From NCBI GenBank assembly GCA_963678705.1, contig CAVMBN010000183.1, positions 62,001 to 126,000 of the forward strand: a stretch of DNA of 64,000 nucleotides. Reading direction: 5' to 3'. Positions 1 through 64,000 of this stretch are shown one piece after another. The translations under genes were made by a program, and so were the position numbers. The notes below the pieces were generated by a model. The model did not search any database, was not told the DNA's origin, and saw only the letters and a program-made list of their open reading frames with translations. The DNA is from Panorpa germanica. Its lineage: Eukaryota > Arthropoda > Insecta > Mecoptera > Panorpidae. The first letter of the stretch is position 1, and every line of letters starts with the position of its first letter.

Positions 1-1290
1 CAGCAGAAATGTAAAAAAGAAGTGGAACAAAGGACTATAACAACAAAAGAAACAACAGTCCAACTGTAAATAATGAAAGAATTAAAAATAACTTTGCAGT
101 GATAGAAACAGTGAGAGTATTTGCAGAAACATCTTTCGCTCAAGCCGCAATAATGAATATTGTGCGCGAATTAGAGCAGACAAACCAACCGGATCCACTG
201 ATGCGAAACTATGCAAATAATACTTAAAAATTTGATGGAATTGGACAGAAAAATGGAACATTATTCTATTAGAGTAGGTATAGCTGAATTAAGCATCAGA
301 AAAGCTGGAAAAAATCAGAGTAAATGAAGGCGATGATGCATTAAGAATAACTGAGTGGAACGCGAACGGACTGAAAAGATTTGTTTGAGTTAAAAATATT
401 TTTAAACGACCAAAGAGAATCATACGCAAAAATGAAAGGGTATGACATTTACCACACAATTCATCCGTAAGACAAAGCCAGAGGAGGATCTGCTGTGATA
501 ATTCGGGACAACAACTCACATCATGAATTTAAAAAATATGAAACCAAAGAAATTTTAACCACAACTATAAAAATAACAAGCAAAAACTATACAATAACAG
601 TAGCAGCAATATATTTTCCCCCACAACATTACTTGCAAATACCTGACTTACTGAAATTTCTGCAAACACTGTGTGAAAAATTTATAGTTGGTGTAGTTAT
701 TGCTAAACACACATTCTGGGATTCAAAAATTACAATATCAAAAAGCAAAGATCTACTTGAAGCAGTGAGAGAATACCAGTGTGTCTACTGTGCTACTGAT
801 AGAGGAAAGAAGTCTGACTTCTTTATACTGAAAAAAAATTCCACGAATTATATAATTATCGAAGATAAAGCGGATCTTTCTTAGGACCACTCACCATTAA
901 CTGTAACACTCAGTGAGAGAACTGTCAAGAAAAAGCAACCAGCCATGCTAGCAAATAAATGGACTAACTGGGGCAAATTTAGAGCAAAAATTAAAAATTA
1001 AATCGCATTAATTGTACTACTAAATAATTCGGACCAAATTGATGTCAAAGCGGGAAAATTAGTTATTGATATACAGCAAGTAGTATTAAGAAATACACCC
1101 CATATGAAAAGGAAAACGAAAAGCTAGAAGAAAGTTGCAGAGGACAAAAAACATTCAAGATAAAACAGAACTGAACAGAATTACACGTCAACTAACATAC
1201 TAAATTCAGGAAATAAAAAATGAATCCCTAAATCACTTTCTGAGTGAACTAACGCACCAAAAAGATTCATATTATTTACTCTGGAAGGTC
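1..1290 (+). pseudogene. Jockey-type LINE, ORF2 endonuclease region (decayed)
   Basis: Broken frames read as the end of ORF1 and then the apurinic-endonuclease-like domain of a Jockey-clade ORF2. Recognisable pieces are an N-terminal 'WNANGL' strand near 359-377, a 'GGSAVIIRDN' strand near 483-512, and an open 129-codon stretch at 495-884 covering the middle of the domain. 'DHSPLTVTLS' follows just after the stop at 882-884, and the post-endonuclease linker ('TNWGKFRAKI') is near 966-1000. Several stops are present. Homology fades near 1290, before any reverse transcriptase motif, so no RT was retained here. The rest of ORF1 is visible only in the right-arm partner, beyond 55496. Confidence 0.7.
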
Positions 1291-2516
1291 TAATTAATAA
1301 TTCAATCAAAATTGCTCAATCTAATTAAATATTAAATCAATTCTAATCAAAGGGTAAAACATTGATTCTTCCCAGCACGAATAAAATTCAACATCTTTTT
1401 TCACTCAGTTTGTAAAAAGAAAATCATCTTTTAAGAATTTTGAAACACCTTTAATAGCATCAAGCTTCATCATGCCTAGATGTCCTCACCCCGTTTTCTA
1501 ACATCATTACGAAGAAGTGGGTATAAAATAGTAAGAGACCCGAAATTTTCTATCAATTGGTTTGATGAGCTTTAACGTCGTAAGTATTAGTTATAAAGAG
1601 TGAATTAAATTAGTAACACTAAATTATTCTTGACAAACAGTAACAGCTAGAAATAATGAAAAAAAAAAATTAAACCTTGGGATATGTATTGAGACACTAA
1701 TTGTGAATATTTAAAAAAGCTAGAGAAAATATTGGGCAAAAATATTTACGAGCATAATAGATCGCTAGTGCCGGGGATTAATGAGAAGACTAATATTCAT
1801 ATTATAGATATAAATATGAAAACCATAGTATGTAAGTGCAGTAATAATTATTTAAATGAATTGCAGTAGTATTAAATTGGTAGTGCATTATAACAAGGTG
1901 GGGGAAGGGTGTCTAGGGGTCAATGAGCTAAGAGGCAATACAGAGTACTCCTGATAAAAGACAGAGCCTGTATGAGAAGGACGGTGCGGATTGTGAACCG
2001 TGGAGCTAAATATATATTATATCAGAATACTGTCGCTAAGAGTAAAACTCTTTGACTTATGATAAGCCGCTTTAGGCGACCCCTGCTGGGATATTATATC
2101 TTACATGAACTAAAATTCTCGGCGACTTAACATCTGAAGAGAAGGAAGGGTGAAGAAAGTACACTTAAAAAAATTTACACTTTCCTCTCTTCTCTTTAGA
2201 TGTTAGGTCTTACATATAACGACCATTTTTTATGAAAAATTCACATATAGCTAGAAACTGTACTTTGTAAAAATAACAGTACGCATTTCAATTTATTATT
2301 AAGTTAAAGAGTTCAATGAAAAGCCAAAAGTTAACGTAGATAATAAGTACACGGATTTCAATTCAAACACGAATATATACCAGAATATAACCCACTAGAG
2401 TTAATTTCACACACATACGAAAATTATATTGTTATCCCGTATCCTGCATTAGAGGAACATCACAATAAACAAAAAGCAACGAAAAGCACATGGGTAAATA
2501 TAAACATCATACAACA
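1291..2516. other. Noncoding stretch between Jockey fragment and gypsy gag
   Basis: No convincing coding signal in either strand. It is AT-rich, with an imperfect hairpin at 2129-2204. Its last few hundred bases probably include the leader, and perhaps part of the 5' LTR, of the decayed gypsy element whose gag starts at 2517, but I could not define LTR ends. Confidence 0.5.
2129..2204. repeat. Imperfect 76-bp hairpin
   Basis: The outer arms are AACATCTGAAGAGAAG on the left and CTTCTCTTTAGATGTT on the right, with a further AGAAAGT/ACTTTC pairing and an AT-rich loop. It is kept in the right arm at 53293-53368. It could be a tiny foldback element or a regulatory stem; no target duplication is clear. 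Confidence 0.55.
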
Positions 2517-3475
2517 TGGTTGACGCAACAATTATCGCACAAATGCAATAAATGCAGGAAAGAATAACAACAGAAGACGAACGTATACAAAGACAAAATA
2601 ATTTAATCAATAAACAACGTGAACCTTTGCGAGCATCACGAGATGACTCTCTACGATTTAATAATTCATATTTATATACAATTCAAAAAATTTGATGGTA
2701 CCCCAGCCAAACTCCCGGATTTTATAAGACAAGTAGAAATAATTCTAAGCCTATTCGCAGACAAAGATTTAATTTTACAAAACAGCATCACAGAAGTAAT
2801 TTTAATAAAACTAACATATCAAGCAGATACAGTACTCAGGGGAAAGGTATAAATTCCTGGGAAGAATTAAAGAAAATATTAATAGAAACCTTTGGAGATA
2901 ACAATGATATGTGAATCAGTCAACTTATACCAACTGGAAACAGAAACTCCTATTTATTACAATAATAGATGTTTAGAACACCAAGCAGCACTCTTAGCTC
3001 ACATACAACAAAACGAAATTGTAAAATCTGCCTTTCAAGCTAAAAAGAATTATACGTCAGTGTTATTTTAAAAAGATTTATAATAGGATGAAAAGAAAGT
3101 CTAGGAAAACAAATTCGAGTTTAATACTCTAAAATGTTAGAAGATGCATGGAAAATAGTATTATTTAAAGAAAACGTCATTCACAACAGACAACGTAATG
3201 CTAATATACATACTACGGTTAATAAAAACCAAATCGTGTACAAGAGCTCTACTCCACCAGTAAGACAAGAAATTTACCTTAAAACAAAAACCATTCGTTA
3301 ACCAGTTACGTCCGCAACAAACACAAACAATTCCACGTCTAACATCGCAAGCCACATACACAACAGATTCAACGGTCACCATCAATGAATCAAAATACTT
3401 GGTATTCCAAACCAAATTATCAAACCACACAACGACCAGTAAAACAACAATACAATTTTTTCTTTAGTATATTCC
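2517..3475 (+). pseudogene. Decayed Ty3/gypsy gag
   Basis: Starting from an ATG at 2517, broken frames match the capsid region of gypsy-family Gag. The clearest part is 2619-2852 ('KKFDGTPAKLPDFIRQVEII'), followed in another frame by 'NSWEELKKILIETFGDNND' near 2850-2912. Asn/Gln/Thr-rich Gag C-terminal sequence runs to about 3475. The same architecture (FDG, then 'WDDLKDLLITHFG') is seen in the better-preserved provirus at 60345. Gag breaks off where ebony-like sequence begins; compatible Gag-PR sequence resumes near 9640 in the same orientation, so the two are probably halves of one element. Confidence 0.65.
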
Positions 3476-3805
3476 AAACACTTTATTGTTCCAAAACAAA
3501 ATTTATACATCTAAAATATTTCTTAAAACTAAATTATAATTATATATACAATATGAACGTTTTCATAACGCTTCCACGAAACAATAGCTCTTCCGAATGG
3601 TTTGCTGCCATCAAGAGTTGTGTACAGATTCACGTGGTAGTTCTGTCACCACTGTTTAACCATAGACATCCGTGCCACGTTGTTGTGTTAACGGGCTTGT
3701 GTTTGTTGTAAAGATTCTTGCAAATGTCTAACTTATGTTTCATCTCTGGCGTCATAGTTTAGTGCTACGCCTATTGTGACGTCATTTTGATCCTTAACTA
3801 CGAAG

Positions 3806-5739
3806 AAAGGATTACTGACAGCGATGAACAAGATATGGAAAGGAGGAAACCTGCCGGACAGCTGGAGAGAAGGGGTAATAACGCCGATATATAAAAAGGG
3901 AAATAGACATGAAGCCAAAAATTACAGGGGTATCACACTACTGAACACAGGGTACAGGATTTATGCAGGGATTGTTAGAGAAAGACTGGAAGAAGAGGTA
4001 AAAGTAAAAGAGATACTTCCCGAGACACAAGCAGGCTTTAGAAAGGGACGAGGGACTTTAGACAATATATACGCACTGAACCATTTAGTTGAAAAAGAGC
4101 TAAGTGAAAAAGGAGGACAGATATATGCAATGTTCATCGACCTTAAAGCGGCGTTTGACATGGTCGACAGACAGAAATTGTGGAAGTACATGAGAAAGAA
4201 AAAAATAGATGAGGACATAATGAAATGTATTGAAGAAATTTACGAAGAAACAAGAATGAGAATAAGAGTTGGGGGTGAAGAATCAGAAGAATTCTGGACA
4301 GACAAGGGGTTGAGGCAAGGTTGTCCTCTGAGCCCCATTTTATTTGCGATATATACAGCAGACTTGGAGGGGGTAATGGAAAGAGGACAAGACGGGGGGG
4401 TGCTAATAGGAAGGCACTACAAGATATGGACTTTAGCATACGCTGACGATATAGTCCTGTTGGCAAAAAGGGAAGGAGAGCTGCAGGAGATGGCACACCG
4501 GCTAGGGAGGTATATAGACAGGAAAGGACTAGAGTTAAACGTGGAAAAGACAAAAATTATGGTATTTAAAAAAGGGGGTGGAAAAAGGAGACTTAAAAGG
4601 TGGAAATACAAGACAAAGGACATTGAGGAAGTTGAAGAATTTAAATATCTGGGCTACACTTTTAAAAAGAATAATGGAGAAGAGGCGCATATAAGGGAGG
4701 TGGCAAAGAAGGCAGAGCAAGCAATGCGACGGGTATGGGGACTAGGGGAAAAGGTATTTGGGGGGGACATACAAAAGAGAATATGGATATACGAGAGACT
4801 GATAGCCAGTATGATGTCGTATGGAGCAGAGGTTTGGGGGTGGAAGGAACAAGAAAAGTTGGAAAGAATACAGGTAAGATATATGAAATGGGTTCTAGGG
4901 CTGGACAGGTGCACGCCAGGATACATGGTGATGGAGGAGCTAAAGAGGGACAAGATAAGAATTAAAACAGGGGAAAGAGCGGTAAAATACGAGGAGAAAT
5001 TGAACAGAGCGGAAAGCAAAATCTTAAAGAAAATAAGAGAGGATTACATAAAGAATGGGGGGAAAGGAGGTCCAAAAAAGAGAAAAGAATACTTTGAAAG
5101 GAATGGAATGGCGATCGAGGAGGCAGAGAGGAGAAGAGAAGGTGGCGCAAGTGTGGCAGAGGAGCTAAGGAGAAGGGATAAGGAGACACAACAGCAGGAG
5201 AGAATGGGAAAAATAGAAAAAAGTAACTACAATAAAAGATATAAGAGGTTATGGGAAAATAATGTGCCTCAGTACCTTATAGAAAAGGACATAAAACACA
5301 TAAGAAGAACAGCAAGGTTTAGATTGGGAAATGAGGAAAAAGGAAACAGATACTGGGAAAAGAGTGAGGAAAGAAAGTGTAGAATGTGTGGAGCGGAGGA
5401 CGAAACACTGGAGCACATTAAGTTTGAGTGTAAGGAAAAAGTAGCAAGCGAAAGGAATATTGGACAGCTATTAAAGGGAGGCAGTGAAGGAAAGAGGTGG
5501 ATGGCGGAAATAGTAAGAAGAAAAGGAAAACAGGAGAATAAATAATCTGGTGGAGAATAATAGAGAGGGTCAAAAGAAGAAGAAGCAGAAAGCACTTTTG
5601 GAAGTAGTAAAAGTCGAGAAGATTTTAAGTTTATTTTAAGTTTAGTTTTTAAGTTTGGAATGTATATAGGAATGAAATGTATTAGAAATATAATACTGTA
5701 GATTGTAAAGCCGAAAGGCATACACAATTAATATATAAA
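3806..5739 (+). mobile_element. 5'-truncated LINE with target-site duplication
   Basis: About 1.93 kb inserted into the ebony-like pseudogene. The 11-bp TAACTACGAAG flanks both ends (3795-3805 and 5740-5750) and occurs once at the empty site in the right arm (51717-51727 region, reverse strand). The element starts inside ORF2, just upstream of the RT domain. It ends with a 3' UTR carrying the family signature 'GTAAAGCCGAAAGGC' (about 5705-5719) and an AT-rich tail, which fits target-primed reverse transcription with 5' truncation. It is absent from the right arm, so insertion came after the duplication. Confidence 0.93.
3824..5545 (+). CDS. LINE ORF2 C-terminal part: reverse transcriptase
   Basis: An uninterrupted 573-codon frame and the best-preserved coding sequence of this LINE family here. 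It carries the non-LTR RT motifs in order: 'LPDSWREGVITPIYKKGN' (residues 10-27), 'FIDLKAAFD' (104-112, first catalytic Asp), 'GLRQGCPLSPILF' (162-174), and 'LAYADDIVLL' with catalytic YADD (206-209). Near the C-terminus is a CCHC-type finger (C519, C522, H531, C536), as is usual in I/R1/Jockey-group ORF2 proteins. The endonuclease is missing because of 5' truncation, and the ATG at 3824 is internal, since the frame is open back to the insertion point. Enzymatic motifs are complete, but the copy is dead-on-arrival for mobility. Confidence 0.9.
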   Translation: MNKIWKGGNLPDSWREGVITPIYKKGNRHEAKNYRGITLLNTGYRIYAGIVRERLEEEVKVKEILPETQAGFRKGRGTLDNIYALNHLVEKELSEKGGQIYAMFIDLKAAFDMVDRQKLWKYMRKKKIDEDIMKCIEEIYEETRMRIRVGGEESEEFWTDKGLRQGCPLSPILFAIYTADLEGVMERGQDGGVLIGRHYKIWTLAYADDIVLLAKREGELQEMAHRLGRYIDRKGLELNVEKTKIMVFKKGGGKRRLKRWKYKTKDIEEVEEFKYLGYTFKKNNGEEAHIREVAKKAEQAMRRVWGLGEKVFGGDIQKRIWIYERLIASMMSYGAEVWGWKEQEKLERIQVRYMKWVLGLDRCTPGYMVMEELKRDKIRIKTGERAVKYEEKLNRAESKILKKIREDYIKNGGKGGPKKRKEYFERNGMAIEEAERRREGGASVAEELRRRDKETQQQERMGKIEKSNYNKRYKRLWENNVPQYLIEKDIKHIRRTARFRLGNEEKGNRYWEKSEERKCRMCGAEDETLEHIKFECKEKVASERNIGQLLKGGSEGKRWMAEIVRRKGKQENK

Positions 5740-6310
5740 TAACTACGAAGCTGAATGTTTTTTTATTTAAAGTTTTCTTAATTCTTTTTTTGCCATTGCT
5801 AATGCTTACCATTCCATACGACTCTTCCTTGTATTTATCATGTAGAAATTCACTAGCATAAGCAGATGTTAGTTTTGTATCCAACATGAGTGACTTTTCG
5901 TCTGTTGTCAGTCTTTCGAGAAATTTTTCTAAATCATTGGAAGTAATAAAAGTTGTAATTCCAATGAAGTAGCCTTGTTCCCTCAGTTGTGTTACAGTGA
6001 CAATGGAATTCTTTGTATTGCTTTCGCATGTGAAGAATGTGATGTAACCCACGACCTCTGTGCTGCTATAAAAATTACAAAATATATAATTCTCTGAAGA
6101 AAAATAATTAAAGAATTCTTGTGCTAATGACACTGCTAGTGGTTCCTTATAGCAGACCCAAATTCTGAGAGATTTTAAGGCAGATTGGTTCTTTGCTACT
6201 GCAAAATGTTCAGCAGTATCTTTTGAATTTCCCGTGCTTCCGAAAGTATATAAAACAATAGCTAAATCATCTACAGATGATTTACCTATTGTTTTACATA
6301 CTTCTATGTC

Positions 6311-6334
6311 TATGCCATGCTAGAGCATGGCATA
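6311..6334. repeat. 24-bp palindrome
   Basis: Two 11-bp perfect inverted arms (TATGCCATGCT / AGCATGGCATA) surround a 2-bp centre. The same palindrome is at 51127-51150 in the right arm. It sits in the ebony-like pseudogene just before the AMP-binding signature and may mark a deletion joint. Confidence 0.8.
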
Positions 6335-7228
6335 AGACATTCTCCTTGTGGTAAAAGTTGCTTATACGATATACAGTGTGTTTCTTTAAATGGTAACATC
6401 GTTTTCATCATATATAATGACAGCTGGTTGTGATTCTGTTAATATGTGTTTAACTCTTCCTGAAGGAAAGCTTGGATCAAGAAGAAGATAAGCGGCACCT
6501 GATTTCCAAATCATTAGAAGCGCAGTCACCATGTCGGTTAGCAGGAATCTCTTTGCTTCTTATTATGCTTAGTATCCATCTGACTAAATTATTAGTTTTA
6601 GAATTAAGTTAACCGTATGTGGTTTTCTTTAGTTTGTTTGCATCGTTAAATATCAATGAAACTTTTTCCGAGTTATTCACAGCAACATCTTCCAGCATCC
6701 TGTGCATCAATGTTAACTGTTGCTTTTTTTTCTGTTCTCCTTTTAAAATGGATAAGTTGATTAATGACCCCATATTCACTCGAACTTATTTAATGCGCCA
6801 TATTAGATCACTGCTTCAATTTGCATCAGATTCAGACGAAATGTACGATTATCGTATCTGTAAACTCAAAATTCTGAACAGCGGATCGAAATCTTTAATT
6901 GTTGTTGGTAGGCAGCATCCATCTTCTTTACATCTGGTATCTGTAGCTTCTAAATTGTTTTATCTTTTCCATCTAATCCTTTTTCAATCATTTTCATTTG
7001 TTTCTTTGGTAGGTTGCTGTTTCTTTTCCCATACTATTACCATTTTGGATGCGTTTAAATTATTTAAGCTATCTTCAATCTCAGAATTTGCCAAACTACC
7101 TTCACTTGATGATGATTCTACAATTTTTCTCTTATATTCCTTATGTGCTGCAAGAATTTTGTACAAATTCTCATTATTATTTACAATCACAAAAGTATCA
7201 TCATTAATAGTTGTTGAATGATGATGAC

Positions 7229-8921
7229 AGACAGAAATTTTGGAAGTACATGAGAATGAAAAAAATAGATGAGGATATAGTGGAATGTATTAAAGAAATT
7301 TACAAAGAAACAAGAATGAGAATAAGAGTTGGGGGTGAAGAATCAGAAGAATTCTGGACAGACAAGGGGTTGAGGCAAGGTTGTCCTCTGAGCCCCATTT
7401 TATTTGCGATATATACAGCAGACTTAGAGGTGGTAATGGAAAGAGAACAAGACGGGGGGGGTGCTAATAGGAAGACACTACAAGATATGGACTTTAGCAT
7501 ACGCTAACGATATAGTCCTGTTGGCAAAAAGGGAAGGAGAGCTGCAGGAGATGGCACATCGGCTAGGGAGATATATAGACAGGAAAGGATTAGAGTTAAA
7601 TGTGGAAAAGACAAAAATTATGGTATTTAAAAAAGAGGGAGGAAAGAGAAGACATAAAAGGTGGAAATACAAGACAGAGGACATAGAGGAAGTAGAAGAA
7701 TTTAAATATCTGGGCTACACTTTTAAAAGGAACAATGGAGAAGAGGCTCAGATAAGGGAAGTAGCAAAGAAGGCGGAGCTAGCAATACGACGGGTATGAG
7801 GACTAGGGGAAAAGGTATTTGGGGGGGGACATACAAAAGAGAATATGGATGTATGACAGACTGATAGCCAGTATGATGTTGTATGGAGCAGAGGTTTGGG
7901 GGTGGAAGGAACAAGAAAAGTTGGAAAAAATACAGTTGAGATATATTAAATGGTTACTAGGGCTGGACAGGTGCACGCTAGGATACATGGTTATGGAGGA
8001 TACGAATTAAAACAGGGGAAAGAGCAGTAAAATACAAGGAGAAATTGACCAGGGCGGAAAGCAAAATTTAAAGGAAAATAAGAGAGGACAGCATAAAGAA
8101 GGGGGGGGGAGGGAGGAGGTCCAAAAAAGAGAAAGGAGTACTTTGAAAGTAATGGAATGGCGATCGAGGAGGCAGAGAGGAGAAGAGAAGGAGGCGCAAG
8201 TGTGGAAGAGGAGCTAAGGAGAAGGGATAGGGAGGTACAACAGCAGGAGAGAATGGGAAAAATAGAAAAAAGTAACTACAATAAAAGATATAAAAGGTTA
8301 TGGGAAAATAATGTGCCTTAGTACCTTATAGAAAAAGACATAAAACACATAAGAAGAACAGCAAGGTTTAGATTGGGAAATGAGGAAAAAGGAAACGGAT
8401 ACTGGGAAAAGAGTGAGGAAAGAAAGTGTAGAGTGTGCGAAGCGCAGGACGAATCACTGGAGCACATTAAGTTTGAGTGTAAGGAAAAAGTAGCGAGCGA
8501 AAGGAATATTGGCCAGCTATTAAAGGGAGGCAGTGAAGGAAAGAGGTGGATGGCGGAAATAGTAAGTAGGAAAGAAAAAACAGGAGAATAAGTGGGCTGG
8601 TGGCTGGGTTGCGCAGGGAACAGGGGGAGAGGGGAGGTACTGGGAGAGGCGGTGAAGGGAGGCAGGAGAGAGAAGGAAGTGGTGAGGAAACAGTTGGGCT
8701 TCGGCCCAGAAAGATAGACATGGGAATGGACCAGTGCAGAGGGAGGACTGGGGAAGGTGAGGAAGGGGGGTCGAGAGAGGAGGAATCGGAAGGTGCTTTT
8801 GGAGATAGGAAGGTCTGGAATAATGTAAAATTTAGTTTTAAGTTGAAGTATATGAAATGTATTAAGAATGTAGATTGTAAAGCCGAAAGGCGAACAATAA
8901 AAAATTAATAATAATAATAAT
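7229..8921 (+). mobile_element. LINE 'B', decayed copy
   Basis: Same family as the LINE at 3806: homology begins at the 'DRQKLWKYM' region of RT and runs through the 3' UTR ('GTAAAGCCGAAAGGC') to a TAA-repeat tail at about 8902-8921. The frame is broken repeatedly; a base insertion around 7460 shifts frame before the active site. The active-site box reads YAND rather than YADD. A stop is at 7797-7799 and a deletion of about 17 bp lies near 8000. It forms one flank of the tandem unit and holds the B-side recombination segment (7938-7959). Confidence 0.9.
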
Positions 8922-9432
8922 TTTATTCGCACTGTTTGCTTTTGTTTCATTTTGCGTATTTTTTTGCATAAACGGTGGAAAAAGGGTGAAATGCGATGGG
9001 ATTTTTTTCTTCAAAATCATCTCTATTGATCTTGTTCCATTATACACTGGAAAAGGCATGTCTTTACCCCATGTTTCTTTCTTGATATCAATATGCGTAC
9101 CATAATCTAGTAGTGCATTTTGAAGCGCTATATCATAAATTTCATATTTTATATTGTGCATTCTTACTATTGTAAATTTATCTGCTCTTCCTATATGCAC
9201 ATTATAACTATTTTTATCAATACCTAAATTATTTTCCTATTGGTCATTTCAATAATATCATCAATTAATAAATATTCTTCAATTTTTACTAGCATCTTGT
9301 TTCCATTAATTTGAATTGCCATAAGATCAACAACCGATAATTTCAAATAATTTTTAAAAAATAAATGTATTCCATTAATTTGAATTGCCATAACATCATC
9401 AACCGATAATTTCAAATAATTTGTCAAAAATA
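8922..9432 (-). pseudogene. LINE ORF1 (RNA-binding Gag-like) fragment
   Basis: On the minus strand, two adjoining frames (9224-9427 and 8922-9200) read 'KLSVDDVMAIQING', then 'HIGRADKFTIVRMHNIKYEI', then 'LLDYGTHIDIKKETWGKDM', then 'NGTRSIEMILKKKIPSHFT'. This layout resembles the RNA-recognition-like domain of arthropod LINE ORF1 proteins. A 69-bp direct duplication interrupts the first part (two copies here). The second frame reads through into the LINE B tail, so it has been cut by that insertion. Confidence 0.5.
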
Positions 9433-9639
9433 AATGTATTCAGTTAATGTCATTTTATAAGTCACTTCGACGAAGTCTACACTTAAAGTATTTTTCCTAT
9501 TATTATTTTCCTTTTTTTTTATTCAAATCAATTTCTAACTCTTTCTTAATAATTTATGATATTTTATTAAAATAATATAAACTATTAAATATTTTTGAAA
9601 TGTACTAACTTTTTCATGCGTAGAAAGCAAGTTTATTCA

Positions 9640-12120
9640 ATGAAAAACAAATGACCATCACTATGGCAAAAAAACAGACATACGTCGACATGAACCCATG
9701 GACACATGAGAAATGACATGTCTGCATCACATGACACTACCACAACAAAGATGTAATGCAGAAGAAGTAATCCAAAATAAATTTTATAAAGAATGTTATG
9801 AAAATAAAGAAAATTACGAGGATTTTCCATCAGGCCAGATGATAGAACTGAATACATAACAATGAATAATAATAAATACAATACATTACCCTACATATAT
9901 ATATCAAATCCTAAAATTCAAAACTACTAATTCATACCGGATCTTCATGGACCATATTAAATACGAAATTCGTCTCTGAAAAGTATTATATAAACAATGC
10001 AGAATTTATTATTCAAACGCCGCATCAAACCACGAAACATACATAATTAGCAGAAATACCTATATTATTTATATTCAAAATTCAAGGATTTACAAAGATT
10101 TACTTATTCAAATTTTCTAACGATTTTGACGGATTAATTGGAACCAACCTAATTAAACAAATACAAACAGTAATAGATATATTTGAAAACATTTTAAAAA
10201 CTCTTAAAGTAAACATTTTAATATATTATAATAATAAAGAGAAACCATACCTTAATAACAGCAAGAGATTCAAGACAAGCATTTAAATACAGAAGAGAGA
10301 GATCACCTATATAAACTACTTATTAACTATGGCGACCTATTCCGTAGAGAAAATGATTTGCTTACGTTTACTCACGATATCAAATGCTCTATACGAACTA
10401 AACCCCATAAACCAATTTATTCTCGTAACTAGCGTTTGCCCGAAACAACACAACAAGAAGTAGATAGACAAGTTCAAACATTATTTGAAAAAGGTGTTAT
10501 ACGAATATCATATTCGCCCTAAATCATCCCGTACTAATAGTCACAAAAAAGATGACCAATCTAAAATAAAAAAGTTCAGAATTGCAATTTACTAAAGAAA
10601 GCTCAACGACATAACTACAGAGGATTCTTCTATTTCTAGATCTATTACTAGAGACGTTCCTTATCCCTAATATGCATGATATATTACACAGTCTAGGAAG
10701 AGCAAATTATTTTACATTACTCGACTTACACTCAGGTTTTTACCAAATAGAAGTAGAACCAGAAAGTATCGAGAAAGCAGCATTCTCTACAACTCATGGT
10801 CACTATGAGTTTTTAAGAATGCCTTTTGGATTAAAGAACGCCCCTGCCATCTTCCAACGATTATTGAATCATGTTTTAACTAGATTAGTAGGAAAAATAT
10901 GTCCAGTTTATCTCGACGACAAAATCATATTTGGAACAAGCCTGCAACAACACCTGCACCACTTAGAACTAGTCCTCAAAGGTTACGTAAACGCAATTTA
11001 AAACTTCTAAAAGAAAAATGTGAATACCTAAAGAAAGAAGCCTAATTCTTAGGTCATATTATAACAGAAAATAGAGCGAAACAAAATCCTCGGAAAATTA
11101 AAGCAGGTAAAAACTTCCCTATACCAAAAACTACAGAGAAAATTAAAAATTTCCTTTGATTTACAGGATTTTATAGAAAATTCATAGAAATTGGATATCA
11201 TAAAATAGCTAAACCACTTACAGCATGTCTCAACAAATGAGTTTAGAACCACCTAACCCCTGGATACATCAAAGCATACGACACCTTAAAGAAACAATTA
11301 ATGAATAAACGTGTTTTCAAAAGACCAGAGAATATAAAGAAATTCTCTTTAACAACAGATGCCTCTCACTAAGCCATTGGAGCAGTACAATCTCAAAATA
11401 ATCATCTTATAGCATATGCATCACGCACGTTAAATCCAGCAGAAAAAAATCGAAAAGAAACTACTATCCATAGTTTAGGCAGTAAAACAGTAAATAGTTT
11501 AGGCAGTAAAACATTTCCGACATTATCTTTACGGAAGACAGTTCAACCTATTTACAGATCACCAACCATTAGCGAGACTGGAAACTCATAACGACAGTTC
11601 AAGTAAACTCGCAAGATATCAAATAAAATTATTTGACTACGATTTCGATATATATTATAAGCCAGGTAAAGATAACAAGGTTTCTGACGCACTCTTTTAA
11701 ATACGAATCAATGCTATCACTCGCAGTAATATAGATATCACAGATTTGAAGAACAAAGAATAATAGCTACCGAAAAGATCAATGAACATCAGAAAGCATT
11801 AAAACTACTACAGGAACAAATAGCTGAGAAAACAAGATTAGAATAGGAAAAATATATAGAGCGATTAAATAAAAAAGTAGCACCAACCGTACGTACACCG
11901 TACGTTACCGTATATATACGAGGATGACCTAGGAAAGGAAAAACAATTATGTATTTTGAACCACACAAAACAACAGAAATAACCCTATATGGAAGGGCTA
12001 CTTTAAAGAACTTACAAAGAGGCAAACACATATTTAGACATGTCAAAGAATTAATAAACAAAAACCCCCTTGTTGTTGATGCTGAAGCAGAAACATCCTC
12101 TCAGTTATAGACAACGATAT
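9640..12120 (+). pseudogene. Decayed Ty3/gypsy pol: Gag end, PR, RT, RNase H
   Basis: In order: Gag C-terminus ('NNNKYNTLPYI', about 9863-9895); protease with a HTG in place of the usual DTG near 9934; RT with 'HDIKCSIRTKPHKPIYSRN' near 10373-10430; and an open 109-codon stretch at 10672-11001 with '[16 protein letters not shown]', '[14 protein letters not shown]' and the active-site box YLDD (altered next residue, K). RNase H follows at about 11330-11700 ('TTDAS', 'LIAYASRTLNPAEKN', 'FTDHQPLARLETH', 'KPGKDNKVSDAL'), then an RH-IN linker to about 12120. Many stops and frameshifts, including a duplicated 22-bp stretch near 11470-11510. No integrase core or env is seen. It is probably the 3' half of the gag at 2517-3475. 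Confidence 0.8.
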
Positions 12121-12430
12121 ACGATGAAATATTAAACCTTTATATTACCCTAACAATTGTTTAAATGAATAACCATTATTATACAAGCATATTATAAAAA
12201 CAATTAGAATTAAAATTTCCTATCATAAGTTTTAAAGTATGGATGGAGAAGTAAATTTCATACCCATTCACCAATATCCAGTCACCGGACAAGAAAACCA
12301 AACAATATATATTATAAAAATATAAACAGTACTAGTAAAATATAAACTTGCTGTACTAGTAAATAAAATAATAAAAGCTTAGCATACAAATAAAAAATTA
12401 ATTTTTTATTTTAAATAATTTTGAACACAC
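12121..12430. other. AT-rich noncoding stretch
   Basis: Decayed tail of the gypsy linker followed by AT-rich DNA with a repeated GTACTAGTAAAATATAAAC-like segment (about 12330-12365). No coding signal. Confidence 0.4.
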
Positions 12431-14105
12431 AAAATTAATTTCAGACAAAACTGTTAGTGGGCCCTGCGAGAATTGTTTCCTGGAAAGGTCATTTTGAGAA
12501 GTAGGGAATAACATAGCCCCCTAGTTGCCCAGACATTACTACATTTCAATTTGTTCCTAATTCAATTGTCAATTGTGTACGATAATGTCCTACAAACTTT
12601 AGCGGAGTCACACAGTACCATCTTGGACGGCGAGCTGCAGGTTAATAAAATACTACCCCCCTTATTTAACAATACGGGACAAGAGGTCCTATCGCTAGAA
12701 CAGGCACTTGAGGGGGTGGTGATGTAGGCTCCCCTTGGGTAGTTATCAAGGAACTGTGAAAAGCAGACGAAGGTAAACCAGGCCGATGCAGGAAATTCAG
12801 ATACTGAAAAAAGGAAGTTGCACGCTTTTTAAAGATTCAGGAAGGTCATGAGATTGCCAGTTTGGAGCAGCTCAATGTCAGATCTGTTCTGTAAAACAGA
12901 GAAATCTACTGAGAGGAAGAAGACACGAAAGAAGAAGAGGAAAAGAATTGAAAATCCGGAAAAGGATAAAAGCATAGAGCAAGTGGAACTAAATGTTATT
13001 CAACATCTCATTCAAATGATTGTTAGAATAAAGGCGAAACTGGAGAACATTGTTAAAGAAAACCTAAATAAATAAAGGGAAATAAGAGACATTTTAGCCA
13101 GACTAAACCTTTATGTCGATAAACTTAAAGCAGAAGAGATACAAAATGCACTTTCTAGACTATCTATGAGAGGAGACACGGCAGAAATGGATACTCAAAC
13201 TGACACTGAGAAAATAAAATAAATAACTTGAAACCAGGAAGGAAAAAAAGAAAAGTTACAACGACAGATGCAAGAACTCAAACTATTACTTCCGAAGAAA
13301 ACAAGAATGCGCTTCAAATAGAAAACAAAGTAGCGAAATTTAAGCTGAAAAGGACAGGAGGCATATACTTGGTAGAGGCGCTTGACTTAATCCACGCAAA
13401 ATGGCTTAAGAAAGCATTTAGGTCAAGTAATATAGTAAGAATCGGAGTTATGCAGTCGTCAAAGAAGAAGGATATGATATCGGTGATGGATCAAAAGGTA
13501 AACGAGAACAATCCACTTATATAATGATTAAGCGAGAGAATACCGCAGATGGAGGATATTATCAAAAGAAAACTGATACAACCAGAAAAAGTAATATACA
13601 TGGACAATAAAACCATTTTAAACCAGGATAGTGAAGAAAAATAAGCCGGTATCAGCTACACATATCTCGCGGGACTGAGTGGGGTAAAAGCAAACACTGA
13701 AAGCATCAAGGATGTGGCAGCGTCATTAGAGAAAGTAAAAACCATCTCCAAAAAGGAGGGAAAAAAAGGACTTATATTTATATGTTATGTTTATATGTTA
13801 TATAAGGATGGGCTAGAGTTCCACCTTAGCAAAATCATAGAGCTTATACTTGGAGATCAAGGCTTTCACATAGATCTACATACGAGAACTGAAGAAGAGA
13901 TAGTGCAGAAAGGGTAACCACAGAAGTGGTAAAAAGTAGGAAGGACAAACGTGAGGACAAGTAAAGAAACACTAGTGATTAAACCACGAGAAGCTGGACA
14001 ATCATATTTAGATATAGTAAAACATATGAAAAAGAACATAAATATAGAAGAGTTAGACGTGCAAATTAAAAGCATAGAAAAAACACTCGAGGGGTATATA
14101 TAAAA
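12431..14105 (+). pseudogene. LINE 5' region and ORF1 (Gag-like), decayed
   Basis: A GC-richer leader (12431-12847) precedes an interrupted ORF1. Its parts are: a basic segment 12848-13075 ('ERKKTRKKKRKR') that continues in frame past a stop to about 13222; a second stretch 13228-13524 ('PGRKKRKVTTTDARTQTIT', 'GGIYLVEALDLIHAKWLKKA'); and a third, 13714-13917. The last part near 13930-14100 reads 'TLVIKPREAGQSYLDIVKHM' and 'IEELDVQIKSI', resembling the conserved Gag-like domain of I/R1-group ORF1 proteins. It could be ORF1 of the same family as LINE B, but there is no overlap to prove it. Confidence 0.5.
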
Positions 14106-14111
14106 AAACTG

Positions 14112-14258
14112 CAGGATATGTTTACCTTTTGGTTTAAAGACATCACCCGCTATTTTTCAAAGCATACTAGGTAACATTTACTAAAGTGTAAGCTTAATGA
14201 TTTTGCAGTAAAGTACATAGATGATTTCCTAATATTTTCTAAGAATTTTTCTCACCAC

Positions 14259-14262
<4 letters not shown>
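14112..14262 (+). pseudogene. Gypsy RT scrap
   Basis: In two frames this reads 'CLPFGLKTSPAIFQSILGNI' and then 'LNDFAVKYIDDFLIFSKNFS', the RT motifs around the catalytic YIDD box of a gypsy family distinct from the ones at 9640 and 60345. It joins the preceding LINE ORF1 directly and ends at a TA tract. Confidence 0.7.

Positions 14263-14263
<1 letters not shown>

Positions 14264-14332
<69 letters not shown>
14264..14332. repeat. (TA)n microsatellite
   Basis: Almost pure TA dinucleotides with one TATG interruption. It abuts the TGTGGG end of the 640-bp element. Length differs between the tandem and inverted copies (compare 28621-28701 and 38443-38514). Confidence 0.95.
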
Positions 14333-14972
14333 TGTGGGATATAATTTAGGATTAGAAATAATTAGTTTGTAAGAAATAATAATTATAAAGAACCTAACCT
14401 AACCTAACCTTATATAATAGGTTAGGAACATTGCTAATATTAAGTTATATTTAAATGTTACTAGCGCTGTTTTAAAACGACTTGTATACCCCTCTAACAG
14501 GTCGCAATACACGTTCGCTTGCTACGACATGCATGATGCATGGTTAGCGCGGCAGAAGATTGTTAAAATGGCGAAAGTAGTAACATACACAGTTTGTATG
14601 GCAGTCATTGGTAAATTCGCGAAATGTAGTATTAACTAGTTGTTAATAACATTAAGAATTAGAATCCGTTTAACAATATTACTAGTTGTAATATTTGTTG
14701 TTTGATAATATTGTTGTGAACTATTTTTATATATGTGAGTTATTTTTGTAATATAATTTCTTTGAGAAATAATTAATTGAACTATTATTAAATTCAGTAA
14801 TGTGTTAACTTTATTTTTAATAAGCTTAATTGTAAATGGGGGCTCAACTAAGGATTGAAATAACATCAAAACAGCTAAAACCACAGCTGGTAATCTAGCT
14901 AACACCCACTAAGGTGTAAGGTAAACCCACAATTGGAAACGTCAACCAGGATAGGTTTATTGTCACCCCACA
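14333..14972 (+). mobile_element. 640-bp TGTGGG...CCCACA element in a TA tract
   Basis: Exactly 640 bp in all three copies (also 27981-28620 and 37803-38442). It starts TGTGGGATATAATT and ends TTGTCACCCCACA, with (TA)n on both sides. TG...CA ends with short inverted repeats fit a solo LTR; the TA flanks would also fit a small nonautonomous DNA element. Inside are a short AACCT run (14395-14414) and 'AAATGGGGGCTC' (14835-14846), which looks like an LTR-retroelement primer site. No coding potential that I trust. Confidence 0.6.
14395..14416. repeat. Short telomere-type (AACCT)n run
   Basis: Four tandem AACCT units followed by a further inverted TTAGG pair at 14421-14430. It matches the insect telomere motif TTAGG but is far too short to be a telomere, and it lies inside the 640-bp element. 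Confidence 0.8.
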
Positions 14973-14976
14973 TATA

Positions 14977-15413
14977 TGTGGAGAACGAGAGTACCATGCC
15001 AATCCTGATGTGGAAAACGAGAACTATCCAACTTCTTATGTGGAAAACAATAATCAATCCGCTAATCTGATGTGGAATCGAGGTACTCTTATTTAATTTT
15101 GGGCAAATGTCAATTCAATTAATATTCAACTATGCAATATCTTAGTTGGTTTGTCAGGATGATAAAGAATCACATAATTGGTTTAATACATTTATTGAAT
15201 AAAATAATAACGATGATAATAATAATGATAATAATACAATAAAGATACAATATAAACGTTGGTGTTTACTTTACAAATACAAAACAATGAATGCATGCAC
15301 AACCTTAAGTTCTAGTTAATATATACTCAGTTCTACATTAGTTTTCAGCTTGACTTAAAAAGGTTTGTTTTTATTACTTCCCAGAATATGCCTGGTTTGT
15401 TTCAGTAAACACA
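14977..15413 (-). repeat. 3' LTR of the gypsy derivative
   Basis: 437 bp with TGTGG...ACACA ends. On the minus strand the bases just outside read ATGAGGGCA, a plausible polypurine tract. By eye it differs from the other LTR by one substitution and one 1-bp indel, so the insertion is very young. Confidence 0.75.
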
Positions 15414-15473
15414 TGCCCTCATGTATTCAATCAGTGGTTTAAAGTTCCACACATTATAATTGCTTTTAACCTG

Positions 15474-17558
15474 TCACTTGGTTTCTATTTGAAACATACC
15501 CTCATTAATCACATTCTTTATGACTTTCTTAGAACGGGTGTCATAGTTATGAGTTCTTTGTTTGCTTGGTTTATTTGTTCTTTCCACACGGCCGTCCAAC
15601 TTATCTTTGGCCCCCAAAGACGATACGTCACTGCGGTCATCTGTTTGATGTTCGGCACCCTGACTAGCGTCTGAATCACTAGTGTCTGAGAACACACACC
15701 ATGGCTTCATGTGGTTTACAGCTACAATGTCTCCGATTTTGTATGTCCTAGCTGGTTTCCTATTTCTATTGAAATTCTTGCGATTCTCTTCCTGTGTTTT
15801 TAATATTTGTTTCTTGGCGTTAACACGTAACTCTTGCAAGTCATCCTCTCGCATTTCTCGATTAACTTCTTCTAACAGCTGATAGATATGCGTCTCCTCA
15901 TCTGTTTTCATTGTCGCACCTGTTAACAACTTGAACGGTGTAGTATTTATGCTACGCTGATAAGTTTTGTTTAATGCTTGCTCTTCGACCTTGCCGTCGT
16001 TCAACCAGGTTTCTACATGTTTCTCAACTTCTTCTTGTTCGCAGTAAGCCATACGTCGCGAATTTTGAAAAACAGGAACCTCATCGGTCATGTATATTTC
16101 TGCTGCTTCAGTAACCCTTGTTACTTTTGGTTCATAAGTTTTAACTAGTTCCTCAACTTTAGCGCTGGCACCTGGACTAATGTTATTACCCATGACGATT
16201 TCGTCGTCGGCTACACATAATTTTTTATACTGTTCACTTTCCACGTACTTTTTTCGCATGGTAATACCGTCTACGCTTATTATGGTTTCTACTTGATCTA
16301 GCAGAGGTTTACCGATTACAACACTATGTCTAGTTGTATTTGATAGAACTATTAAAAAGTTAGTACAGTACTGTTCATTGTCTACTTTCACTTGAGCACT
16401 AAATTCACCTAAAACTTTGATTTGAAATCCTCCGATTCCAGTCAATACAATATTATATTCGCGCACAACCGCTCTATTGCTTAATTTAATAAAGTCGTCA
16501 GCTCTAATCAAATTCTGATTACTTCCGGTATCAATCAGACATTTAAAACTGATACTGTCTATGCTCATGTCTTTTGTCATATCACTTGTTTTATTTGTGT
16601 TCACTATTAAAGCATCACTCGTATTATTCGCGGTACAATTTCTCGAAATATGTCCCTCTTCGTGACATTTGAAACACTTTATTTTAAGTTCACTTTTAAT
16701 GTTTTTCTCACTTGGTTCGAATCTTCTATTCTCACTGTCTTGGTTACTTTTTCGGCACACGTTTTCCTTATGTCCGAGTTCATTACAATTAAAACATTTT
16801 ATCGCGTTTGAGTCTTTTGTTCTGTCCTTACGTACACTAAAATTATTCCTTTCTTGCACTTGCAATAGTGTCGCATCATACCGTTTTACTTTTAACAACA
16901 AATCGGGCACTGTTTTAAAGTCGCACATTGATAACACACTTATCAAGTCTTTGTTGTTTAGTCCGGCTATTATGTATTTTATCACGGCCTTTTCACTGAT
17001 ATTATCACTCTTACTGGCGATCGCTTTTACCGAGTATACATAATCTTCTATTGCTTCGTTTTTTTCTCGTCGTCTCTTCATTAGTTTCATGTGTACGTCA
17101 GATTCATCGTACTCCACTGGAAAATTCCTGATTAATTCGTATTTGAACGTCGTATAATCCTTGACTACGTTCAAACTAGCATCAAACCAGTTTTTCGCGG
17201 CACACTGCAGCTTGTTGACACCTTGATGAAGCTTCACTTTATCACTCCATCCATAAATGTCTGCTATTTCATCCAATTTTCGCACCCAAGCTGTAGCCGT
17301 CAATACCGTGGTTGCTGGGTTAAACACAGGTATGCATTCCAGGTTCTGTGTCGGCATAAACCCATGATGATTCATTCTCTGTTCCTGTATTGTACTGTTC
17401 CTGATACTCATCTGCAATAGTTCCTTCCTAAGCCTCGTCAGCTCTGCTTGTACTCCCAACCAACTACCTTCACTAGATGTTGAGTTTCCTGAGCGTCCAG
17501 CTAACAAACTATCTTCCACAGTAGTATCGTTCATGTTTACGTTATATGCCATTTTCAA
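15474..17558 (-). CDS. Gag-Pol deletion fusion of a gypsy-type element
   Basis: 694 codons, open throughout. The N-terminal half is Gag (capsid-like, residues about 70-240) with two CCHC zinc knuckles (residues 255-268 and 295-308). A retropepsin follows with DTG at 343-345. The start of the RT connection ('FQNSRRMAYCEQEEVEKHVE') runs to about residue 526. At that point (near 15980) the sequence jumps in frame to the integrase C-terminal region ('INTTPFKLLTGATMKT', then 'RTYKIGDIVAVNHMKPWCVF'). RT core, RNase H and the integrase catalytic core are gone. The product could make particles and a protease but cannot copy or integrate itself. Confidence 0.85.
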   Translation of the reverse strand: MKMAYNVNMNDTTVEDSLLAGRSGNSTSSEGSWLGVQAELTRLRKELLQMSIRNSTIQEQRMNHHGFMPTQNLECIPVFNPATTVLTATAWVRKLDEIADIYGWSDKVKLHQGVNKLQCAAKNWFDASLNVVKDYTTFKYELIRNFPVEYDESDVHMKLMKRRREKNEAIEDYVYSVKAIASKSDNISEKAVIKYIIAGLNNKDLISVLSMCDFKTVPDLLLKVKRYDATLLQVQERNNFSVRKDRTKDSNAIKCFNCNELGHKENVCRKSNQDSENRRFEPSEKNIKSELKIKCFKCHEEGHISRNCTANNTSDALIVNTNKTSDMTKDMSIDSISFKCLIDTGSNQNLIRADDFIKLSNRAVVREYNIVLTGIGGFQIKVLGEFSAQVKVDNEQYCTNFLIVLSNTTRHSVVIGKPLLDQVETIISVDGITMRKKYVESEQYKKLCVADDEIVMGNNISPGASAKVEELVKTYEPKVTRVTEAAEIYMTDEVPVFQNSRRMAYCEQEEVEKHVETWLNDGKVEEQALNKTYQRSINTTPFKLLTGATMKTDEETHIYQLLEEVNREMREDDLQELRVNAKKQILKTQEENRKNFNRNRKPARTYKIGDIVAVNHMKPWCVFSDTSDSDASQGAEHQTDDRSDVSSLGAKDKLDGRVERTNKPSKQRTHNYDTRSKKVIKNVINEGMFQIETK

Positions 17559-17856
17559 TTTTCTCCTCGTAAAACAGTTTACACACTTTTCTGATACAAT
17601 TCACTTGCTAGTCCTATTATAAAGTCCGTCTTATAAATTCTCGACTATTCCGCTAATGAACTATCACTTGAAAGCACTGTTTGTAGAAAACTATCTTGTA
17701 TTATTCTTCTTTGTATTATTCACTTGTGGATAACTCGTAGATAACTAATCCGCACTTAGTTCAATTCGCTATGAGCTACTAATCCGCACTTCTGATGTAT
17801 TATTCACTTCGCGCACTTAGTTCAATTCGCTATGAGCTGCTAATCCGCACTTCTGA
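17559..17856 (-). other. Leader of the gypsy derivative with tandem duplication
   Basis: Untranslated leader between the 5' LTR and gag. It contains a direct repeat of 'CGCACTTAGTTCAATTCGCT' with 'CTAATCCGCACTTCTGATG' (about 17752-17796 and 17811-17857), ending exactly at the LTR edge. The primer site should lie in this edge, but I could not assign a tRNA. Confidence 0.5.
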
Positions 17857-18292
17857 TGTGGAAACGAGAGTACCATGCCAATCCTGATGTGGAAAACGAG
17901 AACTATCCAACTTCTTATGTGGAAAACAATAATTAATCCGCTAATCTGATGTGGAATCGAGGTACTCTTATTTAATTTTGGGCAAATGTCAATTCAATTA
18001 ATATTCAACTATGCAATATCTTAGTTGGTTTGTCAGGATGATAAAGAATCACATAATTGGTTTAATACATTTATTGAATAAAATAATAACGATGATAATA
18101 ATAATGATAATAATACAATAAAGATACAATATAAACGTTGGTGTTTACTTTACAAATACAAAACAATGAATGCATGCACAACCTTAAGTTCTAGTTAATA
18201 TATACTCAGTTCTACATTAGTTTTCAGCTTGACTTAAAAAGGTTTGTTTTTATTACTTCCCAGAATATGCCTGGTTTGTTTCAGTAAACACA
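17857..18292 (-). repeat. 5' LTR of the gypsy derivative
   Basis: 436 bp, near-identical partner of 14977-15413. It is followed on its outer side by residual pol 3' sequence (18293-18467), so it is shared between the complete body and a truncated upstream neighbour. Confidence 0.75.
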
Positions 18293-18466
18293 TGCCCTCA
18301 TGTATTCAATCAGTGGTTTAAAGTTCCACACATTATAATTGCTTTTAACCTGTCACTTGGTTTCTATTTAAAACATACCCTCATTAATCACATTCTTTAT
18401 GACTTTCTTAGAACGGGTGTCATAGTTATGAGTTCTTTGTTTGCTTGGTTTATTTGTTCTTTCCAC

Positions 18467-18524
18467 ATATATATATATATATAAATATATATATAGATAT
18501 ATATATATATATATATATATATCT
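18467..18524. repeat. (TA)n microsatellite
   Basis: TA repeats with TAAA and TAGA interruptions. This is the right half of the tract split by the gypsy insertion; the uninterrupted forms are at 27886-27980 and 37720-37802. Confidence 0.9.
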
Positions 18525-18553
18525 ATGAGTTCTTATGAGTTTTCCATGGTAAA

Positions 18554-19627
18554 TTGCAACATTACGAACATTATAATAGTAAGATAATAACGCAAGTTAC
18601 TGTGAATACGCCTATTATTATACCATCACCTATAATACCACCTTCAGATAATGCGCATACAAACAAGGTTAATATGATACCGGAAAGCATCATAAACGCC
18701 ATTCCAAAAGTCACTGAATCCCAATATACACCTTCCCAATTGTCTACAAGTGTTAACAGTTAAATTTCAGATTTCACCATGCCATTAAGCCCTCATGCAG
18801 CCGATACTAACCACTCGGACATAGATGAAGAACCTAAAGTTATAAATGACAATTTCCCACGACTCCCGGATGATATATCAGATGACTCACCACTTAATGG
18901 TTTTAATGATTCTCTACTAAAGATTCTTAACAGCAATATTAACATTCATAATTGGGAAAACCTTGAGCAGACTTTAACAGAAATTACCACTGAGGCAGGT
19001 AAAATTGTTAAACTAGCAATAAGAGACCCAAATTATGTTGCAAAATGTAGAAATTTAGGCGATATAAATGATGCTAAATTCATCCAAAAACTTTATAAGA
19101 GGAACCGCAGACAAGCCATGCGATTAATAATGGGTGAGGCAAGCACCACCTGCCAAATAAGTAAAGACGACAACCATAATCATTTTACCAAAACACTGAC
19201 CTTTGTGGATTATCCAAATGACATATACCCAACCATCGAAGATAACACGCGTGAGCCACTCAATACCAGGAAATTCACACCACCTGAAGTATCAATAAGA
19301 CTAAGAAAATTTGAGAACTCGTCACCAGGAGATGATCGTCTGACATATAGACATTGGCAGTCAGCAGACCCAAGTTGTAAAATACTGACGCATATTTTAA
19401 ACTGTTGTGCGCGGATTAGTACCTTAGCAGGGAACTCCACCATCACTGCAGCGGGGATCTACACCGTTCAAACAATTTTCTACGAGAGGCCCATCGTATA
19501 CACATTAAAGTATACTCTTAGTATCCAAGGGCCTAAGGGGGTTGAAGATCTCCAGAAAACTATTGTGCAGTGCTACAGGGGTGTGCCGTCCAGATTAGTG
19601 TCAAACATTACATTGTGCAGCGTGTAG
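18554..19627 (+). pseudogene. R2-like non-LTR element fragment
   Basis: An open stretch 18554-18763 ends at one stop and is followed by an open 282-codon frame (18779-19627). Residues of the latter read 'FIQKLYKRNRRQAMRLIMGE', then 'PPEVSIRLRKFENSSPGDDR' and 'LTYRHWQSADPSCKILTHIL'. This is the characteristic approach to the RT domain in R2-superclade elements. After 'NCCARISTL' the RT motifs expected next do not appear; the frame passes into unrelated residues, so an internal deletion joined another part of the element ('IVQCYRGVPSRLVSNI'). Three copies exist in the window. Confidence 0.55.
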
Positions 19628-20630
19628 GACATTCTTTTACATACATCAGAGGACAGTTTACTTAAAGCATTTTATGTTTAAACTTTTTGTAAATTATTGT
19701 TATTAGTTTATATAAGTATTGTATTATATATGTTATATATATGTCTTGTAACAATAATTAAATAATTGTCTGTATGTAATAAGAAATTCCTAATTGTACA
19801 TTGTAATCTGTCGTACCAAGAGTGCCAAATAATTTATTAAATTCGTTTGTTGTTTGTGTGTTGTTTAATTTTTTTGTAATTTTTTGACATCAGGCACCAT
19901 AACTTTTATTTTACTTCCTTTTGACCCCCCATTACGACAGCGTAATTATTTTATTATTCATTTGACCTTTTACTTTGCTTTTTTAATTCTTTTAATTTTA
20001 TCCTTAAAACTTTTGATATACTGAAACCGCTGTAATTTACCGTAATTTCATCCAGTAACACGTTCATATTTGATTTTAATTTTTATTTCCATAAACGTAG
20101 TCATTCAGGGTTCGGAGTCCATTGCACGAACGCGAACATTCCGGGTAAATCCACAGTTTTATAGTCCTTGTTGCAAGTTCTCGTACATAGGTCATAACAA
20201 TAAGCGACACTTTTAAATTTTTGTTATCATTATAACAACTACCGTCCCCATTGACTTTTACAACATTTTACTAAGCATATTTGTTAATTGCGCATAATTT
20301 AAAAGTTCTGTCCATGTGTTTTTATTTTATTTTATTGACCCGTTGACTGTAGCTATATTTTTAGAGAATTGACAAGTATTTATATGTTTCAGTAAAGTGT
20401 TGCTCAGGTCCTAACTTATTAACTTATTTTATTTCTGTTTTGACATTTTTACTTTTTTTTGACAAATTTAACTTTCTCGTAATAGTATCAGCCGTCTTTT
20501 GTTCTTATTTATTTATTTATTTATTATCCTTTTTAATTTGTTTGCTGATTTTGGTAATTTATTAATTTAAGTGTGACATACTTGTTGTTATTTCCCATCG
20601 CGTAAACCTAACAATTACTATTCTAGCTAC
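19628..20630. other. Noncoding stretch after the R2-like fragment
   Basis: About 1 kb of AT-rich DNA, probably the element's 3' UTR and flank. It contains (TTTA)n near 20508-20524 but no coding frame that persists among the three copies. Confidence 0.4.
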
Positions 20631-21689
20631 ACAGACAAGGGGTTGAGGCAAGGTTGTCCTCTGAGTCTAATTTTATTTGCGATATATACAGCAGATTTGG
20701 AGGGGGTAATGGAAAGAGGACAAGATGGGAGGGTGCTAATAGGAAGACACTACAAGATATGAACTTTAGCATACGCTGACGATAAAGTCCTATTGGCAAA
20801 AAGGGAAGGAGATCTACAGGAGATGGCACATCGGCTAGGGAGATATATAGACAGGAAAGGACTAGAGTTAAATGTGGAAAAAACAAAAATTATGGTATTT
20901 AAAAAAGAGGGAGGAAAAAGAATACATAAAATGTGGAAATACAAAACAGAGGTCATTGAGAAAGTAGAAGAATTTAGATATCTGGGCTACACTTTTAAAA
21001 AGAACAATGGAGAAGAGGCTCAGATAAGGGAGGTAGCAAAGAAGGCGGAGCTAGCAATGCGACGGGTGTGGGGATTAGGAGAAAATGTATTTGGGGGGGA
21101 CATACAAAAGAGGATATGGATGTATGACAGATTGATAACTAGTATGATGTTGTATGGAACAGAGGTTTAGGGGTGGAAGGAGTAAGAAAAGTTGGAAAGA
21201 ATACAGGAGAGATATATTAAATGGTTACTATAGCTAGACAGGTGCACGCCAGGATACATAATCATGAAGGAGCTAAAAAGGGATAAGATACGAATTAAAA
21301 CAGGTGAAAGAGCAGTAAAATATAAGGAGAAATTGACCAGGGCTAAAAGCAAAATTTTAAAGAAAATAAGAGATGATAGCATAAAGAATGGGGGGGAGGT
21401 GGTCCAAAGAAGAGAAAGGAGTATTTTGAAAGGAATGGAATTGCGATCGAGGAGGCAGAGAGAAGAAGAGAAGGAGGCGCAAGTGTGAAAGAGGAGCTAA
21501 GGAGAAGGAATAAGGAGATACAGCAACAGGAGAGAATGGGAAAAATCGAAAAAAGCAACTACAATACAAGATATAAAAGGTTATGGGAAAATAATGTACC
21601 TCAGTACCTAATAGAAAATGATATAAAACACATAAGAAGGACAGCAAGGTTTAGCTTAGGAAAGTAGTGAGGAAAAAAAGTGTAGAGTC
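20631..21689 (+). mobile_element. LINE 'H', decayed copy
   Basis: Same family as 3806 and 7229. Homology begins at 'TDKGLRQGCPLS' (RT motif) and ends at 'AGTGTAGAGT' near 21689, within the C-terminal finger region. A TGG-to-TGA stop precedes the active-site box, which reads YADDK; further stops at 21168-21170 and 21184-21186. A deletion removes about 30 bp near 21660. It carries the H-side recombination segment (21209-21230) and ends at the inversion spacer. Confidence 0.9.
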
Positions 21690-21788
21690 TACGCAAATAC
21701 TCAATCATGATTGCACATGATTTATGGTTTGTAGGGCGTGCTCCGAGGTTCTCTTTGCAGAAAGTACAAACATGTTGTGATCGCTTCA
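21690..21788. other. Spacer at the inversion junction
   Basis: These 99 bp separate the end of left-arm LINE H from the inverted gypsy copy. They match neither neighbour and nothing else I could find in the window. No reading frame or motif is evident. It may be filler DNA from the rearrangement, or a remnant of the sequence that originally followed LINE H. Confidence 0.6.
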
Positions 21789-23431
21789 GTCGTATGCTTT
21801 GATGTATCCAGGGGTTAGGTGGTTCTAAACTCATTTGTTGAGACATGCTGTAAGTGGTTTAGCTATTTTATGATATCCAATTTCTATGAATTTTCTATAA
21901 AATCCTGTTAATCAAAGGAAATTTTTAATTTTCTCTGTAGTTTTTGGTATAGGGAAGTTTTTACCTGCTTTAATTTTCCGAGGATTTTGTTTCGCTCTAT
22001 TTTCTGTTATAATATGACCTAAGAATTAGGCTTCTTTCTTTAGGTATTCACATTTTTCTTTTAGAAGTTTTAAATTGCGTTTACGTAACCTTTGAGGACT
22101 AGTTCTAAGTGGTGCAGGTGTTGTTGCAGGCTTGTTCCAAATATGATTTTGTCGTCGAGATAAACTGGACATATTTTTCCTACTAATCTAGTTAAAACAT
22201 GATTCAATAATCGTTGGAAGATGGCAGGGGCGTTCTTTAATCCAAAAGGCATTCTTAAAAACTCATAGTGACCATGAGTTGTAGAGAATGCTGCTTTCTC
22301 GATACTTTCTGGTTCTACTTCTATTTGGTAAAAACCTGAGTGTAAGTCGAGTAATGTAAAATAATTTGCTCTTCCTAGACTGTGTAATATATCATGCATA
22401 TTAGGGATAAGGAACGTCTCTAGTAATAGATCTAGAAATAGAAGAATCCTCTGTAGTTATGTCGTTGAGCTTTCTTTAGTAAATTGCAATTCTGAACTTT
22501 TTTATTTTAGATTGGTCATCTTTTTTGTGACTATTAGTACGGGATGATTTAGGGCGAATATGATATTCGTATAACACCTTTTTCAAATAATGTTTGAACT
22601 TGTCTATCTACTTCTTGTTGTGTTGTTTCGGGCAAACGCTAGTTACGAGAATAAATTGGTTCATGGGGTTTAGTTCGTATAGAGCATTTGATATCGTGAG
22701 TAAACGTAAGCAAATCATTTTCTCTACGGAATAGGTCGCCATAGTTAATAAGTAGTTTATATAGGTGATCTCTCTCTTCTGTATTTAAATGCTTGTCTTG
22801 AATCTCTTGCTGTTATTAAGGTATGGTTTCTCTTTATTATTATAATATATTAAAATGTTTACTTTAAGAGTTTTTAAAATGTTTTCAAATATATCTATTA
22901 CTGTTTGTATTTGTTTAATTAGGTTGGTTCCAATTAATCCGTCAAAATCGTTAGAAAATTTGAATAAGTAAATCTTTGTAAATCCTTGAATTTTGAATAT
23001 AAATAATATAGGTATTTCTGCTAGTTATGTATGTTTCGTGGTTTGATGCGGCGTTTGAATAATAAATTCTGCATTGTTTATATAATACTTTTCAGAGACG
23101 AATTTCGTATTTAATATGGTCCATGAAGATCCGGTATGAATTAGTAGTTTTGAATTTCAGGATTTGATATATATATGTAGGGTAATGTATTGTATTTATT
23201 ATTATTCATTGTTATGTATTCAGTTCTATCATCTGGCCTGATGGAAAATCCTTGTAATTTTCTTTATTTTCATAACATTCTTTATAAAATTTATTTTGGA
23301 TTACTTCTTCTGCATTACATCTTTGTTGTGGTAGTGTCATGTGATGCAGACATGTCATTTCTCATGTGTCCATGGGTTCATGTCGACGTATGTCTGTTTT
23401 TTTGCCATGGTGATGGTCATTTGTTTTTCAT
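21789..23431 (-). pseudogene. Decayed gypsy pol, partial inverted copy
   Basis: Reverse-strand copy of 9640-11282: Gag end, PR, and most of RT including the open 109-codon stretch (22070-22399). RNase H is missing because the copy starts at the inversion junction. Confidence 0.8.
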
Positions 23432-23643
23432 TGAATAAACTTGCTTTCTACGCATGAAAAAGTTAGTACATTTCAAAAATATTTAATAGTTTATATTATT
23501 TTAATAAAATATCATAAATTATTAAGAAAGAGTTAGAAATTGATTTGAATAAAAAAAAAGGAAAATAATAATAGGAAAAAGACTTTAAGTGTAGACTTCG
23601 TCGAAGTGACTTATAAAATGACATTAACTGAATACATTTATTT

Positions 23644-24219
23644 TTGACAAATTATTTGAAATTATCGGTTGATGATGTTATGGCAATTCAAATTAATGGA
23701 ATACATTTATTTTTTAAAAATTATTTGAAATTATCGGTTGATGATGTTATGGCAATTCAAATTAATGGAATACATTTATTTTTTAAAAATTATTTGAAAT
23801 TATCGGTTGTTGATCTTATGGCAATTCAAATTAATGGAAACATGATGCTAGTAAAAATTGAAGAATATTTATTAATTGATGATATTATTGAAATGACCAA
23901 TAGGAAAATAATTTAGGTATTGATAAAAATAGTTATAATGTGCATATAGGAAGAGCAGATAAATTTACAATAGTAAGAATGCACAATATAAAATATGAAA
24001 TTTATGATATAGCGCTTCAAAATGCACTACTAGATTATGGTACGCATATTGATATCAAGAAAGAAACATGGGGTAAAGACATGCCTTTTCCAGTGTATAA
24101 TGGAACAAGATCAATAGAGATGATTTTGAAGAAAAAAATCCCATCGCATTTCACCCTTTTTCCACCGTTTATGCAAAAAAATACGCAAAATGAAACAAAA
24201 GCAAACAGTGCGAATAAAA
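23644..24219 (+). pseudogene. LINE ORF1 fragment with three 69-bp repeats
   Basis: Same fragment as 8922-9432. The first frame is 90 codons here rather than 67, because the 69-bp duplication has three copies (starting 23652, 23721 and 23790) against two elsewhere. Confidence 0.55.
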
Positions 24220-25786
24220 TTATTATTATTATTAATTTTTTATTGTTCGCCTTTCGGCTTTACAATCTACATTCTTAATACATTTCATATACTTCAACTT
24301 AAAACTAAATTTTACATTATTCCAGACCTTCCTATCTCCAAAAGCACCTTCCGATTCCTCCTCTCTCGACCCCCCTTCCTCACCTTCCCCAGTCCTCCCT
24401 CTGCACTGGTCCATTCCCATGTCTATCTTTCTGGGCCGAAGCCCAACTGTTTCCTCACCACTTCCTTCTCTCTCCTGCCTCCCTTCACCGCCTCTCCCAG
24501 TACCTCCCCTCTCCCCCTGTTCCCTGCGCAACCCAGCCACCAGCCCACTTATTCTCCTGTTTTTTCTTTCCTACTTACTATTTCCGCCATCCACCTCTTT
24601 CCTTCACTGCCTCCCTTTAATAGCTGGCCAATATTCCTTTCGCTCGCTACTTTTTTCTTACACTCAAACTTAATGTGCTCCAGTGTTTCGTCCTGCGCTT
24701 CGCACACTCTACACTTTCTTTCCTCACTCTTTTCCCAGTATCCGTTTCCTTTTTCCTCATTTCCCAATCTAAACCTTGCTGTTCTTCTTATGTGTTTTAT
24801 GTCTTTTTCTATAAGGTACTAAGGCACATTATTTTCCCATAACCTTTTATATCTTTTATTGTAGTTACTTTTTTCTATTTTTCCCATTCTCTCCTGCTGT
24901 TGTACCTCCCTATCCCTTCTCCTTAGCTCCTCTTCCACACTTGCGCCTCCTTCTCTTCTCCTCTCTGCCTCCTCGATCGCCATTCCATTACTTTCAAAGT
25001 ACTCCTTTCTCTTTTTTGGACCTCCTCCACCCCCCCATTCTTTATGCTGTCCTCTCTTATTTTCCTTAAAATTTTGCTTTCCGCCCTGGTCAATTTCTCC
25101 TTGTATTTTACTGCTCCTTCCCCTGTTTTAATTCGTATCCTCCATAACCATGTATCCTAGCGTGCACCTGTCCAGCCCTAGTAACCATTTAATATATCTC
25201 TCCTGTATTCTTTCCAACTTTTCTTACTCCTTCCACCCCTAAACCTCTGTTCCATACAACATCATACTAGTTATCAATCTGTCATACATCCATATCCTCT
25301 TTTGTATGTCCCCCCCAAATACATTTTCTCCTAATCCCCACACCCGTCGCATTGCTAGCTCCGCCTTCTTTGCTACCTCCCTTATCTGAGCCTCTTCTCC
25401 ATTGTTCTTTTTAAAAGTGTAGCCCAGATATCTAAATTCTTCTACTTTCTCAATGACCTCTGTTTTGTATTTCCACATTTTATGTATTCTTTTTCCTTCC
25501 TCTTTTTTAAATACCATAATTTTTGTTTTTTCCACATTTAACTCTAGTCCTTTCCTGTCTATATATCTCCCTAGCCGATGTGCCATCTCCTGTAGATCTC
25601 CTTCCCTTTTTGCCAATAGGACTTTATCGTCAGCGTATGCTAAAGTTCATATCTTGTAGTGTCTTCCTATTAGCACCCTCCCATCTTGTCCTCTTTCCAT
25701 TACCCCCTCCAAATCTGCTGTATATATCGCAAATAAAATTAGACTCAGAGGACAACCTTGCCTCAACCCTTTGTCTGTGTAGCTAG
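24220..25786 (-). mobile_element. Chimeric LINE (H-type 5', B-type 3')
   Basis: On the minus strand the 5' half carries H-specific variants (the stop before the YADDK box, 'GGAGTAAGAAAAG'). The 3' half carries B-specific variants ('GGGCTGGACAGGTGCACGCT', the 17-bp deletion, complete 3' UTR and TAA tail). The switch lies in the 22 bp at 25179-25200, identical in H and B. This is the tandem-duplication joint. Confidence 0.9.
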
Positions 25787-26782
25787 AATAGTAATTGTTA
25801 GGTTTACGCGATGGGAAATAACAACAAGTATGTCACACTTAAATTAATAAATTACCAAAATCAGCAAACAAATTAAAAAGGATAATAAATAAATAAATAA
25901 ATAAGAACAAAAGACGGCTGATACTATTACGAGAAAGTTAAATTTGTCAAAAAAAAGTAAAAATGTCAAAACAGAAATAAAATAAGTTAATAAGTTAGGA
26001 CCTGAGCAACACTTTACTGAAACATATAAATACTTGTCAATTCTCTAAAAATATAGCTACAGTCAACGGGTCAATAAAATAAAATAAAAACACATGGACA
26101 GCACTTTTAAATTATGCGCAATTAACAAATATGCTTAGTAAAATGTTGTAAAAGTCAATGGGGACGGTAGTTGTTATAATGATAACAGAAATTTAAAAGT
26201 GTCGCTTATTGTTATGACCTATGTACGAGAACTTGCAACAAGGACTATAAAACTGTGGATTTACCCGGAATGTTCGCGTTCGTGCAATGGACTCCGAACC
26301 CTGAATGACTACGTTTATGGAAATAAAAATTAAAATCAAATATGAACGTGTTACTGGATGAAATTACGGTAAATTACAGCGGTTTCAGTATATCAAAAGT
26401 TTTAAGGATAAAATTAAAAGAATTAAAAAAGCAAAGTAAAAGGTCAAATGAATAATAAAATAATTACGCTGTCGTAATGGGGGGTCAAAAGGAAGTTAAA
26501 ATAAAAGTTATGGTGCCTGATGTCAAAAAATTACAAAAAAATTAAACAACACACAAACAACAAACGAATATAATAAATTATTTGGCACTCTTGGTACGAC
26601 AGATTACAATGTACAATTAGGAATTTCTTATTACATACAGACAATTATTTGGTTATTGTTACAAGACATATATATAACATATATAATACAATACTTATAT
26701 AAACTAATAACAATAATTTACAAAAAGTTTAAACATAAAATGCTTTAAGTAAACTGTCCTCTGATGTATGTAAAAGAATGTC
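25787..26782. other. Noncoding stretch (copy of 19628-20630)
   Basis: Reverse-strand copy of the R2-like element's downstream region; nothing coding seen. Confidence 0.5.
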
Positions 26783-27856
26783 CTACACGCTGCACAATGT
26801 AATGTTTGACACTAATCTGGACGGCACACCCCTGTAGCACTGCACAATAGTTTTCTGGAGATTTTCAACCCCCTTAGGCCCTTGGATACTAAGAGTATAA
26901 TTTAATGTGTATACGATGGGCCTCTCGTAGAAAATTGTTTGAACGGTGTAGATCCCCGCTGCAGTGATGGTGGAGTTCCCTGCTAAGGTACTAATCCGCG
27001 CACAACAGTTTAAAATATGCGTCAGTATTTTACAACTTGGGTCTGCTGACTGCCAATGTCTATATGTTAGACGATCATCTCCTGGTGACGAGTTCTCAAA
27101 TTTTCTTAGTCTTATTGATACTTCAGGTGGTGTGAATTTCCTGGTATTGAGTGGCTCACGCGTGTTATCTTCGATGGTTAGGTATATGTCATTTGGATAA
27201 TCCACAAAGGTCAGTGTTTTGGTAAAATGATTATGGTTGTCGTCTTTACTTATTTGGCAGGTGGTGCTTGCCTCACCCATTATTAATCGCATGGCTTGTC
27301 TGCGGTTCCTCTTATAAAGTTTTTGGATGAATTTAGCATCATTTATATCGCCTAAATTTCTACATTTTGCAACATAATTTGGGTCTCTTATTGCTAGTTT
27401 AACAATTTTACCTGCCTCAGTGGTAATTTCTGTTAAAGTCTGCTCAAGGTTTTCCCAATTATGAATGTTAATATTGCTGTTAAGAATCTTTAGTAGAGAA
27501 TCATTGAAACCATTAGGTGGTGAGTCATCTAAAATATCATCCGGGAGTCGTGGGAAATTGTCATTTATAACTTTAGGTTCTTCATCTATGTCCGAGTGGT
27601 TAGTATCGGCTGCATGAGGGCTTAATGGCATGGTGAAATCTGAAATTTAACTGTTAACACTTGTAGACAATTGGGAAGGTGTATATTGGGATTCAGTGAC
27701 TTTTAGAATGGCGTTTATGATGCTTTCCGGTATCATATTAACCTTGTTTGTATGCGCATTATCTGAAGGTGGTATTATAGGTGATGGTATAATAATAGGC
27801 GTATTCACAGTAACTTGCGTTATTATCTTACTATTATAATGTTCGTAATGTTGCAA
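26783..27856 (-). pseudogene. R2-like fragment, second copy
   Basis: Same two open stretches as 18554-19627 (27647-27856 and 26783-27631) with a handful of amino-acid differences, for example Pro to Leu in 'DIYLTIEDN'. See the first copy for motifs. Confidence 0.55.
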
Positions 27857-27885
27857 TTTACCATGGAAAACTCATAAGAACTCAT

Positions 27886-27947
<62 letters not shown>

Positions 27948-27980
27948 ATATATATATTTATATATATAAATATATATATA
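27886..27980. repeat. (TA)n microsatellite, uninterrupted
   Basis: This is the tract that carries the gypsy derivative in the left arm; here it runs unbroken into the TGTGGGG end of the 640-bp element. Confidence 0.95.
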
Positions 27981-28619
27981 TGTGGGGTGACAATAAACCT
28001 ATCCTGGTTGACGTTTCCAATTGTGGGTTTACCTTACACCTTAGTGGGTGTTAGCTAGATTACCAGCTGTGGTTTTAGCTGTTTTGATGTTATTTCAATC
28101 CTTAGTTGAGCCCCCATTTACAATTAAGCTTATTAAAAATAAAGTTAACACATTACTGAATTTAATAATAGTTCAATTAATTATTTCTCAAAGAAATTAT
28201 ATTACAAAAATAACTCACATATATAAAAATAGTTCACAACAATATTATCAAACAACAAATATTACAACTAGTAATATTGTTAAACGGATTCTAATTCTTA
28301 ATGTTATTAACAACTAGTTATTACTACATTTCGCGAATTTACCAATGACTGCCATACAAACTGTGTATGTTACTACTTTCGCCATTTTAACAATCTTCTG
28401 CCGCGCTAACCATGCATCATGCATGTCGTAGCAAGCGAACGTGTATTGCGACCTGTTAGAGGGGTATACAAGTCGTTTCAAAACAGCGCTAGTAACATTT
28501 AAATATAACTTAATATTAGCAATGTTCCTAACCTATTATATAAGGTTAGGTTAGGTTAGGTTCTTTATAATTATTATTTCTTACAAACTAATTATTTCTA
28601 ATCCTAAATTATATCCCAC

Positions 28620-28620
<1 letters not shown>
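27981..28620 (-). mobile_element. 640-bp element, second copy
   Basis: Reverse complement of 14333-14972 with the same ends and length. It contains a TTAGG run at about 28543-28562. Confidence 0.6.

Positions 28621-28701
<81 letters not shown>
28621..28701. repeat. (TA)n microsatellite
   Basis: Copy of 14264-14332, longer by about a dozen bases. Confidence 0.95.
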
Positions 28702-28703
<2 letters not shown>

Positions 28704-28704
<1 letters not shown>

Positions 28705-30541
28705 GTGGTGAGAAAAATTCTTAGAAAATATTAGGAAATCATCTATGTACTTTACTGCAAAATCATTAAGCTTACACTTTAGTAAATGTTACCTAGTATG
28801 CTTTGAAAAATAGCGGGTGATGTCTTTAAACCAAAAGGTAAACATATCCTGCAGTTTTTTTATATATACCCCTCGAGTGTTTTTTCTATGCTTTTAATTT
28901 GCACGTCTAACTCTTCTATATTTATGTTCTTTTTCATATGTTTTACTATATCTTAATATGATTGTCCAGCTTCTCGTGGTTTAATCACTAGTGTTTCTTT
29001 ACTTGTCCTCACGTTTGTCCTTCCTACTTTTTACCACTTCTGTGGTTACCCTTTCTGCACTATCTCTTCTTCAGTTCTCGTATGTAGATCTATGTAAAAG
29101 CCTTGATCTCCAAGTATAAGCTCTATGATTTTGCTAAGGTGGAACTCTAGCCCATCCTTATATAACATATAAACATAACATATAAACATATAAATATAAG
29201 TCCTTTTTTTCCCTCCTTTTTGGAGATGGTTTTTACTTTCTCTAATGACGCTGCCACATCCTTGATGCTTTCAGTGTTTGCTTTTACCCCACTCAGTCCC
29301 GCGAGATATGTGTAGCTGATACCGGCTTATTTTTCTTCACTATCCTGGTTTAAAATGGTTTTATTGTCCATGTATATTACTTTTTCTGGTTGTATCAGTT
29401 TTCTTTTGATAATATCCTCCATCTGCGGTATTCTCTCGCTTAATCATTATATAAGTGGATTGTTCTCGTTTACCTTTTGATCCATCACCGATATCATATC
29501 CTTCTTCTTTGACGACTGCATAAATCCGATTCTTACTATATTACTTGACCTAAATGCTTTCTTAAGCCATTTTGCGTGGATTAAGTCAAGCGCCTCTACC
29601 AAGTATATGCCTCCTGTCCTTTTCAGCTTAAATTTCGCTACTTTGTTTTCTATTTGAAGCGCATTCTTGTTTTCTTCGGAAGTAATAGTTTGAGTTCTTG
29701 CATCTGTCGTTGTAACTTTTCTTTTTTTCCTTCCTGGTTTCAAGTTATTTATTTTATTTTCTCAGTGTCAGTTTGAGTATCCATTTCTGCCGTGTCTCCT
29801 CTCATAGATAGTCTAGAAAGTGCATTTTGTATCTCTTCTGCTTTAAGTTTATCGACATAAAGGTTTAGTCTGGCTAAAATGTCTCTTATTTCCCTTTATT
29901 TATTTAGGTTTTCTTTAACAATGTTCTCCAGTTTCGCCTTTATTCTAACAATCATTTGAATGAGATGTTGAATAACATTTAGTTCCACTTGCTCTATGCT
30001 TTTATCCTTTTCCGGATTTTCAATTCTTTTCCTCTTCTTCTTTCGTGTCTTCTTCCTCTCAGTAGATTTCTCTGTTTTACAGAACAGATCTGACATTGAG
30101 CTGCTCCAAACTGGCAATCTCATGACCTTCCTTAATCTTTAAAAAGCGTGCAACTTCCTTTTTTCAGTATCTGAATTTCCTGCATCGGCCTGGTTTACCT
30201 TCGTCTGCTTTTCACAGTTCCTTGATAACTACCCAAGGGGAGCCTACATCACCACCCCCTCAAGTGCCTGTTCTAGCGATAGGACCTCTTGTCCCGTATT
30301 GTTAAATAAGGGGGGTAGTATTTTATTAACCTGCAGCTCGCCGTCCAAGATGGTACTGTGTGACTCCGCTAAAGTTTGTAGGACATTATCGTACACAATT
30401 GACAATTGAATTAGGAACAAATTGAAATGTAGTAAGGTCTGGGCAACTAGGGGGCTATGTTATTCCCTACTTCTCAAAATGACCTTTCCAGGAAACAATT
30501 CTCGCAGGGCCCACTAACAGTTTTGTCTGGAATTAATTTTG
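28704..30541 (-). pseudogene. Gypsy RT scrap plus LINE ORF1, second copy
   Basis: Reverse complement of 12431-14262. The open stretches 29447-29743 and 29896-30123 match the left copy almost perfectly (one change, Val to Phe in 'RIGFMQSS'). Confidence 0.5.
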
Positions 30542-30851
30542 TGTGTTCAAAATTATTTAAAATAAAAAATTAATTTTTTATTTGTATGCTAAGCTTTTAT
30601 TATTTTATTTACTAGTACAGCAAGTTTATATTTTACTAGTACTGTTTATATTTTTATAATATATATTGTTTGGTTTTCTTGTCCGGTGACTGGATATTGG
30701 TGAATGGGTATGAAATTTACTTCTCCATCCATACTTGAAAACTTATGATAGGAAATTTTATTTCTAATTGTTTTTATAATATGCTTGTATAATAATGGTT
30801 ATTCATTTAAACAATTGTTAGGGTAATATAAAGGTTTAATATTTCATCGTA

Positions 30852-33332
30852 TATCGTTGTCTATAACTGAGAGGATGTTTCTGCTTCAGCATCAACAACA
30901 AGGGGGTTTTTGTTTATTAATTCTTTGACATGTCTAAATATGTGTTTGCCTCTTTGTAAGTTCTTTAAAGTAGCCCTTCCATATAGGGTTATTTCTGTTG
31001 TTTTGTGTGGTTCAAAATACATAATTGTTTTTCCTTTCCTAGGTCATCCTCGTATATATACGGTAACGTACGGTGTACGTACGGTTGGTGCTACTTTTTT
31101 ATTTAATCGCTCTATATATTTTTCCTATTCTAATCTTGTTTTCTCAGCTATTTGTTCATGTAGTAGTTTTAATGCTTTCTGATGTTCATTGATCTTTTCG
31201 GTAGCTATTATTCTTTGTTCTTCAAAATCTGTGATATCTATATTACTGCGAGTGATAGCATTGATTCGTATTTAAAAGAGTGCGTCAGAAACCTTGTTAT
31301 CTTTACCTGGCTTATAATATATATCGAAATCGTAGTCAAATAATTTTATTTGATATCTTGCGAGTTTACTTGAACTGTCGTTATGAGTTTCCAGTCTCGC
31401 TAATGGTTGGTGATCTGTAAATAGGTTGAACTGTCTTCCGTAAAGATAATGTCGGAAATGTTTTACTGCCTAAACTATTTACTGTTTTACTGCCTAAACT
31501 ATGGATAGTAGTTTCTTTTCGATTTTTTTCTGCTGGATTTAACGTGCGTGATGCATATGCTATAAGATGATTATTTTGAGATTGTACTGCTCCAATGGCT
31601 TAGTGAGAGGCATCTGTTGTTAAAGAGAATTTCTTTATATTCTCTGGTCTTTTGAAAACACGTTTATTCATTAATTGTTTCTTTAAGGTGTCGTATGCTT
31701 TGATGTATCCAGGGGTTAGGTGGTTCTAAACTCATTTGTTGAGACATGCTGTAAGTGGTTTAGCTATTTTATGATATCCAATTTCTATGAATTTTCTATA
31801 AAATCCTGTAAATCAAAGGAAATTTTTAATTTTCTCTGTAGTTTTTGGTATAGGAAAGTTTTTACCTGCTTTAATTTTCCGAGGATTTTGTTTCGCTCTA
31901 TTTTCTGTTATAATATGACCTAAGAATTAGGCTTCTTTCTTTAGGTATTCACATTTTTCTTTTAGAAGTTTTAAATTGCGTTTACGTAACCTTTGAGGAC
32001 TAGTTCTAAGTGGTGCAGGTGTTGTTGCAGGCTTGTTCCAAATATGATTTTGTCGTCGAGATAAACTGGACATATTTTTCCTACTAATCTAGTTAAAACA
32101 TGATTCAATAATCGTTGGAAGATGGCAGGGGCGTTCTTTAATCCAAAAGGCATTCTTAAAAACTCATAGTGACCATGAGTTGTAGAGAATGCTGCTTTCT
32201 CGATACTTTCTGGTTCTACTTCTATTTGGTAAAAACCTGAGTGTAAGTCGAGTAATGTAAAATAATTTGCTCTTCCTAGACTGTGTAATATATCATGCAT
32301 ATTAGGGATAAGGAACGTCTCTAGTAATAGATCTAGAAATAGAAGAATCCTCTGTAGTTATGTCGTTGAGCTTTCTTTAGTAAATTGCAATTCTGAACTT
32401 TTTTATTTTAGATTGGTCATCTTTTTTGTGACTATTAGTACGGGATGATTTAGGGCGAATATGATATTCGTATAACACGTTTTTCAAATAATGTTTGAAC
32501 TTGTCTATCTACTTCTTGTTGTGTTGTTTCGGGCAAACGCTAGTTACGAGAATAAATTGGTTCATGGGGTTTAGTTCGTATAGAGCATTTGATATCGTGA
32601 GTAAACGTAAGCAAATCATTTTCTCTACGGAATAGGTCGCCATAGTTAATAAGTAGTTTATATAGGTGATCTCTCTCTTCTGTATTTAAATGCTTGTCTT
32701 GAATCTCTTGCTGTTATTAAGGTATGGTTTCTCTTTATTATTATAATATATTAAAATGTTTACTTTAAGAGTTTTTAAAATGTTTTCAAATATATCTATT
32801 ACTGTTTGTATTTGTTTAATTAGGTTGGTTCCAATTAATCCGTCAAAATCGTTAGAAAATTTGAATAAGTAAATCTTTGTAAATCCTTGAATTTTGAATA
32901 TAAATAATATAGGTATTTCTGCTAATTATGTATGTTTCGCGGTTTGATGCGGCGTTTGAATAATAAATTCTGCATTGTTTATATAATACTTTTCAGAGAC
33001 GAATTTCGTATTTAATATGGTCCATGAAGATCCGGTATGAATTAGTAGTTTTGAATTTCAGGATTTGATATATATATGTAGGGTAATGTATTGTATTTAT
33101 TATTATTCATTGTTATGTATTCAGTTCTATCATCTGGCCTGATGGAAAATCCTCGTAATTTTCTTTATTTTCATAACATTCTTTATAAAATTTATTTTGG
33201 ATTACTTCTTCTGCATTACATCTTTGTTGTGGTAGTGTCATGTGATGCAGACATGTCATTTCTCATGTGTCCATGGGTTCATGTCGACGTATGTCTGTTT
33301 TTTTGCCATGGTGATGGTCATTTGTTTTTCAT
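30852..33332 (-). pseudogene. Decayed gypsy pol, second full copy
   Basis: Reverse complement of 9640-12120 with the same RT open stretch (31971-32300), the same stops, and the same duplicated 22-bp stretch in RNase H. The shared lesions show that decay preceded the duplications. Confidence 0.8.
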
Positions 33333-33544
33333 TGAATAAACTTGCTTTCTACGCATGAAAAAGTTAGTACATTTCAAAAATATTTAATAGTTTATATTAT
33401 TTTAATAAAATATCATAAATTATTAAGAAAGAGTTAGAAATTGATTTGAATAAAAAAAAAGGAAAATAATAATAGGAAAAATACTTTAAGTGTAGACTTC
33501 GTCGAAGTGACTTATAAAATGACATTAACTGAATACATTTATTT

Positions 33545-34051
33545 TTGACAAATTATTTGAAATTATCGGTTGATGATGTTATGGCAATTCAAATTAATGG
33601 AATACATTTATTTTTTAAAAATTATTTGAAATTATCGGTTGTTGATCTTATGGCAATTCAAATTAATGGAAACAAGATGCTAGTAAAAATTGAAGAATAT
33701 TTATTAATTGATGATATTATTGAAATGACCAATAGGAAAATAATTTAGGTATTGATAAAAATAGTTATAATGTGCATATAGGAAGAGCAGATAAATTTAC
33801 AATAGTAAGAATGCACAATATAAAATATGAAATTTATGATATAGCGCTTCAAAATGCACTACTAGATTATGGTACGCATATTGATATCAAGAAAGAAACA
33901 TGGGGTAAAGACATGCCTTTTCCAGTGTATAATGGAACAAGATCAATAGAGATGATTTTGAAGAAAAAAATCCCATCGCATTTCACCCTTTTTCCACCGT
34001 TTATGCAAAAAAATACGCAAAATGAAACAAAAGCAAACAGTGCGAATAAAA
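33545..34051 (+). pseudogene. LINE ORF1 fragment, copy
   Basis: Same as 8922-9432, with two 69-bp repeats. Confidence 0.5.
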
Positions 34052-35618
34052 TTATTATTATTATTAATTTTTTATTGTTCGCCTTTCGGCTTTACAATCT
34101 ACATTCTTAATACATTTCATATACTTCAACTTAAAACTAAATTTTACATTATTCCAGACCTTCCTATCTCCAAAAGCACCTTCCGATTCCTCCTCTCTCG
34201 ACCCCCCTTCCTCACCTTCCCCAGTCCTCCCTCTGCACTGGTCCATTCCCATGTCTATCTTTCTGGGCCGAAGCCCAACTGTTTCCTCACCACTTCCTTC
34301 TCTCTCCTGCCTCCCTTCACCGCCTCTCCCAGTACCTCCCCTCTCCCCCTGTTCCCTGCGCAACCCAGCCACCAGCCCACTTATTCTCCTGTTTTTTCTT
34401 TCCTACTTACTATTTCCGCCATCCACCTCTTTCCTTCACTGCCTCCCTTTAATAGCTGGCCAATATTCCTTTCGCTCGCTACTTTTTCCTTACACTCAAA
34501 CTTAATGTGCTCCAGTGTTTCGTCCTGCGCTTCGCACACTCTACACTTTCTTTCCTCACTCTTTTCCCAGTATCCGTTTCCTTTTTCCTCATTTCCCAAT
34601 CTAAACCTTGCTGTTCTTCTTATGTGTTTTATGTCTTTTTCTATAAGGTACTAAGGCACATTATTTTCCCATAACCTTTTATATCTTTTATTGTAGTTAC
34701 TTTTTTCTATTTTTCCCATTCTCTCCTGCTGTTGTACCTCCCTATCCCTTCTCCTTAGCTCCTCTTCCACACTTGCGCCTCCTTCTCTTCTCCTCTCTGC
34801 CTCCTCGATCGCCATTCCATTACTTTCAAAGTACTCCTTTCTCTTTTTTGGACCTCCTCCCCCCCCCCATTCTTTATGCTGTCCTCTCTTATTTTCCTTA
34901 AAATTTTGCTTTCCGCCCTGGTCAATTTCTCCTTGTATTTTACTGCTCCTTCCCCTGTTTTAATTCGTATCCTCCATAACCATGTATCCCAGCGTGCACC
35001 TGTCCAGCCCTAGTAACCATTTAATATATCTCTCCTGTATTCTTTCCAACTTTTCTTACTCCTTCCACCCCTAAACCTCTGTTCCATACAACATCATACT
35101 AGTTATCAATCTGTCATACATCCATATCCTCTTTTGTATGTCCCCCCCAAATACATTTTCTCCTAATCCCCACACCCGTCGCATTGCTAGCTCCGCCTTC
35201 TTTGCTACCTCCCTTATCTGAGCCTCTTCTCCATTGTTCTTTTTAAAAGTGTAGCCCAGATATCTAAATTCTTCTACTTTCTCAATGACCTCTGTTTTGT
35301 ATTTCCACATTTTATGTATTCTTTTTCCTTCCTCTTTTTTAAATACCATAATTTTTGTTTTTTCCACATTTAACTCTAGTCCTTTCCTGTCTATATATCT
35401 CCCTAGCCGATGTGCCATCTCCTGTAGATCTCCTTCCCTTTTTGCCAATAGGACTTTATCGTCAGCGTATGCTAAAGTTCATATCTTGTAGTGTCTTCCT
35501 ATTAGCACCCTCCCATCTTGTCCTCTTTCCATTACCCCCTCCAAATCTGCTGTATATATCGCAAATAAAATTAGACTCAGAGGACAACCTTGCCTCAACC
35601 CCTTGTCTGTGTAGCTAG
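34052..35618 (-). mobile_element. Chimeric LINE, second joint
   Basis: Same H/B chimera as 24220-25786, with the switch at the identical segment (35011-35032). Two joints with one breakpoint mean that a single recombinant was amplified, or that the tandem array later expanded by equal-unit exchange. Confidence 0.9.
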
Positions 35619-36614
35619 AATAGTAATTGTTAGGTTTACGCGATGGGAAATAACAACAAGTATGTCACACTTAAATTAATAAATTACCAAAATCAGCAAA
35701 CAAATTAAAAAGGATAATAAATAAATAAATAAATAAGAACAAAAGACGGCTGATACTATTACGAGAAAGTTAAATTTGTCAAAAAAAAGTAAAAATGTCA
35801 AAACAGAAATAAAATAAGTTAATAAGTTAGGACCTGAGCAACACTTTACTGAAACATATAAATACTTGTCAATTCTCTAAAAATATAGCTACAGTCAACG
35901 GGTCAATAAAATAAAATAAAAACACATGGACAGCACTTTTAAATTATGCGCAATTAACAAATATGCTTAGTAAAATGTTGTAAAAGTCAATGGGGACGGT
36001 AGTTGTTATAATGATAACAGAAATTTAAAAGTGTCGCTTATTGTTATGACCTATGTACGAGAACTTGCAACAAGGACTATAAAACTGTGGATTTACCCGG
36101 AATGTTCGCGTTCGTGCAATGGACTCCGAACCCTGAATGACTACGTTTATGGAAATAAAAATTAAAATCAAATATGAACGTGTTACTGGATGAAATTACG
36201 GTAAATTACAGCGGTTTCAGTATATCAAAAGTTTTAAGGATAAAATTAAAAGAATTAAAAAAGCAAAGTAAAAGGTCAAATGAATAATAAAATAATTACG
36301 CTGTCGTAATGGGGGGTCAAAAGGAAGTTAAAATAAAAGTTATGGTGCCTGATGTCAAAAAATTACAAAAAAATTAAACAACACACAAACAACAAACGAA
36401 TATAATAAATTATTTGGCACTCTTGGTACGACAGATTACAATGTACAATTAGGAATTTCTTATTACATACAGACAATTATTTGGTTATTGTTACAAGACA
36501 TATATATAACATATATAATACAATACTTATATAAACTAATAACAATAATTTACAAAAAGTTTAAACATAAAATGCTTTAAGTAAACTGTCCTCTGATGTA
36601 TGTAAAAGAATGTC
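35619..36614. other. Noncoding stretch (copy of 19628-20630)
   Basis: Third copy of the region downstream of the R2-like fragment; nothing coding seen. Confidence 0.5.
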
Positions 36615-37688
36615 CTACACGCTGCACAATGTAATGTTTGACATTAATCTGGACGGCACACCCCTGTAGCACTGCACAATAGTTTTCTGGAGATCTTCAA
36701 CCCCCTTAGGCCCTTGGATACTAAGAGTATACTTTAATGTGTATACGATGGGCCTCTCGTAGAAAATTGTTTGAACGGTGTAGATCCCCGCTGCAGTGAT
36801 GGTGGAGTTCCCTGCTAAGGTACTAATCCGCGCACAACAGTTTAAAATATGCGTCAGTATTTTACAACTTGGGTCTGCTGACTGCCAATGTCTATATGTT
36901 AGACGATCATCTCCTGGTGACGAGTTCTCAAATTTTCTTAGTCTTACTGATACTTCAGGTGGTGTGAATTTCCTGGTATTGAGTGGCTCACGCGTGTTAT
37001 CTTCGATGGTTGGGTATATGTCATTTGGATAATCCACAAAGGTCAGTGTTTTGGTAAAATGATTATGGTTGTCGTCTTTACTTATTTGGCAGGTGGTGCT
37101 TGCCTCACCCATTATTAATCGCATGGCTTGTCTGCGGTTCCTCTTATAAAGTTTTTGGATGAATTTAGCATCATTTATATCGCCTAAATTTCTACATTTT
37201 GCAACATAATTTAGGTCTCTTATTGCTAGTTTAACAATTTTACCTGCCTCAGTGGTAATTTCTGTTAAAGTCTGCTCAAGGTTTTCCCAATTATGAATGT
37301 TAATATTGCTGTTAAGAATCTTTAGTAGAGAATCATTGAAACCATTAAGTGGTGAGTCATCTAAAATATCATCCGGGAGTCGTGGGAAATTGTCATTTAT
37401 AACTTTAGGTTCTTCATCTATGTCCGAGTGGTTAGTAACGGCTGCATGAGGGCTTAATGGCATGGTGAAATCTGAAATTTAACTGTTAACACTTGTAGAC
37501 AATTGGGAAGGTGTATATTGGGATTCGGTGACTTTTGGAATGGCGTTTATGATGCTTTCCGGTATCATATTAACCTTGTTTGTATGCGCATTATCTGAAG
37601 GTGGTATTATAGGTGATGGTATAATAATAGGCGTATTCACAGTAACTTGCGTTATTATCTTACTATTATAATGTTCGTAATGTTGCAA
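36615..37688 (-). pseudogene. R2-like fragment, third copy
   Basis: Same open stretches (37479-37688 and 36615-37463) with small private changes, for example 'HAAVTNHSD' for 'HAADTNHSD'. Confidence 0.55.
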
Positions 37689-37717
37689 TTTACCATGGAA
37701 AACTCATAAGAACTCAT

Positions 37718-37771
<54 letters not shown>

Positions 37772-37802
37772 ATATATATATTTATATATATATATATATA
37801 TA

Positions 37803-38441
37803 TGTGGGGTGACAATAAACCTATCCTGGTTGACGTTTCCAATTGTGGGTTTACCTTACACCTTAGTGGGTGTTAGCTAGATTACCAGCTGTGGTTTTAG
37901 CTGTTTTGATGTTATTTCAATCCTTAGTTGAGCCCCCATTTACAATTAAGCTTATTAAAAATAAAGTTAACACATTACTGAATTTAATAATAGTTCAATT
38001 AATTATTTCTCAAAGAAATTATATTACAAAAATAACTCACATATATAAAAATAGTTCACAACAATATTATCAAACAACAAATATTACAACTAGTAATATT
38101 GTTAAACGGATTCTAATTCTTAATGTTATTAACAACTAGTTAATACTACATTTCGCGAAATTACCAATGACTGCCATACAAACTGTGTATGTTACTACTT
38201 TCGCCATTTTAACAATCTTCTGCCGCGCTAACCATGCATCATGCATGTCGTAGCAAGCGAACGTGTATTGCGACGTGTTAGAGGGGTATACAAGTCGTTT
38301 CAAAACAGCGCTAGTAACATTTAAATATAACTTAATATTAGCAATGTTCCTAACCTATTATATAAGGTTAGGTTAGGTTAGGTTCTTTATAATTATTATT
38401 TCTTACAAACTAATTATTTCTAATCCTAAATTATATCCCAC

Positions 38442-38442
<1 letters not shown>
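37803..38442 (-). mobile_element. 640-bp element, third copy
   Basis: Again exactly 640 bp, between TA tracts (37720-37802 and 38443-38514). Confidence 0.6.
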
Positions 38443-38512
<70 letters not shown>

Positions 38513-38516
<4 letters not shown>

Positions 38517-39504
38517 GTGGTGAGAAAAATTCTTAGAAAATATTAGGAAATCATCTATGTACTTTACTGCAAAATCATTAAGCTTACACTTTAGTAAATG
38601 TTACCTAGTATGCTTTGAAAAATAGCGGGTGATGTCTTTAAACCAAAAGGTAAACATATCCTGCAGTTTTTTTATATATAGCCCTCGAGTGTTTTTTCTA
38701 TGCTTTTAATTTGCACGTCTAACTCTTCTATATTTATGTTCTTTTTCATATGTTTTACTATATCTAAATATGATTGTCCAGCTTCTCGTGGTTTAATCAC
38801 TAGTGTTTCTTTACTTGTCCTCACGTTTGTCCTTCCTACTTTTTACCACTTCTGTGGTTACCCTTTCTGCACTATCTCTTCTTCAGTTCTCGTATGTAGA
38901 TCTATGTGAAAGCCTTGATCTCCAAGTATAAGCTCTATGATTTTGCTAAGGTGGAACTCTAGCCCATCCTTATATAACATATAAACATAACATATAAACA
39001 TATAAATATTAGTCCTTTTTTTCCCTCCTTTTTGGAGATGGTTTTTAGTTTCTCTAATGACGCTGCCACATCCTTGATGCTTTCAGTGTTTGCTTTTACC
39101 CCACTCAGTCCCGCGAGATATGTGTAGCTGATACCGGCTTATTTTTCTTCACTATCCTGGTTTAAAATGGTTTTATTGTCCATGTATATTACTTTTTCTG
39201 GTTGTATCAGTTTTCTTTTGATAATATCCTCCATCTGCGGTATTCTCTCGCTTAATCATTATATAAGTGGATTGTTCTCGTTTACCTTTTGATCCATCAC
39301 CGATATCATATCCTTCTTCTTTGACGACTGCATAACTCCGATTCTTACTATATTACTTGACCTTAATGCTTTCTTAAGCCATTTTGCGTGGATTAAGTCA
39401 AGCGCCTCTACCAAGTATATGCCTCCTGTCCTTTTCAGCTTAAATTTCGCTACTTTGTTTTCTATTTGAAGCGCATTCTTGTTTTCTTCGGAAGTAATAG
39501 TTTG
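38513..39504 (-). pseudogene. Gypsy RT scrap and 3' part of LINE ORF1, third copy
   Basis: Copy of about 13279-14262, interrupted on its right by the copia element. The last 5 bp (GTTTG, 39500-39504) are the copia target duplication. Confidence 0.6.
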
Positions 39505-39853
39505 TGTTGGGAACTATCCTTGCAGAGATTGAATAAAAGATAATGAATTAAAAGATGTATGTTTAATTAAAAAGTATTCTATATGTAGTATTAGCACTGG
39601 CTTCACAAAGAGCGTCCTATCTGTATAACGTTTGGATTCAACTACTCAACTTGACTTCGTACGACATGACGAAGCACTCCCGGTACTATTAGTTAATGTT
39701 ACCAATCTCAGATGGCTCGTGTGTTCCTAGTGCTGGTAGTACGTTGGTATCTACAATAATATCTACACTGGTAACTTACTATACTATGATAACACATATA
39801 TATTTATAATTGGCGGTAAATACAAAACTAATTATTTACTTATAATTACAACA
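39505..39853 (-). repeat. 3' LTR of copia element
   Basis: 349 bp, TG...CA ends. Just inside it the minus strand reads GAATATGGGGGCGTG, a candidate polypurine tract. Confidence 0.92.
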
Positions 39854-39919
39854 CGCCCCCATATTCACAGCTCATTATAAATAGAAAAGTCCTTAAATCT
39901 AAACAGTCTTTGACACATA

Positions 39920-40558
39920 TTAAATCACTGATATTATTATAAGTGTAAAGGCACTTTGATTGTCTATATTTAATTGTCCTTCACATTTAACACTTCTGTT
40001 AATTTCAATACTTGATGGTCCTCCTAGTGATGCTTGACGTTTGCTGTTCCGCGTTTTAGCTCCCTTGCATAACGTTAAGACATTTCTTGCGTCTCCGGCA
40101 TTGGCGTAGTCAGCATCAGAGATATCTTCCGTATACATTCCATAATTTGTGTCACCTCCTCTAAATTGTTCTGCATCTTGCGAACTGTTGGGTACTGTAA
40201 AACTTGTTAGTAACACAGCTTCTCGATTTCTGGTCCTTATTATTTTCTCGGCGTCCTTTTGAACCTGACTCAGTTGTACACATTGCTCTAATTTAACACG
40301 CTTCATCTTGGCTAAATTTACTATATTCATTTCGCGTTCATGGAGAAGTTCTAGCAGCACCTGTACCATAGTTTGTGCATCTGCAATGACACAAACTCCT
40401 GAAGATTCAATAAGCCGCGTAAGTTCTTGTCCCTGTTGCAAAACCTGGAACGTCGTGTTTTGCATTTGACTGACCCTTTCATTGTGTAGCAAGAGAAGTT
40501 CCTTCGCTTTTTGTACATCGTGAGATAACTCGCTGTGTTGCAGTTCTTCTGTCCACAT
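39920..40558 (-). pseudogene. Trio-like segment continued, then RNase H remnant of copia
   Basis: 212 codons in the same phase as the main copia frame. The first about 130 residues are the Trio-like spectrin repeats. After 'DAEQF' the sequence returns to a copia RNase H remnant ('DADYANAGDARN', 'AKTRNSKRQASL', 'LNIDNQSAFTLI'), itself shortened and lacking the C-terminal end. The second junction (about 40155-40166) therefore also preserves phase. Confidence 0.8.
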
Positions 40559-40852
40559 ATCCAGTTGGAAACATGCAGCTAGTGCATCTCATTCAAATAG
40601 TCGTAGCCTTAAACATAAATCAAGTCGCATTTTTCTTGTGTCCCAGAATTCCTCAAGTTCTCCACGCTGTTTAGCAAGTCGTTCCACAGCTCCTTCTACG
40701 GCTGACATCGAGCCCGTAGAGTCTATATTTCCCATAGACCTTATTTCTTGTAGAAGCTTCTCTCCTGGTTCCTGAGCTACAGAGTGAATCTCCTGTACGT
40801 TGCATTCACTGGTCTGTGTTAGTTCTTCAACTGCTGTTAGTAATCTCTCCGC
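40155..40852 (-). other. Captured Trio/Kalirin-like spectrin-repeat segment
   Basis: About 700 bp, open except for one TGA (40589-40591). It reads as the end of one spectrin repeat, then the end of the next ('EPGEKLLQEIRSMG'), then the helix 'WDTRKMRLDLCLRLRLFE', then 'WTEELQHSELSHDVQKAKEL', then 'QNTTFQVLQQGQELTRL', then 'LHEREMNIVNLAKMKRVKLE'. The order and spacing match Trio/Kalirin. Compared with what I recall of the family, about one repeat is missing near 'HSVAQ|EPGEK'. No intron is seen, suggesting capture from spliced mRNA. Trio itself is a cytoplasmic exchange factor for Rac/Rho; only scaffold repeats, not the exchange domains, are here. Confidence 0.8.
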
Positions 40853-43468
40853 TTTCGTGTAATCGATGCCTTCGATCTGTGCGAATCCTTTTGCACATGG
40901 TTTAGCCTTGTATTTGTTTATTTTTCCGTCTGATGCTCTCTTAATTTTGAATACCCATCTGGATTCAATTGCTTCTCGGTTGGGTGGTAAGTTTGTTACC
41001 TCCCATACATCATTGTCACGTAATGCTGATAATTCAGCGTTTATGGCCTCTTGCCATTCTGTCCCATATTGACTCTTTATCGCCTCTTCATACGAGTTTG
41101 GTATTTCTGCTTCAACAACGTTGGCTTCGGTATAGCGTATTGGTTTTCTCGTATTACGTCTCGGTCGATTTACCTGGTCGACTTCAGTTTCAATCCTTAA
41201 TTCTGTGGTCTCATTTTCAATCACTTCTTCTTGATTGTCGATTTCCCCTTTTTCTTTTTCGATTGCTATTTCCGACATCTGGGTTGGGTTTTCTCTGTCT
41301 AAATTATAATTTTCGTTGAATGTCACATTTCTCGATACTTTGATTTTCTTTGTGGTTGGGTCAAACAGTCTGTAATTTGTCGATTCCTTTTCATAACCCA
41401 CGAATATTAATTTCTTACTTTTACTTTCCAGCTTCGTTCTAAGTGCATCTGGAATATGCATGAATGCGTCACAACCAAAAGTTTTGCTATGGCTCAAGTT
41501 CGGTTTCTTTTTCATCCAGGCTTCATATGGTGTTGAATCTGTAATCTGTCTAGTTGCCGTTCTGTTGAGTATGTATACTGCTGTATTTACAGCCTCTGCC
41601 CACAGGTACATTGGTTTCTTGCTTGCGTAAAGCATTGATCGTGCACTTTCCATAATTGTTCTGTTATCACGTTCAGATCTTCCGTTTTGTTCTGGAGTAT
41701 ATGGTGCTGTAGTTTCCATTAGGATGCCTTTGCTTGAAAGATAACTTTGAAACTCACGGTTGCAGTATTCTTTCCCGTTGTCAACTCTCAGAATTTGCGG
41801 TCTGTATCCAAATTTATTTTCACATATCTTTACGTATTTTTGAAGACATGATAAAACGTCTGTCTTGTGTTTAATAAACCAAACCATTCTAAAACCAGTA
41901 TGGTCATCTTTGAATAGTACGTAGTACCTACAACCACTTACAGATGGTTCAGACATTGGGCCACACACATCACTGTGTATGATTTCACCAGGTCTTCTCA
42001 CTGTTTTGGTGTGTTTCTCGAATTTCAACTTCTGTTGTTTTCCTTGCTGACAGCCTTCACAGAAGAATTCGTTGGTATTTTCAATATCCACTCCTTCCAC
42101 TAACCTTTTCGAAACCATTTCGCAAAGAGTCTTAACATTCAGATGTCCCAGTCTTTCGTGCCAAACTTGAAGATTTGACCTTACTGTAGTATGTGCTTCC
42201 ATGGTAATTACAGTTTCGATTTGTAGCTTATACAAATTATTTGATTCTCGGATTGCACTGGCTACTAACATTCCACGGTCGTATATTTCCGCTGTCTCGT
42301 TTTGTTTAACTATTTTCATCCCTTTTTTAGTTATCACTCCTTCAGAAAATAAGTTCTTCCTAAGCTTGGGTATATACCAGACATTTGTAATCAATCCATC
42401 CACGCTTCTACCTTTAATTAATTTCTTAATCTTTACTGTGCCGATGCCTTCCACAGGTACTTCTTCATTATTGCCTAACTTGACGGTGAGTCCCTTACAG
42501 TCACTAAACGTATTAAAGAATTCCCGTTTATATGTCATATGGGTTGAAGCTCCGCTATCCAGGATCCAACCTTCTTTACTGATAGTCTGGTTGCATATTT
42601 CTGCGTTGAAGGCGCCGTGATTACTTTGATGTGGTTCTTCTTCGTATTGGTTCGTTATTCTCTTACAATCTCTCGCGTAATGACCCTTACGACTACATTT
42701 AAAGCATGAGACATTTTGCTTATTTCTTCTACTGATCATTACTGTTCTGCAATCCCTCGCGTAGTGACCCTTCCGGTTACATTTGAAGCACGTCACAATT
42801 TTCTTATTAATCTGCCTTCTTTCTGTATGTACTGCCCTAGTAGTTGTTAGAGCGACTTCTTCTTCTTCTTCATATTTCATGAGATTCGCCTCCTCATCCA
42901 ACAAACGTCCAGTTAAGTTGGCCATGTTCTGTTTCGAATCCTCCACTGACAACCATGCTTGCCTAAAGTTACGATACTTGGATGGTAGCGTACTCAATAC
43001 TTTAGTCATGATTGCAGTATCACTGAGAGTATCACCTGACTCCCGTATCTGCTTGCCAAGATTTTCCACTTTCGAAATATGTTGCACCATCGTCTCGTTG
43101 AGTGCCATTTTGTATTGATGAAACCTCTCGTGTACTAACATCTTGTTCGTTTCTGATTTCATCTCATAAATAGAGCTAAGTTTGTCCATTATCTCCTTGG
43201 CCGATTCACAATTTTCGATTAGCGTTATTTGCTGTAGTTCCATCGAGCTGGTTATGATGCACATCGCCGTTGCATCCTTTTGAATCCACGTTTCTAAATC
43301 AGCTGATGCGTTAACCCCCGGTTTAACATCGGTGCCTGTTGTACACTCGTACACACCCTTCGATTTCAATATGCACTTCATTTGAAATTTCCATTGCTGG
43401 TAGTTCTTACCACCAAACTTAACGATGCTAATACTGTTGGTCATCTTAATCTTGTCGATCGAGCACAA
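40589..43468 (-). CDS. Copia Gag-PR-IN-RT(N) fused to Trio-like spectrin repeat
   Basis: 959 codons to an in-frame TGA. Gag occupies residues about 10-225, followed by two CCHC zinc knuckles (227-240, 255-268). The copia aspartic protease motif 'WILDSGAST' is at 301-309 (DSG 304-306). The GAG-pre-integrase/HHCC region is at about 435-475. The integrase core has D500, D563 and E599, all present. RT starts at about 800 ('ESRWVFKIK' 835-843) and breaks off after 'GFAQIEGIDY' (861-870), before any catalytic Asp. From residue about 873 the sequence is not copia: 'ERLLTAVEELTQTSEC', then 'EEFWDTRKMRLDLCLRLRLF', resembling spectrin repeats of Trio/Kalirin RhoGEFs. The next frame (39920-40558) is in phase, separated only by the stop at codon 960. 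Confidence 0.9.
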   Translation of the reverse strand: MCSIDKIKMTNSISIVKFGGKNYQQWKFQMKCILKSKGVYECTTGTDVKPGVNASADLETWIQKDATAMCIITSSMELQQITLIENCESAKEIMDKLSSIYEMKSETNKMLVHERFHQYKMALNETMVQHISKVENLGKQIRESGDTLSDTAIMTKVLSTLPSKYRNFRQAWLSVEDSKQNMANLTGRLLDEEANLMKYEEEEEVALTTTRAVHTERRQINKKIVTCFKCNRKGHYARDCRTVMISRRNKQNVSCFKCSRKGHYARDCKRITNQYEEEPHQSNHGAFNAEICNQTISKEGWILDSGASTHMTYKREFFNTFSDCKGLTVKLGNNEEVPVEGIGTVKIKKLIKGRSVDGLITNVWYIPKLRKNLFSEGVITKKGMKIVKQNETAEIYDRGMLVASAIRESNNLYKLQIETVITMEAHTTVRSNLQVWHERLGHLNVKTLCEMVSKRLVEGVDIENTNEFFCEGCQQGKQQKLKFEKHTKTVRRPGEIIHSDVCGPMSEPSVSGCRYYVLFKDDHTGFRMVWFIKHKTDVLSCLQKYVKICENKFGYRPQILRVDNGKEYCNREFQSYLSSKGILMETTAPYTPEQNGRSERDNRTIMESARSMLYASKKPMYLWAEAVNTAVYILNRTATRQITDSTPYEAWMKKKPNLSHSKTFGCDAFMHIPDALRTKLESKSKKLIFVGYEKESTNYRLFDPTTKKIKVSRNVTFNENYNLDRENPTQMSEIAIEKEKGEIDNQEEVIENETTELRIETEVDQVNRPRRNTRKPIRYTEANVVEAEIPNSYEEAIKSQYGTEWQEAINAELSALRDNDVWEVTNLPPNREAIESRWVFKIKRASDGKINKYKAKPCAKGFAQIEGIDYTKAERLLTAVEELTQTSECNVQEIHSVAQEPGEKLLQEIRSMGNIDSTGSMSAVEGAVERLAKQRGELEEFWDTRKMRLDLCLRLRLFE

Positions 43469-43812
43469 TCTTAATGTCTAAATAGTCTCTCACACACGAG
43501 GACTTATTAATCTTGATGTTCGAACACAATCCTTTCATTAATTTCTAAATAGTCTCACAAGCACGTGTGGACTTATTAATGTTACCGTTTTTTAGCCCAA
43601 AAAGTATATTAATTTCAAAATAGTTTCGATGAACTTATTAATATCACTTTTCCTTCACCACAAACACAATATTAATGTCTAAATAGTCTCACAAGCAAAT
43701 GTGGACTTATTAATATCACTTCCGTTTGCTTCAAGATGGCTGCCTCACTTTTTTTCTCAAAACCCTGATATCTTGTAATATATCTCTTAATCGATGTTGC
43801 AGAAGATCGTAA

Positions 43813-43827
43813 TCTGGGCCCATAACC
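43813..43827 (-). promoter_or_regulatory. Copia primer-binding site (initiator tRNA-Met anticodon arm)
   Basis: The plus strand reads CTGGGCCCATAACC directly against the 5' LTR. This equals the anticodon stem-loop of eukaryotic initiator tRNA-Met, so the genomic RNA is complementary to it. Copia-group elements are known to prime from an internally cleaved 5' half of this tRNA. It also confirms the minus-strand orientation. Confidence 0.88.
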
Positions 43828-44176
43828 TGTTGGGAACTATCCTTGCAGAGATTGAATAAAAGATAATGAATTAAAAGATGTATGTTTAATTAAAAAGTAT
43901 TCTATATGTAGTATTAGCACTGGCTTCACAAAGAGCGTCCTATCTGTATAACGTTTGGATTCAACAACTCAACTTGACTTCGTACGACATGACGAAGCAC
44001 TCCCGGTACTATTAGTTAATGTTACCAATCTCAGATGGCTCGTGTGTTCCTAGTGCTGGTACTACGTTGGTATCTACAATAATATCTACACTGGTAACTT
44101 ACTATACTATGATAACACATATATATTTATAATTGGCGGTGAATACAAAACTAATTATTTACTTATAATTACAACA
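43828..44176 (-). repeat. 5' LTR of copia element
   Basis: 349 bp, three mismatches by eye against the 3' LTR (an A/T, a G/C and an A/G difference). Confidence 0.92.
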
Positions 44177-44181
44177 GTTTG

Positions 44182-45030
44182 AGTTCTTGCATCTGTCGTT
44201 GTAACTTTTCTTTTTTTCCTTCCTGGTTTCAAGTTATTTATTTTATTTTCTCAGTGTCAGTTTGAGTATCCATTTCTGCCGTGTCTCCTCTCATAGATAG
44301 TCTAGAAAGTGCATTTTGTATCTCTTCTGCTTTAAGTTTATCGACATAAAGGTTTAGTCTGGCTAAAATGTCTCTTATTTCCCTTTATTTATTTAGGTTT
44401 TCTTTAACAATGTTCTCCAGTTTCGCCTTTATTCTAACAATCATTTGAATGAGATGTTGAATAACATTTAGTTCCACTTGCTCTATGCTTTTATCCTTTT
44501 CCGGATTTTCAATTCTTTTCCTCTTCTTCTTTCGTGTCTTCTTCCTCTCAGAAGATTTCTCTGTTTTACAGAACAGATCTGACATTGAGCTGCTCCAAAC
44601 TGGCAATCTCATGACCTTCCTGAATCTTTAAAAAGCGTGCAACTTCCTTTTTTCAGTATCTGAATTTCCTGCATCGGCCTGGTTTACCTTCGTCTGCTTT
44701 TCACAGTTCCTTGATAACTACCCAAGGGGAGCCTACATCACCACCCCCTCAAGTGCCTGTTCTAGCGATAGGACCTCTTGTCCCGTATTGTTAAATAAGG
44801 GGGGTAGTATTTTATTAACCTGCAGCCCGCCGTCCAAGATGGTACTGTGTGACTCCGCTAAAGTTTGTAGGACATTATCGTACACAATTGACAATTGAAT
44901 TAGGAACAAATTGAAATGTAGTAAGGTCTGGGCAACTAGGGGGCTATGTTATTCCCTACTTCTCAAAATGACCTTTCCAGGAAACAATTCTCGCAGGGCC
45001 CACTAATAGTTTTGTCTGGAATTAATTTTG
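44182..45030 (-). pseudogene. LINE ORF1 5' part, third copy (right of copia)
   Basis: Continuation of 38513-39504 across the copia insertion, including the open stretch 44385-44612 and the GC-richer leader. It starts after the second GTTTG. Confidence 0.55.
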
Positions 45031-45339
45031 TGTGTTCAAAATTATTTAAAATAAAAAATTAATTTTTTATTTGTATGCTAAGCTTTTATTATTTTATTTA
45101 CTAGTACAGCAAGTTTATATTTTACTAGTACTGTTTATATTTTTATAATATATATTGTTTGGTTTTCTTGTCCGGTGACTGGATATTGGTGAATGGGTAT
45201 GAAATTTACTTCTCCATCCATACTTGAAAACTTATGATTGGAAATTTCAATTCTAATTGTTTTTATAATATGCTTGTATAATAATGGTTATTCATTTAAA
45301 CAATTGTTAGGGTAATATAAAGGTTCAATATTTCATCGT

Positions 45340-47821
45340 ATATCGTTGTCTATAACTGAGAGGATGTTTCTGCTTCAGCATCAACAACAAGGGGGTTTTT
45401 GTTTATTAATTCTTTGACATGTCTAAATATGTGTTTGCCTCTTTGTAAGTTCTTTAAAGTAGCCCTTCCATATAGGGTTATTTCTGTTGTTTTGTGTGGT
45501 TCAAAATACATAATTGTTTTTCCTTTCCTAGGTCATCCTCGTATATATACGGTAACGTACGGTGTACGTACGGTTGGTGCTACTTTTTTATTTAATCGCT
45601 CTATATATTTTTCCTATTCTAATCTTGTTTTCTCAGCTATTTGTTCCTGTAGTAGTTTTAATGCTTTCTGATGTTCATTGATCTTTTCGGTAGCTATTAT
45701 TCTTTGTTCTTCAAAATCTGTGATATCTATATTACTGCGAGTGATAGCATTGATTCGTATTTAAAAGAGTGCGTCAGAAACCTTGTTATCTTTACCTGGC
45801 TTATAATATATATCGAAATCGTAGTCAAATAATTTTATTTGATATCTTGCGAGTTTACTTGAACTGTCGTTATGAGTTTCCAGTCTCGCTAATGGTTTGT
45901 GATCTGTAAATAGGTTGAACTGTCTTCCGTAAAGATAATGTCGGAAATGTTTTACTGCCTAAACTATTTACTGTTTTACTGCCTAAACTATGGATAGTAG
46001 TTTCTTTTCGATTTTTTTCTGCTGGATTTAACGTGCGTGATGCATATGCTATAAGATGATTATTTTGAGATTGTACTGCTCCAATGGCTTAGTGAGAGGC
46101 ATCTGTTGTTAAAGAGAATTTCTTTATATTCTCTGGTCTTTTGAAAACACGTTTATTCATTAATTGTTTCTTTAAGGTGTCGTATGCTTTGATGTATCCA
46201 GGGGTTAGGTGGTTCTAAACTCATTTGTTGAGACATGCTGTAAGTGGTTTAGCTATTTTATGATATCCAATTTCTATGAATTTTCTATAAAATCCTGTTA
46301 ATCAAAGGAAATTTTTAATTTTCTCTGTAGTTTTTGGTATAGGGAAGTTTTTACCTGCTTTAATTTTCCGAGGATTTTGTTTCGCTCTATTTTCTGTTAT
46401 AATATGACCTAAGAATTAGGCTTCTTTCTTTAGGTATTCACATTTTTCTTTTAGAAGTTTTAAATTGCGTTTACGTAACCTTTGAGGACTAGTTCTAAGT
46501 GGTGCAGGTGTTGTTGCAGGCTTGTTCCAAATATGATTTTGTCGTCGAGATAAACTGGACATATTTTTCCTACTAATCTAGTTAAAACATGATTCAATAA
46601 TCGTTGGAAGATAGCAGTGGCGTTCTTTAATCCAAAAGGCATTCTTAAAAACTCATAGTGACCATGAGTTGTAGAGAATGCTGCTTTCTCGATACTTTCT
46701 GGTTCTACTTCTATTTGGTAAAAACCTGAGTGTAGGTCGAGTAATGTAAAATAATTTGCTCTTCCTAGACTGTGTAATATATCATGCATATTAGGGATAA
46801 GGAACGTCTCTAGTAATAGATCTAGAAATAGAAAAATCCTCCGTAGTTATGTCGTTGAGCTTTCTTTAGTAAATTGCAATTCTGAACTTTTTTATTTTAG
46901 ATTGGTCATCTTTTTTGTGACTATTAGTACGGGATGATTTAGGGCGAATATGATATTCGTATAACACCTTTTTCAAATAATGTTTGAACTTGTCTATCTA
47001 CTTCTTGTTGTGTTGTTTCGGGCAAACGCTAGTTACGAGAATAAATTGGTTCATGGGGTTTAGTTCGTATAGAGCATTTGATATCGTGAGTAAACGTAAG
47101 CAAATCATTTTCTCTACGGAATAGGTCGCCATAGTTAATAAGTAGTTTATATAGGTGATCTCTCTCTTCTGTATTTAAATGCTTGTCTTGAATCTCTTGC
47201 TGTTATAAAGGTATGGTTTCTCTTTATTATTATAATATATAAAAATGTTTACTTTAAGAGTTTTTAAAATGTTTTCAAATATATCTATTACTGTTTGTAT
47301 TTGTTTAATTAGGTTGGTTCCAATTAATCCGTCAAAATCGTTAGAAAATTTGAATAAGTAAATCTTTGTAAATCCTTGAATTTTGAATATAAATAATATA
47401 GGTATTTCTGCTAATTATGTATGTTTCGTGGTTTGATGCGGCGTTTGAATAATAAATTCTGCATTGTTTATATAATACTTTTCAGAGACGAATTTCGTAT
47501 TTAATATGGTCCATGAAGATCCGGTATGAATTAGTAGTTTTGAATTTTAGGATTTGATATATATATGTAGGGTAATGTATTGTATTTATTATTATTCATT
47601 GTTATGTATTCAGTTCTATCATCTGGCCTGATGGAAAATCCTCGTAATTTTCTTTATTTTCATAACATTCTTTATAAAATTTATTTTGGATTACTTCTTC
47701 TGCATTACATCTTTGTTGTGGTAGTGTCATGTGATGCAGACATGTCATTTCTCATGTGTCCATGGGTTCATGTCGACGTATGTCTGTTTTTTTGCTATGG
47801 TGATGGTCATTTGTTTTTCAT
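45340..47821 (-). pseudogene. Decayed gypsy pol, right-arm copy
   Basis: Reverse complement of 9640-12120. The RT open stretch is 46460-46789, with one private change (Ala to Thr in 'LKNATAIFQ'). Confidence 0.8.
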
Positions 47822-48033
47822 TGAATAAACTTGCTTTCTACGCATGAAAAAGTTAGTACATTTCAAAAATATTTAATAGTTTATATTATTTTAATAAAAT
47901 ATCATAAATTATTAAGAAAGAGTTAGAAATTGATTTGAATAAAAAAAAAGGAAAATAATAATAGGAAAAATACTTTAAGTGTAGACTTCGTCGAAGTGAC
48001 TTATAAAATGACATTAACTGAATACATTTATTT

Positions 48034-48539
48034 TTGACAAATTATTTGAAATTATCGGTTGATGATGTTATGGCAATTCAAATTAATGGAATACATTTAT
48101 TTTTTAAAAATTATTTGAAATTATCGGTTGTTGATCTTATGGCAATTCAAATTAATGAAAACAAGATGCTAGTAAAAATTGAAGAATATTTATTAATTGA
48201 TGATATTATTGAAATGACCAATAGGAAAATAATTTAGGTATTAATAAAAATAGTTATAATGTGCATATAGGAAGAGCAGATAAATTTACAATAGTAAGAA
48301 TGCACAATATAAAATATGAAATTTATGATATAGCGCTTCAAAATGCACTACTAGATTATGGTACGCATATTGATATCAAGAAAGAAACATGGGGTAAAGA
48401 CATGCCTTTTCCAGTGTATAATGGAACAAGATCAATAGAGATGATTTTGAAGAAAAAAATCCCATCGCATTTCACCCTTTTTCCACCGTTTATGCAAAAA
48501 AATACGCAAAATGAAACAAAAGCAAACAGTGCGAATAAA
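48034..48539 (+). pseudogene. LINE ORF1 fragment, right-arm copy
   Basis: Same as 8922-9432, with two 69-bp repeats. Confidence 0.5.
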
Positions 48540-50232
48540 ATTATTATTATTATTAATTTTTTATTGTTCGCCTTTCGGCTTTACAATCTACATTCCTAAT
48601 ACATTTCATATACTTCAACTTAAAACTAAATTTTACATTATTCCAGACCTTCCTATCTCCAAAAGCACCTTCCGATTCCTCCTCTCTCGACCCCCCTTCC
48701 TCACCTTCCCCAGTCCTCCCTCTGCACTGGTCCATTCCCATGTCTATCTTTCTGGGCCGAAGCCCAACTGTTTCCTCACCACTTCCTTCTCTCTCCTGCC
48801 TCCCTTCACCGCCTCTCCCAGTACCTCCCCTCTCCCCCTGTTCCCTGCGCAACCCAGCCACCAGCCCACTTATTCTCCTGTTTTTTCTTTCCTACTTACT
48901 ATTTCCGCCATCCACCTCTTTCCTTCACTGCCTCCCTTTGATAGCTGGCCAATATTCCTTTCGCTCGCTACTTTTTCCTTACACTCAAACTTAATGTGCT
49001 CCAGTGTTTCGTCCTGCGCTTCGCACACTCTACACTTTCTTTCCTCACTCTTTTCCCAGTATCCGTTTCCTTTTTCCTCATTTCCCAATCTAAACCTTGC
49101 TGTTCTTCTTATGTGTTTTATGTCTTTTTCTATAAGGTACTAAGGCACATTATTTTCCCATAACCTTTTATATCTTTTATTGTAGTTACTTTTTTCTATT
49201 TTTCCCATTCTCTCCTGCTGTTGTACCTCCCTATCCCTTCTTCTTAGCTCCTCTTCCACACTTGCGCCTCCTTCTCTTCTCCTCTCTGCCTCCTCGATCG
49301 CCATTCCATTACTTTCAAAGTACTCCTTTCTCTTTTTTGGACCTTCTCCCCCCCCCCCCATTCTTTATGCTGTCCTCTCTTATTTTCCTTAAAATTTTGC
49401 TTTCCGCCCTGGTCAATTTCTCCTTGTATTTTACTGCTCCTTCCCCTGTTTTAATTCGTATCCTCCATAACCATGTATCCTAGCGTGCACCTGTCCAGCC
49501 CTAGTAACCATTTAATATATCTCAACTGTATTTTTTCCAACTTTTCTTGTTCCTTCCACCCCCAAACCTCTGCTCCATACAACATCATACTGGCTATCAG
49601 TCTGTCATACATCCATATTCTCTTTTGTATGTCCCCCCCCAAATACCTTTTCCCCTAGTCCTCATACCCGTCGTATTGCTAGCTCCGCCTTCTTTGCTAC
49701 TTCCCTTATCTGAGCCTCTTCTCCATTGTTCCTTTTAAAAGTGTAGCCCAGATATTTAAATTCTTCTACTTCCTCTATGTCCTCTGTCTTGTATTTCCAC
49801 CTTTTATGTCTTCTCTTTCCTCCCTCTTTTTTAAATACCATAATTTTTGTCTTTTCCACATTTAACTCTAATCCTTTCCTGTCTATATATCTCCCTAGCC
49901 GATGTGCCATCTCCTGCAGCTCTCCTTCCCTTTTTGCCAACAGGACTATATCGTTAGCGTATGCTAAAGTCCATATCTTGTAGTGTCTTCCTATTAGCAC
50001 CCCCTTCGTCTTGTTCTCTTTCCATTACCACCTCTAAGTCTGCTGTATATATCGCAAATAAAATGGGGCTCAGAGGACAACCTTGCCTCAACCCCTTGTC
50101 TGTCCAGAATTCTTCTGATTCTTCACCCCCAACTCTTATTCTCATTCTTGCTTCTTTGTAAATTTCTTCAATACATTCCACTATATCCTCATCTATTTTT
50201 TTCTTTCTCATGTACTTCCACAATTTCTGTCT
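48540..50232 (-). mobile_element. LINE 'B', right-arm copy
   Basis: Reverse complement of 7229-8921. It is B-type throughout, including across the recombination segment (49502-49523), so this is an unrecombined flank. The active-site box is again YAND, so that mutation predates the inversion. Confidence 0.9.
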
Positions 50233-51828
50233 GTCATCATCATTCAACAACTATTAATGATGATACTTTTGTGATTGTAAATAATAATGAGAATTTGTAC
50301 AAAATTCTTGCAGCGCATAAGGAATATAAGAGAAAAATTGTAGAATCATCATCAAGTGAAGGTAGTTTGGCAAATTCTGAGATTGAAGATAGCTTAAATA
50401 ATTTAAACGCATCCAAAATGGTAATAGTATGGGAAAAGAAACAGCAACCTACCAAAGAAACAAATGAAAATGATTGAAAAAGGATTAGATGGAAAAGATA
50501 AAACAATTTAGAAGCTACAGATACCAGATGTAAAGAAGATGGATGCTGCCTACCAACAACAATTAAAGATTTCGATCCGCTGTTCAGAATTTTGAGTTTA
50601 CAGATACGATAATCGTACATTTCGTCTGAATCTGATGCAAATTGAAGCAGTGATCTAATATGGCGCATTAAATAAGTTCGAGTGAATATGGGGTCATTAA
50701 TCAACTTATCCATTTTAAAAGGAGAACAGAAAAAAAAGCAACAGTCAACATTGATGCACAGGATGCTGGAAGATGTTGCAGTGAATAACTCGGAAAAAGT
50801 TTCATTGATATTTAACGATGCAAACAAACTAAAGAAAACCACATACGGTTAACTTAATTCTTAAACTAATAATTTAGTCAGATGGATACTAAGCATAATA
50901 AGAAGCAAAGAGATTCCTGCTAACCGACATGGTGACTGCGCTTCTAATGATTTGGAAATCATGTGCCGCTTATCTTCTTCTTGATCCAAGCTTCCCTTCA
51001 GGAAGAGTTAAACACATATTAACAGAATCACAACCAGCTGTCATTATATATGATGAAAACGATGTTACCATTTAAAGAAACACACTGTATATCGTATATG
51101 CAACTTTTACCACAAGGAGAATGTCTTATGCCATGCTCTAGCATGGCATAGACATAGAAGTATGTAAAACAATAGGTAAATCATCTCTAGATGATTTAGC
51201 TATTGTTTTATATACTTTCGGAAGCACGGGAAATCCAAAAGATACTGCTGAACATTTTGCAGTAGCAAAGAACCAATCTGCCTTAAAATCTCTCAGAATT
51301 TGGGTCTGCTATAAGGAACCACTAGCAGTGTCATTTGCACAAGAATTCTTTAATTATTTTTCTTCAGAGAATTATATATTTTGTAATTTTTATAGCAGCA
51401 CAGAGGTCGTGGGTTACATCACATTCTTCACATGCGAAAGCAATACAAAGAATTCCATTGTCACTGTAACACAACTGAGGGAACAAGGCTACTTCATTGG
51501 AATTACAACTTTTATTACTTCCAATGATTTAGAAGAAATTCTCGAAAGACTGACAACAGACGAAAAGTCACTCATGTTGGATACAAAACTAACATCTGCT
51601 TATGCTAGTGAATTTCTACATGATAAATACAAGGAAGAGTCGTATGGAATGGTAAGCATTAGCAATGGCAAAAGAAGAATTAAGAAAACTTTAAATAAAA
51701 AAACATTCAGCTTCGTAGTTAAGGATCAAAATGACGTCACAATAGGCGTAGCACTAAACTATGACGCCAGAGATGAAACAAAAGTTAGACATTTGCAAGA
51801 ATCTTTACAACAAACACAAGCCCGTTAA
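50233..51828 (+). pseudogene. Ebony-like pseudogene, right copy (uninterrupted)
   Basis: Broken frames show, in order: 'NSEKVSLIFNDANK' (start of an adenylation domain, about 50785-50830); 'IWKSCAAYLLLDPSFPSGR' (core A2/A3-like, about 50946-51005); 'VLYTFGSTGNPKD' (AMP-binding signature, about 51203-51242); 'NFYSSTEVVGYITFFTC' (A5-like, about 51385-51440); and 'SYGMVSISNG' to 'GVALNYDARDE' (acyltransferase-like tail, about 51640-51775). The last two are in one open 166-codon frame (51328-51828). Domain segments between these blocks are missing, and no introns are seen. This order suits ebony, which joins beta-alanine to biogenic amines. It is a deleted retrocopy or captured gene piece, not a functional enzyme. 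Confidence 0.5.
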
Positions 51829-52021
51829 CACAACAACGTGGCACGGATGTCTATGGTTAAACAGTGGTGACAGAACTACCACGTGAATCTGTACACAACT
51901 CCTGATGGCAGCAAACCATTCGGAAGAGCTATTGTTTCGTGGAAGCGTTATGAAAACGTTCATATTGTATATATAATTATAATTTAGTTTTAAGAAATAT
52001 TTTAGATGTATAATAGTGTTT

Positions 52022-52980
52022 GGAATATACTAAAGAAAAAATTGTATTGTTGTTTTACTGGTCGTTGTGTGGTTTGATAATTTGGTTTGGAATACCAAGT
52101 ATTTTGATTCATCGATGGTGACCGTTGAATCTGTTGTGTATGTGGCTTGCGATGTTAGACGTGGAATTGTTTGTGTTTGTTGCGGACGTAACTGGTTAAC
52201 GAATGGTTTTTGTTTTAAGGTAAATTTCTTGTCTTACTGGTGGAGTAGAGCTCTTGTACACGATTTGGTTTTTATTAACCGTAGTATGTATATTAGCATT
52301 ACGTTGTCTGTTGTGAATGACGTTTTCTTTAAATAATACTATTTTCCATGCATCTTCTAACATTTTAGAGTATTAAACTCGAATTTGTTTTCCTAGACTT
52401 TCTTTTCATCCTATTATAAATCTTTTTAAAATAACACTGACGTATAATTCTTTTTAGCTTGAAAGGCAGATTTTACAATTTCGTTTTGTTGTATGTGAGC
52501 TAAGAGTGCTGCTTGGTGTTCTAAACATCTATTATTGTAATAAATAGGAGTTTCTGTTTCCAGTTGGTATAAGTTGACTGATTCACATATCATTGTTATC
52601 TCCAAAGGTTTCTATTAATATTTTCTTTAATTCTTCCCAGGAATTTATACCTTTCCCCTGAGTACTGTATCTGCTTGATATGTTAGTTTTATTAAAATTA
52701 CTTCTGTGATGCTGTTTTGTAAAATTAAATCTTTGTCTGCGAATAGGCTTAGAATTATTTCTACTTGTCTTATAAAATCCGGGAGTTTGGCTGGGGTACC
52801 ATCAAATTTTTTGAATTGTATATAAATATGAATTATTAAATCGTAGAGAGTCATCTCGTGATGCTCGCAAAGGTTCACGTTGTTTATTGATTAAATTATT
52901 TTGTCTTTGTATACGTTCGTCTTCTGTTGTTATTCTTTCCTGCATTTATTGCATTTGTGCGATAATTGTTGCGTCAACCA
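52022..52980 (-). pseudogene. Decayed gypsy gag, right-arm copy
   Basis: Reverse complement of 2517-3475; open stretch 52645-52878. Confidence 0.6.
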
Positions 52981-54206
52981 TGTTGTATGATGTTTATATT
53001 TACCCATGTGCTTTTCGTTGCTTTTTGTTTATTGTGATGTTCCTCTAATGCAAGATACGGGATAACAATATAATTTTCGTATGTGTGTGAAATTAACTCT
53101 AGTGGGTTATATTCTGGTATATATTCGTGTTTGAATTGAAATCCGTGTAATTATTATCTACGTTAACTTTTGGCTTTTCATTGAACTCTTTAACTTAATA
53201 ATAAATTGAAATGCGTACTGTTATTTTTACAAAGTACAGTTTCTAGCTATATGTGAATTTTTCATAAAAAATGGTCGTTATATGTAAGACCTAACATCTA
53301 AAGAGAAGAGAGGAAAGTGTAAATTTTTTTAAGTGTACTCCCTTCACCCTTCCTTCTCTTCAGATGTTAAGTCGCCGAGAATTTTAGTTCATGTAAGATA
53401 TAATTTCCCAACAGGGGTCGCCTAAAGCGGCTTATCATAAGTCAAAGAGTTTTACTCTTAGCGACAGTATTCTGATATAATATATATTCAGCTCCACGGT
53501 TCATAATCCGCACCGTCCTTCTCATACAGGCTCTGTCTTCCATCAGGAGTACTCTGTATTGCCTCTTAGCTCATTGACCCCTAGACACCCTTCCCCCACC
53601 TTGTTATAATGCACTACCAATTTGATACTACTGCAATTCATTTAAATAATTATTACTGCACTTACATACTATGGTTTTCATATTTATATCTATAATATGA
53701 ATATTAGTCTTCTCATTAATCCCCGGCACTAGCGATCTATTATGCTCGTAAATATTTTTGCCCAATATTTTCTCTAGCTTTTTTAAATATTCACAATTAG
53801 TGTCTCAATACATATCCCAAGGTTTAATTTTTTTTTTTCATTATTTCTAGCTGTTACTGTTTGTCAAGAATAAATTAGTGTTACTAATTTAATTCACTCT
53901 TTATAACTAATACTTACGACGTTAAAGCTCATCAAACCAATTGATAGAAAATTTCGGGTCTCTTACTATTTTATACCCACTTCTTCGTAATGATGTTAGA
54001 AAACGGGATGAGGACATCTAGGCATGATGAAGCTCGCTGCTATTAAAGGTGTTTCAAAATTCTTAAAAGATGATTTTCTTTTTACAAACTGAGTGAAAAA
54101 AGATGTTGAATTTTATTCGTGCTGGGAAGAATCAATGTTTTACCCTTTGATTAGAATTGATTTAATATTTAATTAGATTGAGCAATTTTGATTGAATTAT
54201 TAATTA
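52981..54206. other. Noncoding stretch, right-arm copy
   Basis: Reverse complement of 1291-2516, including the hairpin (53293-53368). Nothing coding seen. Confidence 0.5.
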
Positions 54207-56320
54207 GACCTTCCAGAGTAAATAATATGAATCTTTTTGGTGCGTTAGTTCACTCAGAAAGTGATTTAGGGATTCATTTTTTATTTCCTGAATTTAGTAT
54301 GTTAGTTGACGTGTAATTCTGTTCAGTTCTGTTTTATCTTGAATGTTTTTTGTCCTCTGCAACTTTCTTCTAGCTTTTCGTTTTCCTTTTCATATGGGGT
54401 GTATTTCTTAATACTACTTCCTGTATATCAATAACTAATTTTCCCGCTTTGACATCAATTTGGTCCGAATTATTTAGTAGTACAATTAATGCGATTTAAA
54501 TTTAATTTTTGCTCTAAATTTGCCCCAGTTAGTCCATTTATTTGCTAGCATGGCTGGTTGCTTTTTCTTGACAGTTCTCTCACTGAGTGTTACAGTTAAT
54601 GGTGAGTGGTCCTAAGAAAGATCCGCTTTATCTTCGATAATTATATAATTCGTGGAATTTTTTTTCAGTATAAAGAAGTCAGACTTCTTTCCTCTATCAG
54701 TAGCACAGTAGACACACTGGTATTCTCTCACTGCTTCAAGTAGATCTTTGCTTTTTGATATTGTAATTTTTGAATCCCAGAATGTGTGTTTAGCAATAAC
54801 TACACCAACTATAAATTTTTCACACAGTGTTTGCAGAAATTTCAGTAAGTCGGGTATTTGCAAGTAATGTTGTGGGGGAAAATATATTGCTGCTACTGTT
54901 ATTGTATAGTTTTTGCTTGTTATTTTTATAGTTGTGGTTAAAATTTCTTTGGTTTCATATTTTTTAAATTCATGATGTGAGTTGTTGTCCCGAATTATCA
55001 CAGCAGATCCTCCTCTGGCTTTGTCTTACGGATGAATTGTGTGGTAAATGTCATACCCTTTCATTTTTGCGTATGATTCTCTTTGGTCGTTTAAAAATAT
55101 TTTTAACTCAAACAAATCTTTTCAGTCCGTTCGCGTTCCACTCAGTTATTCTTAATGCATCATCGCCTTCATTTACTCTGATTTTTTCCAGCTTTTCTGA
55201 TGCTTAATTCAGCTATACCTACTCTAATAGAATAATGTTCCATTTTTCTGTCCAATTCCATCAAATTTTTAAGTATTATTTGCATAGTTTCGCATCAGTG
55301 GATCCGGTTGGTTTGTCTGCTCTAATTCGCGCACAATATTCATTATTGCGGCTTGAGCGAAAGATGTTTCTGCAAATACTCTCACTGTTTCTATCACTGC
55401 AAAGTTATTTTTAATTCTTTCATTATTTACAGTTGGACTGTTGTTTCTTTTGTTGTTATAGTCCTTTGTTCCACTTCTTTTTTACATTTCTGCTGCAACA
55501 ATTCATTCTTTACAGATTGCTGGATATTCCACGTTACAGTTTATGCATTTCGGTACTTCTTCTATGCTTTGTTGCAGTCTGCTGTTATATGGACAGCAGC
55601 ACATTTCACGCATCTTGGTTGCCTTTTACAAAATTTGTGTGTGTACAAATCTTTGACATCTTTTATATTAAGAGACTTGCTTAGATTTTCCTATTATCTC
55701 CATTCTCACTGTCAACCCTAACATTTCTCGAATGTTCATTATTTTGTTTATGTCCTCTTTATTGCCGAAAGTTATCACAAATAGAGGTTGTGGCATTCTT
55801 GTAGTTATCTAAAGAATTATTGCCGCTTCTATTACTTTTATACTCTTTTCTTTTAGTTCATTTATAATGTCTTCTTGTGCACAATCGGAATGAAGTCCGC
55901 GAGCCATAACGCTTATTGGTCGTGTCTGCTTGTTTTCAGAGGTAAATCATTTCAGCTCCATGGTTTCCAATACCTTTACAAGATTTCTTATTAAAAATTT
56001 CTTAATTACGTTTTTCTACTGTTATTGGTGATATATGATGTTCTCTTTGCCTCAGATTAACCGCTTCCGGCATTGGTGGATGTTGTTGTGGCGAGATAAT
56101 AGGTGAGCTTTTCACTTTTTGCTCAGCATACTCTTTCTTTTCTTGAGTATCCATTCCGTCTCCTTTTTTAGTTCTTCTTCATCAGTTTTATATGTTGGTT
56201 AATTTTGCATTGAAGTGCCATTTGGACTAGGATTCCTGTGATTTTCCAAGTCATCTACTTTTTTCGAAAGCAGTGTATCAAAGTCTACAGACTGCGCCAT
56301 AGAGTTCTTTCATTTTCTGC
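54207..56320 (-). pseudogene. Jockey-type LINE: ORF1 and ORF2 endonuclease (decayed)
   Basis: The longer version of the element at 1-1290. Beyond the arm limit visible on the left, 55497-56320 encodes on the minus strand a decayed ORF1. It shows 'SVMARGLHSDCAQEDIINEL', then 'PLFVITFGNKEDINKIMNI', then cysteine-rich 'KRCQRFVHTQ' and 'PKCINCNVEYPAICKE', the CCHC knuckle array typical of Jockey Gag-like proteins. ORF2 endonuclease follows (54612-55001 open). RT is missing in this copy too. Confidence 0.7.
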
Positions 56321-57170
56321 CTTGAGCTAACATTCTGTTAACTCAAGACAGGTTAGGTTATTATAACACACGTTATAATTCATCTTTATAAGTGGTTCTA
56401 TGATGGCCCTAATATGGTGGTTAAAAGAACAAATGACCGGTATTGTACCAAGAAAAGCGGTAAATCGAAAATGGATTAAATTTAGCGTGGGAAGACAAAA
56501 TTAAAAAACCAAATCTGTAAAACAATCTAAAATTTTAGCTTTAGGTGGTAAGAATTTTAATACTTCTTTAATGTATATGTATAAGTTTTGGTATCTCTTT
56601 TTTTCATTTCTTCTTTTACAGTTCTTATGCTATATATTCATTACATTCATTCATATTCATATGCATTCATATTATTGACTTTTTAAATTTTTATAGAAAA
56701 TCGTCATGTTTATCAATTCTGCGTTGCTGATTACAGACTAGATTTAATGTTCTGCCTCGTATGACTTTGTATAGATTTTATACAAGGTTATGTAAATCTT
56801 TTACGAGATTTATCGACAGGTAATGGAATAGATTTTTTTTTTTAATTTTTATGTCTTCTATTTTAACTACATAGATATAGGATACTTCTAGTACTCTAAA
56901 GAGTCCTATGTTTTTCATTCGGGTTTTTCGTTGGGTGATTAAGTATTTAGGTATACTATGCTTCATAGTTCATAGGTGTTCCATATAAGCTATGAAATAT
57001 TACGAACATTATTTCACTATTTGTAATTCTTTTATCAACTTAATATTATTTGAATCTATATTCTGTTTTTCTTCTACATTATTCTGACTGTATTTTGATT
57101 TCTGTCATTTACGATTTCTTTTTGTATTACCGTTTTTACATTGTCTATTTCATTATTCTTATTGTTGTGC
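56321..57170. other. Unassigned AT-rich DNA
   Basis: Probably the start of single-copy flanking DNA or the decayed 3' part of the gypsy gag that follows on the minus strand. A 62-codon minus-strand frame (56778-56966) shows no motif I recognise. Confidence 0.3.
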
Positions 57171-57179
57171 CCGATTATT

Positions 57180-57870
57180 GTTTAGCATAGTCTTTATGTT
57201 GGCGGCTTTATATGAAAATCCTGTGAGTTTTTCATTTCTTGTTGGAGAGTGTGGTTGTATTTCTCGTGACTATGGATTTCGAGGTCCATCATCTCGCATA
57301 GATAGCGATCTTGTATTAATAATTCTAAGCACTGATTCATTATTTCAGTGGTTTGTCGTCACAACTTCCATCACGAGAATGTTGTTCATCCCGTCTATGA
57401 AAATTTTTAGTGCCGAGTTATCGCAAACTTTTTGTAGTGAGCTCAGAGTCGTAGGGTTATAATAATTATTGTTCGGTATTGCCTAATCATTCAGTTTGTT
57501 ATGTGCTGTTAAACATCTAACATACAATGCAGTAGCATTTTTGTTAGGCTTTTGTTTGAACTGTGAGTTTTTTTATAAACAAAACTTTTTGATGTTTACC
57601 ATAGCTATTTATTAAAAGAGTTTTTAATATTTCTCTGATGAATTTAATTCATGTACAGATATTTTTGTTCTTTATTAAATTTGATGAGCTTCTAACGATA
57701 TTGTTTTTTATACCCATAAGTAACAGAACATTTGTTAATAAATGCATACGATCTTCATATTCTGTATCATCTTTGGTTACTGGCTAGTTTACTCTTACCT
57801 GTCCCACCATGGTACATATCTGGTGCTTTTTGTTGTTTTTTCATTGCGTTTCATCACATGTTTAATTGAG
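57180..57870 (-). pseudogene. Decayed gypsy gag (separate copy)
   Basis: Minus-strand broken frames read 'EYEDRMHLLTNVLLLMGIKN' and later 'LSSLQKVCDNSALKIFIDGM', 'NNILVMEVVTTN'. These parallel the capsid region of the provirus at 60345 ('LILMGIKSKIVG', 'LESFLTGLNDPLG'). Many stops. It is on the opposite strand to that provirus and not part of the inverted repeat seen here. Confidence 0.45.
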
Positions 57871-58768
57871 TCCCTTAGTTATTTAATCTACCTGCTCCTC
57901 GCAACATAAGGTAGATAAGTTATCGTAATATTCATCCGTAAATATTTTATATATTATGTCTTCAAATATTTTACGGTTTACATTACACATGTTATATCTT
58001 TATATCTCATTATATTTTTCCCGAGCTTTATGTAAATACTTTTGACACATTTGCTTTACGCTTCTAGTAGTATTGTAATATAGTAATTAAACAATGCACA
58101 TGCAGAACATAATCTTCCATATCTAAAAGTTTTGACGTAATATAATTACTTTATTGTATAAATATATATAAATATATATATATATTATATTTTTAAAATC
58201 AGAGGAAACATTCTACACTGATGAAAACATTTTATATTTAAGGGAGTCAGTAGACATCTTGATTGAGGTCTTTTCTGATTTATGCAGATTATTGCAGAGA
58301 GGATTATAATTTTTTTTCACAATAGTTTTTTTTAAGTCTACGAGACTACTGAAACATTACAATCTAATACTCAATTTTATCATGTTAACAACGCAAAATA
58401 ATCATATCTAAACTGCCACATCGGAAATTGATGGTTTATTGGTAATTATTAAATTGATTGTGTATATTGATTTTTTTACACAAAAAGTGTAATTTTATAT
58501 AGTGTTTTATGCATTTATTACATTTTAGTCTTTTTTGCACTTTTATGATTGGGTATTTTATAGAATCAATATATGACCATTCAGTCTATTTTCTTTTGAA
58601 ATGTAGTTTTCGTACACAAAAATACAATTTCGAAATATAGCCAGTTTTTAAACGTCATAGTTCCTTTCAGTTTCACAGCATACCACCGGTTATTGATTAT
58701 ATTTTTGCAGTATACACTTTATAATTGTTTAACAACTAAGAATTTAAGAAAAGGCAGTATTTCAGTGT
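57871..58768. other. AT-rich DNA, nothing recognised
   Basis: Contains a TATA/TAAA run near 58158-58186. No coding or RNA feature recognised. Confidence 0.4.
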
Positions 58769-58960
58769 GAGAGAGAGAGAGGATGTATCTGATAGCTTGC
58801 CAAGCTTACAAATATTTAGTACACTACGAGAAAATTAGGCCATCTATATATAAGGAAGCCATCTTCTGGTTAATCATCTAGTGTAAACGGATAAAAAATC
58901 AACGAAATCATCTGTGATCCATACTCATCTTTTAAATTGAGCTGCTAAATTATGGTAAGT
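58769..58960 (+). promoter_or_regulatory. Possible host promoter and tiny first coding exon
   Basis: A GAGA run (58769-58783), a strong TATA box (CTATATATAAGG, about 58835-58846), an ATCATCT initiator-like site some 30 bp downstream, a short leader, and then ATG at 58952-58954 immediately followed by GTAAGT, a consensus 5' splice donor. Insect cuticle-type genes often have such an ATG-terminated first exon. The following DNA would be an intron invaded by the gypsy provirus; no acceptor or second exon lies in the window. It may be chance. Confidence 0.3.
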
Positions 58961-59409
58961 TCTATTTTTATTCAAATATATAAAATAAATTAAAGAGAAA
59001 TATTGAAGTAAATATTAATTGCGATAAACATAACAAATTCAAAACATTTCTGTAACAAATACGTTAAGAGATTATTTATACGTAAATAGTTCTAATGATC
59101 GGATTTGTCAGGTGTGCAGTACACGCAAAATTTAGACTAGATAAACATAACTTGATAGTTTGTCTAAATTAGTATGACTTCAAAAGCACTGATCAAATGC
59201 GCTTACGCTCAACACCAGACTGTCTTCGGCTTTGATTTAAATATTTAATGTGCTCGCATAATTACTACCTTATAAGAGAGCAATGTAGTTCACATAAGGC
59301 AGCTATATTATAAAAACAACATAGTAGACAATAATCGGGTATAAAACTCAATTTATGAAATCTATCAAGGTCAAATAAATCACAATAAAAAAATTACTAC
59401 TATGCGAGG

Positions 59410-59712
59410 TTACACATATTGTTATAGCACACATTCCACACAAGACAGAACTAACAATGTCTCTTCAGTATCTTTGCTGACCAAGCACTCTAGAGATAGT
59501 AAAATAGTATATAAGTAATGTATTAGTCTTAATCTAATTAGTTCAAGTTTATGTATAATCTGCATCGTGCAGATAGTAATTAGCTGGCTCACCATTTGAG
59601 TTCATGTATAAACTGCATCGCGCAGTTAGTAATTGAATCAAATAAATATTAATTAAGTAAAATAAAATAAATTGTTTTTTTTATTAAAGTATAAATTATT
59701 CAAACTTTAATT
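59410..59712 (+). repeat. Probable 5' LTR of the gypsy provirus
   Basis: The right edge is fixed by the primer site at 59711. Within it are a TATA-like AGTATATAAGTAATG (about 59505-59519), an AATAAATATT polyadenylation-like site (about 59641-59650), and two copies of a 36-42-bp unit containing the hairpin CTGCATCG(T/C)GCAG (about 59540-59581 and 59600-59635). The left edge is a guess, because the 3' LTR lies outside the window. Confidence 0.4.
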
Positions 59713-59729
59713 GCCGCAGTCGGTAGGAT
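59711..59729 (+). promoter_or_regulatory. Gypsy primer-binding site
   Basis: TTGCCGCAGTCGGTAGGA resembles the serine-tRNA type primer site known from the 17.6/297 group of gypsy elements, with one visible mismatch near its start. It sets the LTR/leader boundary. Confidence 0.6.
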
Positions 59730-59940
59730 ATTAAGGAATTACAATCGCTGTAAATTTTTCCATTTTTATGGTTAACTTAATATTTCGAAACCTACAAAAA
59801 TAAAGTTAAAAAATAAAATGAACTTAATAAATAGTGGAGTGAAATAGAAACAGAAGTTGAAGTGCTCCGAGACTCATCGACCCACTAGCAGCAGCATATG
59901 GACATGAAGATCTCGCAAGGCATCGCGGTGATAATCGAAA

Positions 59941-59952
59941 TGTGAGTACTCA
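59941..59952 (+). promoter_or_regulatory. Possible leader splice donor
   Basis: AATGTGAGTACT holds a GTGAGT donor-like hexamer in the provirus leader. Errantivirus-type elements splice a subgenomic env mRNA from a leader donor; whether this element has env is not visible. Confidence 0.25.
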
Positions 59953-60026
59953 TTCATATTTCCTTTCTATATTCACACTTCCCAAAAACAAAAATTATTA
60001 TTATTTTTACAATAATATTTCCTGTT

Positions 60027-60280
60027 TAAAAAGGAGTATAAATCGTTTATACAGGCCTAAAACAGGTTTTAAATTTAAAAAAGGAGTATAAATCGTTTAT
60101 ACAGGCCTACCAATTATTAAAAATAATATTGAAATAAAATATAAATTACGCAACGTAATACAATAATTAAATAATAATTTTCTAAAATGGAATATAAATC
60201 GATTATATAGGCCTAATGAAAATTAAAAATTAAAAGTAATAATAAAAATAATATTAAAATAAGAATTACGCAACGTAATA
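60027..60280 (+). repeat. Leader array of dyad-symmetric motifs
   Basis: TATAAATCG(T/A)TTATA followed by CAGGCCTA-type sequence occurs three times (about 60027-60059, 60077-60109, 60184-60214; third copy diverged). ATTACGCAACGTAAT occurs twice (about 60145-60159 and 60265-60279). Both cores are inverted repeats. Their position between primer site and gag recalls the leader insulator/regulatory arrays of gypsy, although the motif differs. Confidence 0.75.
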
Positions 60281-60344
60281 AAATAATCAAATATTAATTA
60301 AAATAATAATTTTTTTAAAAAATAAAATTACCCTATCAATTAAA

Positions 60345-63300
60345 ATGGCGAATTTTACGGGCTATTTAAATTATATAAAAGAATTTAATGGATAGAATTC
60401 GTTGGCAGAATTCATAAAACACTGCCAAATTATTATACAAAATTTTGGCCAATTCCCCACTGAAGATGAGGACCGATTGGAAGCCAAAAAACACAATGCC
60501 CTTATACTCATGGGAATAAAATCTAAGATTGTTGGTAAAGCCGAAGCTACACTAGAGAACAGAGATATTGATGATTGGGATGACTTAAAAGATTTATTAA
60601 TTACCCACTTCGGAAACCACAACAGCGAAACATCGCTAATTAGAGATTTAATGCTACTTAAGCAAGATATAAACGAAACTGCTTTATCATTTTATGATCG
60701 CTGCATAAAAATACAAAACGACTTAATTAATAATATTCGCATTAGTAAACCAACTGTTACTATACAATATGCGAAAATGGAAACATACGCTAACCTAACC
60801 TTAGAAAGTTTCCTAACCGGACTAAATGACCCTCTAGGATGTCAACTACGGCTACAAAGCCTAAGCAAGATGGAGGACGCCCTGAAACTAATATTCCGAG
60901 AAGACACATTAAAAACTAGCAAAATACAACAAAATAAATTAATGAGACCAGACATTAAACCTATCAAAACTCCTCAACAATTCCAACAAAGAAACTTCTA
61001 TCCTAACTTCGATAAACCGAAAATTAACTTAGTATTTCAAAACCATATACCAAAATATAATTCCAAAAACACATCAACATACCGTAACCCAACCAACCCA
61101 CATAACAATCCTCCGCAACCTAAAACATCAATCCAAACTAACGTTTGGAACAAAAAGCCAAACCAACCACGTGGACAGCAGTATTACAGAGAACAAATAT
61201 TCCTAAATAACATAGACTATAATGCGTTACCATACATTATAGATCCTATTTTAAATATAAAACTATTAATAGACACAGGAAGCAATCGCTCATTAATTAA
61301 CCCCGAAATTATATATAAATATTTACCTGAAACTATAAGTAACGAGCTTTTTGTTATATAAACAGCCCATAATACCAGCAAGCACAACGAAGTTGCACGA
61401 GTACCATTATTTCCGATTTTTAATTCTCCAGAAGAAACGCTTAAATTATATCTATTCAAATTTAACAAAAAATACGATGGACTACTCGGTATGGAGCTAT
61501 TAAGGAAGTTTAAACTAGACTTTATTAATCATAAATTGACGACCGAAAATGCGGTAATACTTATTCATTATCAATGTATAACAAAAGCTCAGTTAAACAA
61601 AATAGAGATTTGACATAATCACCTTATTGAGGAAGAGAAATTTAATTTACACAAACTACTAAACGATTATGCCGATCTATTTAGAAAAGTAGAAAAGCAA
61701 CTTAGTTTCACAAATAACATCAAACACGAAATTAAAACTAATAAAGACGTACCCATATATACAAAAACTTATAGATATCCTTATATCTATAAGGAGGAAA
61801 TAAAGAAACAAATAAATAAACTACTCCACGACAAAATCATTTAACCGTCAAACTCACCGTGGTCATCACCTGTATGGATGGTACTTAAAAAGGATGACGC
61901 AAGTGGAAGAAAGAAATTAAGAATGGTTATAGACTACCGTAATCTAAATAACAAAACTATTGATGACAGGTATCCAATACCCAACATCGCCGACATACTT
62001 GACAAACTAGGTAAAAGTCAATATTTTACAACATTAGATGTTGATAGTGGGTTTCATCAGATAGAAATGAAGGAATCTGATATTCCTAAAACTGCATTTA
62101 ACGTCGAGAATGGACATTATGAGTTTAGACGTATGCCATTCGGGTTAAAGAACGCCCCCGCCACTTTTCAAAGAGTGATGGATAACATCCTCAGAGATCT
62201 AATGCCCCACACTTGCTTAGTCTATTTAGATAATATACTAATATACTCGACATCGCTACAAGAACACATGGCAAAACTAAAATTAGTATTGAACAAACTG
62301 AGAAGTGCAAATATGAAGGTGCAGATAGACAAATGCGAATTCTTGAAAAAGGAAACTGAATTTTTGGGTCACGTAATAACCCCAGAAGAAGTTAGACCTA
62401 ACCCAAAAAAAATTGAGGCAATCAGAAAATTTCCTACACCAAAAACAATAACAGAAATAAAGTCATTGCTGGGATTAGTAGGGTATTATAGGAAATTCAT
62501 AAAAGATTTCACCGGAATAACGAAGCCTATGACTAGATGTTTAAAAAAAAACGTAGCAATAAAACATGACGAAGAATACATCAAAGCATTTAACACAATG
62601 AAGGAAATATTGTGCAATTCCCCTTTGTTACAATACCCTGATTTTCAAAAACCATTTGTATTGACTACAGATGCGTCCAATTATGCCCTGGGAGCGATAC
62701 TTTCGCAAGGACCTATAGGATCCGACAAACTTATCGCATATGCATCGAGGACATTAAACGAGTCGAAACAAAATTATTCCACCATAGAAAAAGAACTCTT
62801 AGCAATCATTTGGGCAACAAAATACTTTAGACCCTACTTATATGGAAGAAAATTCACCATGGTCACTGACCATAAACCACTTGTGTGGCTGGATTCATTA
62901 AAAGACCCAAACATGAAAATGATAAGGTGGAAAACTAAATTGTCTGACTACGACTATACTGTAGAATACAAAAAGGGAAAGAAAAATACGAATGCAGACG
63001 CACTGAGTAGAATCAAAATAAATGCAATTGAAAATGAGGATTTTGACAGTCTATTTAACAATCCGGAAGTTATAACAGCTCTAGACGACTTCATGACGGC
63101 AGCGGACGCGCTAGATAACGATTGCTCTAGCCTGTACAATAACCCTGACGATACGGAGAGAAGTGAAGTAAACACACCAGTTTTAGAACCCTTACCGGAA
63201 ATAGTAGCAAATGAAAGACCTAACTCAATAACAGAGCACCCTCCTGTAATCCAAATACCCAGCGAGGAAAGCTCAGAAGATTCAAACACCATGCATTCAA

Positions 63301-64000
63301 AAGAAGATTCAACACCAGGCATCACGATCAGCGAGGACCCATTAGAAACTAAAAGAAACCAAATAATAATTATCTCTGAACCAACACCAATGCAATGTAA
63401 AAACACTAAAATCGACGGTAAAGAACAAATTAAATTAGGTATTCAAGGAAATCAAGAAAAACACGACTTATTAATATTCACACTAACCAAACTAAATCCA
63501 AATAAAACCTATTATATACACTGTGATGATAATATATACAAAATCTATAATGATCTAAAAATCAATACCTTCGATAAATACAAGCTAATACGTTGTATAA
63601 AGAGAGTTAGCATTGAAACGGATCCCGACGATCAAAAATACATAATTCAACAATATCATGAGGGAAAGACTCAGCACCGAGGAATAGATGCCACATATAA
63701 ATTAATTTGCGAAAGATATACGTGGTCTAGTCTACGTAAGGATGTTGAAAATTTCATCAATAACTGCAGCACATGTAAACAGTGCAAATATAACAGAAAA
63801 CCAATTAGAGCACCGCTAAATAATACCGAAACACCTGAGAGACCATTTGAGAAATTACATATAGATACGTTTGGTATAGACGATACCCAATTCCTGACTA
63901 TAATAGATGTATTTTCGAAATACACACAGGCATACAAAATCGCCAATAGGTCATCCACAGAAATTGCCGATAAACTAATACCGTATTTCTCACACCACGG
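60345..64000 (+). pseudogene. Ty3/gypsy Gag-Pol, single frame with four stops, runs off window
   Basis: From ATG 60345 to the window end everything lies in one frame, broken at 60393-60395 (TAG), 61359-61361 (TAA), 61611-61613 (TGA) and 61842-61844 (TAA). Gag capsid occupies about 60402-60950, then a Asn/Gln/Pro-rich tail. Protease DTG is at 61272-61280. RT runs from about 61845 ('TTLDVDSGFHQIEM', '[15 protein letters not shown]'). Its active-site box reads YLDN (62223-62234), so the second catalytic Asp is replaced. RNase H follows ('LTTDASNYALGAIL', 'YSTIEKELLAIIWA', 'VTDHKPLVWL'), then an acidic RH-IN linker of roughly 180 residues. The integrase zinc region has H/H/C/C ('QYHEGKTQHRG', 'CSTCKQC'), and the first core Asp is in 'LHIDTFG'. 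From 61845 on the frame is fully open. No env is visible. Confidence 0.9.
61845..64000 (+). CDS. Open RT-RNase H-integrase frame (no stop before window end)
   Basis: 718 codons without a stop, starting just after the TAA at 61842-61844 and still open at base 64000. It holds RT, RNase H, linker and the start of the integrase core described in the parent entry. Long-term preservation of 2.1 kb of frame beside a mutated RT active site suggests that the damage is recent. Confidence 0.85.

Follow-up and report, generated by a model that had tools for sequence, protein, structure and literature searches.

Cellular gene capture is known from retroviruses. In helper-dependent transducing retroviruses, host coding sequence replaces pol and forms an in-frame fusion behind a viral protein; such viruses need a helper and recombine with it. 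For reverse-transcribing elements generally, most known cases of such capture come from retroviruses and plants.

Established phenomena include template switching, gene transduction and non-autonomous elements (PMC5408686, PMC8232201, PMC9674220, PMC13317346). In metazoan LTR-mediated retroposition (Tan et al. 2016, Genome Res., as related in parts of PMC5408686, PMC8232201 and PMC9674220), a spliced host mRNA comes to lie between the LTRs of an element, fused to it where short stretches are identical. The maize LTR element Bs1 (PMC13317346, PMC5408686) took up parts of cellular genes by transduction and has a hybrid reading frame. Pxyfem of Plutella xylostella, according to PMC9674220, combines an insect LTR element with a spliced gene by template switching and is multi-copy, and TRIMs (PMC3532108, PMC6934838) and BARE-2 (PMC13317346) are moved in trans or reshaped by template switching. 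On the reading given below, the locus described here would resemble each of these in those respects. It lies in a 64,000-nucleotide stretch of Panorpa germanica DNA, the whole of which was analysed and is referred to as the window. With a probability of about 0.9, we interpret it as the product of a retroviral-type transduction, in which a copia element captured part of a spliced trio mRNA and was propagated by a helper bearing reverse transcriptase (RT).

Results

A complete copia insertion with only the start of its RT

The window contains a full copia LTR element at 39505–44176 on the reverse strand, with both LTRs and a 5-bp target site duplication (TSD). The 5′ LTR (43828..44176, TG..CA) and the 3′ LTR (39505..39853) are each 349 bp on the same strand and are identical at 346 of 349 positions, and GTTTG is present as the left (39500..39504) and right (44177..44181) copies of the TSD. 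Two sister duplicons (near 29692 and 13283) retain the empty site with a single GTTTG, and the joined flanks of the element align with these units over their full length at 99.4% and 99.0% identity; the element is thus a single, complete insertion, as the original prediction had it. Adjacent to the 5′ LTR is a candidate primer binding site (GGTTATGGGCCCAG, 43814..43827, reverse strand), which we take to resemble the half-tRNA-iMet site of Drosophila copia, and a polypurine-rich tract (GAATATGGGGGCG, 39854..39866, reverse strand) adjoins the 3′ LTR; both were read from the sequence, and the names primer site and purine tract are presumed assignments. Self-comparison and comparison of copies show that the untranslated leader (43469..43827, reverse strand) contains diverged tandem repeats. 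The leader repeats at 43464–43719 have spacings of 67 and 134 bp, and positions 2334–2981 of another copy, L024, match the leader several times over, such that the repeat number seems variable.

The surroundings are themselves complex. Positions 1–55495 of the window form a palindromic, repeat-rich region of large direct and inverted duplicated units about 97–99% alike, including 44173–51721 with 13287–5740 (inverted) and 33524–39508 with 23692–29696. By eye, we also recognized a 694-aa gag-like open frame with zinc-knuckle motifs (15474–17558) and a 573-aa LINE-type reverse transcriptase frame (3824–5545), with related shorter frames elsewhere.

An open reading frame at 40589–43468 (reverse strand) encodes 959 aa of gag, protease and integrase, in which Pfam identifies, in order, copia Gag, zinc knuckles, a protease-like domain, integrase and the start of RVT_2. 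The integrase thus lies upstream of the RT start in one polyprotein, which is the Ty1/copia order, and the TG..CA LTRs and short TSD are likewise those of Ty1/copia elements. A Ty1/copia element has its own RT, and here the RVT_2 match extends only over profile positions 1–54 of 244; since it stops there, we class the element as a non-autonomous derivative, in agreement with the prediction of a nonautonomous element that is structurally complete, with whole LTRs and TSD, and lacks RT. The copia part with an open frame, comprising gag, protease, integrase and most of RT positions 1–54, occupies 40865..43468 (reverse strand, by Pfam). Judged by columns conserved in 64 relatives, 2 of 104 are changed in gag, protease and integrase and 2 of 12 in the retained RT start, and the copia part 40865..43468 is 96–99% identical to eight RT-bearing copies in the same genome.

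The inserted segment matches Trio

About 702 bp following the RT start match Trio proteins in the same frame, which sustains the predicted in-frame switch of the copia polyprotein to about 700 bp of trio spectrin repeats. The captured cDNA is assigned to 40167..40855 (reverse strand) from trio homology and comparison of copies. Its first part has only two matches, P0001 (a protein with spectrin and RhoGEF domains, E 1.4e-19) and P0002 (Timema cristinae, E 4.5e-16), and its second part matches 15 proteins; the named relatives of the trio piece are insects. The tblastn comparison of P0002 with the stretch gives E 3e-75, and chance similarity was dropped as an explanation on these grounds. P0002 itself is identified as Trio by its DH-PH half, for which PDB chains named Triple functional domain protein are the best matches (7sj4, E 3.2e-155; 1nty, E 8.7e-149). 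Trio as the source gene, as originally read, is thereby supported. Proteins homologous to the fragment bear Kalirin-like spectrin repeats (PF23323), and the fragment itself scores 23.0 bits against a Pfam cut-off of 27. The captured part consists of spectrin repeats only; a Pfam scan found no RhoGEF domain in the captured stretch, and the earlier description of it as an exonic RhoGEF segment does not hold. PDB searches with the trio pieces returned only weak spectrin or unrelated matches, and no relative of the 212-aa piece was found in viral contigs.

Exon borders can be recognized in other arthropods' trio genes, in which homology starts abruptly before VSS (P0004, P0005) and before VFET (P0008, P0010, P0011, P0013). 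The window trio contains no intron at either place, these borders being judged from trio of other arthropods. Of 63 columns invariant in seven compared trio sequences, the fragment has lost 11 by deletion and differs at 17 of the remaining 52. Leave-one-out comparison gives 0–9 changes for the trio proteins, with the exception of P0007, which has 20 of 69, equal to the fragment's 20 of 69 at the same columns. The most diverged copy, L024, shows no greater similarity to known trio proteins than young copies do, so either the host has a divergent trio or a large part of the change arose before L024. Part of the fragment's apparent decay may, on these sequence comparisons, reflect a divergent host trio.

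The trio piece is followed in the same frame by a remnant of RNase H (39923..40158, reverse strand; P0023, E 6e-6), recognized by homology and a count of conserved columns and containing gaps that keep the frame. With columns conserved in 64 full-length relatives as the yardstick, 5 of the 12 aligned are changed, seven are deleted and nine are lost beyond the end; among the 64 relatives themselves the median by the same yardstick is none and the worst is 87%. An intact RNase H was rejected because conserved columns are changed, deleted or lost. The predicted return to copia RNase H is thus right as to the frame, and what the frame returns to is a decayed relic.

Trio-bearing and RT-bearing copies share the genome

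We searched the 464-Mb genome (249 contigs) with the whole element and scored 30 of 205 candidates, and all copy counts are therefore lower bounds. At least seven full-length copies were found at 97–100% identity, together with a second trio form that matches in two pieces. Mapping 28 loci with five pieces of the element revealed at least 19 that bear trio. Eight have the form seen in the window (L001–L007 complete, L025 partial, L001 being the window copy), and 11 have what we refer to as the older form (L014–L024). The locus was originally viewed as one event in one element; it is instead a member of a multi-copy family. Eight further loci (L008–L013, L026, L027) have no trio and instead carry a copia RT and RNase H, with copia pol over the whole length by tblastn, and L028 is partial and was placed in no class. 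RT-bearing copies cease to match at query position 1349, which is the left junction. In L009, the one RT-bearing copy scanned, RVT_2 is matched over positions 50–242 of 244 (E 5.9e-44). RT-bearing copies occur ~6.3 kb apart on contig C1, at L026 and at matches at 3372064, 3378406 and 3384747, with a further LTR in L026, apparently as a tandem array; two more RT-bearing-type matches beside L026 were not counted.

The RT-bearing partners in this genome have the same element ends as the trio-bearing copies. The window element accordingly has what a non-autonomous element is expected to have, namely cis signals (LTRs, candidate primer site and purine tract) and an RT-bearing partner with the same ends.

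A secondary crossover and the original joins

The original prediction took the left junction of the window form, which lies near 40860, as the site of capture. The older form leaves copia 164 bp before this point, at about pol residue 813 and about four residues before the Pfam RT match begins, and continues with 149 bp more of trio in frame (QEDVKQ..LDWLENH..., the counterpart of FQEDVKQVLDWLQNH in P0001); this left join was seen in 10 of the 11 older-form copies, and the spacers were translated in five. The junction at about 40860 is a later crossover, and the original capture lies 164 bp earlier, just before RT. Around the crossover, RT-bearing copies read ATCGAT-TACACG-GAAAC, the older form AACACA-TACACG-AAAGC, and the window form ATCGAT-TACACG-AAAGC, with TACACG at 40856..40861 (reverse strand) in the window. 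TACACG is present in all seven window-form copies compared, in 10 of the 11 older-form copies (L022 reads TACAGG) and in three of the eight RT-bearing copies (L013, L026, L027), the other five reading TATACG, short of the full 6 nt. As judged from these strings and the comparison of copies, the window form arose by recombination of the older form with an RT-bearing element at TACACG, and its left junction is secondary. In the trio tree, in which most supports are low, L007 and L025 group together (support 99) apart from L001–L006, such that the TACACG crossover may have occurred twice, or the trio pieces been reshuffled.

The right trio/copia join is at 40159..40166 (reverse strand), where L022 and L024, the most diverged copies, read CTTAAAG. 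L024 has ACAACTTAAAGAAGG here, and RT-bearing copia (L009, L013, L027) has TTACTTAAAGGC in the corresponding position, from which it follows that ACTTAAAG (8 nt) is common to L024 and RT-bearing copia; the exact string was not found in L012, the fourth of the RT-bearing copies looked at. Of the three joins compared, two show a short identity: ACTTAAAG at the right join, where the comparison is with copia only, and TACACG at the secondary crossover.

The right join also bears on a DNA route of capture, by which a processed trio pseudogene was inserted in the RT gene and the disrupted copy spread after later deletions. Although this too would yield intron-free trio DNA inside an element, by eye there is neither poly-A nor the 3′ end of the trio gene at the right join, both ends of trio are inside coding sequence, RT is replaced in frame and not interrupted, and 8 nt are common at the join, and we regard this route as very improbable. 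An RNA route of capture is the one we infer from these sequence features.

L024 is the most diverged copy, with an LTR pair 90% identical counting gaps and LTRs 75–79% identical to those of the window. It alone keeps a 249-bp (83-codon) piece of spectrin repeat, which is absent from the other copies having this part; relative to L024, the window trio has an internal 249-bp deletion at about 40768. The trio of L024 also contains a 375-bp insertion (L024:6224–6598), probably a small DNA transposon. An intron was rejected for this insert, whose inverted ends (CCCAGTAAACA/TGTTTACTGGG) give it the look of a small transposon. The copies taken together suggest that capture was followed by the deletion and then by recombination.

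Recent movement and probable exchange with RT-bearing elements

An exact 5-bp TSD is present in all 14 trio-bearing copies with both LTRs complete (L001–L007, L014–L019, L024), seven of which have identical LTRs; L020–L023, with element ends set approximately or a partial LTR, and L025, covered without its 5′ part, were omitted from this set. No two of the 14 copies match one another in their 400-bp flanks at E 1e-20. Fusion of trio and copia reads in the assembly is hardly conceivable, as trio lies between copia pieces at 19 loci and the measured copies have their own TSDs (14/14) and no common flanks. The RT-less elements have evidently moved repeatedly and recently, which implies RT supplied in trans; mobilisation in trans is thus the probable source of these copies.

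The gag tree mixes the three kinds of copy with support: L005, for instance, pairs with L009 (98) and L019 with L013 (96), L009 and L013 being RT-bearing. Several other nodes are weak. The integrase tree likewise mixes trio- and RT-bearing copies. AU tests, with 26 sequences for gag and 27 for integrase, reject as single clades the RT-bearing copies (gag p 9.6e-7, integrase p 1.3e-4), the young trio-bearing copies (1.5e-4 and 3.1e-4) and the window form (0.0013 and 0.00097). Gene conversion could also give such mixed gag and integrase trees, and with many copies of both parent types in the genome, the window form might have come from DNA recombination or conversion between genomic copies and not from template switching during reverse transcription. 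We think this unlikely: the positions brought together at the crossover are non-homologous, with no more than 6 nt in common, and each of the seven complete products has full LTRs and a TSD of its own, which is what reverse transcription should give.

In trio-bearing copies omega is 0.2 for both gag (p against 1, 1e-23) and integrase (4e-23), and in RT-bearing copies it is 0.15 for both. Most simply, gag and integrase are under selection in the RT-bearing family, and recombination carries the effect over to the RT-less family; selection may also act directly on these two regions in the RT-less copies. For the RNase H relic omega is 1.6, the top of the grid (p 0.15), and for the trio piece in all trio-bearing copies it is 0.6 on the grid (p 0.0096 against 1) and 0.73 with free kappa, with one trio piece only taken from each of L023 and L024.

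Fourteen of the 19 copies have a trio piece without stops or frameshifts. The other five have a TGA (L001), stops (L020), stops and a frameshift (L022), an internal deletion (L023), or an insertion together with a stop in the extra piece (L024). The single TGA that had been predicted is indeed present at 40589..40591 (reverse strand); among the 19 copies that bear trio, it is private to the window copy. An open relic is present in 18 of 19 copies (L016 being covered to 224 of 240), and the gaps in trio and relic preserve the frame in every copy but L022 and L023. Codon variants of the young copies comprise 48 replacements, 26 silent changes and one stop. As there are few changes between young copies, an open trio frame is compatible with little selection.

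These data bear on whether the trio fragment is more than cargo, its helical repeats, fused behind integrase, having been retained because they aid the element, perhaps in assembly or transport. The open frame in most copies, the frame-keeping gaps and the overall trio omega point in this direction. Against it, omega for trio is not different from 1 in young copies (p 0.11) or in either form alone (p 0.19 and 0.086), a bare count of 75 codon variants in the young copies includes one stop, the relic behind trio drifts, and the window copy has a stop in the middle of the piece. Such a role is in our view doubtful, and the data give at most a weak hint of function for the fragment. Equally doubtful is the extended version, in which the RT-less family would be a stable parasite of its RT-bearing relative and a host spectrin-repeat domain would work in the gag-integrase polyprotein, through assembly, transport or dominance over the helper; if true, an animal retrotransposon would have kept a host gene domain for its own use.

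Discussion

The probable course of events for the transduction is as follows. In a virus-like particle, RT would have left its copia RNA template for a trio mRNA packaged with it and later returned, each time where the two RNAs are briefly identical. Trio would thereby have taken the place of the RT sequence, beginning shortly ahead of its first residues and ending where RNase H begins. The RT-less product would have been copied in trans by the RT of related intact elements, and the trio piece would later have undergone the in-frame 249-bp deletion. Recombination of a trio-bearing RNA with an RT-bearing RNA at TACACG would then have generated the window form. With recombination ongoing, the helper would keep renewing the gag and integrase sequences of the RT-less family, whereas trio and the relic drift. 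Recombination of a spliced trio mRNA in the particle had been proposed from the start, and is consistent with the trio source, with the lack of an intron at two borders known in other arthropods' trio and with the short identities seen at two joins out of three; the proposal does not hold in treating the locus as one event or in taking the junction at about 40860 as the site of capture.

One animal genome thus holds an RT-bearing partner, the first form of the capture, a diverged copy with more trio and a later recombinant, with recent insertions. Because these forms coexist and their crossovers are defined to the base, the order of capture, deletion and helper recombination can be read, and mobilisation in trans and the refreshment of gag and integrase by a helper become testable in populations.

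By analogy, the family appears to behave as a helper-dependent transducing retrovirus would, within an animal copia family. It differs from transducing retroviruses in that the vehicle is a copia element and the fragment is a structural repeat domain without the catalytic RhoGEF part. A thin literature search of titles and abstract openings in a partial library found no animal copia element with trio or another host gene in place of RT; within that search, what appears new is an animal copia family with host cDNA replacing RT, recent dispersal, and the parent type and a secondary recombinant in one genome. Metazoan LTR-mediated retroposition, as described in PMC5408686, PMC8232201 and PMC9674220, yields retrocopies, whereas here the chimera is a multi-copy family with an RT-bearing partner and a secondary recombinant in the genome. 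Bs1, as described in PMC13317346 and PMC5408686, is a plant element with three donor genes, whereas here a single animal donor gene replaces RT in copia and the copies are recent. For Pxyfem, PMC9674220 describes tandem arrays for which LTRs were not found; in the trio family the LTRs, TSDs and dispersed insertions are complete. Unlike TRIMs and BARE-2, as these are described in PMC3532108, PMC6934838 and PMC13317346, the trio family keeps a conserved gag-protease-integrase frame and carries an identified host gene.
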